Below, in pieces: positions 1 through 64,000 of a stretch of 64,000 bases of DNA. The stretch covers positions 496,001 through 560,000 of the forward strand of contig OZ038452.1 of the NCBI GenBank assembly GCA_964036195.1. Direction: 5' to 3'. The stretch comes from Sphaerolaimus hirsutus (taxonomy: Eukaryota; Nematoda; Chromadorea; Monhysterida; Sphaerolaimidae). Positions within the stretch are counted from its first letter, which is position 1; every line of letters begins with the position of its first letter. Below the pieces are notes generated by a model. It had not been told where the DNA came from. It searched no databases and saw only the letters and a list, made by a program, of their open reading frames with translations. Made by a program: the position numbers and the translations under genes.

Positions 1-18
1 GCTGACGACCACCTCATT

Positions 19-180
19 GGGCCCACACACGCTAGTTGACATCGACGCCAAATTTCAACTGGTGCCGATCCCGATTCAAAGCTTGCAGACGAGTGGACGA
101 ACGACGATCAAACGCAATCTTTGAATTAGGAACGGAACCAGTTGACATTTGGTGTCGATGTCAACTAGCGTGTGTGAGCC
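19..180. repeat. Fold-back MITE, family F1
   Basis: The two ends are inverted copies of each other: GGGCCCACACACGCTAGTTG at the left and its near-complement ending in CTAGCGTGTGTGAGCC at the right, each followed inward by a block around CAACTGGTTCC. Related copies lie at 5,562-5,715, 19,997-20,157, 32,776-33,030 (diverged) and 41,150-41,412. No coding capacity. Confidence 0.8.
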
Positions 181-827
181 ATTCCGGTAAACTCAAATGC
201 ATTTAAAGCTGATTTGTGAGTTTTCAAAATATCGGTTGAAAACTAGCGTTTGTAGAGCCAATAATACGACCCCCATATTTGCTAAAATAAACGCACGCAC
301 GCCACGTGTCTAAATATTTTACACGCACCCCATTTACACGCGTTAAAAGAAATCTAAACACCGTAGCCACAGTGTTGGCGCACGGCCAACTAAGTCTAGT
401 AAGATGTATTTATCGACTGCGTTTTGTTATTGGCACCGTGGAAACTAATCATGTTAGGGATTTTCGAGTGGTTTCTTTTCTTGCGAGTGAATTAACGTTT
501 GTTTTTTTCTCAGATCACTCAGTTCCTATCACTAATTTTATTCAATCCGGAAAGTAGTCACACATCGCAACGACTTGACGGTTCAGTTTGTTTGTAATTT
601 TTCTGCAATTTTTGGGGGGTTAGAGATTTTGTTCAGACAATCAGCTGCTTTTTTCCGGGGCCAATCCCGCACCCTGTAAACGTTATGTGAACGTCACATG
701 TCACAAATTTGTGGAATGTCAGTGAGGTTTGCATTCAGCAGGAATTTTTTATTGCATTTGTCATATTTGACTATTAGATTTCCGTGCTGTTCTGAGCGGT
801 TTCGTGCTGACACGGTGATGATTATTT
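181..827. other. Gene-less interval, diverged repeat
   Basis: No exon is supported. The first 90 bases carry a block (AAACTCAAATGCATTTAAAG, then GTGAGTTTTCAAAAT) that recurs in diverged form at about 12.9-13.3 kb, 18.4-19.1 kb and 48.1-48.2 kb, so it is an old repeat family. The rest is AT-rich without splice-bounded reading frames. Confidence 0.5.
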
Positions 828-1245
828 CTCACATCATGGGTCTCCAATGGGGGTAACCCCCCCCCCCCCAAACCGCCAGCTATCTATCTATCCCGGAGGC
901 AATTTTTTTGGCTACTACCCCCTGACCCCCCCAAATCGGCCAGCTATCTACCAATCTGTGGCGATTTTTGGAGAAATTTTACCCCAATTTTTGCTCAAAA
1001 TCGATCCAAAATCACTAGTTCATTAGTACTATGTCCTTGTACACCCTCTCTTGAGCGATTTTACACGTACTTTTAGCGATTTTCCCCCCTTTTCTTGCTT
1101 CTACGCTTTGAAAAAGCGTTTATACCAAACCCCAGCAAACCGCCAACCCCCCACAAAAATTTTCCCAGCTATATATATCCCTCTAGAGGAGCGAATTGCC
1201 ATCTATCCAACCCCCCGAGGGTTAGAATTTTTGAGACCCCTTTGA
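828..1245. repeat. TATC-module MITE (family F5), degraded
   Basis: Contains the family modules CAGCTATCTATCTATCCCGG and long C runs, and ends in GAGACCCCTTTGATG near the usual terminus GACCCCTG. Intact relatives with 8-bp target duplications are at 10,889-11,831, 16,389-17,196 and 24,728-25,231. Here the ends are mutated. Confidence 0.6.
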
Positions 1246-1305
1246 TGCCCTCTCTCACATCTCAAAATGTTGCGCGCAGCTAAAATGGACGTGTCAATCT
1301 ACGGA

Positions 1306-1430
1306 TGCTAATTGGCCCGTGCATCGTGTCGCGATTGCGCTGGCCCGACGGCAGCCCGGCACCGAAATCGATGCAACCCAGCGCTTGTCGGGCGGTCCCT
1401 CATCCCGTTCCTCCGTATGTGTCGCATGTC
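1306..1430. other. GC-rich patch, unassigned
   Basis: A 125-base GC-rich island in AT-rich surroundings, with an open frame on the + strand and others on the - strand. No convincing acceptor and donor pair frames it and no domain is recognisable. It could be a decayed exon or part of an unrecognised repeat. Confidence 0.25.
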
Positions 1431-1516
1431 GCACATTTTTGGTGTATTTACCCCCGTCCAGAGGTTGGTTTGTTGAGCGGTTGGGGGTGGGACCCTGCAA
1501 ACTTTCAAACTATATA

Positions 1517-1973
1517 TAGGGTTCAAACGGGATTGACTTTTCGGGATCGGGATTGCCTTTGGAGTTTTCGGGATCGGGATCGCGATTGATGTCTCGGGAT
1601 CGGGATTCGTTTTTGAGATTTCGGGATCGGGATTGGGGTTTCAGGATCGGGATCGGAATATAGAAAAGGTCCTAAAATACGTGTTTTTTCGCTGATTTTT
1701 GCACAAAAATGGCCTAAAGATTTGGATGTCAGAAACGTGGCATAAAGTGGACATTGGATGTGTCCGTTCACATTTATTAGTGCAAAAATCACACTTAAAC
1801 ACGTTCCCAATTTTTTTCCGGGATCGGGATTGGGTTTTGAAAACTTTCGGGATCGGGATCGGGATTTGCTTTTTGGAATTTCGGGATCGCGATAGGGATT
1901 GAGGTTTCGGGATCGGGACCGCTATATCCCGAAATTTCTCGGTATTCGGGATCGGGATCCCGTTTGAACCCTA
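1517..1973. mobile_element. hAT-type MITE with CGGGAT internal repeats
   Basis: Terminal inverted repeats TAGGGTTCAAACGGGAT / ATCCCGTTTGAACCCTA, flanked by a perfect 8-bp direct repeat ACTATATA (1,509-1,516 and 1,974-1,981). The interior is many copies of TTCGGGATCGGGATTG around a unique core. No transposase. An 8-bp duplication with TA-GGG ends fits a non-autonomous hAT element. Confidence 0.85.
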
Positions 1974-2129
1974 ACTATATACCTTTCCCAGACGCAGCTC
2001 AGCTTTCATCTATCCCAAGGCAAAAGTATTGCAATATTTCCCTGGACCCCTCACCACTCAATCAATATATCTATCCACCCCTCGATCGAGTAGCTGTCTA
2101 TCTCTCTGGATTCACTTAAACTATATCTG

Positions 2130-2480
2130 GATTCACTATTAGGGATGGCCAAATCAGGGTTTTTTCGACACAAGGTTTTTTTTTATAATACCCCCGGTTT
2201 TTTCAAAAACAGGGTCAAAAAGAAATAAAACCGTTCTTTCTTTTCTTAAAACTGCCCGAAAAAAGCTCGTCCTAACAAAAATATATACCTCCCAGGCGTT
2301 TTCCGGTGACACAACAGACAATTCATTTTTTGGATTCGTACACAAAGTTTTCAACGCGGCCATTGGACATTTGGATATCGACCCGGAATGTGATAGGCCA
2401 GGGATACATTTTCATTGGTCAGTTCCAATTTGTTGTGGCTACGGATGGAAGAAATCTTTTTACCATTTAAAAATGTCACC
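2130..2480. repeat. TAGGGATGGC-end MITE, partial
   Basis: Starts with TAGGGATGGCC and an A/T-run interior with paired TTTTTT and AAAAAA blocks, as in the better-preserved copy at 5,998-6,618. The right end is not clear. Confidence 0.45.
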
Positions 2481-2649
2481 GTTTAAAAATGCACCGGCAC
2501 TTTTCAAAAAAATGCGCCAGCGAGCGATTTATGGTTATCTGCATTAATGCTCTAGTGGATTTATCATTTTGTCCCTCTCAAAGATTATCGGGTCTATTTA
2601 GTGTTGGTGTGGTGCCGAGCGCGCCCTGCCATTGTGTTCAGTGATTACC

Positions 2650-3058
2650 AAGGACGTAGCCAGGGGGGGCGGGGGGGGGGGGGGCGGCCCCCCCCCCTTC
2701 CCGGGCCGGACCAAAAAATGTGCCAGAAATGGCACTTTCAGAAGACGTTTTTGTCGACAAGTTGAAAAAGTTTTGCGCGCGAGCGCGCATTTTTCCTTCA
2801 CACCATATATTTTCGTATGACCGGTCTCCTTGGCCTCAAAGCCAGTGAAAATGGACTCAATTCGTGTCCATGTCGCACTATATGCCTGTAAAATACAGCC
2901 CGATACTGCTGTTTTAGCGCCAATGCCAACGCCAGTGGCGCCATGGCGTGGCGCCTACGAATGGCGCGAGCGCCATAAAGCCATTCCCCTACTACAGGGG
3001 TAAATTTTTAGGGGGGGGGGGCGCCGCCCCCCCCCGTTCGCCGGGCTCCGTATACAAT
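2650..3058. repeat. GGACGTAGCC MITE with GCGCC block
   Basis: Begins with AAGGACGTAGCCAGG followed by a G/C homopolymer block, contains a GGCGCCATGGCG stretch at about 2,930-2,990, and ends in a C-run followed by GCCGGGCTCCGTATAC. Copies with perfect 8-bp target duplications occur at 16,660-16,965 and 23,303-23,770; no clear duplication is visible here. Confidence 0.55.
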
Positions 3059-3757
3059 CCGCCATCCGAATGAGCGATGAATATATCTGAACCCTCGCAG
3101 TGGTCCAAATCTACAAAACCGCTGATGTAAGTACTTTTTTGTATATGCGTAACATAACGTATTCATCAATACAAAAAAATGGAAAGTGAATTTTTGCGTT
3201 TTAGACCGTATTCAGGAAAAAATAAACAAAAATGTGAATATAACTGAAATTGATTAAACGTTCAAAAAGTTGACTGTGCATAAAAAAACAGCACAACCCC
3301 CCATGCACATGTGTTTTTACAAAAGCACAACATTTTCAGATAAGCTCGCCGATTTATCACCACGCTGTACGTCGTCGAATGGTGTCAATTCGTAGTGATT
3401 TAGACGTGTGCATATGTGGAATTTAGAGCGAAGCTTTAGGCGGCCCGCGCACTAGTTGACACATGTGTATAATTTGATCTGTGTCAACTCAGATTTCGCT
3501 TACACGTGTCGCAAAGCGAACTGCAAATGCACATGTTTGCAATGTTGAAAAGTAAATATTTGGCGAGTGCGTTGGAAGATCACTCTGCGACACGTGAAGC
3601 CGATATTTGAGTTGACAGAGGCCAGTTGACACAAATGTGTCAACTAGTTTTCGGGCCGCCTTTGCGTTAACGTGGTTAGTTTTGATAATTACTAGGGCAT
3701 TGACATTTTGGTGTGTTCTGTAAATGTTTGTTGGTTTGGCGGCCCACATGTCAACTG

Positions 3758-3974
3758 GTGCCAATTCCAGACCATGTAAAGCGTAAAGTTGTGTCAAATG
3801 TCATGTAAAGTGTCATGCAAAGTGTCAATTGTCATGACAAATGTTAAGTAAAGTGTGAAGTGATTGTCATGCAAAGTTCAGTAATAAATTTCGTTCTTTC
3901 TTGTTTTGATTGACATTTGACATGACATTTGACACTTTACTTTGCATTTTACAGGGTCTGGGAGGGACTGCCAC
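3758..3974. mobile_element. F2 MITE (introner-related family)
   Basis: Left end GTGCCAATTCCAGACC, right end GGGAGGGACTGCCAC, with inner inverted repeats of TGTAAAG / CTTTAC blocks. CTG lies immediately outside both ends (3,755-3,757 and 3,975-3,977), matching the 3-bp target duplication seen in other F2 copies. It sits inside an older repeat (about 3,440-4,165). Confidence 0.75.
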
Positions 3975-4840
3975 CTGGTCTGTGCCAACCCAAATTTTTG
4001 CTACTCGTGTCTGAAGAGTGATACTCTAGGCATTTTGCATGATTTTTGTTTATTTCACATTGCCGCATGTGCATTTGGAGATCGCGTTGGCACATGTGAA
4101 GCCGAAATCTGAGTTGACGCAGATCAGTTGACACAAATGTGTCAACAAGTGTGATTCTAGGACTGGCCATGTTAATACGATCACTATCAGTCGCTTTTCT
4201 TATTGTGATCTTTCTAAACCTACCAAATAATTTCTAAACGTACTACAATACATTTCTTTGTGTAAACATGTGCATATGTGTTGATACTTGATGTATTCAG
4301 AGAAAGTATTTATGTATTTGAGGCATTTCATAATAATAGTTGATTACATAAATATAAATATGTATATATGGGATGTCGACTTTAGTGAAACCCATTATAA
4401 ATACAGCCTGCATTATACTGAACTTGTGAATTGCAGAATAAAAAATTTACTTTTTGGTTTATTTTGTTTTCATTTTTTTTTCATTCCATCAGTTTTATTT
4501 TTAGCAGAACTTACCACCACTGTGCTTCCACAAATCAGTCTACTGGAAGTTATCATTTGTCAGTTGTTTTGTCAGATTTGTTGCGCACATAAGTATAGCA
4601 CATTCCACTGCAAGAAGTTCTCTTATACGTATCTCACCTATATTATATGCGTTGTCATTCCGTCTGTAAATGCACATGTAGTGAGTCAATCTCAGAGTTT
4701 TTTCAATAAATAGTTTGGTGCAAAAACGGCTGACAGAGGGGACTTGTTTGGGGGCACCTACCTAGCCTTTTGCTGAATTTTCATTTAAATGTCGCGACAA
4801 ATACGCGCGAAATATCAAGCGTATATTTAGGTATACCAAA

Positions 4841-5256
4841 TACCGTATTTCCTCGAATTACCCCCCCCCCCCGAAATACCCCCCCCTCAAGATGGACACT
4901 ATCAATTAATAAACCCCCCTCGAAATACCCCCCCAATTGAGTGTAAATAGAACGTCAATGATAAAAGCTGCGGTTCATTACCCATGCAATGCATAACACA
5001 TGTTAAAAACAATGATTGTGTTACGTTAGAACATGGTTTATACTATCTACATAATAATATAAGGCTGTAGACTCATATAGTGTGGTTTTTGTCGCATTTT
5101 TCTACGTCTGCGTACATTATTAGTACCGGGAGTTCAAAAAAAATTCTGGCGAAATAATAACCCCCCTCGAATTACCCCCCCCCCTGGAAATACCCCCCTC
5201 AAAATTCCCACTCTGAAAAAATAAAACCCCTGAGGGTATTTCGAGGAAATACGGTA
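4841..5256. mobile_element. F3 MITE (CTCGAAATACCCC type)
   Basis: Inverted ends TACCGTATTTCCTCGAA / TTCGAGGAAATACGGTA, followed inward by tandem, diverged modules of CTCGAAATACCCCCC. The centre (about 4,930-5,150) is unique AT-rich DNA. This is the most abundant repeat superfamily in the window. Confidence 0.85.
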
Positions 5257-5370
5257 GATGGCAAAATTTTTGAAACGATATCACCAATATCGACACCGAA
5301 GCACCGGCACATCGTATTGTGCATTTCGATTTAGCGCATCCTTGTCGAACATTAATATTTATCGTTGCAG

Positions 5371-5512
5371 CTCAATAATAAATTTTGCGTGCCCCCCTTT
5401 TTTGTTCACGCCCGCCAAATTGGATTGGATGGACTTTTTCGGGCGCCCGCCGCGCTCCAAGAGTGTCGGGCTGCTGGAGCGCCGCGTCATCGATCCTGGC
5501 GACTCAAATTTG
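5371..5512 (+). CDS. Candidate orphan internal exon, protein unknown
   Basis: Bounded by an acceptor (TTATCGTTGCAG) and a donor (TTG|GTCAGT) and open through 47 codons, starting in phase 2 and ending in phase 0. The middle reads KLDWMDFFGRPPRSKSVGLL, a basic, proline-containing protein-like stretch, and base composition is clearly richer in GC than its surroundings. I do not recognise the protein. It could belong to the 5' part of the coiled-coil gene, but the next supported exon (10,690) needs a preceding phase-2 end, so at least one exon would be missing between them. An F3 element begins 5 bases after the donor. Confidence 0.4.
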
Positions 5513-5517
5513 GTCAG

Positions 5518-5933
5518 TTACCGTATTGAATAGCCCTCCCTGGAATAATTCCCTTCTGTAAGGGCCCACACATGCTAGTTGACATTGACACGAATGTCAA
5601 CTGGTTCCGGTCCCAATTCCAAGCTTGTGTTTGAAAGTCGATCGTTGGCTCGCCAGCAAGCATTGAATTGGGATCGGAACCAGTTGACATTTGTGTCAAT
5701 AGCTTGTGTGGGGCCTAAGACGAGTGAGGAAATGGTAATTCCCTCTGTGAGATGATCAATAGTTCAGTTCCCCGTTTCTTCAACAAAATAGTACTTTTTG
5801 TGTTAACAAAGCATACATATTTCATGAAATTGAAAGAAATATGCTTGAAAATTTTGACGAAATAATAATTCCCCCCCTCAAATAGTCTGACGAAATAATA
5901 ATTCCCCTGGGCAATTATTCAAGCGATACAGTA
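5518..5933. mobile_element. F3-variant MITE carrying nested F1
   Basis: Ends TACCGTATTGAATAGCCC / ATTATTCAAGCGATACAGTA with internal AATAATTCCC modules. An F1 fold-back element (5,562-5,715) is inserted into its left half. Confidence 0.7.
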
Positions 5934-5997
5934 TGTATTCATTTTGCGAGTGTCCGGGCGCCGGCGGGTGGCAAGTTATAGCTTTTCCAGTCCGAAC

Positions 5998-6618
5998 TAG
6001 GGTTGGCCGATGTTTTTTAAAAACGTTGTTTTTTTAAAAAAAAACATGACGTCCGAAATGTTTTTTTTTTAAAAAAACATCGACCGAAATTTTTAGTACT
6101 AAGCACTAGGTATTTTGCAAAAATTTTGCGCGCAAGCGCGCAATTTCACACACAAATTGACATTGGTGGTTGTTTTAATTGGTTTTGTGGCATTTTTAGT
6201 ATCAAAGTATCCATTTCTATGTGCTACCATGGGTTAATAAGCTGTCATATGTTGCTGAAGTATAAAATATTGAGGTAATGTGCTTCCATGTACCTCCACA
6301 GTGTGCAACTTCACTCCCAAAGTAACAACCTCGTTTTATAACCTTGTTTGATCACTATTCCGTGCCAAACTTTACCTGAAGTCACGAACATTTGACTATA
6401 AGGCGATATACGAACGATATGTCGACGAAAAATGGATATTTTTGACAAAAATCACCACTTATAATGCTATCCCATGGCTCCACAGACATTATATGGTCAT
6501 ATATAACATCACAGAGTATTGCCACTGTCTGATATACCTATATATGTTGACACAAGGTCATATCTGGGAGCTTTAAAAAAAAACGTTTTAAAAAAAAAAC
6601 GTTTTTTTTCCAACCCTA
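5998..6618. mobile_element. hAT-type MITE, A/T-run family
   Basis: Ends TAGGGTTGG / CCAACCCTA, flanked by a perfect 8-bp direct repeat GTCCGAAC (5,990-5,997 and 6,619-6,626). Near each end are blocks of AAAAAACGTTTTTT. 621 bp, no open transposase frame. Degraded relatives: 2,130-2,480, 11,930-12,060, 12,440-12,730, 18,145-18,330 and 19,170-19,710. Confidence 0.85.
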
Positions 6619-6796
6619 GTCCGAACGGACTTTAAATACTTCATCAATAAGTCTATTGTTAATCAAATTTTACACTGCACTTTTTCTGTTGCTTCAAATT
6701 CCCAACAAGTTGTTTGAAACTTGCTACTGAAACTAGAATTGTGACCCGACAGGGTCTTAAAGTAGCTCTGGCGCCGATTCCGCAAGCCAAGCCAGG

Positions 6797-7040
6797 GGTC
6801 TCCAATGGGAGGGGGTTCCCGCCAATCTGGCCAGCTATGTATCCAGTGGTTCGGTAAGGGGGGCGGGTAACCGCCCCCCCCCCCAAACGCTTAAAACGCG
6901 GAAAACGGAAACGGAAAACGGAAATTTGACACCCTACCCCCAACCCCCCCCCCCCCATTTTTAGCTATGGATCTATCCCCTTGAGGAGCGATTTACTATC
7001 TGTATGAACCCCCGAAGTAGCCCAGATTCACTAAACCCGT
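6797..7040. repeat. F5 TATC-module MITE, short copy
   Basis: Starts CCAGGGGTCTCCAATGG and contains the characteristic CAGCTATGTATC and CCTTGAGGAGCGATTTAC modules separated by C runs. Confidence 0.5.
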
Positions 7041-7119
7041 TTATATACTGTATATCCTCGAATAAGTCCTCCCCCTCAAATAGCCCCGCTGAATAACTCC
7101 CCCCCTGTTAGCCAAGTGA

Positions 7120-7760
7120 TTAACTCCCCGGGGGACTTATTAGAGGATATACAGTATCTATACCAGTGGCAGCACAGTTATCTAGGTATATGTATACTTT
7201 TGACACTTCGAATGACATTTGACATTTAACTTTTATTTCTTGTTGTTTGTTTTTATTTTGCACAAAAGCATTGAAAAACATGTCGTGGACTATTTACGAG
7301 CAAAATTAGCCTTGACACCACATTTTTGCAAACAATGTTATGCCCTTACGTTTGCGCAAAATGGTGACATTCGTAATTAGATGTAAGTTACATCATGGAG
7401 TAAATACGTCAGCGTATGTTAAGGTTGTCAAAATAGGCGGAACTTTGCATATCACTTTAGATATATAGCTGTCTGACTGTTTTCTCTCTGTTTCCATTCT
7501 ACACCTTGAAAAAGCACTCCTGTATATTGAGCCCCCCAACCTCCCCCCAATTTGAGCTATGTATTTATCCCCCCCGGAGGAGCGATTTACTATCTTGTTG
7601 AAGCCCCGAAGGGGCCAAATTCACAAAAACCCTGTATCTATCTATCCCGGTGGCCGCCCAGTAATCTATATGTTTACTTTTGACACTTTACATGACATTT
7701 TACAAGGAATTTGTTTTTTTTACAGCTCTTTTACAAGGTCTGGGACTGGCACCTGGGCTA
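7120..7760. repeat. Tandem duplication, left copy
   Basis: This segment recurs nearly unchanged at 7,972-8,598. It runs from the right end of a short F3-like element (CTTATTAGAGGATATACAG) through unique DNA and an F5 fragment to an F2 right end (GGGACTGGCACCTGGGCTAG). The copies differ by a few point changes and a small deletion near 8,480. Confidence 0.85.
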
Positions 7761-7789
7761 GCTGGCGTGGTGTGCTCTACCACAACCTG

Positions 7790-7955
7790 GTGCCAGTCCC
7801 AAGCCCTGTAAAGTTTTGTCAAATCTCATACAAATTTGGCAAAGTATCAATTGTCATGCAAAGTTCAGAAATAAAAGCTTTTGTTTTGATTTTACAGGAC
7901 ATTTGACACTTGGGCCCAGGACTGCTGACCCAGGTGCCAGTCTCGCACTGAATAA
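7790..7955. repeat. F2 MITE, degraded right end
   Basis: Left end GTGCCAGTCCCAAGCCCTG preceded by CTG, then GTAAAG and CAAATCTCATA blocks. The right side decays into a GACCCAGGTGCCAGTCTCGC terminus. Confidence 0.6.
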
Positions 7956-7971
7956 AAGCAATAAAATAAAA

Positions 7972-8598
7972 ATAACTCCCCGGGGGACTTATTTGAGGAT
8001 ATACAGTATCTATACCAGTGGCAGCACAGTTATCTAGGTATATGTATACTTTTGACACTTAGAATGACATTTGACATTTGACATTTAACTTTTATTTCTT
8101 GTTGTTTGTTTTTATTTTGCACAAAAGCATTGAAAAACATGTCATGGACTATTTACAAGCAAAATTAGCCTTGACACCACATTTTTGCAAACAATGTTAT
8201 GCCCTTACGTTTGCGCAAAATAATGACATTCGTAATTAGATGTAATTTACATCATGGAGTAAATACGTCAGCGTATGTTAAGGTTGTCAAAATAGGCGGA
8301 ACTGTGCATATCACTTTAGATATATAGCTGTCTGACTGTTTTCTCTCTGTTTCCATTCTACACCTTGAAAAAGCACTCCTGTATATTGAGCCCCCCAACC
8401 TCCCCCCAATTTGAGCTATGTATTTATCCCCCCCGGAGGAGCGATTTACTATCTTGTTGAAGCCCCGAAGGGGCCAAATTCAGTGGCTGCCCAGTAATCT
8501 ATATGTTTACTTTTGACACTTTACATGACATTTTACAAGGAATTTGGTTTTTTACAGCTCTTTTACAAGGTCTGGGACTGGCACCTGGGCTAGCTTTT
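7972..8598. repeat. Tandem duplication, right copy
   Basis: Second copy of 7,120-7,760, about 850 bases downstream and in the same orientation. Beyond 8,598 the two diverge at once. Confidence 0.85.
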
Positions 8599-9064
8599 TC
8601 TGCTTGCCTTGGCAGCCATGGAGGGAATGCATGATTTTGCGGTTTCGATTTTGGCACACTTTTTTCAGACAATTGAGCTGTTTTGTGCTGTTTTTATGTC
8701 TTTTACAATTTCCAGTTTTTTATTGCATTTCCCGCAGAATTTCCCCAATTTTCAAAACAACTTGCCTAATTTTGGATTTAAAACGAATTTCGAATAGGCA
8801 ACATGTGAAGCCGAAATCTGAGTTGACACAGACCAGTTGACACACATGTAAAAGTGTCAAATGTTATGGAAAATGTTTACAAATGTTATGGAAAATGGTT
8901 ATGGCTGAGCCCCCCCCCCCGTTCGCCGGGTTCCGTAAACAAACAGCCCCTCCCCCCGCTCAAAAATCCGGGATACGTCCCTGTCTGTACGCAAAAACTG
9001 CTTTGGTCTAGAGAATTTTCCAGTGTAAATGAAGCCAAACCAGCCAATGTAAATGAAGTCAAAT

Positions 9065-9275
9065 GTAGTGATGTGAAAAGCGCCAGAATTCTGGCGCCAA
9101 GTGCCAAAAGCGCCATGGCGCTTTTCCGACCCTTAGCGCCAAGCGCCACTTGCGCCAGAGCAAAATGGCGCCAAAAGCTAGTAGCGCCATGGCGCTTTTT
9201 GCTTTGGCGCTAGCGCCAGGCATTTTGTTCCTGGCGCCGGTCAAAAATAGCGCCAGCGCCATGGCTCTTTTACAT
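9065..9275. repeat. GCGCC-rich array
   Basis: Dense inverted and direct copies of GCGCCATGGCGC, GGCGCTTTT and GCGCCAAGCGCC. Related arrays are at 2,930-2,990, 16,770-16,850, 17,765-17,870, 23,410-23,520, 32,680-32,790 and 54,310-54,390, often starting with AGTGATGTAAAA. Non-coding. Confidence 0.65.
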
Positions 9276-9681
9276 CACTAGTCAAATGTCAATTCAAATT
9301 CACGTGGGAACACAAAGAGACTCTGATTTCCGTTTCATTGTAATTTTTTCTAGCTCACATGTCACTGCTTCAAGAACCCTTTTACATTGCTATAATGATG
9401 TGTTCATTTTCAGCTCAAGACAGGCGATTCGTCAGATACAAAATGGCCGTTTCGCGAGAGGCACGTTTCTTCTTTTGCTTGCATGCCTTGTCAAGTTGTA
9501 AATCAAGTGGCATAAAACTTGAACATCCCGGCTCAAGACAAGTAAACAACGACTAGTAAGCGTGTAAATACCGTATTTCCTCGAATTATTTCCCTTTGAA
9601 TTAACCCCCCTCGAAATACCCCCGTCCAAATTGAGTATAAAGAGATGTGAACCAGAGGACATGTTAAAAACAATGAATTAG

Positions 9682-10585
9682 TTGAGGCGTCTAATTCTAA
9701 AAGTCGACAAGTCCACAAAATGTGATTTTGAGTAAATCGCATTTTAAGTTTCAAACCCAATTCCAGGCCCGTGGTGCGTGTCCAATTTGGCTCTCTCATG
9801 CTTTTCATAGGCGCTACGCACACTGAAGCCGAAATATTCGGCATACGCACGTTTTTGACAAATGCCGAATTAAATGCTGAATAGAAAAAAACTTGCTGAA
9901 CTAAAATCGTCCGTACTCTTGAAAATTAGGCTGTTTGTCAATTCAGCATGTATTTCAGCATTCAAAAGATGCGTACACTTTTACATGCGGAAACCATTCG
10001 GCAAAATCAGATGAAATGTTGAATGCTGAACTGCGAAAAATGTACAATTGTCGAAATTGCGAGTACGGTACGGTACGCAAGCCAATACGGTAAATACACA
10101 CATTCAGCTATCGTCCTTATCATAGAGATGCTGAAGTATGTTGCTTTCAACATACTTCAGCGTCTAAAAATTAACGCTCAAATTCGTCCGAATTCGTCCG
10201 AATATCGTGCACACGTTTTCAAAATTCAATATGGAGGCTCCTTAAATGCCGAACTTAAAACGTCCGAACGGCAATTTTTCAATTCGGATTCGGCAGATGA
10301 AAACGTGCGTATGCCGAATATTTCGGCTTCAGTGTGCGTAGCGCCATTAAGTTCCATATGTTGACAATAAAGTGTCAAATTTTCAGCCCCAAATCTCAAC
10401 GTATATGTGAAAAATGGGGTGTCCATAAAATTCCATTCGGTCAGAGCAAAACTGTTTTTGGGAGGGAAATGGACTTGTCACCCTCTTGCACGCGAGAACA
10501 ATTTTGTTCCCGCCCGCATTGCGCCTCCCTTATGGGAAATTTATGCGCTTCTAAACTTTTAGAACTTTTCACTTACCCGTTTGAA
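9682..10585. repeat. GTCGACAAGTCCAC repeat interrupted by a fold-back insertion
   Basis: Starts with CTAATTCTAAAAGTCGACAA and continues with sequence shared with 20,996-21,622 and 26,043-26,670. Those two copies lack the 9,810-10,345 insertion and so show the empty site. Confidence 0.7.
9810..10345. mobile_element. Fold-back element with GGCGCTACGCACACTG ends
   Basis: About 50 bases at each end are near-perfect inverted copies (GGCGCTACGCACACTGAAGC / GCTTCAGTGTGCGTAGCGCC). Comparison with the empty sites at 21.1 and 26.2 kb places it between TTTTCATA and ATTAAGTT, suggesting a 3-bp AT-rich target duplication, as in PIF/Harbinger-type elements. Confidence 0.75.
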
Positions 10586-10689
10586 GTTCACTTGTCACTC
10601 ATCAAATCTAATCGGCCGTAATCTGCTTCTTTTGCTATTGTAGTGCTACCAAACTAAAATGTATTTAGCTCCTTTGTGACCACTCGCAG

Positions 10690-13600
10690 ACAAGTTCAGA
10701 CGGCGGAACTGCAGTCGACCCAATGCTGCCGAGCGGCGACATTTCACCAGCGAGAAAATCTTCTGTTGGCGGCAAAATACGACAACGTCAAAAAACTTTA
10801 TTTTTCCAAGGATTCGCAGCTCCAGTCGGTGAATAATGAAATGCTGAGTTTGCACGAGCGGTGGAAGGTGAGTCGGTTGGCCCCCTGCCAGGGGTCTTCT
10901 AGATTTCGACCTTCCGGGGGTTGGATAGATAGCAAATCACTCCTACGGAGGGATAGATAGCTGAAAAAGTTTCTGGGGGGGTGGGGGTTCGCGGGGGTTC
11001 GATAGATAGCAAATCGCTCCTACGGAGGGATAGATAGCTGAAAAAGTTTCTGGGGGGGTGGGGATTCGCGGGGGTTCGATAGATAGCAAATCGCTCCTAC
11101 GGAGGGATAGATAGCTGAAAAAGTTTCTGGGGGGGTGGGGGTTCGCGGGGGTTCGATAGATAGGCATAGAAAGAGGAAAAGGGAGAAAAATCGCTAAAAG
11201 TACCGGGTGGCCCACGTCAGGTGCACGGTTTTGATTGGCCCCCAACACATCAATTTTGAATGAAAACCGCTCGAATTTGGTATGGGGGTAAATAAATGTA
11301 CCCCATTTGTTGTGTTAAGTGCTAGGTTTCATATTGCAAGATTTCGTGTCAGAACGTGAAAGAGTTTCATATTTACGTTTTTGAATGTGTCCCATTGTAG
11401 ATGGTCCTGTGGAGTGACGTTGTTTTGCATACGATGTAATAAATGTGAAAATTTAGTGATATTTAGTGACATTCAAAATTGACGTGTTGGGAGCCAATTG
11501 AAACCGTGCGCCTGACGTGGGCCACCCTATACATGAAAATGGGTTTATAAGCACAAATACTACTAGAAATAGATGAAAATAGGCAGTTATACGCATGAAC
11601 TAGTGATTTTGGAGGTGAAAATCTATGAAAATGTATGAAAAATAGCGATTTTGAGCGAAAATTGGGTTGTTTTTCTCAAAGATTGCTCCAGATAGGTAGA
11701 TAGCTGGCCGATTTGGGGCGGGGGGGGGGGGTTAGGGGACAGCACCCAAAATTTTGCTGCCGGGATAGATAGATAGCTGGATAATTTGGGGGGGGGGGTA
11801 ACCCCCGACCCTCCCCCTATTCCTACCCCTGCCCCCTGCAACTGTCAGCAACAAATTTTCGGCCACCTGTCTAGTGATGTAAAGAGTGTCAGCACTTCGT
11901 CGCCAAGCAGCAAAACTGTCTGATACCTGTATATATTGACTCATAGCCGAAGTCATTTTTTTAAACCGCACTTTTCAAAAACCGTTTTTTAAACCCGAAT
12001 TTTTTTGAAAAACCGTTTTTAAACCAGGTCATTAAAAAACGTTTTTTTTTCATTCCTATGCAGAACATAAGCAAAGCATGCGGCGTCAATCACACGATAA
12101 ATGTATTTTTCTCGCTCCTCAATTACGCAAATGCGCGCTTCACGTTTGCTCAGCTGTACGCGGCTCAACTCAAGCGGCGCACGGAGGCCGCCGAGTCGGC
12201 TCGTTCAGAACTGCGATCCGAACTCAGCTGCACCTCGTCGGCCAAGGAAATGGCGGACGCGCGACTGGCGGCCGCCGAAACCGATTTGTCCGCAGCCCAG
12301 GCGCGCTTGCGAGAGGCTGGACGGAAGAAGACAGAGTGCGAAGGGGCCGCCGCCAAGGTGGGTCGGGTTCGCCGCTGCCGGTGATGCATGCGATTCGATT
12401 CCAATGCCGCTGGGACATGTGACACGAGTAGTGATAAGTCTAGGGATGGCCTGAGTTTTTTTCAAAGGTTTAAAAAACATTTAAAATTTTTTTTTTAATT
12501 TTCCGTTTTTTAACCGCAGCCAAAAAATTCTGTACTTATGCACTAGGCATTTTGCTTTTTTCACCGGAAGTGGATAATTTCACATACAAATTACCATTGG
12601 TGGTTATTTTTATTAGTTTTGATTCATTTTTCGTGTAAAAACTTACATTTCTTCTTCCTATTTCGTTATAATAAGGTGTGATGTGTTGGTGTGGTATAAT
12701 ACCCAGCCAATGTGCACCCACATACTTCTACAGTGTGAAATATACTGTGGTTGTGATGTGAAGCTGCAAGAAAGTGCAACATTTCTGCATCATTTTTTAC
12801 AGATTGTTACATTTGTACAAAATGGCCCCGCGCACTCTGCTTTTCAACTGAAATTTTGATAACTCATAAATTAGCTTTGAGCACCTTTGATGTTTCCAGA
12901 TTGAGTCATTCTTGATCTACATCAACTGGTGTTGTCAGTCACCTCATTCTAGAATACTTAACTGCATTCAAAGCTAATTCATGAATTTTTTAAATTTTGG
13001 TTGAAACCAAGTGTGTGCAAGCACAATACGATTTTTTCTCAATTCAATTTTGATATTTTTTAAATGCAGCATGTTAATGTGATGTTTCTAAAGAAATTGC
13101 ATCATTTCTGCATCATTTTTCACTGATCGTTACATTTGCACAATTTGCACTGCGCACTCTGCTTTTCAACTGAAATGAATGATTCATGATGACTCATGAA
13201 TCAGCTTTGAACACATTTGATGTTTCCAGATTGGATCATTGTTTATTTCTGTCAACTGTAGTTTACAGGCATCTCATTCCGGTAAACGCAAATGCGTTCA
13301 AAGCTGATTCACGAGATTCAAAAGTTTTAACACTAGTATGTTTGTGGGGGGAGGGGGCGGCAATATTTCAACTCACATTCAACATTCAACCCAATCACAG
13401 GTGTCCGTTGAGCTGGACGCGGCCACGCGTGCCCTCAAGGCTGAAAAATTGCGGTGAGCGGTCTGCAATGAGGGGTGGGAACGGGTAACCCCCCACGAAT
13501 CGCCCAACTGTCTATCTATCTCGGAGGCCGCTCAGCTATTTACCTATCTATGCCGGAGGCAAATTTTTTAGCCTTTATCCCCTACCCCCGCCCCCCAAAT

Positions 13601-16600
13601 CGGCCAGCTATTTAGCTATCTGAATCGATTTTTGGGAAATTTTACCCCAATTTTAGCTTAAAATCGCTCATTTTCGCACATTTTACTGATTTTCATTTCC
13701 AAAATCACTAATTCACGTTCCTTTTTGTCTATTTTCATCCATATTTTATGTGCTTACATGATTACCTTTTTAACTGTTTGTCACCTATTTTTAGCGATTT
13801 TCCCCTTTACAGCCTTTTACACTTTGAAAACATACTAGGTATATTGAAACCCCGCAACCCCCAACCCCCCAACCCTCCAACCCGCCCCCACTTTTCCAGC
13901 TCTCTGTTCCACCGGAGGAACGATTTGATATTGATTTGTTATCCAATCCCTCAGAGGGTTCAAATCTGGAATACTCGTGGGGGCAGTCCCAGACCCTGTA
14001 AAGTGACAAGCAAAGTCTCAAATGTCATGTAAAATGCCAATCAAAACTAAAAAGAAACGAGTTTATTACTGAACGTTGCATGACGATTGACACTTTACAT
14101 TTGTCATGACAATTGACAGATTGTGTGTCATCTGAAAATTCCAATTTGGACTGGACGATATTTGATTTGATATCATAAGCGGACAACTTTGATATTGGTG
14201 TCTGTATTCGCTATTTTTCCAAACCTCAATACTCCATGCTATATTGGATTGTAGCTCCAGAAAAGTGGTCACTTGGTCGCAATCCCAATTTCCTCTCCGT
14301 CTGTCGCAGGGAAAAAGTTGCATCGTCGCGCGTGCGCCAATTGGAGACGGAGCTGAGCGCAGAGGTACAGCGCGCCCGTCATGCCGAACAGAAAGCGGCT
14401 GCAGCAAATGAGCAGCTGAGGACCTCCGAGTGAGACTTTGATCATTTTTCTCAAATCCGCGTCAAGTGCTACATATTGCCTGTGCCCTGTGCATGTATCC
14501 CGGCGCACATGTAGACCCGGCGCGCATGTAGGGGGGCTATTTTCATATGACCAGTGCTGCAAGTAGGGTTGGGACGATATATTGTATTGAATATCGAATA
14601 TCGGATATCGACTGTTTTTTCATATCGAATATCGTTTATCGATATCGCAAATTTTGAAGAAAAAAAATATCAAATATCGATATCGAAAAGTCATATCGTC
14701 CCAACCCTAACAGCAAGACCGCCTGGTGTGCATGTACACCCGGCGCGCATGTAGGGGGCTATATTCAAAGTGCTGCAAGACTGCCTGGTTTTCAGAATTC
14801 CATCAGCAAAATGTCGACAGTAGGCTAGAGTGGGGGCCTCATTGATTTGGACCCCTGTGGGGGTTCATATAGTTGGTACATCGCTCCTCCCCATAGATAG
14901 ATAGCTGAATATTTTCTGGGGATTCGAGGGTTCAATTTATAGGCTTTTTCGAGGTGAAGAAAAAAAAGAAAAAAATGTACAATGAAAAATCGCAAAAAAA
15001 TTGTGGAAAAAGCAGGTGAAAGTGTATAACAAGAAAAGCTGAAAATAGCCCCGCTACATGCGTGTCGCGTGTCGGGTTTACATGCACAGGAGCCCTACGT
15101 CCAAATTCACACAGCTCCACGGTCGACACCAATAAACAGTCAACAATAAAACCCCAAGTTTACTACATTTCCATGTTTCAGTACCAAATTATTGAACTTT
15201 TTGCACGCGTGTTCGCATTGTTGATGTGAAAATGTCAAATGAAAAAAGGGAAAAGCGATAAGTGTTTCCTGAAAGGTAATCTGAAACGGAAAGAATAAAC
15301 GACCCCGCCCCACAAACCCGGCCAAGCACTGTCTTGACTAGAAAAAAACAATGAAATTTCCAGCGTCAGCCACAATAGTTATGAATGCAGTCATGTATTT
15401 TTTACATAGGCATCAACTTGCTGAAGCAAAGAAGCGCGCGGTCGGCATCCAAGAAATGTTGGACGAAATCAAAAAGAAGACGGCCAAGGAGCTTGAAGAG
15501 GCAAAGGACTGCGCCCAGCAGGTACGCCCAATGCGATGTCCAAGGCAGCGTACTGAAATTTACAATTATTGACCCCCCCCCGAGCCCCCCCCCACTTTGG
15601 AAATTTCATCCCGAGTTGTGCTCAAAATGAAAAATTTTCATGTCTTTTTTTTACCGATTTTCGCCTTCAAAATCGGTACCGTTTTTTCAAATAAATTTTT
15701 CACCTATTTTTAGCAATTTTTCTCCCCTTATTTCCTTCTACACCCTGAAAAGACTCAAATGTCATGACTCATGTTAATCAAAATGAGAAAATTAAATATT
15801 TCATTATTGAACTTTTGACACAAATCTGTATGACATTCTACACTTTTCTTTAGAATTTACAGGCTGCGGAACTGCCATCTATCTTATTGATCAGACCTGA
15901 TTTTATTAGCGTATACTTAAGTTGTCCCATGTTGAGGTTGTGTTGAATGTCGAGAAAACGTCAAGCAAATGCAAATAATTCCTACCCCCTGGAATATTTT
16001 CCCTAAAAAGTGACAAAATATAATTCCCGAGGGGGTGGGGGTATTCGAAGATTGGCAGTATGCTCTCGGGTGGTCAATCTATGAATCTATCCTTTTCCAT
16101 CAACCCCCCCCCCGTTTACAGTGCGAAACCCGTCTGGTCGACTCGCAGAAGAAGGTCGACCAGTTGACGCAGTCGCTCGAGGATACTGAGCGGCGGCGCA
16201 GCCAGCTGGCACTGGAAAACGACGAGCTGGTGCAGAGCAAGCGCGACCAGGGCAGGAACGTGCTCCAGCTGGAGGGCTGCAGGCGCGCCTTGCAGCACAA
16301 TGTGGCCCAGCTCGAGGACCGCTTGAAGCAAACTCGGGTGAGAAGCTTTTTCCATGGATTTTTGGGCCTTCATTTTGATTGGTTGATTCAGGGGTAGGAA
16401 AAGGGGGGTTGGGGGGGGGTTACCCCCCACCCCAAACCGCTCAGCTATCTATCTATCCCGGAGGCCGGTCAGCTATCTATCTATCCCGGAGGCAAAATTA
16501 TGGGCTACTATCCCCTACCCCCCCCCCCCCAAATCGGTCAGCTATCTACATCTGGAGCGATTTTTGAGAAACACGACCCCCAATTTTCACTCAAAATCGC

Positions 16601-19600
16601 TATTTTACATACCGTTTTATAGATTTTAACCTCCAAAATCACTAGTTCATGCGTCTAACCAGGGACGTAGCCAGGAGTTTTGAGCGGGGGGGGGGATTGT
16701 ATACGGAGCTCGGCGAACGGGGGGGGGGGGGAGCGGCGCCTCCCCCCCTAAATTTGACCCCTGTGGTAAAGGAATGGCGCCTTGGCGCCAGCGCCATTTG
16801 TAGGCGCGACGCCATGGCGCCAATGGCGTTGGCATTGGCGCCAAATAGTGCTGTACTTGTATGTATTTTGTATACATATACAGCGACGGGGGCGAATTTT
16901 CAGTGCTTTTTTGGTCCTAAACCACAGGCCGGCCCCCCGCCCCCCCCCCCGTGGTTACGTCCTTGCGTCTAACTGCCTATTTTCAGCTATTTTTAGTAGT
17001 ATATATGTGCTTATATACCCAATTTCCACCTACTTTTAACGATTTTTCTCCCTTTTCTGCCTTCTATGCCTATATATTTAACCCCCGCGAACCCCCCCCC
17101 CAACCCCTTAGAGAATTTTTCAGCTATCTATCCCTCCGGAGGCGCGATTTGCTATCTATCCAACCGCCCGGAGGGTCGAAATCTAGAAGACCCCTGGGAG
17201 CAGTCCCAAGCCGTGTAAAGTGTAAAGTAAAGTGTCAAATGTTAAGTCAAATGCAAAGTAAAGTGTCAATCAAAACTAAAAAAATAAAAGATTTTATTAC
17301 TGAACTTTGCATGACAATTGACAGTTTACTTTGCATTTGACTTTACATTTGACACTTAAATTAACACTTTACAGGGCTTGGGACTGCCACCTGGGTTGAT
17401 TGTTAACTTCGGCCATTTTATGAACACCAAAATCACAGTTGGAAAAGGGCCGCTTGGAAATAAATCTGTTGGCTGCAAGACATGAAGTGTCTCGTGCTTT
17501 GGAGACCAAGGAAGAGCTCGCTAAAAAGGTGAGTATTAATTATGTCCAGTCACTTGGAACCGTCGCAATGCGTTCATTTCGTTTATAGTGGTTAAGAATC
17601 TACTCCACTATGGAAGGGTTGCAACGGTTTTACTTAAGCTGCGTTTACACTGTCACGTATGACGACAAATTTTTCAACTTTCAGGTCTTTCAACTTTTGT
17701 TTCATGTTTATTTATTTCATGAAAACTGAATGTGTGTTGTCGGCTACCTAGATCTCTATTAGTGATGTAAAAAGTCCCAGGCCTTTCGCGCCAAGCACCA
17801 AAAGCCTTTCCGACCCACAGCGCCAAGCGCCAGTAGCGCCATGGCGCCAGCGCCAGGCATTTTGCCCAGACATCACCCTTTTTGCTTACGACAAACATCA
17901 ACTTTCATATATGACGTAATCATACACATAAGATGACATTTTTGGGTGTCGGCGGTTTTCGGTTTCATTTCTTCCATTCTCCTTTGTCGTCACACGTGGC
18001 ATTGTAAACGCTTCGACATGAAAATTCTCCATATTTTATCCAGTATCTCAATAATTGAGGGTCGCTATTGTATCAAACATTTTCGATATGGTAATTTGGT
18101 TGAGAAAATGTGCTATTACATTCGATACTTAATAACATTGCAACTAGGGATGGAAGAAATACTCTTTTGAACGACCCCGTGTTTTTTTTAAAAAAACCCG
18201 TTGTTATGAGTGAGCATACAGGTTGGTATGTCAGACAAGTGGCAGTACTTTTTGATGTTATATATAGCCATAGAATGGCTGTGGAGCCATATGATAGTAT
18301 TATGAATGGCGATTACTGTGTTTAAAAAAAGAAAAGGTCCTTAGTGCCTGCACATACCAAAATCAAATTTTCAAAAAACCCACAAATTTTGCAACCAAAA
18401 TTTTAAAAACTCATAAACTGGAATTGAATGCATTTGAGTTTTATAAATGAGGTGACTGTCAACTACAGTTAAAAGTTCGGTGGAAAACTGGTGTGCGCAG
18501 GGCCATTTTGTGAAAATGTTGAGATGTGCACAAATTACACAGAAATGATGAATTCTATTTTAAAACTTCACATTTACAGCCTGCACCGAAGAAAATATAA
18601 AAATCACTATTGTGTCCTCATACACATTTTTCAACCAAAATTTCACCAACTCATGAATCAGGTTTGAATGCATTTCAGCTTTCTAGAACGAGGTGACTGT
18701 TAACTAGAGTTGACAGAGGTAAAAAATGGCTCATTTGAGAAATATCAAATGCATTCAAAGCGGATATATTATGTAGCTTTTAAGGTTTGGGTGAAAGCTA
18801 GTGTGCACAGGGCCATCTTGTGCAAATGTAATAAACCATAAAAATGATGCAGAAATGATGCAAATTCTTTTAAAATATCAAATTGAAATCCTGTATTTAA
18901 GAGAAAAAAATTTGAGCTCTCTAGATTGAGGTAACTGTCAACTACAGTTGACAGAGACTGATTTTAAAATAAAAATGACTCATTTTAGAAAACTCAAATG
19001 CATTCAAGGCGGATAAATATTAGTTCTTACAATTTCAGTTATAAAACAGTGTGCGTAATGCCATTATGTGCAAATGTAATGAACTGTAAAAAATTACGCT
19101 GCACTTTCTTTTGAGACATCACATTTACATCCTGTATTGAAGAAAATACACAAAATCACTATTGTGCCTACTAGGGATGAAAAAAACGTTTTTTTCACAA
19201 CCCTGTTTTTTATTTAAAAACAACATTTTATGAGTCAACATATACAGGTGGAAGACAAGTGGCAGTCATTTGTGATGTTATCCATAGCTAAAGAATTGCT
19301 GTGAAGCCATGGGATAGCATTATAAATGGTGATTTTGTCATAAAGAGGCATTTTTATGGGACTCTTTACGTTTATTACCTTTTGTCAAAACATTCGGGAT
19401 TTCAAGTGAAGTTCAGCTGGAATAGTGCTTGGATAAAGCTATGAGAGTCGGTTAATACATTGTCAGTGATGTTTCACACTGTAGAAGTATGTGGGAGCAC
19501 ACGACTGGATATTGTATACTACACTAACATATCACAGCTTATTTTTACGCAATGGCATGAACGACTGGTAGCTTTTACACTAACAAAATCAATGTAAACA

Positions 19601-22600
19601 ACCACCAATGGTAAAGTGTATGTGAAATTGCGTGCTTGCGCAGTTTTTTTTAAATGTAATTTTTTTAGAGAAAAAAACCTTTGAAAAACTGTGGCCAACC
19701 CTTAATCGCAACGTTCTGGTCAAGCATCCTTTTCAATTGCAAGAAACTGCCCGCTTTTCAAATCCATCATCAATCTCAGAATCGCCAGCTAGAGGATGAT
19801 TTGGAATCGGAACAGAGCGCTCGCGTATCAGCCGCGAACGGCCGCGAGGAGCTCGACAACGAGGTGCGGGATTTGAAAGGAAAATTCGACGTGGCCGCCA
19901 GGTCCTGGGATGAAATGTCGGCTCAGTTGAAGCGACAGTCGGTAAGGTGGGCACACGTTGGGCACGTGTTTGCATCCGGCGCATTGTTGTGCATTTGGGC
20001 CCACACACGCTACTTGCCATCGACACCAAATGTCAACTGGTTCCATTCTCAATTCAAAGCTTGCGTTTGAACGTGGTTCGTCGACTCGTCAGCAAGCTTT
20101 GAATCGGGATCGCCACCAGTTGACATTTGGTGTCGATGTCAACTAGCGTGTGTGGGGATTTTGACCGGTGGTTGCGTTTTTCTGTTCGGTGTAGGTAATT
20201 GAACCGGCGACTCGCTCTGCCGCCCGCCCGGTGATGCAATTAACATTGCGCCATGGTTCCGCCGCTCGATATGACCGTTGGCTCTTGCGAGCGATTGCAC
20301 TTTTTAAATTGGAGCATGAAAACATATTTTTAATAATCGAAATCCAAAAATGAAATTTTGAGGTAAGCAAACAATTTCACGTCTAAACACGTCGGATGAA
20401 CCCTGTACCGGCGCCCTAGACCCGGTGTCCATTTTTTTTTACCCGGTGTCCATGTAGGCCCGGTGCCCATGTAATCTCCCGTACATGGGCACCGGGTGTG
20501 GTGCGTCCATGAGCACCGGGCGACGGTGCTGAGTTGTTAAAAGTACCAAACTTTTTTCAATGTATATATGTAAACATGTATTATTTTACTCATCCCCTGA
20601 GTACAGAAAACGCAAAGTAAATTTATTACTTTTACTCATCAATAAATGTGAGTAAAATACCTTTTCCTCCCTGAAAATGTAAAATGACAAGTTACATCCA
20701 CATTTCATCTAAAACCACTTCCACTAACCCACTAATTTCTTTGTTTGAAATTTTTTTATAAAAAATGTCTCATCCAATATTTTTTCCACTATCTCTTCCA
20801 TTACCCCCTTATCGAACCTACCCTCGCTGCAAACTTCAGCTGACCGAATTGGCCGCGCTGCGGGAACAGGTGGACGGGCAGACTGCGGCCAGACTCACAG
20901 CAGAGGCGGAAAGGGACCAGTGCCTGGAGCAGTTGACGACTAAAAACGCACAGGTGAGGCTGACATGTTGTGCTCGCGCACACAAGTTGACAATTGAGGC
21001 CTCTACTTCTAAAAGTCGACAAGTCCACAAAATGCGATTTTGAGTAAATCGCATTTTAAGTTTCCGATCCAATTCCAGGCCCGTGGTGCGTGTCCAATTT
21101 GGCTCTCTCATGCTTTCCATTAAGTTCCATATGTTGACAATAAAGTGGCAAATTTTCAGCCCCTGCTCTCAGGCTTTATGTGAAAAATGGGGTGTCCCTA
21201 ATTTCCATTCGGTCAGAGGAAAATGGACTTGTCAACTTCTTGCACTAGAGAACATTTTTGTTCCCGGTGAAGGCGACTCTGCCTTATGGGCAATTTATGG
21301 ACTTGTCGACTTTTAGAAGTAGCTGTCCATGATGGACTTATCACATTTCTTGCTATTTTTTCCTATAAAAAACGAAGACGACGGGTGGACTTGTCGACTT
21401 TTAGCCCGAAACTAAGTGGACTTGTCGACTTCTTGCCAGAAATTTTCGCATTTTTCCCAAAAAATGTCAAAAATTTGGCACTTTGCCATATGGGCAATTG
21501 AGGTCCAAAAATTTATGGAAAATGATAAAAAAAATGTGCGAAAGTACCCCCAGATGATGTTTCCGGGCCTAACTCCAAATTTTCAATTATGTGACTTGTC
21601 GACTTTTAGAAGTAGACACCTCAATTGGAATTTCCAAAACTGTTAAATCTTTTTCGTATTTACACACTTGCCACAATGAATCATTTCAGTTGACTTTTCT
21701 CTCACTTACCAATTATGTCTTGACTCTGGTGAGGTACATGTGCAGGCACTGTAAAGTGCCCTGCAAAATGTAAAATGTCGGGTAGAATTCACTGAAATGA
21801 TAAATGCCGTGACGTAAAATGCTCTGAAATGAAAAATATCATGTAAAATGCCCTGCAAAATGTCAGATGTCACTTAAAATGCCATGCAAGGCGCTTGGCA
21901 GCGTTTTTCTGTGGCCCGCGCTATTTTTTGTGCCCTTGATGGTCCCTAGTGGTAGACCAACATGCAATTCTGTAAAGTGGGCAAGTGACGAGAAAAGTGC
22001 TAAGTGGTGTGTAAAGTTGTAAATTTAAATTCAAAAATACCATATTTTTATAATAGAACTTGGCTGCAAACTTCAGCTGACCGAATTGGCCGCGCTGCGG
22101 GAACAGGTGGACATGCAGACTGCGGCCAGACTCAAAGCAGAGGCGGAAAGGGACCAGTGCCTGGAGCAGTTGACCGGTAGAGATGCACAGGTGAGGCTGA
22201 CATGTCGTGCTCGTGCACACAAGTTGACATTGAAAGTTCCAGAACTGTAGAATCTGTTTCGTACACACTTGCCATTATGAATTTTTTATAGGTCGACAGG
22301 TTTTATCGAAGGCGCTTTTTTTGCGCCCTTGGTGATTGGTTCCATTTTCCTTGCGCTTTGCTGTCCCTAGTTGTAAACCAACATGCAATTCTGTAAAGTG
22401 GGCAAGTGCTGAAAACGTGAAGCAACTAAAAAGTGCTAAGTGGTGTGTAAAATTGTGCATTTTAATTCAAAAATACCATGTTTCTCTAATAGAAGAGCGC
22501 CGTTCTATTTTTTCGTCAACTTTATTGCCTACCGCTGGCGCTAGTTCCTAGGGCCGCGCTTGTTTTTAAAAAGCGCTTTTTTGCTGTTTTTCAAAAAATA

Positions 22601-25600
22601 TCAAGATACCTCTAATTCGAAGATTGGCAGTATGCTCTCGAGTGGTCAATCTATGAATCTCCCCTTTTCCTCCAACCCCTTCCCCGTTTACAGGGAGGGT
22701 GCACTATTACGCACATAAACACATCATGCACATACGCCCATCCAGAGTCGTTAACGGGCGTGCACTGATACGCACACGTGCCCGATACGCACATATGCCC
22801 GTTTTTTTCACTTGTCACTTTTTTAAGTGATTTTCAGATATGAGTAAAGTGAAAAAAAGTTGCGCAATGACATTAGTAAACTTTTTCACTTTACTCATAT
22901 CTGAAAATCACTTGAAAATGTGTCAAATGAAAAACAGTGAAAAATGGCTATTTTTCACTGTTTTTTTTCCACTTGACACATTTTCAAGTGATTTTCAGAT
23001 ATGAGTGAAGTGAAAAAAGTTCACTAATGTCATTGCACAACTTTTTTTCACTTTACTCATATCTGAAAATCACTTGAAAAAGTGTCAAGTGAAAAAAACG
23101 GGCATATGTGCGTATCGGGCACGTGTGCGTATCAGGGCTGCCCCGTGTAAGGTATTATAAAAATACCTAGGAAACTGTAAAAAAAGTGTAAGTGTAAAAA
23201 TTTTAGATCTATTTATTTATCATTTTCATGCATTATTTCACATTTTACAGCCTTTTATGAAACATTTCAGACTGTAACAAATACTGTAGTGGTATGAAGT
23301 TCCAGGGACGTATCCAGGATTTTTGAGCGGGGGGGGCTGCTTGTTTACAGAGGCCGGCGAGGGGGGGGGGCTCAGCCCCCCCCCCCTAAAATTTTAGCTA
23401 CATAGTGGCAGAATGGCGCCATGGCGCTGGCGCCATTAGTAAGCGCCATGCCATGGCGCTGGCGCCATTAGTAGGCGCCACGCCATGGCGTCATTGGCGT
23501 TGGCGCCAACGCCATGGAACGCTGTATACATATGTAAATATACATACAAAACAGCAAAAAGCACAACATTGTGTGTAATTAGGACGATTTGCGGCCACAT
23601 GGGGCAAATCTGATGATAATACCTTATGTCTGGTGAAGAATGCGCGCTAGCGCGCAAAAATTTTTACACTGACGTTGGAAAAGTCGCATTTTCCGGTCAC
23701 TTTCTGGTCTCGCCCCGGGAAGGGGGGGGGGGTTGCAGCCCCCCCCCGCCCCCCCCTGGATACGGCCCTGTGAAGTTCCTAATAATGGGAGTTTTTCAGT
23801 GTTGATATTTTACTGATTAAGCAATGCGATACACTGTTTTAATGCAAAAATGAACATGCAGCAAATGTCAATGCAAAAGTTGACTTCATGTCCAGCTGGT
23901 GAATTTCCATTGATCTTGTCCTTTTTACAAAAGAATGATGAAACTGTAGAATACCATGAGTACTGATCAAAGGTTGTAGATCAAAGGCAAGTTTGTACAT
24001 TTGCCATATTTTCTACATTCAATGCATGTTTTGTACATGACCCTATTTTATGCTTTCTCAAAAGCATAAAACAGGGCCATCTGAAAGAAAAAAATACACT
24101 TTCTGTACCCGGGTATTTTGCCCAGGAAAGTGTAAAAAAGTGTACGGGTATTTTATGAAAGTGTAAGTGTAAGTGTAAATATAAATACCCATTTACCCGG
24201 GTATTTCGGGTAAGTGTAAATACACTTTCGCAACTCTGCGCCCATCACACACACACGCAACTGGAGCTGTGTGCGTGATGGGCGTATGTGCGTAATATGC
24301 ATATGTGCGTGTTGAGCTTGTGACCGGGTACACCCAACAATACCCCCTGCATATTTCCTTTGGGGGGGGGGTGATTGTGAGGGGGGATATTTCTAGGAGG
24401 GCTTATTATTTCGCCAGAAATTTTTTGAACTTCCACCACTGATTTGCTTTTTGCTTTTGTCATTAATGTTCTCTTTACACTTAATTTGGAGCCCACGCGT
24501 TCGTTATGCTGGCAGCAAATGCAAAGGTGTAGGAAACAATATGCCAATCCTTTTAGTTGTATTCTGTCTGCCCCACCCAGTGCTGTGCACACACCCATTA
24601 CCCTCCACTTATCCCCTGCCCGTCACGCACATATGCCTGGTACGCACATAAACCCGTCACGCACATACGCCCATCATGCACACAGCTCCAGTTGTGTGCG
24701 TGACGGGTTTATCATGTGCGTAATGGGCAGGAGTCTCATGGATTTTGGCCCTCGCGGGGGCTGGATAGATAGCAAATCGCTCCTCCGGAGGGATAGATAG
24801 CTGGAAAATTTTTCTGGGGGGGCTGGCGGGGGCACAATATATAGGCACAATATACTTTTTCAAGGTTAAGAAGGCATAAAGGGGAAAAAATCGCTAATAA
24901 TCAGTTAAAAGTAGCCAAAAGTAGGTATAAAATGGCTAAAAATAGGTATATAACCATGTATATAGCCGGAAAGCACGATTTTGAAGGTTAAAAACTATAA
25001 AATGGTGCGAACATTAGTGATTTTGAGCGGAAATTGGGGCAAAATTTCTCAAAAACCACTCCAGATAGATAGATAGCTGAGCGATTTGGGGGGGGGGTCT
25101 TTTGGGGTAGTAGCCAAAAATTTTGCCTCGGGATAGATAGATAGATGAGCGGCCTCCGGGATAGATAGATAGCTGGCCGATTTGGGGGGGGCAGCCCCCC
25201 CCCCCAGCCCCCCCCCCCTAGGAGACCCCTGGTAATGGGCGTATGTGCGTGATGGGTTCATGTGCGTAAGAGGCCTGACCCGTTTACAGGAGCTCCGCGA
25301 GTGCGAAACCCGTCTGGTCGACTCGCAGAAGAAGGTCGACCAGTTGACGCAGTCGCTCGAGGATACTGAGCGGCGGCGCAGCCAGCTGGCACTGGAAAAC
25401 GACGAGCTGGTGCAGAGCAAGCGCGACCAGGGCAGGAACGTGCTCCAGCTGGAGGGCTGCAGGCGCGCCTTGCAGCACAATGTGGCCCAGCTCGAGGACC
25501 GCTTGAAGCAAACTCGGGTGAGAAGCTTTTTCCATGCATTTTTGGGCCTTCAATTTGATTGGTTGAATATTTACAGATGCAAATATATAATGTTGATTTG

Positions 25601-28600
25601 CATATAAATTGATTTCCATGTGTGTAATTGTGCAGCCACACCACAGCATGAATAGGGGTGTATGGGAAATATATTTGATTGGGCGACCTGTGGCAAAATG
25701 CATGGGGAGCACATGCGTATACCTATGCACTGGGAACAAGTTACATCCACATTTCATCTGAACCCACTTCCACTAAACCACTAATTCTTGATTTGAAAAT
25801 TTTTAATAAAAATGTCCCATCCAACATTTTTTCCACTATCTCTTCCATTACCCCCTTATCGAACCTACCCTCGCTGCAAACTTCAGCTGACCGAATTGGC
25901 CGCGCTGCGGGAACAGGTGGACGGGCAGACTGCGGCCAGACTCACAGCAGAGGCGGAAAGGGACCAGTGCCTGGAGCAGTTGACGACTAAAAACGCACAG
26001 GTGAGGCTGACATGTTGTGCTCGCGCACACAAGTTGACAATTGAGGCCTCTACTTCTAAAAGTCGACAAGTCCACAAAATGCGATTTTGAGTAAATCGCA
26101 TTTTAAGTTTCCGATCCAATTCCAGGCCCGTGGTGCGTGTTCAATTTGGCTCTCTCATGCTTTCCATTAAGTTCCATATGTTGACAATAAAGTGGCAAAT
26201 TTTCAGCCCCTGCTCTCAGGCTTTATGTGAAAAATGGGGTGTCCATAAATTTCTATTCGGTCAGAGGAAAATGGACTTGTCAACTTCTTGCACTAGAGAA
26301 CATTTTTGTTACCGGTGAAGGCGACTCTGCCTTATGGGCAATTTATGGACTTGTCGACTTTTAGAAGTAGCTGTCCATGGTGGACTTATCACATTTCTTG
26401 CTATTTTTTCCTATAAAAAACGAAGACGACGGGTGGACTTGTTGACTTTTAGCCCGAAACTAAGTGGACTTGTCGACTTCTTGCCAGAAATTTTCGCATT
26501 TTTCCCAAAAAATGTCAAAAATTTGGCACTTTGCCATATGGGCAATTGAGGTCCAAAAATTTATGGAAAATGATAAAAAAAATGTGCGAAAGTACCCCCA
26601 GATGATGTTTCCGGGCCTAACTCCAAATTTTCAATTATGTGACTTGTCGACTTTTAGAAGTAGACACCTCAATTGGAATTTCCAAAACTGTTAAATCTTT
26701 TTCGTATTTACACACTTGCCACAATGAATCATTTCAGTTGACTTTTCTCTTACTTACCAATTATGTCTTGACTCTGGTGAGGTACATGTGCAGGCACTGT
26801 AAAGTGCCCTGCAAAATGTAAAATGTCGGGTAGAATTCACTGAAATGATAAATGCCGTGACGTAAAATGCTCTGAAATGAAAAATATCATGTAAAATGCC
26901 CTGCAAAATGTCAGATGTAAAATGCCCTGTAATGCGCTTGATAGCGTTTTTCTGTGGCCCGCGCTATTTTTTGTGCCCTTGATGGTCCCTAGTGGTAGAC
27001 CAACATGTAATTCTGTAAAGTGGGCAAGTGACGAGAAAAGTGCTGAGTGGTGTGTAAAGTTGTAAATTTAAATTCAAAAATACCATATTTTTATAAAAGA
27101 ACTTGGCTGCAAACTTCAGCTGACCGAATTGGCCGCGCTGCGGGAACAGGTAGACATGCAGACTGCGGCCAGACTCAAAGCAGAGGCGGAAAGGGACCAG
27201 TGCCTGGAGCAGTTGACCGGTAGAGATGCACAGGTGAGGCTGACATGTCGTGCTCGTGCACACCAGTTGACATTGAAAGTTCCAGAACTGTAGAATCTGT
27301 TTCGTACACACTTGCCATTATGAATCATTTTTTATCGAAGTCGACGGTATTTTTTATAGTTGACAAACGACCCAATACGGTAAACTCAAATGTTAAAAAA
27401 AGAGATTTATTGGATTTGGTAAATTTCGGTTGGCAACGAGTCTGTGTATAGCCAATACCTAGATGTGATTCCTGGCCTAAATAGCTGGATGATTTTTCCT
27501 GTAATATTCCGTTTGGTATTTGCCTTGCTATACTCCAGCAACATTACACCTTACCATGAAATCTACCATATCCCATCTGAATAAAAGAACAAACATAACA
27601 ATTTTTCATCATATTTATCAAATTGCTTTGATAAATATGATGAAATTTTTTTTATGTTTGTTCTTTTATTCAGATGGGATATGGTAAATGTCATTGTAAG
27701 GTGTGATATTGCTGGATGATACGGGCGCAAGTGGACAAGTGACTAAGAAAGAGGTCAAGTTAAGTGACCGGTAAACGTATGTATCAGTGACAAACAGGTC
27801 TGTGCCTGTCGTTTGGCATGTAAACCGTTTGGCATCTAGACAACGGATCAGGGATTTCCAAGGTTTTTATCCTCGCGATAGCTTCATAGATAGCAAATCT
27901 GAAAAACATAGCTGAAAATTATATTGTGGGATCGCTGGGGCTAAAATATATATGATATACCCTAAATCCTCGAATAAGACCCCAGGGGAGTTATTTTTTC
28001 CTCAGACGTTTTGGAGGGGGGAGTTATTCAAGGGGGGGAGTTTTTCGAGGGGGGAGTTATTTTTACCTCAGAAAACTTCGACTTTATTCATTGCATGGAT
28101 GTAGTCTGTAGCTCATTTAATTCATGTATTTAACTGTCCAACAACAACAAAAAGAGTGTATACATTGCATACACATCATGTATTTGCTTCCGCTGCTGTA
28201 GGCTCAATTTTTTTTTGTATTTTTGTATTGTATTGTTTTCATCCAAAGGGGGGAGTTATTCATGAGGGGGGAGTTATTCGAGGGGGGAGTTATTTTTTCC
28301 TCACCTCGCCAACAGGGGGGAGTTATTCGAGGGGGGGTCTTATTCGAGGATTTGCGGTATATGATAAAATTGACAAAATTGTGCTTAATTTAGCGATTTT
28401 TGGTGAAAATCGGGAAAAAGTGCTAAAAGTGTGCTCCACAGAGATACCTAGATAGTTGAGTGATTGTGGGGGTATCAGGGGATAGTAGCCTCGGGATAGC
28501 TAGCTAGCTGAGCAGCTGCCTCCCCCGTGGGACCCCCGAACGGGTCTATAGATGCCAAGCGGGTTAGATGCCAAGCAAGCCTACGCCGTGACAAACATCT

Positions 28601-31600
28601 CCATCAGAAGTTGGCTTTTCAGTGGGTTAATTGCCATTTGACTTTACACTTATCACTTCACTTATCACTTACAAACTGGGAATTGGGTGCACAGTTTCTT
28701 TAATATTGCCTTCTCTTCCGCAGATTCAACAAATAAGGGACAGAAAGAATCCGGCGCCAAAGAAAATGGCGGCAGCGGAATCGCAAACGGATTTGTTTGC
28801 TACATATGAAACTAGTGCATATGTAACCCAATCGCTCACACAGGTGAGTTTTTTAAAAACTAATGCCAGTGTTTTAATTCTGTCTCGGCTGTGTGCGGCG
28901 AGTTTGGCATGAACACGCCGTTTTTCCGCATTCCGCAGTGCCTGGCGGACGTGTCGCAGCAAAATGCCGAGCCGGAGCCAGACATCGAGCCGTCAGACAG
29001 CGTGCCACCGCCATCGCTGGAAAGCAGAGGCAAGTGATTGAGCGTTTTCTCTCATAATGCGGTTGATTGACCCTGTGCCGTTTGGCGCGTGAACCCGCTT
29101 GGCATGTCGACCCGGGTGACATGTATTTCTACCCGCTTCGCATGTACACCCGCCTGGCATGTATAGGGTCAAGCGTTTCTGGGTCTCTGGGAGATTTATA
29201 TTTAAAAAATAAAATAAACATAAAAATATAAGACTCAATTTGACACAGTGGGCATGTATTTCCTCACAAAAACACTGAATTATTGAAATATTTAGAAGTT
29301 GTAAAAATGCTTATTTTGTGCAAATTTAACACTGTATGAATGATGCAAAAGTGATGCACTTTCTTTGACAAAATCACTTTTTATGTACAATGTCAAACAT
29401 TAATAAAATCTGCCATAGATATTCATCATAAAATTAATTGAGAAATGCACATTTTGTGCAAATGTAGCACATGGTAGAAATGGTGCAAAAATTATGCACT
29501 TGGACTGGAGTATCACTCTCAAAACCTTCTCTTCTGACCTTGACCTTCTCTTCTAAGCTTATTTGAGCATGGTTGCATGGCCAATTTCACTTTAAGTCAC
29601 AAACATTCAACAAAAGGCAATATATGCAGTTGCTATTATAATTGATTTTTTTGGCAGAAAACGCTAAAAATGTATGCCGTTTTTTGAATTGATTTAAAAA
29701 AATGTTTTGACTAAAATAAAATTTTTAGAGGGGAGATTGTTAAGAGTAGTTCTCAGTGGGACCGACAGGCGTCTATGGAAAGTGTTAAAGTGTGGCTAAT
29801 TGTTATCATGCTCAATTGTCGTTTCGCAGACGATGCCGATTGCGCTGGCGCCGCGCCGCCAACTGCTGTAGTTGTAGTCGACTGCGTGCCGCCTCAGCAG
29901 GTTCGCTTTGCATGTATTTATAAGTGCTTGGCTCACCTTTTGATGTCCATCGCTTACCGCCAAATACTTGATGTGAACTTTTCTATATTGTGACTGGTGC
30001 CGTTGCTGTGCGGTGCCTTTTTTGCCGGTGCCCCGACCCTGTGCCATTACGCATCTAAACCCATCACGCATGTAGACCCAGCACGCCTTGAATTTCACCC
30101 AGCATGCTGGAAATGGGCAATAAAACGCATGATCTTGTGATTTTGAAGATGAAAACTTATAAAAAAGTATGATAACAATCGATTTTGGGTGAAAATAAGG
30201 GTAAAATTGGTTAAAAGCGCTCCAGATAGCTAGATACCTAAGCAATTTGCAGGGGGTTGGGTTTAGGGGAAAGTAGCTAAAAAATTTGATTGTCGGATAG
30301 ATAGCTGGGCAGTGGTGGGGTTCCCCGCCCCCTTGTCTTACCCTTGCGGGTATAATGGGTCTACATGCTTGTTGGGTTTACATGCGTAATAGACCTGACC
30401 CGGTGACCCAAAGTGCCTTGTGCCCTTTTCAAGCAGCGAGAAAGCTGCCTGGTGCGGTTTGGTGCCATTTTTCCCGGAGCCTTTAACATCACCATATGGG
30501 AAATTGCAGTGCGATGAAGAGCCGCCGGTGGATCACAACGAGCCGATGGTTCAACTGAGCTCAACGCCAATCAAAGACCGCGAGCCGCGGCGGCAAGGAC
30601 TGCGGGGGGCAGCGGCCGGCGGCAGCGGGGCCGCCCCACCGGCGAACGTCGCCTCGCCGCGGCAGGCGCCCAGCGGCACCGACGCGCCGCCCGGAAAGAA
30701 AGCCAAGCGCGTCGCCAAAGTGCCTCAGGTATACTCGGCAGACTTGACACTCTGCACCCGCAGTTATTTATGTCTCACATTGGAAGCGCGCCAATGATAA
30801 TTAGGCGTGGGATTTTTGTAAAAAGATGAAAAATTTCATTGTTCTGAAAATTTGTAATGTAGACATTATTACATCAATGAATTTTATGAACTTTTTATGA
30901 AAATGGCATGCTATAATTACCATTGGCACCTTTCCAGGTGTAAAGTCACTGGAGTATAATTTGAAAAATGTGGAGTGCGTGAAAAGAAATAGCGCAAGTG
31001 CTCTTGTTCAGTTTCCTCTTTCAGGTTACTTGATACATAAGCAGTATAAAAGTTATGTTAGATTTCTCTGGAAACGCTCACGAAGTTCTAGTCGCCGGGT
31101 GTCTTGTAGATTTGGACCTCTGCAGGGTGTTTAGATAGATAAATAGTAAATCGTAAATTTTCAGATGGGTTCGTGTAAATTTTGTGTTTTTATACGACTG
31201 AGGCTTTTTGTGCATGTAAACCCGGTGCGCATGCAGACCCTAATTATCACTGAAATCGCTAATTTTCATACCTTTTTATAGATTTTCACCTTCAAAATCA
31301 CTAGTTCATGTGATTCATTGTCTATTTTCAGCTATTTTCTGTAGTATATGTGCTTATATACTCATTTTTAGTGATTTTTCACGTACCCTTACCGATTTTT
31401 CTACATCTTGAAAAAGCCTATATATTGAACCCCCGCGAACCCCCAACCCCCCCAAAAAATTTCCAGCCACCTATTCCTCCAGAGGAGCGACTAGCTATCT
31501 ATCCAACCCCCTGGAGGGCCGAGTTGGAAACACGTATTTACGTTTACCCGATATATCCGGTTATTCAGGTATTTATATTTACGTTTACGTTTACGTTTTC

Positions 31601-33475
31601 CAAAAATACCATTACGTTTTGTTACGTTTTCCTGACCGAAATACCCGGGTACTTGGGAAAACGTAAAAATTCGATATTTAATAGTTTCTTAGTGGCCGCG
31701 CCCTCGGACGGAACTGCATATGCCCATAAATTCTCTACCGATTATGATGCTTGAGCACTTAAAAGGATCAGAATGATGTGGCGATCGCTTTAGTGCAGCG
31801 ATTAGAATGATTACAAACAATACAATACCTCAAATATTAAATACAGTCTAATATATAGCCACCATTGTTTACTGACTGGAGTTGCCTTTGAAATTTGGTA
31901 AAAGGATCCATTTGGTATATGGAAACATTTGAGCGAGTTATTCATCAGATTGAATTACAAGAAGGTGTAACTTTTGCTCAATTTTGACGTTTATATCATC
32001 ATTGTTTGTGTTAGATTATCATTCGTTATAGTTGTCTGACTCGATGTATTTCATTATGGTGAGTATGTAGTGCTAAAAACATAAAAATATTGTATGGAAA
32101 TCAGCTATTGACCCATATAAAGCTGAAAATAATGGTATTTTCCAAAGAAAAATGATAAATACTACACATAAAATTTTTAAGTTTACGTTTTTTTTAACGT
32201 ATTCCTTGGTATTTTAAAAATACCTTACATTTTAGTAATTATACTTTTGATTTGGAAAAGGTATTTACGTTTACGTTTTCCAAAAATACCAGTATTTGCA
32301 CAACTCTGCTGGAGGGTCAAAATCTAGAATACCCCTGACATGCACAGCGGGTAAACATGCACAGTTATACATAATGTTTCCATGGGACATTGCTTTGAAT
32401 CGTTCTCATCCGCTCGCAGAAGACTCCGAGAAGGCTCCGCCCACATTACGCGTGTGCGGATTGCAACTTTGCGACACATCGAAAATCTTACTACGAAGAT
32501 CACCGGTGCAAGCACACCGGGGAACGGCCTCACAAGTGCGACCTGTGCTGCGAAGCGTTTTTTCAACGCGCTCATTTGAAGTCGCATCTCCAGACCCATT
32601 TTGGTCAGTTTTTCTGTCACGTTTGTCATAGCTTTGAACTCTCGCGCGGGTCCATTTTGGGCGTCCTAGTTAGTGCTGTAAAAACGCCATGGCGCTTATG
32701 GCGCTTGGCGCTAAATTTCCATTGGCGCGTTGCACTGCCAGAAGCGCCGTGTCGCTTTTGGCGCTTCGGCTTTGGCGTTGATAACGACACCAAATGTCAA
32801 CTGGTTCCCGTCCCAAATCAAAGCTTGCTGACGAGTAACACTACGCATTATTGTGTACACATACTAGCAACTTGGTAAATACCTCGCATGTACGTCAATA
32901 TATTTTTTCAAAATTACAGCTTCATTTACAACATGGTTCGACACTTTTGCATTTGACTGACCCTCGTCAGCAAGCTTTGAATTGGGATGGGAACCAGTTG
33001 ACATTGGGAGTCGTTGTCCTGGTGTGCGTAGGGCTTTTGGTGCCAAACTCCTGGCGCTTTTTACACACCTAGTCCTACTTTTTTTCAAAATAAGATTTCG
33101 GAAGGTGGAAAGGCGAGAGAAATTTAGCTGCCAGAAAATGGAAACGTTAACAAATTTTTAGCTGAAAAATCGTTATTTTAGAAGGAAAAATGCAGAGTCG
33201 CTTACAAGCAACGAATGTTGCTCAAAATTGCTGAAAACTTGCTCCACATAAATACGTAAATAGATACTGTCAGGTTTAGGTGGACGAAGCAATATTGTTC
33301 ATTTTTTAAATATTTTATGTTGTATTTCATTCAATTTTACAGTTTCTGATCATTTTGTATTTTCTCAATTCATTTTGCAGGCGGGCGGAGTTTTCCATGT
33401 TCATGCGGCCGCGTGTTCAGATACAAAAGGAGCAGGTATGAGCACCAGAAAGCGAAGAAATGTGAAATAAACTAG
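10690..33475 (+). CDS. Coiled-coil / C2H2 zinc-finger protein, 19 exons, 5' end outside window or unseen
   Basis: Exons: 10690-10867, 12154-12357, 13401-13453, 14310-14429, 15410-15521, 16122-16337, 17439-17528, 19780-19941, 20840-20953, 22077-22190, 25290-25517, 25887-26000, 27120-27233, 28724-28843, 28939-29029, 29830-29900, 30510-30728, 32420-32603, 33381-33475. All junction phases agree, giving an open frame of 865 residues. Residues 1 to about 600 are rich in E, K, Q, R, A and L with heptad spacing and almost no proline, so a long coiled coil. The next 240 or so are acidic, proline-rich and then basic (PPGKKAKRVAKVPQ). The C terminus has three zinc fingers. I recognise no specific orthologue; the coil is generic (myosin-tail or golgin-like). 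Two adjacent genes, coil and zinc finger, would be the main alternative, but shared phase 0 junctions and one poly(A) signal at the end favour one gene. The initiator methionine is not identified. Confidence 0.7.
10889..11831. mobile_element. hAT-type F5 MITE with intact target duplication
   Basis: Ends CAGGGGTCTTCTAG / CCTATTCCTACCCCTG, flanked by a perfect 8-bp direct repeat CCCCCTGC (10,881-10,888 and 11,832-11,839). It lies 21 bases after the donor of the exon ending at 10,867. Its left part carries a 77-bp tandem repeat. Confidence 0.85.
10924..11160. repeat. 77-bp tandem repeat, three units
   Basis: Each unit starts GATAGATAGCAAATC and includes GCTCCTACGGAGGGATAGAT. Units begin at 10,924, 11,001 and 11,078, with a partial fourth at 11,155. 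Single-copy versions occur in other F5 elements, so the array expanded inside this copy. Confidence 0.85.
12440..13400. other. Intron DNA: A/T-run MITE and old repeats
   Basis: From 12,440 a TAGGGATGGCC-end MITE remnant runs to about 12,730. It is followed by two diverged copies of the TCAAAGCTAATTCATGAA repeat (about 12.85-13.05 and 13.14-13.34 kb). No exon until 13,401. Confidence 0.5.
13466..14125. repeat. F5 fragment followed by F2 fragment
   Basis: F5 modules (CAACTGTCTATCTATCTCGG, GGAGGAACGATTTGATA) reach about 13,975. An F2 left end (GGGGGCAGTCCCAGACCCTG) follows directly at 13,979 and decays by about 14,125. Confidence 0.6.
14564..14709. mobile_element. Short MITE with TAGGGTTGGGACGATAT ends
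   Basis: A 146-bp element whose ends TAGGGTTGGGACGATAT / ATATCGTCCCAACCCTA are perfect inverted repeats, with ATATCGAATATCG repeats inside. Flanks GCTGCAAG and ACAGCAAG are an imperfect 8-bp duplication. hAT-like. Confidence 0.75.
14830..15130. repeat. F5 fragment and unassigned intron DNA
   Basis: Contains CATCGCTCCTCCCCATAGAT and ATAGATAGCTGAATATTTTC modules from F5. The remainder up to the exon at 15,410 shows nothing supportable. Confidence 0.4.
16122..16337 (+). CDS. Coiled-coil exon, copy 1 (72 codons)
   Basis: Phase 0 at both ends. Starts CETRLVDSQKKVDQL directly after TTTACAG and ends before GTGAGA. Identical base for base over these 216 coding bases to 25,302-25,517. That copy has four extra codons (E-L-R-E) at its start, missing here through a 12-base deletion bounded by AG on each side. 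Confidence 0.85.
16389..17196. mobile_element. hAT-type F5 MITE with intact target duplication
   Basis: Ends CAGGGGTAGG / GAAGACCCCTG. The 8-bp direct repeat GGTTGATT is at 16,381-16,388 and 17,394-17,401; the right copy is displaced by an F2 element inserted exactly at the terminus. The equivalent intron position after exon copy 2 (about 25,560) is an empty site. Confidence 0.85.
16660..16965. mobile_element. hAT-type GGACGTAGCC MITE, nested
   Basis: Ends CAGGGACGTAGCC / GGTTACGTCCTTG, flanked by a perfect 8-bp repeat CGTCTAAC (16,652-16,659 and 16,966-16,973). Inserted inside the F5 element. Interior has G and C homopolymers and a GCGCC block. Confidence 0.85.
17197..17390. mobile_element. 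F2 MITE inserted at the F5 terminus
   Basis: Ends GGAGCAGTCCCAAGCC / GGCTTGGGACTGCCAC, flanked by CTG on both sides (17,194-17,196 and 17,391-17,393). Removing it joins CCCCTG to GGTTGATT, exactly the F5 end plus its 8-bp duplication, so the 3-bp CTG duplication is well supported. Confidence 0.85.
17439..17528 (+). CDS. Coiled-coil exon, 30 codons
   Basis: AATCACAG|TTGGAAAAG to AAAAAG|GTGAGT, phase 0 both ends. Encodes LEKGRLEINLLAARHEVSRA and ten further residues with heptad leucines. This exon and the next (19,780-19,941) have no counterpart in the second duplicated block. Confidence 0.8.
17560..19700. other. Intron DNA, repeats only
   Basis: Contains a GCGCC array (17,765-17,870), A/T-run MITE remnants (18,145-18,330 and 19,170-19,710, the latter starting near TAGGGATGAAAAAAACG), and at least three diverged copies of a TCAAATGCATTCAAAGCGGA repeat. 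No supported exon. Confidence 0.55.
19780..19941 (+). CDS. Coiled-coil exon, 54 codons
   Basis: CAATCTCAG|AATCGC to CAGTCG|GTAAGG, phase 0 both ends. Begins NRQLEDDLESEQSARVSAAN; the repeated D, E, L and R spacing resembles myosin-type coils. Confidence 0.85.
19997..20157. repeat. Fold-back MITE, family F1
   Basis: GGGCCCACACACGCTAC at the left, CTAGCGTGTGTGGGG at the right, with inverted CAACTGGTTCC and TTCAAAGCTTGC blocks. It starts 55 bases after the donor of the preceding exon. Confidence 0.8.
20405..20530. repeat. CCGGTGCCCATG inverted-repeat cluster
   Basis: Several direct and inverted copies of ACCCGGTGTCCATG and CATGGGCACCGGGT. The same style of motif (CCCGGCGCGCATGTAG) is found at 14,480-14,760, 29,085-29,170, 30,040-30,110 and 31,205-31,240. 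Confidence 0.55.
20840..20953 (+). CDS. 38-codon coiled-coil exon, copy A1
   Basis: AAACTTCAG|CTGACC to CGCACAG|GTGAGG, phase 0 both ends. Encodes LTELAALREQVDGQTAARLT and 18 more residues ending in T-T-K-N-A-Q. Protein identical to copy B1 (25,887-26,000). Confidence 0.85.
20996..21622. repeat. GTCGACTTTTAGAAG fold-back repeat
   Basis: Left end TTGAGGCCTCTACTTCTAAA, right end TTTTAGAAGTAGACACCTCAA, with several internal GGACTTGTCGACTT copies. Shared with 26,043-26,670 through the segmental duplication and with 9,682-10,585 as an independent copy. Confidence 0.75.
22077..22190 (+). CDS. 38-codon coiled-coil exon, copy A2
   Basis: Same splice frame as A1. Differs from it at G-to-M, T-to-K and the end T-G-R-D-A-Q, so A1 and A2 are an older tandem pair than blocks A and B. 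Identical protein to B2 (27,120-27,233). Confidence 0.85.
22615..22694. repeat. Detached upstream intron flank of exon copy 2
   Basis: Matches 16,040-16,121, the intron end before exon copy 1 (GAAGATTGGCAGTATGCTCT and following), including the acceptor stretch CCCGTTTACAG. The exon expected next is found 2.6 kb further on, after a transposon insertion. Confidence 0.8.
22756..23144. repeat. Fold-back repeat with GATACGCACACGTGCCCG arms
   Basis: Long inverted arms (GCACTGATACGCACACGTGC and complement) enclose further inverted copies of CTTTACTCATATCTGAAAAT. A relative is at 40,890-41,125. Strong hairpin potential. Confidence 0.75.
23303..23770. mobile_element. hAT-type GGACGTATCC MITE, nested
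   Basis: Ends CAGGGACGTATCC / GGATACGGCCCTG, flanked by a perfect 8-bp repeat TGAAGTTC (23,295-23,302 and 23,771-23,778). Interior has GCGCCATGGCG blocks and G/C homopolymers. Confidence 0.85.
24728..25231. mobile_element. hAT-type F5 MITE, nested
   Basis: Ends CAGGAGTCTCATGG / CCTAGGAGACCCCTG, flanked by a perfect 8-bp repeat GTAATGGG (24,720-24,727 and 25,232-25,239). Contains the family's GGATAGATAGCTGG modules. Confidence 0.85.
25290..25517 (+). CDS. Coiled-coil exon, copy 2 (76 codons)
   Basis: GTTTACAG|GAGCTC to ACTCGG|GTGAGA, phase 0 both ends. Starts ELRECETRLVDSQKK; all bases from the C-E-T-R codons on are identical to copy 1. The acceptor used here is the right-hand copy of a transposon target duplication. 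Confidence 0.85.
25887..26000 (+). CDS. 38-codon coiled-coil exon, copy B1
   Basis: Coding bases identical to A1. Same acceptor (CTTCAG|CTGACC) and donor (CACAG|GTGAGG). Confidence 0.85.
27120..27233 (+). CDS. 38-codon coiled-coil exon, copy B2
   Basis: Protein identical to A2. One silent change (GTG to GTA valine codon). Confidence 0.85.
27530..27722. repeat. Fold-back MITE, TTTATCAAAGCAATTTGATA core
   Basis: Near-perfect hairpin: arms contain AATCTACCATATCCCATCTG and the complement, around a palindromic centre. Copies at 40,447-40,583 (partial) and 52,965-53,140; a shortened arm at 45,515-45,545. Confidence 0.8.
27957..28366. mobile_element. F3 MITE, CCTCGAATAAG subtype
   Basis: Ends ACCCTAAATCCTCGAATAAG / CTTATTCGAGGATTTGCGGT with tandem GGGGGGAGTTATTCGAGG modules. 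This subtype replaces the CGAAATAC module by CGAATAAG. Confidence 0.75.
28724..28843 (+). CDS. Exon at coil/linker boundary, 40 codons
   Basis: TCTTCCGCAG|ATTCAA to CACACAG|GTGAGT, phase 0 both ends. Begins IQQIRDRKNPAPKKMAAAES; the coil pattern breaks at the prolines. Confidence 0.8.
28939..29029 (+). CDS. Acidic linker exon ending in a GC donor
   Basis: Starts CLADVSQQNAEPEPDIEPSD after ATTCCGCAG and ends at AGAG|GCAAGT, a strong match to the GC-AG class of donors. No GT donor in the right phase is nearby; the phase-1 end fits the 2-base start of the exon at 29,830. Confidence 0.7.
29830..29900 (+). CDS. Short linker exon
   Basis: TTTCGCAG|AC-GAT to CAGCAG|GTTCGC. Reads (D)DADCAGAAPPTAVVVVDCV then P-P-Q-Q. 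Phase 1 in, phase 0 out. Confidence 0.65.
30510..30728 (+). CDS. Basic, low-complexity linker exon, 73 codons
   Basis: AATTGCAG|TGCGAT to CCTCAG|GTATAC, phase 0. Early part acidic (CDEEPPVDHNEPMVQLSSTP), middle glycine/alanine-rich and very GC-rich, end PPGKKAKRVAKVPQ, a plausible nuclear localisation signal ahead of the zinc fingers. Confidence 0.75.
31090..32335. repeat. F5 MITE split by an ACGTTTACGT (F6) insertion
   Basis: F5 modules (TCCTCCAGAGGAGCGACTAG, GCTATCTATCCAACCCCCTG) run to about 31,530, then F6 DNA with many TTTACGTTTACG motifs (31,535-32,305), then an F5-like end (GGAGGGTCAAAATCTAGAAT). Confidence 0.55.
32420..32603 (+). CDS. C2H2 zinc-finger exon, two fingers
   Basis: CGCTCGCAG|AAGACT to CATTTTG|GTCAGT, phase 0 in, phase 1 out. 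Two perfect C-x2-C-x12-H-x3-H fingers: the first starts YACADCNFATHRKSYYEDH, the second CDLCCEAFFQRAHLKSH, joined by the canonical linker H-T-G-E-R-P-H-K. Such fingers bind DNA, suggesting a nuclear role for the gene product. Confidence 0.85.
32676..33065. repeat. GCGCC array plus diverged F1 arms
   Basis: AGTGCTGTAAAAACGCCATGG starts a GCGCC array. F1 arms (ATGTCAACTGGTTCCCGTCC at 32,796 and its complement at about 32,985) enclose unrelated DNA. Confidence 0.55.
33381..33475 (+). CDS. Terminal exon: C2HC zinc finger and stop
   Basis: CATTTTGCAG|GC-GGG, joined in phase 1, reads GRSFPCSCGRVFRYKRSRYE then H-Q-K-A-K-K-C-E-I-N and TAG at 33,473-33,475. The finger is C-x1-C-x12-H-x5-C, a variant spacing. 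AGCAG|GTATGA inside it looks like a donor, but only reading through it completes the finger. Confidence 0.8.
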
Positions 33476-33486
33476 CTATTTCATCA

Positions 33487-33492
33487 AATAAA
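33487..33492 (+). terminator. Poly(A) signal of the coiled-coil/zinc-finger gene
   Basis: AATAAA 12 bases after the stop codon, followed by a TGT-rich stretch (TTGTGTTATTGTTACTTGTG). A second AATAAA overlaps the stop region at 33,466-33,471. Confidence 0.7.
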
Positions 33493-33558
33493 ATGTGGCA
33501 CTTGTGTTATTGTTACTTGTGAAACCCATTATGATAGGCAGTGCGTCAGTAAAAGTAC

Positions 33559-33850
33559 ATACCATATATCCTCGAATAAGTTCCCCAGGGAGTTATTATT
33601 TCGTCAGAACTTTTCGAGGGGGGGGCTTATTCGAGGGAGATTTTTATCATCAGAATATCAGGTAACATGCGTGATCAATATATGATATAAATAAGGTCGA
33701 AATTCAAAATTTAGGATTTCATAATTCATGTAATGAAATCAATGCTAGTGAACATTAGTTGCAAAAAATACATGGCTTTTAAAGAAAACATACATAAAAA
33801 CGTATTTGTCACCCATTACAGAGGGGGGGGAGTTATTCGTGAAATAGTGC
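33559..33850. repeat. F3 MITE, CCTCGAATAAG subtype, one end lost
   Basis: Begins ACCATATATCCTCGAATAAG, with TTATTCGAGGG modules at 33,620 and a GGGGGGGAGTTATTCGTG module at about 33,830. The right terminus is not found. Confidence 0.6.
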
Positions 33851-34099
33851 ACCTCGGTGTAAATCTTTTCGCAACATTGTGTATACCACAACCCCTACAC
33901 CACAAAAAAGTAAATTTGATGAAATTGTTATCCATAATTATGTACACTGTTTTTTTGCGCAGTTTTCTTTGTCAGTTAGTTTTTGTCTGTTTTAATCATC
34001 TTGTATTTTCAGTGATTTTGTTTGTTTCATCTGATTTAATCATCTTGTATTTTCAGTGATTTTGTGTTTCATTTGATTATCAATTTATCTGGGGCACTC

Positions 34100-34280
34100 G
34101 CATACACTGTAAAGTGTTGTGCAAAATGTCAAATGTCATGCAAAGTGTCAAAACTTCGTGTAAGATGTGGAAAAATAATTTTTTACACTGATCATTTGAC
34201 ATTTCTTTTCCTTTACATTTTACATGACTTTTGACACTTTGCATGACATTTTACATTTTACAGGGTGGTCTGGGAGTGGC
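34100..34280. repeat. F2 MITE, eroded ends
   Basis: Central F2 inverted blocks (GTCAAATGTCATGCAAAGTG, TTACATTTTACATGAC, CATTTTACAGGGTGGTCTGG) are intact, but the terminal CAGTCCC is lost on the left. Confidence 0.65.
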
Positions 34281-34397
34281 CAATGTTTTACTGTCGCGTT
34301 TGTTCACATAAATGTTGGAATATAGAGACTTGCTTAAAGCGAGACGAACTTTATCGTAATGCGGAACGAAACATTGTAACTGCGCCAAAAAAATTGC

Positions 34398-34816
34398 TGT
34401 ATTTGCTCGATTAGTCCCCCCCCTGAATAACTTCGCATCGAATAGGTTAGTGAGGCAAAAATAAGCCACCCCCACTTGAATAGTTTCCCCGGGTGAGCAG
34501 TAAAATACTACACATCTATAAAAAAATAGTTGAAGAAGCCAGATGAGCAAAAGAGTGTCTGATTCATTGGATGGTAATGTGATAGAATGGAGAGCCCCTT
34601 TCAAAGGAACAAGTGCACATTTATAAGTAGATAGTGTGAACGCATTTATTGTGTGTTTCATATTTAGAATGAATTAAGATGTAAAAATGTGCTTAAATTT
34701 TTTTCAGGTAATGATAGTTACCCCTTGAATAATCCCCCCTTGGCTAGTTCCCCTGTAAAGGAGTTCTGAGTAAAAAAGCATTCCCCGGGGAACTACCTAA
34801 TCGAGCAAATGTGGTA
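34398..34816. mobile_element. F3-like MITE, GCTCGATTAG subtype
   Basis: Ends TGCTGTATTTGCTCGATTAG / CTAATCGAGCAAATGTGGTA; interior modules TTCGCATCGAATAGG and GATAATCCCCCC-like. A further subtype of the same architecture. Confidence 0.65.
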
Positions 34817-35154
34817 TCTTACTCCACATAAACAGGTCGGACAGAACAGTACAAAGTATGAAACTAATAAGTCTGACTGGTCAAATCAAGTTGTCTCACA
34901 AGAGTCCGTCGAGTTTTACTTGTACTCGCTGCGCTGAATCCGAACAAAATGCTCCTTGTTCATCCAAGATCACGTTTAACTCTTCCCATCCCCTTTGATG
35001 TTGGGTAGTGCAACTGTTTTGGCCATCTTCTCTACGAACTGGGCTAACTCTACACTCTGCCAAATGTCAAGTACATCACTACATAAACTTGTAAGTGATA
35101 AGTGGTTTGTTTACCAGTTTCAAGTCCACTCATCGCTCCACAATCACATGCAAC

Positions 35155-35160
35155 TTTATT
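35155..35160 (-). terminator. Poly(A) signal of the MULE-derived gene
   Basis: AATAAA on the minus strand, 14 bases past the TGA stop codon at 35,177-35,175. Confidence 0.65.
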
Positions 35161-35174
35161 TGTGACTGTACTTG

Positions 35175-38100
35175 TCATTTGAAAGGCTGCAGAGAAGCCG
35201 CCTGGTCATCTGTCAGCTGGCCGTCGGCTAGTTGCCGCATGATCCGTTCTCGCCGCCGCTGCAGTTCGCGCTGCCGCTTGCTTCTGCGCGACAACTGTTC
35301 ATCGCCGCGTTCAGCCATGGTCACCTGGGTGCAGTCCCAGACCCTGTAAAGTGTCAAGTAAAGTGTCAAACGTCATGTTTTGAATCAAAAAGAAAAGGTT
35401 TTGTTACTACTGAGCTTTGCATGACAATTGAAACTTTACTTCACTTTTGTCATGACAATTGACACTGTATAACAATTTACATGACATTTGACACTGTATG
35501 ACAATTTACATGACATTTGACACTGTATGACAATTTACATGACATTTGTCATGACAATTGACACTGCATGACAATTTACATGACATTTGACACTGTATGA
35601 AAATTTACATGACATTTGACACTGTATGACAATTTACACGACATTTGACACTGTGTGAAAATTTACTTGACATTTGACACTGTATGACAATTTACACGAC
35701 ATTTGACACTGTGTGACAATTTACATGACATTTGACACTTTACTTTACACTTTACAAGGTGTGGGATTGGCACCTGAGCGCGTGCCATTAGCTCCTCGTC
35801 TTGCAGCACCCTGACCAGCCCGTAGATGGCCTGTAGTGTGCTATCGTTTACTGAAGATGTGCAGATTAGGGATGTTTTCACTGTTTTAAGGACACAGGCA
35901 CCAAAACCTTTTTTTTCCAAAACAGCAGCTTGAATTATCAGTACTTTTCCGCTTTCACACGACACTTGACTTTTTAGCTGTCCTCGCAGATGTCAAGTCG
36001 CTCACACCCGTAGAATGTGGCAACGCACGGTGTTTTTGTGGTACGAGCGCGCGAAGCGACTGTGGAAGCCTTCGATGTGGCCGTTCGTGTAACAGTGCGC
36101 CGGCCGGCCGTGCAGGTTGCCCAGCCGCAGCCTGTCCTTGTCGTTGATCCACCTGTCCATCCAGGGGGCAGTCCCAAGCCCTGTAAAGTGCAAAGTAAAG
36201 TGTCAATTGTAAAGTCGAAGTAAAGTGTCAATGGTCATGCAGAGTGTTGAATGAAAAGTAAAGTGTCAATTGTGTATCCTAATCTTATTTTTTGTATCCT
36301 AATCTTATGTGGAAATATAAGATTTGTATACAAAAACAACATTTGGATACAACAACATATGATTAGGATACACAATTGACACTTTACTATATTTACATTT
36401 GACATTTTGCATGACAATTGAAACTTTACTTTACATTTGACATTTTGCATGACAATTGACACTTTACTTTACATTAGACTTTACATTTGAAACTTTACAG
36501 TGCTCGGGACTGCCACCAGTACTGCTGCAGGGGCGCCAGCCGCATGCGCGCGTCCGCGTCCAGCCGCCGCACCCGGTCGCCCATGAAGCTCTGGTGGAAC
36601 CAACGGCGCATGCTCTCCACCGGCAGGAACGTCGACGCGAGCAGCAGCTGCACCTGCACCTTGTTTTCTGCCGCGCGCGCCCACAGCTGCATTTTTTGTT
36701 ATACTCCAGTCACTTTACACCCCGCACGCATGGAAGCTTCCCGCTGGAAGCGTGCCAACAATTTTTTACGCGTGCGACATCCATAAAATGTTGAAATAGT
36801 CAATCAACTCTGGTAAATATAACGCCATACTTTAACTTATTCACAACAATGATTTTTTTCATCTTTTTACAAAAATCGTATGCTTTATCATCATTGGCAC
36901 ACTTCCAACGTGGAAATAAATGAGTGCGAAGGCAGAGTATCTAGATAGGGGATGGTCCGGCCGTAAAGTATACCCGGCCGTAAAGTAGAGGGTGCTACTT
37001 TCGGCCGTCATCATTACGGCAGAGTTGTTTAAAGTACTGAACTTTTTTCAAAGTAAACGTAAACGTAAAGTATTTTATTTTTAGTCACACCTGAATACAG
37101 AAAACGTAAAGTAAAAATTTTCTACTTTTACGCTGTTTAAAAGGTGAGTTAACGTAAATATCTGTAAATACTCGTTTTCTGTACTCGCGTACTTTCAAAA
37201 AGTACGCGAGTAACTGAGTACCGGTATTTTTTTCAGGAGGAAACGTAAACGTATTTACGCAGCACTCGAGTATCCGTATTTATCGAGTAAACGTAAATAC
37301 GTTTGTACAACTATGCCTTACGGCCGGATTTACTTTACGGCCGGGTTTACTTTACGGCCAAGTTCTCGCCGAGTATCTAGTCTGCCGAGTATAACACTAT
37401 AATTTGTCAACGGGTTCCCCTGAATATACCCTCAAATGACTCTACCCTGGTTCCAATGAGCAAATTTGGAAATGCAAGTGAACTCCATGATTCAGTCATC
37501 TGAAGGCATTTTTTTCCAATCTCATGGTGGAATATTCTTACATTTCAGTTAGGTGACTTTTATCACCCTACTTGGTAGAAAAGACCCTTTAAAACTTGTC
37601 CGGAAAAAACCCTACCAGATGCGTTTATAGTAGGTTATGCATATGATATGCAGATTGCGATCTTCCATGGATATGTTCCTATCTAGGTATGTGTCTTTAC
37701 CAACAATGCGAATCAAACATTTGAGTAAAAGCGCAGCGAAAACACACAAACACCGACCGCCAGGGCTGGTTCCCCGAGAACAAACTTCCACGTCTCGTTG
37801 ACTTTGTGGAAATGGCAGCCGTACAGAAGTGCGTCCGGCAGCGCGGCGCGCATCGCAGCTATCAGCGCCGGGTCGTAGTCGAGCGTGATGGACTTTGGCT
37901 GGAGCGACAGGTGCAGCCGCGCGCACTTGTGCCGCACCAACTGCACCACGTGCTCGTAGGCCGCCCGCGTGTCGTCGTGCTCGCGCAGCAGGCAAAACAC
38001 GGCTGGGATGAGCTTGTCCCCGATGAACACCTGTATTGCGGGTCCTTTGCTTGCCCCTGTTGATTATACATTAGGATACCTATTTTGAAACTCTGTTACT

Positions 38101-39764
38101 ATTTAGCTATTATTCAGAAGATTTAGGGAATTTATTGAAGCAGCCGTTACATGGCCTCCTTGTGACAACACTGTTTTTCCATTGTGAAATGAAATTTTGT
38201 GGTGACAACGCACATTTTTGAGAAATTTTGCATGTGACGATAACTCGCCATTGCTAAGCCCAAGAGTGACAACTGACAATTGACTTATGAACTGACAACT
38301 GAAATACATCTGAAATGCCTATATCTCTTGAATGACAGCACAAATTATTTGCGAAATTGGCATGTGCGTAGACTGTACTAGTAACTATACTTCACTGTTC
38401 CTTCAGATGTGGAAATTTATTATGGGGTCACGGATCTTTTTCACTAAAATTTTGTTGTCACTTGGAGACTGTGTAAATGTTGCTTCAATAAATTTTTTAA
38501 TTTGCCGCAGAGAAAACTGCAGCTAACTGGACATCCATTTTTTCACGGTTTTACATAAAAAGTACACTATTGGACTGAAAGCACCTAAGCACTACCTGGA
38601 TGGTGAACAGCTTCTTGAAATGTCTGGGCATTTTTTTAACTGTGCTATCAACCGCCCACTGTGCATTTCTTTGCGCCAGCTGCTCCAGGCCAAAGTCACT
38701 GGCAAAGATGAGCCGTTCGCACGTGTCATCATCTGCCCACTGCTGGTGCAGCAGGAAGCGCTTGGCGGTGCCGCCCTCGCCCGGCGTCGTGTTGCACAGC
38801 TGCCGCGCCAGTTGCCGCCTGCCGCTGGGCACATCGTTCTCGTCGCTCGCACCAGCCTCGACCCCGTCTACAGCTTGCCCATCGTCGCTGCCGCTGTCGC
38901 GCCGCACGTGTCGCCTGCTTTGCCGCTGCAAGTGTCGCCACCGCTCCCGGTACAGCGCCGCGTGGTTGCGATAGAAGTGGCCCAGTTTGCGCAGATGTGT
39001 CGGCTGCTCCACGCACTTGACAACTGCGTTTTAATTATTGATTTGGGTAAGTCATTTACATTTATGTGTTTACATTTACAAACTGTATTTTCACAACAGT
39101 GGTACATTATTTACCACAAATCCTTCAAAAAGACCCTTGAAAACCCCCCTGTTTGGCTGATGCACCCCCTAAAATGCAACTCCCAGTTCACCTACAAACA
39201 GGCTTGGCAAAAACCGCATTTAATACGCATGCACCTGCTTTCTTGTATATGGCTCCAATTGCCTCATTTGTGGTGCCGGCGGCTCTTTTCATTTCTGCTC
39301 GGTGGTGCATCACGGCCACTTTCGCCGGGTCGGGCACGCAGCCGGCCGCATGCGCCGTTATCACCTCCATGTGCTCTCCGTCGAGGTCTGTTTTCACGTA
39401 ACCTGTGCAGGTGCAATGATCTCATTTTGGGTGTACAATGGTGCCCCATGGTAAATATTAATATCTGGTGTTTTTGCCCTTATGGGAGATATTTTTTCCA
39501 ACCAGCCAAGCAGGCTGCATTTTGTGCAAATGTAAATATCCACTAAGGAAAGCAGTTTCTGCCCATTTTCAGCAATTGCACGTTCTTTTCAATGACAACG
39601 GGAACAATCCATGGGAACTCACCGCCGCAGTTTTGCCGCCTGCAGCGCCACTTGCACGTGATCTGGCCGATCCGGCCGCGCCTGTACGAGTGGCCGTCAC
39701 GGCGCAGCGCCACTTTGCCTCTGGTCGTGCGCGACAGGCTGCTCGACGTCGGCGCGCCTTCCAT
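35175..39764 (-). CDS. FLYWCH-MULE transposase-derived protein, 8 exons, 510 aa
   Basis: Exons, in order on the minus strand: 39764-39623, 39402-39235, 39023-38596, 38030-37758, 36686-36517, 36152-36008, 35830-35774, 35324-35175. All phases agree and the frame is open from ATG to TGA; an in-frame stop lies just upstream of the ATG. Residues 15-65 are a FLYWCH zinc finger (RGKVALRRDGHSYRR, then W39, C41, C46, H65). Residues 220-425 are a Mutator-like (MULE) DDE domain: D229 in WAVDSTVKKMP, D297 in SITLDYDPALIAA, the C-H-F-H motif at 318-321, and E421 in NGHIEGFHSRF. The C terminus is basic and helical (RRSKRQRELQRRRERIM). The intact triad allows either an active element or a host gene. Seven introns, no visible terminal inverted repeats and a nearby poly(A) signal favour a host gene or an old immobile copy. 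Two introns are F2 elements. Confidence 0.85.
35328..35773. mobile_element. F2 MITE forming intron 7 of the MULE-derived gene
   Basis: Flanked by CTG (35,325-35,327 and 35,774-35,776). On the minus strand the intron is 35,773-35,325: it opens with the element's own first bases (CAG|GTGCCAATCCC) and closes on the duplicated target CAG (GACTGCACCCAG|GTGACC). Intron equals element plus one target copy. The inside is expanded by a 29-bp minisatellite. Confidence 0.85.
35461..35735. repeat. 29-bp minisatellite inside an F2 element
   Basis: About nine copies of GACACTGTATGACAATTTAC plus ATGACATTT, with scattered changes. Other F2 copies have the same words once or twice, so this is a local expansion. 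Confidence 0.85.
36165..36516. mobile_element. F2 MITE forming intron 5 of the MULE-derived gene
   Basis: Ends GGGGCAGTCCCAAGCCC / GCTCGGGACTGCCAC, flanked by CAG on both sides (36,162-36,164 and 36,517-36,519). On the minus strand the donor is the element's terminal GTGGCAG; the first usable in-frame acceptor (GATGGACAG) lies 9 bases past the target duplicate. The interior carries an extra inverted repeat around TGTATCCTAATCTTAT. Confidence 0.85.
36955..37375. repeat. CGGCCGTAAAGTA MITE with nested F6 repeat
   Basis: Inverted ends CCGGCCGTAAAGTA / TACTTTACGGCC. Inside (about 37,020-37,320) is F6, recognised by GAGTTGTTTAAAGTACTGAA and AACGTAAACGTAAAGTATTT. Lies in intron 4 of the minus-strand gene. 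Confidence 0.65.
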
Positions 39765-39799
39765 CGAGCCGAAACTCGATTAAAACGGTGCTTTAATGA

Positions 39800-40440
39800 G
39801 CCCAATTTCACCCGTGCAGTTTTTAGCTCACCCTTCCTCATTGCATTATTTCACATTGCTTCATTTCAATACATACCATTTCCTTTTTCGGCGCGTGAAA
39901 AATTTCCCCATTGAAATAAGTCCGACCGGTGCAGCGGGCATTTTTCTGTTGCGAATCCGCGCGCGATGCAGCCGCGCAGCATCCATAGGCATCCAGACGC
40001 CGATGACATTGTGTTTTCGGTTACAGCTATTTTTGAAATGATTTTCGCATTGTGTAGACAATACGCGGGACCCATTTTTCACTGTTTCAACTCTTTTGAC
40101 AAGTTTCTGCCATTTTTTCCACGATACCCATTTGAATTCGGTATTCTATCCACCGCTGTAAATGATTGCGATAGAAATGATAATTCAACATTGTATACTG
40201 GTGCTGCACATACAATTTGCCAGATAAAAAATTGAGTAGTGATAAATCAGCTTTGACAGTATTTGAGTTGAATTTTGAGTTTGTTTTTAATCCCTGTCAA
40301 CTCGATTCAAAACTAAAAGCAAACTCAAATAGGTATCAACTGCATTGAAAGCTTATTTGTGACTACCGTACTAAACAGTAAACTAGCACGCATAGTGAAT
40401 ATTTGACTGCGAACATGTTTGTCGCATTGCGAACTCTGCA
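39800..40440. other. Upstream region of the minus-strand gene
   Basis: No exon supported. A promoter for the minus-strand gene should lie here, but no clear TATA box or initiator stands out. A repeat with GATAAATCAGCTTTGACAGT and its complement lies at about 40,235-40,400. Confidence 0.35.
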
Positions 40441-40446
40441 GACTGG

Positions 40447-40583
40447 CAGCCCTGTAGGCAGTTTTTTCATCATATTTATCAAATTGCTTTGATAAATAAA
40501 TATGATGAAATTTTTTGTGTTTGTTCCTTTATTCTGATGGGATATGGTAGATTTCATTGTAAGGTGTAATGTAGCTGGAGTAT
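40447..40583. repeat. Fold-back MITE, partial copy
   Basis: Same hairpin core as 27,530-27,722 (TTTATCAAATTGCTTTGATA); the left arm is shortened. Confidence 0.65.
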
Positions 40584-40889
40584 ATCTTGCTTTTCTCTCC
40601 TGTGCTTTTCTCAAATGTCCCAAATTACCATATTTATTCTATTGGAAGTGTGTCGGTTCATTTTTCATCAACTTTTTCACCTGCCTTTTTATTGAAGGTG
40701 CCCTAGTATTCTAGGTATGACGTTCTGTTACAAGAAATACAGTATGCAGAGCAATTGTTTAGTTTTGACTTTTGTGGGGTTTTCAGACACTATTTTGTGT
40801 GTTTTACGTGGTATTTTTACTAACTTTATTGAGAAAGAAATCACAATAATTGATGTTAATGAATTGATGGTGCATTACTAGCGTAGGTA

Positions 40890-41125
40890 TTTAGGGGCAT
40901 GCATGCCTAATACACACATCTGCCTGTTACGCGCATTTGCCCGTTTTTTCACTTGACACTTTTTCAAGTGATTTTCACATATGAGTGAAGTGAAAAAAGT
41001 TGCGCAATGACATTAGTGAACTTTTATCACTTCAATCATATCTGAAAATCACTTGAAAAAGTGTCAAGTGAAAAAAAAACGGGCAAATGTGCGTAACGGG
41101 CGGATGTGCGTATTAGTGCACCCTC
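40890..41125. repeat. Fold-back repeat with TACGCACA arms
   Basis: Arms around TTACGCGCATTTGCCCG and the complement, inner arms CACTTGACACTTTTTCAAGT. Right end GTATTAGTGCACCC matches the terminus of the composite element at 22,697. Confidence 0.7.
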
Positions 41126-41149
41126 AGGTACTTATTTATATGCAGCGAC

Positions 41150-41412
41150 ACTGACCCTACACACTCTAGTTGACTAAGACGCTAAATGCCAACTGGTTCC
41201 CATCCCTATTCAAAGCTTGCTCACGAGCCGACAAACGATGTTCAAATGCCAAAGTGTTGAATCATGTTGCGAATTAAGCTGTACTGTTGAAAAATATATT
41301 GTGAGTGCTATGTACAATGCGGGTGTGCACAATAATGCGTAGTGGCCAGCAAGCTTTGAATTGGCAACCAGTTGACATTTGGTGTCTTTGTCAACTAGTG
41401 TGTGTAGGGCCA
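41150..41412. repeat. Fold-back MITE, family F1, with internal insertion
   Basis: CCCTACACACTCTAGTTGAC / TCAACTAGTGTGTGTAGGGC ends with TTCAAAGCTTGC blocks inside; about 110 bases of unrelated DNA separate the arms, as in 32,776-33,030. Confidence 0.7.
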
Positions 41413-42109
41413 TTAGGTCTACGCCAATTTCACGCGATCTCGGCCAGACACAGCTTTATTTTTTAGACCCAAACGCTTTGTTGAACGGAAATGCTTTTGT
41501 AAACGGTTTTCGAAAAATGCATCGCAGTAAACGCCAAGCAGCATTTAAGAGTAAATACATTTTTTTAATGTTTTAAGCGTCTTGTGTAAATTAAGTGGTG
41601 GGAAAGGTTTCTATGCCAATTATTGGAATATTTGAAGCAAACTGGAATTTTTGAATCGCTTGGAAAGTTACTTGAAAACTTCGAGTGACATCATATTGTC
41701 CCATCTAGTGACAGAATGGTACCATGACGCTGACGCCCTTTGAGGGCGCGAAAGGTGCCTGGCTCCTTTTATTTTGAATGGCACCATGTTTTTTACAAAG
41801 AATGTGCACTGTTTTATCGCTGTGGAAACATTCGACATTTGAAAATTTTGACATCAAGCCGAAACTAACCATTTTGCGAATATGTAACAAACTGTAAAAA
41901 CAGCGCACATTCTTTGAAAAATGACCTGTTTTGCGTGTGAAAAACATCCCAAATAAGTCAGTGGCTCATGAGATATTTGATGTGATGTCAAAGAACTGAT
42001 CTCAGAAACTTATACATACGGTAATTTTTTTGCCATCCTCAAAATATGAAAAAAGTGTGATGTTTTCAGACTTGATCCATTACAGCCTGTAAATCCACCT
42101 TTAAGCTGG

Positions 42110-42330
42110 ATTTACAGCGCAACGATTAAAAGAAGGTGAAACGACAAATAAAACGTCACCAATATTTTTTTTTCATGTTTTCAAGTTTTTTATTCAAAAT
42201 TCATGAACACTACTCAATTTATTGTATGTGAGATGTTAAATTAGAATTTGAATGAAAAATGTTGGATGAAATAATGGATTTTTAGTGACGTTTTAGGTAT
42301 TTGTCGTTTCACCTTCTATTATGTCATTCA
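42110..42330. repeat. Fold-back repeat, AAGGTGAAACGACAAAT arms
   Basis: AGAAGGTGAAACGACAAATA near the left and TTTGTCGTTTCACCTTCT near the right are inverted copies around an AT-rich loop. Confidence 0.65.
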
Positions 42331-42340
42331 AAATAAGTAT

Positions 42341-42460
42341 CATGTCTTTGCGCTCAAGTCTTTTCATGTCTTTGCGCTCAAGTCTTTTCATGTCTTTGCG
42401 CTCAAGTCTTTTCATGTCTTTGCGCTCAAGTCTTTTCATGTCTTTGCGTTTTCAAGTCCA
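42341..42460. repeat. 24-bp tandem repeat, four units and a partial
   Basis: CATGTCTTTGCGCTCAAGTC plus TTTT repeated without change at 42,341, 42,365, 42,389 and 42,413, then a truncated unit. The period is a multiple of three, so it is open as an M-S-L-R-S-S-L-F repeat, but no gene context supports translation. Confidence 0.9.
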
Positions 42461-42534
42461 AATGGCGCAGCGCCATGGGCATAGGCCATTGGCATTTGGC
42501 ACCCTTATTGAATGGCCCCGTAGCACCCTGCTTT

Positions 42535-43050
42535 GGAATTATGCTACTTATGCTACGATTACAGCTCGACGTAAAATTCCAGCTTAAAATTCAATCGCAA
42601 AATTGATTACATGAAAGTGGATGATGAAACAAGTCTGCAATTTTTCATGGACAATATGTTTATCAATACCTTCATTGTGTCCCAGAGTCATCATCCACAG
42701 TCACTGCCATTTGATTGTGAAAATTCAAAAATTTCGATTTTATGTTGGAATTTTACGCCAGCTGAAGTAAAGTCAATTCTACGCCAGGTGATTGCATGCA
42801 ATGACATAGCGTAGAATAGATTTTTCTTCAGCTGGCGTAAAATTTCAGCGTAAAATCGAAATGTTGAAATTTTCACAATCAAATAGCAGTGACCGTGGAC
42901 GATGACTCTGGGACACAATGAAAGTATTCATAAACACATTGTCCATGAAAAATTGCAGACTTGTATCATGATCCACTTTCATGTAATCAATTTTGCGATG
43001 GAATTTTACGCTGGAATTTTACGTCGAGCTGTAATCGTAGCATTATAGTT
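42535..43050. repeat. Long palindrome, about 515 bp
   Basis: Left arm TGCTACGATTACAGCTCGAC, right arm GTCGAGCTGTAATCGTAGCA. Inner pairs include AATTGATTACATGAAAGTGG with its complement and TTTACGCCAGCTGAAG with its complement. Arms match over most of their length, so a fold-back element with high hairpin potential. Confidence 0.8.
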
Positions 43051-43334
43051 AATTTATATTTTTCTGGCTTTTCTCAAGCAGATCATGTTTTACTTTTTGA
43101 GAGATTTTTTTAGATTTAATTTTTGAGATATATAATGATATTTTCTCAAAATTACCCATATTCGATACTATTTACACAATAAGCAATTCACTTACAGAGG
43201 ATACTGAATTTGGAAATAAATCATAGCAGTCAAAATTATGCTATCAGCAGCGAAAGTAAATAAAAGGCGGAGCTACCAACACAAATCAAATGGCACTTCA
43301 AATTCCCCAGGTACATATCAAATAACTGTGTTTA

Positions 43335-43570
43335 GGTGGCGTTTACAGGAAAAATTTGTGATGACAAAAAAAGCTTTTTGAAGTTTTATATTTTAAGGTA
43401 GAAGGTCTGTATTTGTGAGAAGAGGCAGTGAAGTATGCACTCAAGTAGTATACGTATTTTTCACTGTCTTTTCTCACAAATATGAAAAGCTTTCCTTAAA
43501 ATATTCCTTAAAACTTTAAAGAACAAATTTTGTCATCACAAACTGTTTTTCATTTTCGTGTAAACAATGC
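43335..43570. repeat. Fold-back repeat, TTTGTGATGACAAA arms
   Basis: GCGTTTACAGGAAAAATTTG at the left pairs roughly with TTTCGTGTAAACAATGCC at the right; inner arms TTTGTGAGAAGAGGCAGTGA and complement. Confidence 0.65.
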
Positions 43571-44008
43571 CTTGATATTTACATATTTATGCATAGCATT
43601 CATTTTTTCGATTTGAATCCAGCATCTTATAATAAACACTACTTAAAAAAATGTTCACTTTAAAAAAAATTCAGATTGAATGGTTATTCATCATGAATTT
43701 TTGCAATTTTCAGATGGAAGTTTCCTAATCGCTCTCGAGGAGCAATTGTTGAAATTGTCTGGTTGAAATATAAAGGTTGACAGACTTTTTAACAAATCTG
43801 AAATGTCAAGTGAAACGTTCAGTGACAAGTAAACTTGTGCATCCAAACATTTCAACAAATCTGAAACGTCAAGTGAAACGTTGAGTGACAAGTAAACTTG
43901 TGCATCCAAACATTTCGATGGTTTAAAAACGTCATTCAACACTTGATGTCACTTGCCAAAGTGCGCAATTGGCGGCCGGTGCTCAACCGGGCTCAACCTG
44001 GAACGCAG

Positions 44009-47000
44009 GCGGCGCGGTGGGCAGGCGGCTGACCAGGAGCGACTTGGCGCCGAAGCGCATCCGCGCGCAGCTGCTGCAGCGCCGCCGCGACGAGCAGGCG
44101 GTCGAGGACGCGCAGAAAGGTCTGCTCATGTTCCGCTGCCAGGTGCGTTTTCGCCCCCGCTCTCGACTAGTGATCACTGATTGCGCGTTGACATCGCCAA
44201 AGTTATGGCCAAAGCTAAAGGTGCCGTTTCGCTCTTGGCCAAGTGCCAAAACTAAGTGCCGACACTTTTTACGTCACTTTCACGTCATTGTCATGTAATT
44301 TGAGGGTAACATTTTGGGGGTCCACCATACCATGTGCCAGTCCCACACCCTGTAAAGTGTCATGTCGATTGTCAAATGTCATGTAAAGTGTCAATCACAA
44401 TATTTAAAATACCGTATTTCCTCAAAATACCCCTGGGGGGTTTATTGTTTCAGAGTGAGAATTTTGAGGGGGGGTTAAACGAGGGGGGGGTATTTCGAGG
44501 GGGGGAGGTTTATTATTTCGCCAGAAATTTTTTGAAAACCAAGTACTAAATTGTCGTCTGAAACGTACGCAGACGTCGAAAATGCAACAAAAATCGCCAG
44601 TTATAAGACTCTAAGCACTTGTATAAGTGTGTAGATGTATAATCACTGTTCTCACATAACAGAGTCATCGTTTTTAACGTGTGTTTTGCATTACCCAGAT
44701 GACAAACCGCAGCCTTTGTCATTTACGTTCTCTATACACTGAATTTGGGGGGGGGGTATTTCGAGGGGGGGTTTATAAGTTCATAGTGTCCATTTTGAGG
44801 GGGGGTATTTCGAGGGGGGGGGGTATTTCGAGGGGGGGGGGGATTTCGAGGAAATACGGTAATTGTTTTTTACTGAACTTTTGACGTTATATATGGCATT
44901 TGACAAATTTGCATGATACTTTGCAAAGTGCGCGACTGCCAGAAGACCACGTGTTAATTCCACTAATACCTAGATAAGTGACAAAGAAATGGTAAGCACA
45001 GTTTAAACTGCTCAGTCAAGTGACACGTAAACTTATATGTGACAAGCATTTTCATTAAAAGTTCACTTGTCACTTACGTTTACTTATCACTTCTCCAATG
45101 ATAAATATTCTACCAATTACAATGTTACTTACCACTGATGGATTTTATTGTCACTTGTCACTTCTTCACAAAATGAGAAGTGAGAAGTGAAATGGCAAAT
45201 GCGAAGTAAAAGCGCAAAGGCGAAGTGAAACGGCAAGTGAATTGGCAAGTGAAATGGCAAAAGCGAAGTGAAATTACTTTTTATTATTATGTTTTTACTC
45301 GCTTTTGCCAATTCACTTGCCGTTTGACTTCGCATTTGCGCTTTTATGTCGCCTTTGCCATTTCGCTTCTCACTTCTCATTTTGCGGAACTGGCACCAGA
45401 TGTGAGCGTGACTGCAAACTCTTTTCATGTCACTGCTGTTATTGTAAAAATTACTTAATATTAGAGTAATCTTGTAATGACACTTTCCTCCTGATCAAGT
45501 GACTGAACACTTTACAACGAAATCTACCATATCCCATCTGAATGATAACTCAAAAATTCAATTTATTCTTCTCGTCACATTACTTTGATCTCACTATGGG
45601 TGATTTTTGTGCATAAATACGTATTAAAGTGATTTTACTTATCAAAATGTGGCAACATTCCTTGTATAGCTTTCAGTCCAATGAGTATACCTACATTGAT
45701 GCTGAAAATACGCAGATTTTTATGTGCAATTCTATTTTACAGGTGAAAGGCCGCGGTGTGATGACAACGCGGCCATATGCAAAGAAGGAAATCGTCACAG
45801 TGTACGCTGGTAAAAAACTGAGCTATGAGGAGGGCATCAGGCGGGATGAAGAGTTGCACAAGAACCCGGAGCAGGATTCCTACCTGTTCTACTACGGGAA
45901 GAACTTTTGGTTGGTTTGTGCTTACTTCCAACCTCATATCACAATGCCAGGTTACATGCATAGTTGTTAAACGTAGTTACGTTTACTCGATAATTACGGA
46001 TACTCGAGTACTGCATAAATACGTTTACGTTTCCTTGCGAAAACAATACCGGTACTCACTTACACGCGTACTTTTTGAAAGTACGCGAGTACAGAAAACG
46101 TATTTCTAGATGACAGAACATGTCATTTTGCCAAACAGAAAGTGACAAACATACGACATTTTCATAAGAAATACTTAGTAGGAGAGAAAAACACATCTTT
46201 TTGTATATCAGAGTAAAAATTCGAAAAATACCGACTTTTTTCAGAAAAATACTAACTTTTACATTTTCTGTGAGAAAAATACCCGTTTGTTTATGTTTGT
46301 TCCAGAAAAAATTTGTTTTCACGTTTTCTCTGAAAAAAAAGCATTTTACTCACGTTTTACGCAGTGTAAAAGTATTTTAAAAATACTTTACGTTTTCTGT
46401 ACTCAGCGGTGAGTAAAAGAAAAATACTTTACGTTTACGTTTACTTTTAAAAAAGTTCAGTACTTTTAACAACTCTGGTTACATGCACAATCGTAAATAG
46501 CAAGTTGGACGCTGTAACAGTGCAACTTTATGGTATTTTTGATATTGAATGGTGAATACCGTATTTCCTCGAAATACCCCTCCCCCCTAGAAATACCCAC
46601 CGTCTCGAAATACCCCCCCCCCTAGCAATACCCACCGTCCCGAAATTCCCCCCTCCTCCTCAAAATGGCCACTATGAATTTATTAGCCCCCCCCCCCCAC
46701 GAAATACCCCCCAAATTGAGTGTACAGAGAACGTACATGACAAAACTGCGGTTTGTAATTCTGGCAATGCACAACACACGTTAAAAACGATGAATTGTTA
46801 CAGTTGAACAGTGTTACATACTTATAAAGTCAGTAGACTCATATATAGCGGTTATTGTTGCATTTTTCTACGTCTGCGTACATTTCAGACGACAATTGAG
46901 TACTGGAATTTTAAAAAATTTCTGGCGAAATAATAAGCCCCCCTCGAAATACCCCCTCCCCCTGATTTAACCCCCCTCAAAATTCACACTCTGAAACAAT

Positions 47001-47406
47001 CACCCCACGGGGGGTATTTCGCGGAAATACGGTATAACTGATTTACACACTGAATAAGCACCACTGAATGAATAATTGGCATAATGTCTTTCTGGTTGAA
47101 GAGACGTTGGTAGCATTCAGAAAATATATAAATAACAAAATTTTGGCAAATAAAAATATCGTTGTGTCCCATTTCCATACACTTTAAATACATTTAAATA
47201 CTTTACATTTCCTCTTTAAATTACATTCCACATTCAATTGCAGTATTGATGCACAAGCAGAAGATGGGACATTTGGGCGACTGATTAATCATGGGGTAAA
47301 AGATAATGCTAATCTGTACATCGATAAATTCACCATTGGTGATGAGCAGATTTTGGTGCTCAGAGCAAAGAGGGACATCGCTATGTACGAGGAGTTACTG
47401 TGCTGA
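44009..47406 (+). CDS. KMT5A/PR-Set7-like SET-domain protein, 5' incomplete, C-terminally short
   Basis: Exons 44009-44142, 45743-45909 and 47244-47406; phases agree (1 in, 0, 2, stop TGA at 47,404). Exon 1 encodes a basic helix (LAPKRIRAQLLQRRRDEQAV) like the segment before the SET domain of histone H4K20 monomethyltransferases. Exon 2 starts VKGRGVMTTRPYAKKEIVTV, matching the family pattern K-G-R-G-V plus a YxG motif. The junction supplies the cysteine of NFCIDAQAEDGTFGRLINHG, which contains the SAM-binding R-L-I-N-H motif, with G where S is usual. The frame ends R-D-I-A-M-Y-E-E-L-L-C-stop, whereas the family continues after E-E-L-L with Y-D-Y-G and about 20 more residues, including an active-site tyrosine. 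So it is a truncated paralogue, or a further exon is spliced from an unseen site. The acceptor of exon 1 is uncertain; upstream exons were not found. Confidence 0.75.
44333..44945. repeat. F2 MITE split by a nested F3 element
   Basis: F2 left part GTGCCAGTCCCACACCCTG at 44,333 and eroded right part TTTGCAAAGTGCGCGACTGC near 44,940, interrupted by F3 at 44,411-44,861. Confidence 0.65.
44411..44861. mobile_element. F3 MITE
   Basis: TACCGTATTTCCTCAAAATA / TTTCGAGGAAATACGGTA with GGGGGGTATTTCGAGG modules on both sides of an AT-rich core. Confidence 0.8.
45150..45395. repeat. Fold-back repeat of GAAGTGA / GGCAA words
   Basis: TTCACAAAATGAGAAGTGAG at the left pairs with CTCACTTCTCATTTTGCGGA at the right; between them are runs of AAGTGAAATGGCAAATGCG and the complement. 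Confidence 0.75.
45963..46490. repeat. F6 repeat, ACGTTTACTCG ends
   Basis: GTTGTTAAACGTAGTTACGT at the left, TTCAGTACTTTTAACAACTC at the right; contains ATACTCGAGTACTGC and TACGCGAGTACAGAAAACGT. Copies at 37,020-37,320 (nested), 31,535-32,305 and 62,905-63,570. Confidence 0.7.
46558..47034. mobile_element. F3 MITE
   Basis: TACCGTATTTCCTCGAAATA / TTTCGCGGAAATACGGTA, with several CCCCTAGAAATACCCACC modules. Lies between SET exons 2 and 3. Confidence 0.8.
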
Positions 47407-47471
47407 GTGGCTCTATTATGTGCATGTTTTCAGTGTATACTTTGTTCCACAGAAATAATGTGTATATCAAT

Positions 47472-48034
47472 ACCGTATTTCCTCGAAATAGCCCTAGGGG
47501 GTTTATTTTTTCAGAGTGGAAATTTTGAGGGGGCATTTCGAGGGGGCTTATTCGAGGGGGTTATTATTTCGTCACAAATTTTCGGAAAAGTCATACTACA
47601 GAATACGCTTTTACATACCCGAAAACGGTAATAAACGTGACAAAATAGTGTATATTGGAACATAAAACGTAAACTCGGCAGACATGATATTCTACAACGT
47701 TGTTGGACTTAATTCCTAATACTTATGTCTCACATGTCTCCCAGTTCATGGTCGGTATTACTTTTGTGCGACCATGTGGTGTGAGAACAAAACGTTTTTG
47801 CATTTTCGGCTCAACGATAAAGTTTCAAATCGAACCGGGATGTTAGATACATACGCAGAAAAGTGCTAAAATAACACCATGTATGCTAGACAAACTAGAG
47901 TAGGTATATATGTAACTGCGATGCAACAAATACATCATGTACCTTGCATATTTACGTGATGTACCTTATTCCAGATGGGGGGGTATTTCGAGGGGGGAGG
48001 GTTAATTCAAGGGGGTATTTCGAGGAAATACGGT
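47472..48034. mobile_element. F3 MITE
   Basis: TACCGTATTTCCTCGAAATA / TTTCGAGGAAATACGGTA. The 450-bp centre is unique. Confidence 0.75.
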
Positions 48035-48044
48035 ATTTATGTTA

Positions 48045-48270
48045 TGTGGCTGCACACACTAGTTTACTAACACAAGTAAACTCAATTTGGGTGCCCATAA
48101 ATCAGCTTTAAACGTATTTGAGTTTACCAGAATACGTTATGTAAGATTCTCGTCAAGTGTAGTTTACAGATACCTCAATCTTGTAAACTCAAATACGTTC
48201 AAAGCTGATTTATGAACACCCAAAATGAGTTTACTTCTGTAAGTAAACTAGTGCGTGCAGCGCCAACACT
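48045..48270. repeat. Fold-back repeat with CACTAGTTTACT ends
   Basis: GCACACACTAGTTTACTAAC / AGTAAACTAGTGCGTGCAGC, with internal inverted ATCAGCTTTAAACGTATTTG blocks. Confidence 0.7.
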
Positions 48271-48578
48271 CCACGGACAGCACGGTGTTGAACAACATGA
48301 ATGCAGATTTAAAATTTATTTGCGGTCTCTGTTCAAATCAAATGGCAATATCTTCCCAGCTGCATCTTTGGGGAATACGTGTGATGTAAATGCTGTTCTG
48401 AATAGTGAAATTACGTTCCAAAACCTGCTTTTATGGCAGTATCAGGTCCCGATTCCTTGACTGCACAAAATAGTCCCGCCCATGTACTATTACGGTGAGA
48501 CGAGGCACAATGTCAGGACTGACTTCGATTGGTATACGCGTTAGTAGCACATACAGCATATCCATATTTGCAGATTGC

Positions 48579-48734
48579 GCAAATGTTACATTTTTAGATT
48601 TTTTCCATTCATGACAGTGAAAAGTAAAATTACTGATGCAATGTAAAAAGTATTTAGCAAATGTTACATTTTTAGATTTTTTCCATTCATGACAGTGAAA
48701 AGTAAAATTACTGATGCAATGTAAAAAGTATTTC
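48579..48734. repeat. 78-bp tandem duplication upstream of the FLYWCH gene
   Basis: Two adjacent copies starting GCAAATGTTACATTTTTAGA (48,579 and 48,657), virtually identical. The array ends 13 bases before the proposed start codon. Confidence 0.9.
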
Positions 48735-48747
48735 GCAAGTTTTGCCA

Positions 48748-51700
48748 ATGTCAGGCGAGCTGCCCGCTGGATCTCCGTGCTGCGAGAGCAAGTGCATCGA
48801 GGAGGCGATCGCTGAGCACAGAGCGGCAGCGACGGCACCCGAATCTCAGACCGGCGACGAAACTCCCAGCCGGGCGCCCGGGTGAGACGCAGCGCAGCCC
48901 TCTGCCATATTCACACATTGTATACTCGGATGACATTGCGCCGGACATTTTTCCGGAGGAAACACTCCATCGTGACGTCATCGTTTTCGTCGTCATGACG
49001 TCATCACTTCGTCATCATCACGTCTTCCATAAGTTCTCGGCTGGACGTCTGCCAGCCGAAGACAAAACTCCTATCTGTTTGTAGAGCATCGTGTCCGCCG
49101 AGTATATGTACCTAGTTTACCACTGCTGAATGGTAGTGATTTTAAAGTGCCTGCATCTAGAAAATGCCAAATCTTCATTTTATATCATTTTGTTGTAACA
49201 CAATGGCCGTGAAAACTATAAACCGGTACTATTCTTCAAGAACAAAGTGGCATGGCATTTTGGTGCTTTTAACCATTTTCCACTGGCGCTTTGGTTTCAT
49301 GCATGAGAAGAATGTCCACTCTGTCCATTTGTCAGATGGTATGGTGCAGTTTCACCATTACACTAAAGATAAATATGGTGTGTCTTTTTACAGAGAGAGT
49401 GCAAATTCAGATGGCACCATGTTGTTGATCTACAACAAGAAGCTTGTGCACGACGGATTCACCTACTATATCCCCACTATTCCTGGACAGGCAAAATCAA
49501 CTATTTATTTTCGGTGCTCTAAACACCGCCAAGGTTAGCTTCCAGGCAGAGACGTTAAAAATACAGAACTTTTGTCAAAATATACATAAACATATTATTT
49601 GGGAGGAATTATTTGGGGAGGGGGGGGGTTCAAGAGGGGGGAGGTCTTATTCGAGGATATATGGTAGGTATGTTGCTCATGAAATATTTGATGTGATGTC
49701 AATACGCTCCTCTCAAATGTATGCCGTAATGTGATGCCAATCTCCAAAAAAACAACAACAGGAAAGTAAATGTGATGTTTTCAGACAAAGTGCATCATTT
49801 TTGCATAATTTTATACGTGATTTACGTTTGCACAAAATGAACTTTGTTCACGGTTTGTTGCCACATATTTCACAAACAGTTGATCTCTAAACATTTTTCT
49901 TTCGGCAAAAGTTGTATAGAATCAAAATCTCTGTATACGTGTATATATTGTTATTTTTCAAATGAGTTTTATAAAAATATTTTGGTCACTCATTGATGTC
50001 AATTTGCATCGTAGCTACACATAGACTAGTATGTGTAGCTAAATATCTATTTACCGTATATCCTCGAATAAGTCCCCCGGGAGTTATTTTTTCGTCAGAA
50101 TTTTTGAAAGGGGACTTATTCGAGGGGGAGGAGTTATTCGAGGGGGGAGTTATTTTTTCGTCAGAATTTTCAGTAAAATGTATGATTAATTGACTGCACA
50201 AAAGGGGTAAGTTTGGTAACATAAATCACTTCTAGGAATACAAACTTCAAAATTCAAGCAGTGAAATGAATGTTAGTGAACTCTAGCTGCAAGATAATAC
50301 ATATATTTACAAAATAAATACATAAATCGTTTTTGTAAATGTGAAATGTTGTGAAATTTTTTACCCATAAAGTGGGGGGGAGTTATTTTTTCCTCACACC
50401 CACAGAGGGGGACTTATTCGAGGGGGGACTTATTCGAGAATATACGGTACGTCGATATGTGTTAAAATATCCTGTTCGGTCACGTTTATTATCAGTTTTG
50501 AGTGTGTAAAACGCCACTCTTCACTACGATCCTTACCGAAAATTTCTGGCGAAATAAATAATAACTCGCCCCTCAAAAGTCCCCCTCGAAACACCCCCTC
50601 AAAATTTGCACTCTGAAAAAATAAACCCCCTGTGGGTTTTTCGAGGAAATACGGTATGTGCAAATTTTACGCTGAAAACTGTTGCAATTTTTCGCATATT
50701 CCCCAGTGCGCATTCCTTTCTGCATACTGGACACAAAAGGCAAACGGCACAGGCTGCGCCGCGATGATGGTGGTGCAGCGGGCGCCGCCCGTCGGCCGCA
50801 GCGGGCGGGGCATTTTCAAGCGCGGCAGTGCGGCCGGCGACATGCCGCGGCGGCACAACCACGACGCCATGCCGCTCAAGGAGCTGCGGGCGACCGTCAA
50901 CGAGGAACTGAAGCGGCAGGCGCTGTTGCAGCCGCGGCCCACGCCCAAAGAGCTCGTGCTGCAAGTGCTGCAGGTGCGTCGCTTACCGTATTACCTCGAG
51001 TTAACACCCCCCTTGAATTCACCCCCCCCCTCGAGTTAACCCCCCCTCGAAATACCCCCCTAAAATTTGGTTGTGGAAATAATAACCCCCCCCTCAAAAT
51101 ACCCCCCTAAAATTGAGTGTAAACATCTACGTAATTGTTTGATTTTTCTACGTCTGAGTATGGGGAATTTCCAAACATTTCTGGCGAAATAATAGACCCC
51201 CCCCTCGAATAAACCCCCCTCAAATTACCCCCCCCTCAAATTTTGCTGGCGAAAAAATAAACCCCCTGGGGGTATTTCGAGGTAATACGGTATTTATGTT
51301 GCTAGTGTCGACACAACAACACAACGGCACCAACTTCATTCTGTTGTAAAAATTTTTCCAGTGACACGTTGGCTTAAATTATATTATTGTGAAAATAAAT
51401 AAATACCATATTTCTTCTAATGGAATGGCATACATTCAAAAGAAGAGCAAATCCAATAGAACTGCATGCTATGCACGTTTTTACACTCACGAAAACAATA
51501 GAATTGAACGGCCGTCTCCAACGTAATGGCGGAAAGAAATTACGTTGGAAGAGTACAAAAGTACCGTATTACCTCGAATTATCCCCCCTCGAACTAACCC
51601 CCCCCCCTCAAAATGGGCTGGAGAAATAATAACCCCCCCCCTCGAAATACCCCCCCTTGGGAATGATGTACGTCATGTATGCAATGTACATGATGTATAT

Positions 51701-52066
51701 TACTACTAATTTGCACTGCAGCTACACATAGACTAGTTTGTGTAGCTATCTGTTGATGTCCAAATATACCCAATTTGTACACATTTATTACCTGTTTTGC
51801 GTACGCAAATGCCTACTTTGATGATTCTTTGATACTATGATTCTTACGAAAATTTCTGACGAAATAAAAAAAAAAACCTCGAATAAACCCCCCCCTCAAA
51901 TTTTGCTGGCGAAATAATAAGCCCCATGGGGGTATTTCGAGGTAATACGGTAGGTACATTTTCTCCGCAGATGGTGCGGGCGCAGTGGCGGCAGGCGTTC
52001 AAGCTGCCGTCGTTGGAGCAAGTCGTGCGTCGCGCCAGAGCCGGCGACGGCCACAACGCGAATCAG
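48748..52066 (+). CDS. FLYWCH-type zinc-finger protein, 4 exons, 3' end open
   Basis: Exons 48748-48881, 49394-49533, 50753-50973 and 51971-52066 join without phase conflict into 197 codons. Exon 1 starts MSGELPAGSPCCESKCIEEA. Residues 50-93 are the FLYWCH core: DGTMLLIYNKKLVHDGFTYY, then I-Y-F-R-C (C86; F in place of the usual W) and Q-G-C (C93), completed across the exon 2/3 junction. The H-N-H ligands are at 126-128 after a 30-residue glycine/arginine insertion. The following helix (LKELRATVNEELKRQALL) resembles the region after the finger in FLYWCH-MULE proteins. No transposase domain is found downstream in the window. FLYWCH domains mediate DNA or protein binding. The exon 3 acceptor (CGGCACAG|GC) was chosen because only it keeps both the cysteine and the phase. 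Confidence 0.7.
49600..49667. repeat. F3 right-end fragment (CGAATAAG subtype)
   Basis: GGTCTTATTCGAGGATATATGGTA; left end absent. Confidence 0.5.
50053..50449. mobile_element. F3 MITE, CGAATAAG subtype
   Basis: TACCGTATATCCTCGAATAAG-type left end, TTATTCGAGAATATACGGTA right end, in the intron between FLYWCH exons 2 and 3. Confidence 0.75.
50540..50657. repeat. F3 right-half fragment
   Basis: Modules of CCCCCTCGAAACACCCCC and the end TTTTTCGAGGAAATACGGTA; no left terminus. Confidence 0.6.
50984..51293. mobile_element. F3 MITE, TTACCTCGAG variant
   Basis: TACCGTATTACCTCGAGTTA / TTTCGAGGTAATACGGTA. Starts 10 bases after the donor of FLYWCH exon 3. Confidence 0.8.
51563..51952. mobile_element. 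F3 MITE, TTACCTCGAA variant
   Basis: TACCGTATTACCTCGAATTA / TTTCGAGGTAATACGGTA. The right end lies 18 bases before the exon at 51,971, so it supplies part of that intron's 3' end. Confidence 0.8.
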
Positions 52067-52199
52067 GTGATTTTTGTCACTCCGTCAAACAAACAAATCA
52101 AACAAGGCGATTCATTCATCGAACTATTCAAGTATTTTAATGGGTGAGAGTAAAGTGATGTGTTGAGTATACCAAAATGGTGCCAAGCACATGGCGAAA

Positions 52200-52472
52200 T
52201 TTTCGTGTTTTTTTACCCTCAAAATTTGCTGGCGAAATAATAAACCCCTGGTGCCAATCCCAAGCCCTGTAAAGTGTAAAGTAAAGTGTCAAATGTAAAG
52301 TCAAATGCAAAGTAAAGTGTCAATTGTCATGCAAAGTTCAGTAATAAAATATTTTCTTTTTTGTTTTGATTGACACTTGACTTTGCATTTGACTTTACAT
52401 TTGACACTTCACTTTACACTTTACAGGGCTTGGGATTGCCCCCTGGGGTAAATATTTCAAGGAAATACGGTA
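52200..52472. repeat. F3 right half with nested F2
   Basis: CAAAATTTGCTGGCGAAATA to TTTCAAGGAAATACGGTA, interrupted by F2 at 52,251-52,442. Confidence 0.7.
52251..52442. mobile_element. F2 MITE, nested, clean target duplication
   Basis: Ends GTGCCAATCCCAAGCCCTG / CAGGGCTTGGGATTGCCCC, flanked by CTG (52,248-52,250 and 52,443-52,445). Excision restores AAACCCCTGGGGTAAATA, the normal F3 sequence. Confidence 0.85.
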
Positions 52473-52536
52473 ACCACAACTTTACTAATCACCGCCCATA
52501 ATATAGGTCGTATTACATATACAAAAATTAGTGGAC

Positions 52537-52632
52537 TACCGTATTTCCTCGAAATACCCCCTCGTTAAACCCCTCTCAAAATTCTCACTCTGAAACAATC
52601 ACCCCCGGGGGTATTTCGATAAAATACGGTAA
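52537..52632. mobile_element. Short F3 MITE
   Basis: TACCGTATTTCCTCGAAATA / TTTCGATAAAATACGGTA, only 96 bp: the terminal modules without a central core. Confidence 0.8.
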
Positions 52633-52964
52633 GTTGATGTTGCAACAGAGATAATTCTACTTGAAACATCGCAGGCTGCAGTTGACTCACGGATTTGGCA
52701 GCTGAATGTTGCCGACTCAACTGGCTGAAATTGTCAAGTGCAAAATGCCCTTGGATGGAACTTGTTATACTTGGCGGACCCGTTTCTGATGTAATCGTTA
52801 TCAGTGAAAAAGTTAAGTAAAGTAAGGTTGAATTGAAACTGCCCCAAAAATAAAAGAAATTTTACTGAGAATTTGACACTGCACCGGACATTTGACAAAT
52901 TTGACATTTTAAGGATTCAGGGGTCTGTTTATGGGTGGACAGCACAGCATACTTATACTCCAGC

Positions 52965-53140
52965 GACATTACACCTTACGATGAAATCTGCCATATCCCA
53001 TCTGAATAAAAGAACAAACATAAAAAATTTTTAATCATATTTATCAAATTGCTTTGATAAAAATGATGAAATTTTTTTATGTTTGTTCCTTTATTCATGT
53101 GGGATATGGTAGATTTCATTGTAATGTCGCTGGAGTATAC
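52965..53140. repeat. Fold-back MITE, TTTATCAAAGC core
   Basis: Copy of 27,530-27,722: TACTCCAGCGACATTACACC at the left, complement GTAATGTCGCTGGAGTATAC at the right. Confidence 0.75.
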
Positions 53141-53284
53141 TTTTTGTCATATAGAACCTTCCAACACAAACGATGACATTGTGATGGAGTTCTGTGGAGT
53201 ATTTACATGTGCTCTGAATAGTTTTGTTACATTACCGTTGACGCATGTTAACATGTTGAAACCAATGTTACTTCATTTCCATAT

Positions 53285-53657
53285 ACCGTGTTTCGTCTAA
53301 TAGAAGAGCACGGTTCTATTTTTTTCGTCAACTTTTTTACCTGCCGTTCCATTGGGGGTTTCCGTTCGATTGGAGACTACAGTTATATTTTTTTCATGTT
53401 TTTTTCTTCACATTTTTCATTTGAACACAGTTTTATTTTTAATGAAACTTGAGCAGCGTTTTAACAGAGCACCAATTTATAATTTAATATAAATATTTGA
53501 ATGTTCTCACATTGCATTTTGTATGTTTTTGTGTTTTTGCATTCTTCCAATGCCGTTAATTTTACCTGCCGTTTTATTTGAGGCCGCCATCTGTTGTTTT
53601 TGTAAGTGCAAAAACTAGTTGAAACTGCCATTCTATTATTGAGACTAAATACGGTAG
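53285..53657. repeat. F3-related MITE, TCTAATAGAA subtype
   Basis: TACCGTGTTTCGTCTAATAG / TTGAGACTAAATACGGTA. Modules are TTCTATTTTTTTCGTCAAC and CCGTTCCATTGG instead of C-runs. Relative at 62,484-62,914. Confidence 0.65.
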
Positions 53658-53920
53658 GTAACTTGTTTCCATATCTAGCTCCTCGGTGCTTGTTGGCACC
53701 ATTTTTATACTGGATTACATTTGCACAGAATTGTAAAATTTATGTTTTATTCTTTTAAGCCGGAATTACAGCTCTGCGGCGTTTGACGTGAAATGATGAC
53801 GTCGTAAAATTGATTACATCAAAATAGACAAAGGTACAGCATTGAAATTTCAGAATTAGATAGTTCTAGTAATTGTGTGTAATGTCCCAAACATTTTTAC
53901 CAAAAAATCATTTTTTGAGT

Positions 53921-54046
53921 ACCGTATTTCCTCGAAATACCCCCCCCCCCTCGAAATACCCCCCCCCCCCCTCGTTTGACCCCCCCCCTCTCGGGACCAC
54001 TATGAAACAATCACCCCCTGGGGGGTATTTCGAGGAAATACGGTAG
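53921..54046. mobile_element. Short F3 MITE
   Basis: TACCGTATTTCCTCGAAATA / TTTCGAGGAAATACGGTA, 126 bp, long C-runs between modules. Confidence 0.85.
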
Positions 54047-54439
54047 TTATTAATTTAATGTCAAAATTTTTTGGTGACGTATAATGTTTGACGTGAAATG
54101 TTGACGTAGAATGTGTAAATTTTGACGTAAAATTAATAACTTATTTAATAATAATTATTTTCGTAATTTTTTTGGGTAGGGTCGAGTAGGGGTTATTTAT
54201 TCCCCAGCTCATTCTGACATGGAGGTACTTCAAAGGGGAGTTAATACAGGTTTCTTTTGGAAAATGGCAACATAATGCTCTTCTAAAAATGCTTCTATTA
54301 TGAAATACAGATTGGCGCCCGGCGCCATTTTTTCAGATAGCGCTGTGGCGCCATTTTTTCTGGCGCACTTTGGCGCTCTTCCATCACTAGTCCTGAGATA
54401 ATGGGGTTTATAGAATGGCGTCATTTTAAGTATACGCGA

Positions 54440-54628
54440 CGGACATCTCACTTAGTATGAAAACCTACCATAACCCATCTGAATAATGAGCCAAAACTTT
54501 TACATTTTTTCATCATAATATTTCGTTTTTACTATAAAATGATGAATTGCGAAATTTATGACAAAATTTTATTCATAAAATTCTGGTAGGTTTTCATAGT
54601 AGGCGTGCTGTCCGCCGAGTATACATGG
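54440..54628. repeat. Fold-back MITE, GAAAACCTACCATAACCC arms
   Basis: TATGAAAACCTACCATAACC / GGTAGGTTTTCATAGTA, with TATACGCGACGGACATC and GCTGTCCGCCGAGTATAC at the outer ends. A diverged copy is at 55,570-55,775. Confidence 0.7.
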
Positions 54629-54649
54629 CTTATCTAGTCAATTTATTTT

Positions 54650-55560
54650 AAAGCTAAATAACTTTGACATTTCTGGGCCGATTTTGTCCGTTCAACACTC
54701 AAAGTGATCGGCACAACCGAGGTTTGTTAGTGATGTCTAAATTCTGTTTAAACACCAAAACAAAAATTTTTCTGAACATGCTAGCATATATTAGCATTTA
54801 CTTTAATTAGTGTGCCAGAATTATTCTTTTTGTCTGGAGTAGTTTTTTGTGGGATTACTGGGTCAAATCGGCATATGCAATTTAGACATCACTATTACGA
54901 CCTCTAAAATAAAATCTACAGGTTGTGCCGACCATTTTAGGTGTTGAAAGGTCCTGAGTGCTGGAAAAGCGTAATGAAGCATACATACGTTTATTTGACA
55001 AAAGCGTAAGCGTAAAGTAAAAATATCCGTTTACCCGGATATTTCGGGTAGGCGTAAATACGCTTTCGCAACTCTGAAAGGTTGACAACTCATCGCAGAG
55101 AAAAACTCAAAAACCGTTTTTCACACAGCTTACTAGTCAAAGTTGATTTTTTTTCCCTCAACTTTTATGCCGCTGTCAGGGGACGAGTGGAATTTGGCAG
55201 TGGCACGTTTTTGACATTTTTGAAATAAAGTAATGCTGCCGACAAAATCTGTAGGACCCATTCAAAGTTAGGCACACACAGTAAGTTCTAATTAAATGAG
55301 ATTCTGCCACTTCTCCCAAGTTTTCGATGTTCTGAATCTTCGAAGCCCAAATTTCTTTAAAAGATTGTCCACCTAGACAAACTATACAGTCACTTAAAAA
55401 ATTGACAAATTTGATGTGTTTTGCTTCGACCGGATTTCCCTCTTGCAGTCGCGCAGCGGCGGCACGTGCCGCTGGTATTAATTATAATATTTATTAGGTG
55501 CGCACAGAAATACACTAAAAGCGACAAGTGCAGGCAAGTGCAGTGAAATGTGCATTGCGC
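54650..55560. other. Gene-less interval
   Basis: AT-rich, with a short F6-like stretch (GCGTAAGCGTAAAGTAAAAA at about 55,005) and a possible isolated acceptor at about 55,448 (CCCTCTTGCAG) followed by only 26 GC-rich bases. No exon supported. Confidence 0.45.
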
Positions 55561-55569
55561 TGCCGCAGT

Positions 55570-55775
55570 TCTCACATACTCGGCGAACATAACACTTGGT
55601 ACAGAAACCTACCATAACCCATCTGAATAATAAACCAAAAATTATACAGTTCTTTTATCACAATATTTCGTTTTACTATGGAATAATTAATCACGAAATT
55701 TATCACAAGATTTTTTTTCATGAAATTATGGTAGGATTCTGCGCATACTTTGCGGTCCGCCTAGTATAAATACGG
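55570..55775. repeat. Fold-back MITE, second copy
   Basis: Arms as in 54,440-54,628 (AACCTACCATAACCCATCTG; right-hand complement diverged), with the outer element CTCGGCGAACATAAC. Confidence 0.6.
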
Positions 55776-56268
55776 TACAGACTGCGAAAAAATAGCTATG
55801 TGAGTTAAAAGTTCAGCTTACAGTAAAGAAATTTAGCGTGTGTTCCACGGTATCAGTAAGTGAGACACTGAAGTAGTGACCGCTTAAATCACGAAATTTC
55901 TTGTCCGCATAAACGGCATGGCCGTCATGGCTCGTAAGTGTTCAATAAACGAGAGCAAATTCATTCTCACCAACGTTTTCTCCAAGCAACCGGGTTGAAT
56001 AAATACCTACATTCCCCTCTCAAAATGCACGCCACCCGATTTAAGTCGTGAATAGGAAAGATGGAAAAAAATCGAAAACTGTGTCTGGATTTTCAATTTC
56101 CTTTTATTTTATACCTAAATTTGCCGAACCGAATATCTACACTGTAAACTAAAAAGTGATAATTTTATTCAAAAAAATTTCGCCTTATTTCAGTTTCCAG
56201 AAATACTTAATAGCATGTCGAGCTATCCTTACTACCGCAGGCAGAAACTTACAGACTGCAAGAAATAT

Positions 56269-56519
56269 ACCGTATTTCCTCGAAATACCCCCGGGGGGGG
56301 GGGGGGGTTATTTTTTCAGAGTGAAGATTTTGAAAGGAAAACGTGAAAAATGCAACAATAACCACCATTTATAAGTTTTTACAGCCTTATATAAGGATGT
56401 AGATGGTATAAACGATGTTCTAACGCAACACAGTAAGTGTTTTGAATGTCTGTTATGCATTGCACGGACCATAAATTCATAGTGCCCATTTTGAGGGGGG
56501 GATGCGAGGAAATACGGTA
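56269..56519. mobile_element. F3 MITE
   Basis: TACCGTATTTCCTCGAAATA / GATGCGAGGAAATACGGTA with a 14-G run just inside the left end. Confidence 0.75.
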
Positions 56520-56610
56520 AATTCAATTTAGCCAGCGGCGCAATCACAGCCCATAGATTTTCACAGACGTGGGCGGACGCGCGTCCCATTCCATTCGTTT
56601 ATCACCGCAG

Positions 56611-56670
56611 CAGAGCTTTCACTTTGAACTGGGGCAGATTAGCACGGACTTATGCAGAGTCTGCGGAATT
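56611..56670 (+). CDS. Weak 20-codon exon candidate
   Basis: ATCACCGCAG|CAGAGC to GGAATT|GTTAAG; reads QSFHFELGQISTDLCRVCGI, phase 0 both ends, so it could follow the FLYWCH exon at 51,971 in frame. The C-x2-C recalls the start of a zinc-associated (ZAD) domain, but 20 residues cannot establish that. Confidence 0.25.
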
Positions 56671-56878
56671 GTTAAGTATGCGCTATCTTTTGTACACAGT
56701 TGTGAATTTCTAGATGTTACATTTGTGACGCGTCGGTGCGCTGTGTATTTATTATTATTTAAGATTTTGTTGGAAGTTGAAAGATTGGAAAATTATCAGA
56801 ATTTCTGGCGTCCCGTGGTCCACAATTCGCACATGTGGGCAACTTTCCAATTATATTTCCATACACATACTCTCGTAG

Positions 56879-56916
56879 TATAAATAGCCGTGCAAATGCA
56901 CTTGTTTCGTTCAGCG
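56879..56916 (+). promoter_or_regulatory. TATA box and initiator-like motif upstream of UNC80
   Basis: TATAAATAG at 56,879 with TTCAGC at 56,910, about 33 bases downstream, the normal spacing for an initiator. The following 500 bases become GC-rich, as a 5' leader would. Predicted leader to the UNC80 ATG is about 530 bases. Confidence 0.55.
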
Positions 56917-56971
56917 GAAGCTGCACTTTTCCGAACAGCCATCTCCCTAACACATTCCCCTACAAGTAAAC

Positions 56972-57427
56972 ATGGCAGTGCGCAGTGCACCGCTATATTT
57001 ACTAGTTATAGCTCGTTCCGCCCTCAAACAAGTATTTCTGCGGCCAGCTGCCGCCGCCGCCGCCGCTGCGAAACTAGCGCATGAGCTGCATACACGCATG
57101 CGGCAGGCGCATTGCATGCAAGCGCACCACGAAGCTAGAAGGGAGTTTTCATTTTGCCCAGCGCATGAAACTGGGCCGCCGGCGCGTGTGCACTCGTCTG
57201 ATTGCCGCCAGTGCGCACCGCCGCCGCAGCCGCGGCACGTATCGATCGCGCCTGTTCATTTCGCTGCGTTTATTTATTCGCGCGGCAATCGTTTGCGACT
57301 TAGGCGTGACGGAGATTACGCGCTTTCAGGGTTAAAAACTTCTAAAATACTAAAATCTAAAATTCTAACTTCTAAAATCAATACTTGGATGGAAAAAGAT
57401 CAAGTGGACTTCGAGAAGGCCACCTGA
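56972..57427 (+). CDS. Upstream ORF, 151 codons, in frame with UNC80
   Basis: Begins MAVRSAPLYLLVIARSALKQ about 60 bases after the predicted start site, has an alanine run, then basic and cysteine/histidine-rich stretches, and ends with TGA 15 bases before the UNC80 ATG, in the same frame. The GC-rich part runs about 57,030-57,310; the last 40 codons are AT-rich with K-I-L-K-S-K-like simple repeats. No known domain. It may be a translated leader ORF, a separate short protein, or chance. Confidence 0.3.
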   Translation: MAVRSAPLYLLVIARSALKQVFLRPAAAAAAAAKLAHELHTRMRQAHCMQAHHEARREFSFCPAHETGPPARVHSSDCRQCAPPPQPRHVSIAPVHFAAFIYSRGNRLRLRRDGDYALSGLKTSKILKSKILTSKINTWMEKDQVDFEKAT

Positions 57428-57442
57428 GAACGGGACGGCGAC

Positions 57443-60400
57443 ATGGTGGGCAGCGACGCGCGACTGCAGCTGCAGCCGGTGGCCTCGTTCCGCTCGGTCA
57501 AGTCGACCAAGTCGAGCAGCAAGTCGCGCCAGTCGTCGTCGGGCGTGGGCGCGGCCGCCGCCGAGCGCGGGCAGGACGTGGAAGATGCGCATGCCTGCGT
57601 GCCCCTGCCCATACAGAGTTTCCTGTGGCGACAGTCGAAGTTGGTCGATTGAGTACCATGTGCTTGATGATGATGTGAACCAGTTTATGGAAACGTGAAC
57701 CCCCCTCATTGCAGTCCTTTCCTCGGTCCCAAAGTGGGCAAGCTGCATGAAGCCTCCTGCGTGGTATGTATGGTTTTGTGGGTGTGCTAAAAAGTTGGAG
57801 ATAAGTGTGATCGATATCCGTTTTGGGATTGGGCCAGTTTTCGACCAGTTTTGGGAGTGTAAAAGCCTAGTCTTTACTTTATGACACCCCCAAACAAAGT
57901 TTGACGACATAATAAAAACCCCTCGAATTAATCCCCTTTATAATTTGCTGGCGAAATAAAAACCCTCCGGGGGTATTTCGAGCAAATACTGTAACTAACC
58001 GGCCCACCACAATCAACATCACCATCACACAACCCCCAACCCCCCTGCCAGACGTTCGAGCGGGTCGTGGTGCAGAACATCCTGCACGGGCTGTCGCCGT
58101 CGCTGTCGGACGCGATCGGGTCGATCCCCCGCTGGCGGCTGGTGCGCGCCACCTTCCCGCACGTGGTCCAGTGCGCCGCCGCCCTGCTCGCAGAGCACCA
58201 CCTGTGCAGGGCAGAGCACAACTTGCAGATGGACAACCGCCAGTACAGCGTCGGCGGCCAGCCCGGTCGGTGGGGGGGGGGGGGGGGTTGTGCTCGTGAT
58301 AGTGTCCGTGTGTGTTGTTTGCCGATTTTTGAAAGTGTTATTCACGTATTCACCGCAATGAGTTTGTTTATTTTTTTAAATCGCATTGGCACGCTTCCAA
58401 CATGAGACATAAATAAGTGCGAATGCAGAGTGTTAAGTCCGCCGAGTATATATTTATCGCTGTGCGGCATTTCCGATGAGCTTTCAAGGCAGATTGCGCA
58501 GGAATGATTCATATTATTTTGCTTTGTCTGCCACATTTTAAGTTTAACTATTTTTTTGTGTATTTTGGTGAATATTTGGAGCAGTTTATTTGCAGTTAGT
58601 ATTTCAACAAATTCTAACCAGTCTGCATTTTCTGGCTCATAGTACTTGTGCACAATTAGTTCGATCAACATATGAAATTGAAACTTTACAAATTGGCAAC
58701 ATAAGTATTTATATTTACCGTATATTCTCGAATAAGATCCCCACTCGAATAACTATTCCCCCTTTAAGAACTCGCACCTCATCAACTCTGACGAAAAAAT
58801 ACCCCCCTCCAATAACTCCCCCTCTTGAATAACTCCCCCTCTGGGCGAAAAATATGCTACAAAATGATTGATGAAAATACAGAAGAATGTTAACGTATAT
58901 CAGATATCAGATACATAATGTGTCACACCTAACGATGGCAAACCCTCATGAAAAAAGTATTTAAATTTTTATGTATTTTTTCCAAAACGACTTTTCGAAT
59001 TTCAAATTTTTCCCAAAAATAGTTTTCGAATTTTCGAATTTAGTTTTCCAATTTTCGAATCTTTTTGATTACTTTTCGAATTTTCAAATCTTTTTGATTA
59101 CTTTTCGAATTTTCGAATCTTTTTGATTACTTTTCGAATCTTTTCCCATCAAATTATTGCATTTTTGAATTTTTAGTCTGAATTATGAATACATTTTAAT
59201 GTTTTACTGTCTTGTACTGTTTCCGCAGATCTATTTGCACATTGAAGTCCTGCGGCTACAAAACCATCTATGCAAAATTGACGTTTTGAGTTGATTTTTT
59301 GGCATTTTAAATCATTTTTCACCAAAAATACCCAAAAATTTTCAAAATTTTTAAAACGTTTTCGAATTTTCGAATTTTCAAATTTTTTGAAAATTAAATC
59401 GATGGTTATGTATTTCTTTACCGCTTGCTCAAATATTCGAAAAGTCCAAAAAAATTCGGAAATTCGAAAACGTTTACGAATTTTCGAATTTATTGCCATC
59501 GTTAGTCACACCTCTTTGTTGTTGTTGATCTACCTGGATTACAACAGTTGACAGAATGCATTCATCCAATGAATAAGTCCTAGTTTTTTAGGAGAAAATT
59601 ACCGCCGCCCTTGAATTACTCCTCCCTCTTGAATAACTCCCTCTACAAAAGTCTGACGAAAAAAACTCCCCTGGGGTCTTTTTCAAGGATATACGGTAAC
59701 TTGTATTGCTTTTTATTTAACCAGGTTTCATGCACACAATGCGTTACTACTATTATGTGTTTGGATACACATATTTATTTCTGGGGTGACTTGAATTAGT
59801 GGTAAATTAATTGATTAGTAGAAGCCAAATAATTATGGCCCACAATTGATATATTTCAGCTTTATTGTGGCAATCAATTAATTAGGGCAGCAGTTAACGA
59901 GCAGGAAAATATCCAAATTGATTAGAACTATCAAAATTTGTATTCCTACTGGCTCAAGAAAACTGGCCAAATTTTCCACCAAAATAACAAGTGAAGTCTG
60001 TCCTAAAATGGGGCAGAAAACGAAAATCCAATGATTCATACCTATTCAAATTAGGTGAAATCTATATAAAGGAAAATGTCTGTAAGCATTTACATAAAAC
60101 ATTCCAGTGTAAATACATTTTGGCAGGAAGTATCTAAATATGATATTCCTACATGGCTGGAAAAGCATTAGACATGGCTGGGGAATTACTCAAATGTGTT
60201 ACATACACAACACTTCATTCAAAACTCCGCTTTTTAGGGTGCTATCTTTCCAAAAATCGTGATCCCTGTTTAAGGCGTTTGAGTAGATATGAGCAAATAT
60301 ACCTACCTAGTGTGAAAATATCGTGCAGGAACTGAGAGAATCAGTAGTAGGGATACCAGTCATTATTACAGCCGAATTGTCAAACCAACATGCATTTTTT

Positions 60401-62271
60401 CGAAATACAATTAAAATTATGTAATTGTGTTTTAAAATTATGTAATAAAAATTGTGCATTCTTTTTTCCAAGCCTTGTATTCTTGGTGTTCCAACATGGA
60501 AAAATTGACTCATGCTAACAGCAGACATTCACTAAATCCCTACCGTATTTCCTCGAAATACCCCCCGGGGGTGATTGGTTCATAGTGATCCCGAGAGGGG
60601 GGGGGGGTTAAACGAGGGGGGGTATTTCGAGGGGGGGGGGATTATTTCGCCAGAAATTTTTTGAAACCCTAGTACAAAATCGTTGTTTGTGATGTGCGCT
60701 GGGGTAGAAAAATGCATCAATAACTGACATGTATAGACTCCTGTAGATTAATATTAGTACGTAGATGGTATAAACATTATTCTAACGTGATTCCGACATT
60801 GTTTTAACGTGTGTTCTGCACTACGCAGAACACAAACTGCAGTATTTGTCATGTACGTTCTCTTTACACTCAATTTGGGGGGGGGGGTATTTCGAGGGGG
60901 GGGGGTGATTGTTTCATCGTGGTCTCGAGAGGGGGGGTATTTCGAGGAAATACGGTAGATTCACTAAATCACTGTATATATTAATCTTTCCATCTTTCAA
61001 TCTTTCTTTCCAATGGCCGCCAAACATTTAAATATATCGATGCATTTAGGTCGTAAACAATTAGAATAAGCCAGAAATTCAAAACATTTTTGCAACACCA
61101 ATCTCGCAAAATGGCACTGCAAATGGGTATCCTTTATGGAAGCACAAGCGACTTTGCACTTAGGTCTGAACAAGCACGGGGGGTCGGCTGCGGCGGCGGG
61201 CGCGGCGCCGGAACGCAAGCGGCTGGGCAGCTCGCTCACCAAGATCCTGTACATTCTGCACTGGATGCTCATCGAGGCGGCGCTCGAGTGCCGCGCAGAG
61301 GCGGGCGGACAAGACGGACAGGTGCGCGTTGGGCATTTGAAAACACCTTGTGGTGTTTGCAAGTTTTGCCTTGAAAAAATATAGGCATGTGAATATTTAT
61401 ATAATCTTTGTAAAATTTCTCAAAAATGAAATAAATAGAATAAATCTGTAAAAATGCTGAGTGGATATATTTAAATAAATATAAATGACATTTTTGTATT
61501 TTCCTCTCATAAAAAAATATAGGTACCGTATTTCCTCGAAATACCCCCCGGGGGGTGATTGTTTCATAGTGGTCCCGAGAGGGGGTGGGGTTAAACGAGG
61601 GGGGGGGGTATTTCGAGGGGGGGGGGTTATTATTTCACAAGAAAATTTTTGAAAACCAAGTACGAAATTGTCGTCTGAAACGTACGCAGACGTCGAAAAA
61701 TGCAACAAAAACTGCCATTTATAAGGTTCTGTAGACTAATATTAGTACGTAGATGGTATGATACTGTTCTAACGTGATTCCGAGATTGTTTTAACGTGTG
61801 TTCTGCACTACGCAGAACATAAACTGCCGTATTTGTCATGTACGTTCTCTTTACACTCAATTTGGGGGGGGTATTTCGAGGGGGGGGTGATTGTTTCATA
61901 GTGGTCTCGAGAGGGGGGGGGGGGTCAAACGAGGGGGGGGGGTATTTCAAGGGGGGGGGGTATTTCGAGGAAATACGGTAATCAAGTCTTTCCAAAAAAA
62001 ACCCCGGAGAAAATATAAATGAGCATAATTTTTTCCTTATATTTATTTAAAAATGTGTATATTTCTCCCTACATTTTATATGTAACGCCAACCACTGCGC
62101 GCAGTCGGCCATGGCGGAGGTGACGCTACACAACCTGCTGTCGGCGGCGTCGTGCGAGGAGGCGCTCTTCAGCCAGTACGTGTACCCGCTGAGCTGCGTG
62201 CAGGCGTTCGTCTACCTGCTCGTGCCCCTGGTGCACTGCCTCGACCAGGACGACCTGTCCACCAGCCCCAG
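57443..62271 (+). CDS. unc80: UNC80 (NALCN channel-complex subunit), N-terminal part
   Basis: Exons 57443-57639, 57715-57763, 58052-58265, 61164-61321 and 62105-62271; phases agree and end in phase 2, so the gene continues past the window. 261 codons seen. UNC80 is a large scaffold that links UNC79 to the sodium-leak channel NALCN at the neuronal plasma membrane and sets resting excitability. Family signatures: CVPLPIQSFLWRQSN near residues 53-66, then F-L-G-P-K-V-G-K-L-H-E-A-S-C-V, then TFERVVVQNILHGLSPSLSD and IPRWRLVRATFPHVVQCAAA (exon 3), LTKILYILHWMLIEAALECR (exon 4) and VQAFVYLLVPLVHCLDQDDL (exon 5). Each matches the N-terminal region of animal UNC80 in order. The start ATG follows an in-frame stop and gives a serine-rich leader like that of other UNC80 proteins. 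Exon 5 has an insertion (LHNLLSAASCEEALFSQYVY) before the conserved hydrophobic segment. Confidence 0.9.
57885..57993. repeat. F3 right-half fragment
   Basis: CCCCTCGAATTAATCCCC to TTTCGAGCAAATACTGTA; no left terminus. Confidence 0.5.
58718..59699. mobile_element. F3 MITE (CGAATAAG subtype) with nested hAT MITE
   Basis: Left end TACCGTATATTCTCGAATAA, right end TTTTTCAAGGATATACGGTA. A hAT-type MITE occupies 58,930-59,504. All within UNC80 intron 3. Confidence 0.75.
58930..59504. mobile_element. hAT-type MITE with TTTTCGAATTTTCGAA interior
   Basis: Ends TAACGATGGCAA / TTGCCATCGTTA, flanked by a perfect 8-bp repeat GTCACACC (58,922-58,929 and 59,505-59,512). A 30-bp subrepeat (TTTCGAATTTTCGAATCTTT and following) occurs three times at about 59,050-59,140. 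Confidence 0.85.
60541..60958. mobile_element. F3 MITE
   Basis: TACCGTATTTCCTCGAAATA / TTTCGAGGAAATACGGTA. Its 200-bp core (CTGTAGATTAATATTAGTACG, AACGTGTGTTCTGCACTACG) is shared with 61,523-61,981, so these are recent sister copies. Confidence 0.85.
61523..61981. mobile_element. F3 MITE
   Basis: TACCGTATTTCCTCGAAATA / TTTCGAGGAAATACGGTA; sister of 60,541-60,958. The core also holds ACGTACGCAGACGTCGAAAA, found in 44,411-44,861. Confidence 0.85.
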
Positions 62272-62483
62272 GTGAGTGCCAGCTTGGGGTGGCTATGTCA
62301 TTCGAAGGGATCCACCACTCACTCTGGTGGGGAGAAATTTGTGTCGCATCGCGTGTCCTATAGTAGTATATTTATTCATGGTTACGCCGCCTTATAGTTC
62401 CGTTTCATCTGAAATGATCTCAAACGAGCTGCCAAACAGAACCACATTAGCCCATAGTTGTCAAGTTCACTCGAAAAATATGT

Positions 62484-62914
62484 ATACCGTATTTCTTCTA
62501 ATAGAACGGCATACCTCTAATAGAACGGCACCTCCAATAGAACGGCAGGTTTTGGCACTTTTTACACCCACGAAAAGAATAGAACGGCAGTCTCCAATAG
62601 TACCGCATGTAGAAATTACGTTTAAGAGTGCCAAAACACAAAAATATTTGAAAAATTGGTGGCGAGACTATCCATGCTGTTCCGAACTATCATCCAGGGG
62701 TTGTTTTCACATTTAGATTGCTGCTCTAATATTAAAAAGTCGCTCATGTATCACTACAAAATGCTATCCTCAAATGAAAATCGTGTGAAAATGTCCGATG
62801 GAAAAAAATAGAACGGCAGCCTCCAATATAACGTCACCTCCAATAGTACGGCAGGTAAAAAAGATGACGAAAAAAATAGAACAGCGCCGTTTTATTAGAA
62901 AAAATACGGTACTC
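62484..62914. repeat. F3-related MITE, TCTAATAGAACGGC subtype
   Basis: TACCGTATTTCTTCTAATAG / TTTATTAGAAAAAATACGGTA with modules CCTCTAATAGAACGGCA and CCTCCAATAGAACGGCAG on both sides of an AT core. Confidence 0.75.
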
Positions 62915-63570
62915 GAGTACTGTGTAAATATGTTTACATTTCCTCTAAAGACAAAGAATTATCTGTACTCACCTTTAGGCGTACTTGTTGAAGTTGAGTA
63001 CAGAAAACGTAATTTATGGGACATTTTCAGTTCTACGTATTTTTCATTATGCTGTAACTTTCGCTTTAGTGTACCATAGTTGTTATAACGTATTTACGTT
63101 TGCTCGATAAATACGGATACTCGAGTGCTGCGTAAATACGTTTACGTTTCCTCCCCCAAAAATACCGGTACTCACTTTCTCACGTACTTTTTGAAAGTAC
63201 GCGAGTACAGAAAACGTATTTCAAACCGGCTTTTTATAGGCTTTTTCAAGGCATAAAAAGATGAGAAATGCTAAAAAAGGGACAAAATATCTAAAATAGC
63301 ATAAAAATAAGCCACAACACTTTAACTTTATGGTTAAAAGTATTTTATGGTGAAAAGTTCGAAAATTAGTTATTTTGAGCGAAAATTGGGGCTAAACTTC
63401 TCAAAAATACCCACTTTTACGTTTTCCGTGGACAAAAGTAATTTACTCACGTTTACTCATGAGTAAAAGTAAAAAATTAATACTTTACGTTTTCTGTACT
63501 CACCTATGAGTAAAAATAAATACTTTACGTTTACGTTTACTTTCATAAAAGTTCAGTACTATTAACAACC
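62905..63570. repeat. F6 repeat cluster
   Basis: Repeated TTTACGTTTCCTC, GATACTCGAGTGCTGCGTAA and TACTTTACGTTTTCTGTACT words, ending ACTATTAACAACCCTG. At least two overlapping copies. Confidence 0.6.
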
Positions 63571-63760
63571 CTGCAGTGTACAAGCAAAAATTTACCGCAT
63601 GTTTTCTGAACTCAGTAGTGATAAAATTTAAAATACTTTGTTTACTTTTATTTTAAGAAAAGTTCAGTGCTTATAACACTCTGCACTAGCCGGGCTGTGA
63701 AAAATTAATCAGTCTGCCTGAAAAAACGCCTCTGGGCGAATCGATCGGCGCCGCATCTAG

Positions 63761-64000
63761 GGGCAGTCCCGCACCCTGTAAAGTGGGATTCTGGTCGTTG
63801 GCTTCGTGGACTTGGCTTCGCCTCTTGCCCAAGGTCCACATGCCAATCCAGCTGAACACAACTGCACAAGTAAAGTGTAAAATGTCAAGTAAAACGGAAA
63901 AGGAATTTTTTTTTTAATATCACTGAACTTTTATATTTAGCAAAACATATTTGGCATTTGAATGATCGTTGACACTTTACTTCACACTTTAGCGACAGGG
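63761..64000. mobile_element. F2 MITE with unrelated internal block, runs off window
   Basis: Left end GGGCAGTCCCGCACCCTGTA, then at 63,784-63,865 a GC-rich block not found in other F2 copies (GGTCGTTGGCTTCGTGG and following), then F2 sequence again (GTAAAGTGTAAAATGTCAAG). The right end is cut by the window. Confidence 0.65.

Follow-up and report, generated by a model that had tools for sequence, protein, structure and literature searches.

A gene on the minus strand of the window (the whole stretch of 64,000 nucleotides from Sphaerolaimus hirsutus that was analyzed) is interrupted by an inverted-repeat element, termed F2, in such a way that element and intron seem to coincide. The locus raises the question whether the element is the intron in its entirety and from where the two splice sites would be derived. 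The earlier note had read positions 35325..35773 as an F2 element plus one target copy, with a donor GT from the inverted repeat and an acceptor AG from a duplicated CAG, and had proposed F2 as an introner family. As set out below, intron 7 of this gene is most likely a CAG-class F2 introner copy with GT-AG borders, the removal of which would restore the exon to the base. The mechanism of the note fits intron 7 and is incomplete for the family; the copies ending with TG are the part most worth attention.

The host gene

The gene model comprises eight exons on the minus strand: exon 1 (39623..39764, also backed by Pfam), exon 2 (39235..39402), exon 3 (38596..39023), exon 4 (37758..38030), exon 5 (36517..36686), exon 6 (36008..36161, with a codon score for one frame only), exon 7 (35774..35830) and exon 8 (35175..35324, also backed by its codon score and ending with the stop codon). 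With the seven introns taken out, the model yields a product of 513 amino acids without internal stop. Pfam matches of this product to the MULE transposase domain (24.5 bits) and to the FLYWCH finger (22.5 bits) lie just below the curated cut-offs of 27.6 and 23.6, respectively. Judged by eye, the three acidic catalytic positions of a MULE transposase seem to be present (WAVDST, LDYDPA, IEGFH). With a threshold of E 0.001, the 7,997 scored candidates contained no protein relative. The possibility that the gene is itself a mobile element was rejected because long inverted repeats flanking it were absent from the approximately 2 kb searched on either side, and for the same reason the gene may be domesticated.

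Elsewhere in the window, exons of an UNC80-like gene (Pfam UNC80_N) were noticed on the plus strand at 57995-58402, 61070-61381 and 62051-62272, as well as a C2H2 zinc-finger-like exon at 32399-32875 (+), whose Pfam match is weak and below the cut-off. Two pairs of near-identical blocks (16120-16386 and 25300-25566, 99.3%; 20687-22304 and 25736-27352, 97.4%) lie in or near exons weakly matching a myosin tail.

Two F2 copies as candidate introns 7 and 5

The F2 copy at candidate intron 7 occupies 35328..35773 (minus strand, 446 bp), is bounded by terminal inverted repeats and has a hairpin z of -7.8. One CAG copy (35774..35776) is the last codon of exon 7, the other (35325..35327) would provide the acceptor AG, and the candidate donor GTGCCA starts at 35773. 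On the minus strand, exon 7 ends with GCACGCGCTCAG, the element begins with GTGCCAATCCC and ends with GGGACTGCACC, and the second CAG leads into exon 8, which starts with GTGACCATGG. Thus, the element and one CAG copy sit exactly between two in-frame coding exons, and the minus strand reads as the earlier note had described it. This copy exceeds the approximately 190 bp of the common F2 copies because of a tandem repeat at 35435..35739 (unit of 29/58 bp, joined from two overlapping rows).

The note had also pointed out that the frame is continuous after removal of the element, which holds for the 513 residues of the product, but such continuity is automatic for any target-duplicating insertion and is therefore by itself no proof of splicing. 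Better evidence is provided by the codon scores of exons 6 and 8, both of which score as coding only in the frames given by exact F2 removal. For exon 8, the joined frame reached +9.6 bits, compared to -16.6 and -34.0 in the other two.

The second F2 element (36165..36516, minus strand, 352 bp, hairpin z of -16.2) forms candidate intron 5 and likewise has its GT end first. It is placed between two CTG triplets of the sense strand, so that the 3′ target copy (36162..36164) lacks an AG and exact excision would correspond to a GT-TG intron. Among the AGs listed, the earliest that would stay in frame with the terminal donor is situated 9 nt inside the following exon; its use would remove three residues and result in a product of 510 amino acids.

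Both elements contain, inside the inverted repeat, a TTTACAG. These two motifs are the top-scoring acceptors of the whole gene (6.1 and 4.2), although the scores of this weight matrix are rough. In intron 7, the motif is located 19 nt upstream of the CAG acceptor and scores 4.2 against -0.1. It is conceivable that splicing takes place at this inner AG and that the C-terminal tail of the protein is lost or altered. However, this would cause a frameshift with a stop after 474 amino acids, while exon 8 scores as coding in the other frame. In addition, the inner AG is predicted to lie within a stem, and the same exact continuity recurs in a Na/K-ATPase gene (see below). Splicing at the inner AG is thus judged very unlikely, and the CAG copy adjoining the element is retained as the probable acceptor of intron 7.

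Ends and target sites of the F2 family

The F2-end pattern matched 2,883 times in the 348.5-Mb genome, while its reversed control gave no match. The elements have GTGCC or GTGGC at one end and mostly GGGGC at the other. The target rule was examined in 274 kb (the window and 21 stretches of 10 kb) with 13 control triplet pairs. Twenty complete copies were flanked by identical CWG triplets on both sides, compared to 0 to 3 for each control pair, and at a looser setting the values were 25 versus 0 to 4. Structure and target duplication can be read directly from the copies.

The accessible part of the work on NuwaI elements, which belong to the PIF/Harbinger-related PHIS superfamily, describes CWG duplications, inverted repeats usually starting with GGG and animal hosts (PMC4482050). 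F2 fits this description in its CWG duplications and, as exons of Na/K-ATPase, cadherin, UNC80 and a myosin tail give the genome an animal-like character, in its host; of its two ends, the one that is mostly GGGGC would fit as well. It differs from NuwaI in being non-autonomous and in having one GTG end opposite an end that is mostly GGGGC. From its sequence, F2 is very probably a non-autonomous, CWG-duplicating MITE of the NuwaI kind that acts as an introner in coding exons. F2 ends were not detected in viral contigs, a collection from which records of F2's own genome may be left out, and Rfam and tRNA scans of the DNA found nothing.

Some related structures were noticed in passing. A direct repeat of 97% identity (7121-7623 and 7973-8482) adjoins F2 ends, and nesting or duplication may account for the copy at 7790-8584. 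At 45160-45396, another kind of hairpin element is present, with 80-nt arms and an end like GTGCCAGTTCC. The end CTTGCGGAACCAGCAC recurs beside GG ends of the genome listing and may belong to a second MITE family with related ends.

Exonic copies in the genome

A genome-wide search was performed with a pattern that requires G or C at each third position upstream of a CAG, followed by the GT end of F2. It returned 369 places with coding-like flanks (reversed control: 1), and the same pattern with CTG returned 338 (control: 0), not all of which are exonic. The 369 include repeated places with identical flanks and some non-coding ones (e.g. L056 with a codon score of 3.2). Several CAG and CTG places share identical flanks tens of kb apart, as if they were duplicated or belonged to uncollapsed haplotypes, and both counts are inflated to that extent. 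A pattern for the 3′ side, a CAG copy followed by a codon-like flank, occurred 298 times (control: 0).

In a first sample, 4 of 22 complete F2 copies lay in coding sequence, namely the two copies of the MULE gene, L022 and L024. The latter was called exonic because of leucine-rich repeats, although the codon score slightly favored the other strand (34.3 to 30.2). Since 10% of 811 random CWG sites exceeded 28.4 with the same codon score, a preference for exons does not follow from this fraction. Twenty stretches with 21 CAG places were also examined and contained 19 complete copies; at L056 and L067, no element with identical copies was found. In 16 of the 19, the strand with the best codon score was the one in which the GT end comes first, an orientation that is biased by the choice of places by their GT end.

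To assess continuity, ten joined peptides were submitted to Pfam, and in four of them a domain crosses the junction. In a Na/K-ATPase gene, Cation_ATPase_C runs through both junctions of two CAG-class copies lying 900 bp apart (L058:290-467 and L058:1148-1383). With the first copy removed, the alignment to the solved mammalian enzyme is ungapped for 143 residues and passes through LAYEQ/AESDIMKR (the slash indicates the junction). The Oscp1 domain passes through a CTG/CTG copy (L072) with 42 residues on 42 profile positions, and the Xan_ur_permease domain through another (L077) with 76 residues on 75 positions. Cadherin, DnaJ and EGF-type peptides appear continuous by eye, their Pfam matches stopping short of the junction; for two of the ten peptides, Pfam gave no match. 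Continuity of conserved genes across F2 copies is in this way directly seen.

The orientation of the copies was analyzed with 93, 93 and 94 of about 100 listed flanks for the CAG, CTG and GG-end sets, from which 1, 7 and 21 resembling other inverted-repeat ends and four duplicates were dropped. The CAG set revealed no stop on the sense strand versus eight on the antisense strand (n=92), the CTG set one versus 11 (n=86) and the GG-end set two versus one (n=69). The GT-end lists hence lean to sense, while the sense codon score exceeded the antisense score in only 60-62% of their listed flanks. The GG-end pattern itself, in which sense and antisense readings are mixed, occurred 356 times in the genome (control: 22), compared to 707 occurrences of the GT end. 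By eye, 12 listed GG-end places are the opposite end of copies already contained in the GT lists. Four GG-end places were inspected: L082 has its GT end first, L083 came without its other end, and L080 and L081 could be assigned to neither strand, as was the case for L033 and L066. Among the few GG-end places examined, no copy with the GG end first was confirmed by homology.

A donor GT supplied by the inverted repeat, as the note had stated, agrees with the exonic copies whose strand was decided by homology. As far as can be judged from the genome sequence, F2 ends coincide with intron ends, the coding sequence is restored on removal, and similar sequences apparently occur at many intron positions, 28 copies being taken as exonic. 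Copies lying exactly inside coding exons of unrelated conserved genes of the same genome support the assignment of F2 to the introners.

CTG-class copies and the 3′ triplet

Exonic copies are not confined to sense CAG. This is indicated by the 338 CTG places next to 369 CAG places and by the copies in L072 and L077. Based on coding-like flanks, not all of which are exonic, CTG-target copies are about as frequent in exons as CAG ones. The earlier derivation of the acceptor AG from a duplicated CAG therefore holds for the CAG class, including intron 7, but misses a large part of the exonic copies and already the neighboring intron 5.

Ten CTG places were examined, of which six are CTG/CTG, two CTG/CAG and one CTG/CAG after an extra C, while one is without recognizable end. 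No element with identical copies was found in L073, L076, L078 and L079, the last three of which were later seen to have unequal copies. Altogether, ten clear CTG-class exonic copies are available, with CTG as 3′ copy in six and CAG in four (L076, L078 with the one extra C, L079 and L082). In L082:154-342, CTG stands before and CAG after the element. The joined peptides of L076 and L079, which we take to be cyclin-Y-like and receptor-like, respectively, look continuous too. In all seven CTG/CTG copies whose sequence was inspected by eye, an AG precedes the end of the target copy by 19 nt.

Two readings of these copies have to be weighed. On the one hand, most of them may have inserted recently, be disruptive or be polymorphic, and working introns would be restricted to copies with an AG at the 3′ end, by a CAG target or by change of CTG to CAG. 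The exonic-like copies, 21 of which are CAG/CAG and four CTG-to-CAG with no CAG-to-CTG, are in line with this. However, unequal triplets also occur in 9 of 38 copies outside exons (six CTG/CAG, three CAG/CTG), and the differences between exonic and other copies are not significant (Fisher p 0.064 and 1.0). For this test, eight exonic CTG/CTG copies were counted, among them one double count (L059, the other end of a CAG copy) and L081 with its strand assigned neither way; copies with codon scores of 15 to 25 were left out of the tally, and the 3′ triplet of L043 and L067 is neither CAG nor CTG. Moreover, should most of the 338 places be exonic, they would impose a heavy load. This reading is well possible, at somewhat below an even chance.

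On the other hand, the CTG copies may be spliced exactly, as GT-TG introns, with U2AF reading the AG at -19 first and the foot of the hairpin placing the CWG for the second step. The 338 CTG-class coding-like flanks and the domains that cross L072 and L077 argue for it. In human genes, according to the accessible sections of a study on TG acceptors, such acceptors always have an AG no more than 28 nt away (PMC2374985), a distance into which the AG of F2 at 19 nt falls. By analogy, they may be regarded as a hypothetical precedent for the CTG copies. However, the same sections state that TG is never the sole acceptor in human genes (PMC2374985). The CAG at the 3′ end of 4 of the 10 clear CTG-class copies also hints that AG is favored. 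In addition, CTG copies may be somewhat under-represented, since coding sequence contains more CTG than CAG: CWGG in codon phase gave 22 to 8 (a small sample, mostly MULE), and the codons of a larger sample 103 to 78. Exact GT-TG splicing is thus considered rather unlikely.

Indifference to CAG or CTG would also be accounted for if F2 copies were excised from the DNA of body cells like the IESs of ciliates. Yet the copies are present in the assembly, and the exonic copies oriented by homology (few cases, partly selected by the GT end) begin with the GT end, a feature not required for excision from DNA. We regard this as extremely improbable and return to splicing of the transcript.

Hairpin and proposed mechanism

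All 28 copies taken as exonic are predicted to form a better hairpin than 20 mononucleotide shuffles each, with z values from -3.7 to -28.9; the two window copies were folded against dinucleotide shuffles as well. In 18 of the 28, the last AG of the element is located 19 nt upstream of the target copy's end, and in 16 of these 18 it is paired with a predicted probability of at least 0.97. The CAG-class copies L052, L060 and L068 seem to lack this AG. According to the predictions, the donor GU also lies in the stem in many copies (pairing 0.29-1.00), and the pairing of the target WG ranges from 0.01 to 1.00. Because donor and target triplet are variably paired too, masking of the inner AG by itself falls short as an explanation, and the folding models bear out the masking idea only partly.

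Splicing of F2 and masking of its inner AG are what we infer from these data. F2 would insert into coding exons at CWG, and its end starting with GTG would be the source of the 5′ splice site. If the target is CAG in sense, the duplicated copy at the other end would give the AG, and GT-AG removal would restore the exon. The transcribed element is predicted to form one long hairpin; the target copy sits at the foot of this hairpin, and the stronger AG (-19) usually within the stem. Conventional GT-AG splicing at the hairpin foot would suffice for the CAG copies. Tentatively, and with rather little confidence, it may be proposed that one family makes GT-AG and GT-TG introns by hundreds, set only by which CWG strand codes, and that the hairpin foot rather than the AG marks the 3′ splice site while the AG at -19 serves first recognition.

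Relation to known systems

The maize elements Ds and dSpm resemble F2 in that an exonic transposon is spliced out with a site from the target duplication. In contrast to F2, these are single alleles, and splicing is imprecise.

Introners themselves are already known, and F2 represents a variant of them found in an animal and bound to CWG targets. In the accessible sections of Gozashti et al. 2022, introners are multi-copy DNA elements coinciding with introns, many of them with target duplications and inverted repeats; one splice site comes from the element and the other from the target, and the hosts include animals, copepods being named (PMC9860276). F2 appears to be alike in all of these features. 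Among animals and land plants, only two groups with introners, both animals, are reported in these sections, which describe no CWG target rule or TG-ending class and give 4-bp duplications for Symbiodinium and Chrysochromulina, unlike the 3-bp CWG of F2 (PMC9860276). One fungal study is listed for introners in combination with Harbinger elements. The introner elements of Amoebophrya, as far as the available text goes, share with F2 the inverted and short direct repeats, the predicted hairpins and the MITE-like character, but reside in a dinoflagellate and have highly variable splice sites (PMC7789003). An animal that breaks the GT-AG rule is Fritillaria, for which the available text names introner transposons with weak splice sites as a possible cause (PMC13326754). 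There, 95% of the introns are off-rule, whereas the other five introns of the MULE gene are GT-AG, the model having been built that way.

Introners are a leading explanation for bursts of intron gain. With F2, a putative animal introner is at hand whose copies lie in conserved genes and whose target rule is simple. This rule provides a built-in control, as the same element is found in the same kind of exon with either AG or TG at its 3′ end. F2 hence bears on the questions whether the spliceosome depends on an AG and whether the 3′ splice site can be set by a hairpin.
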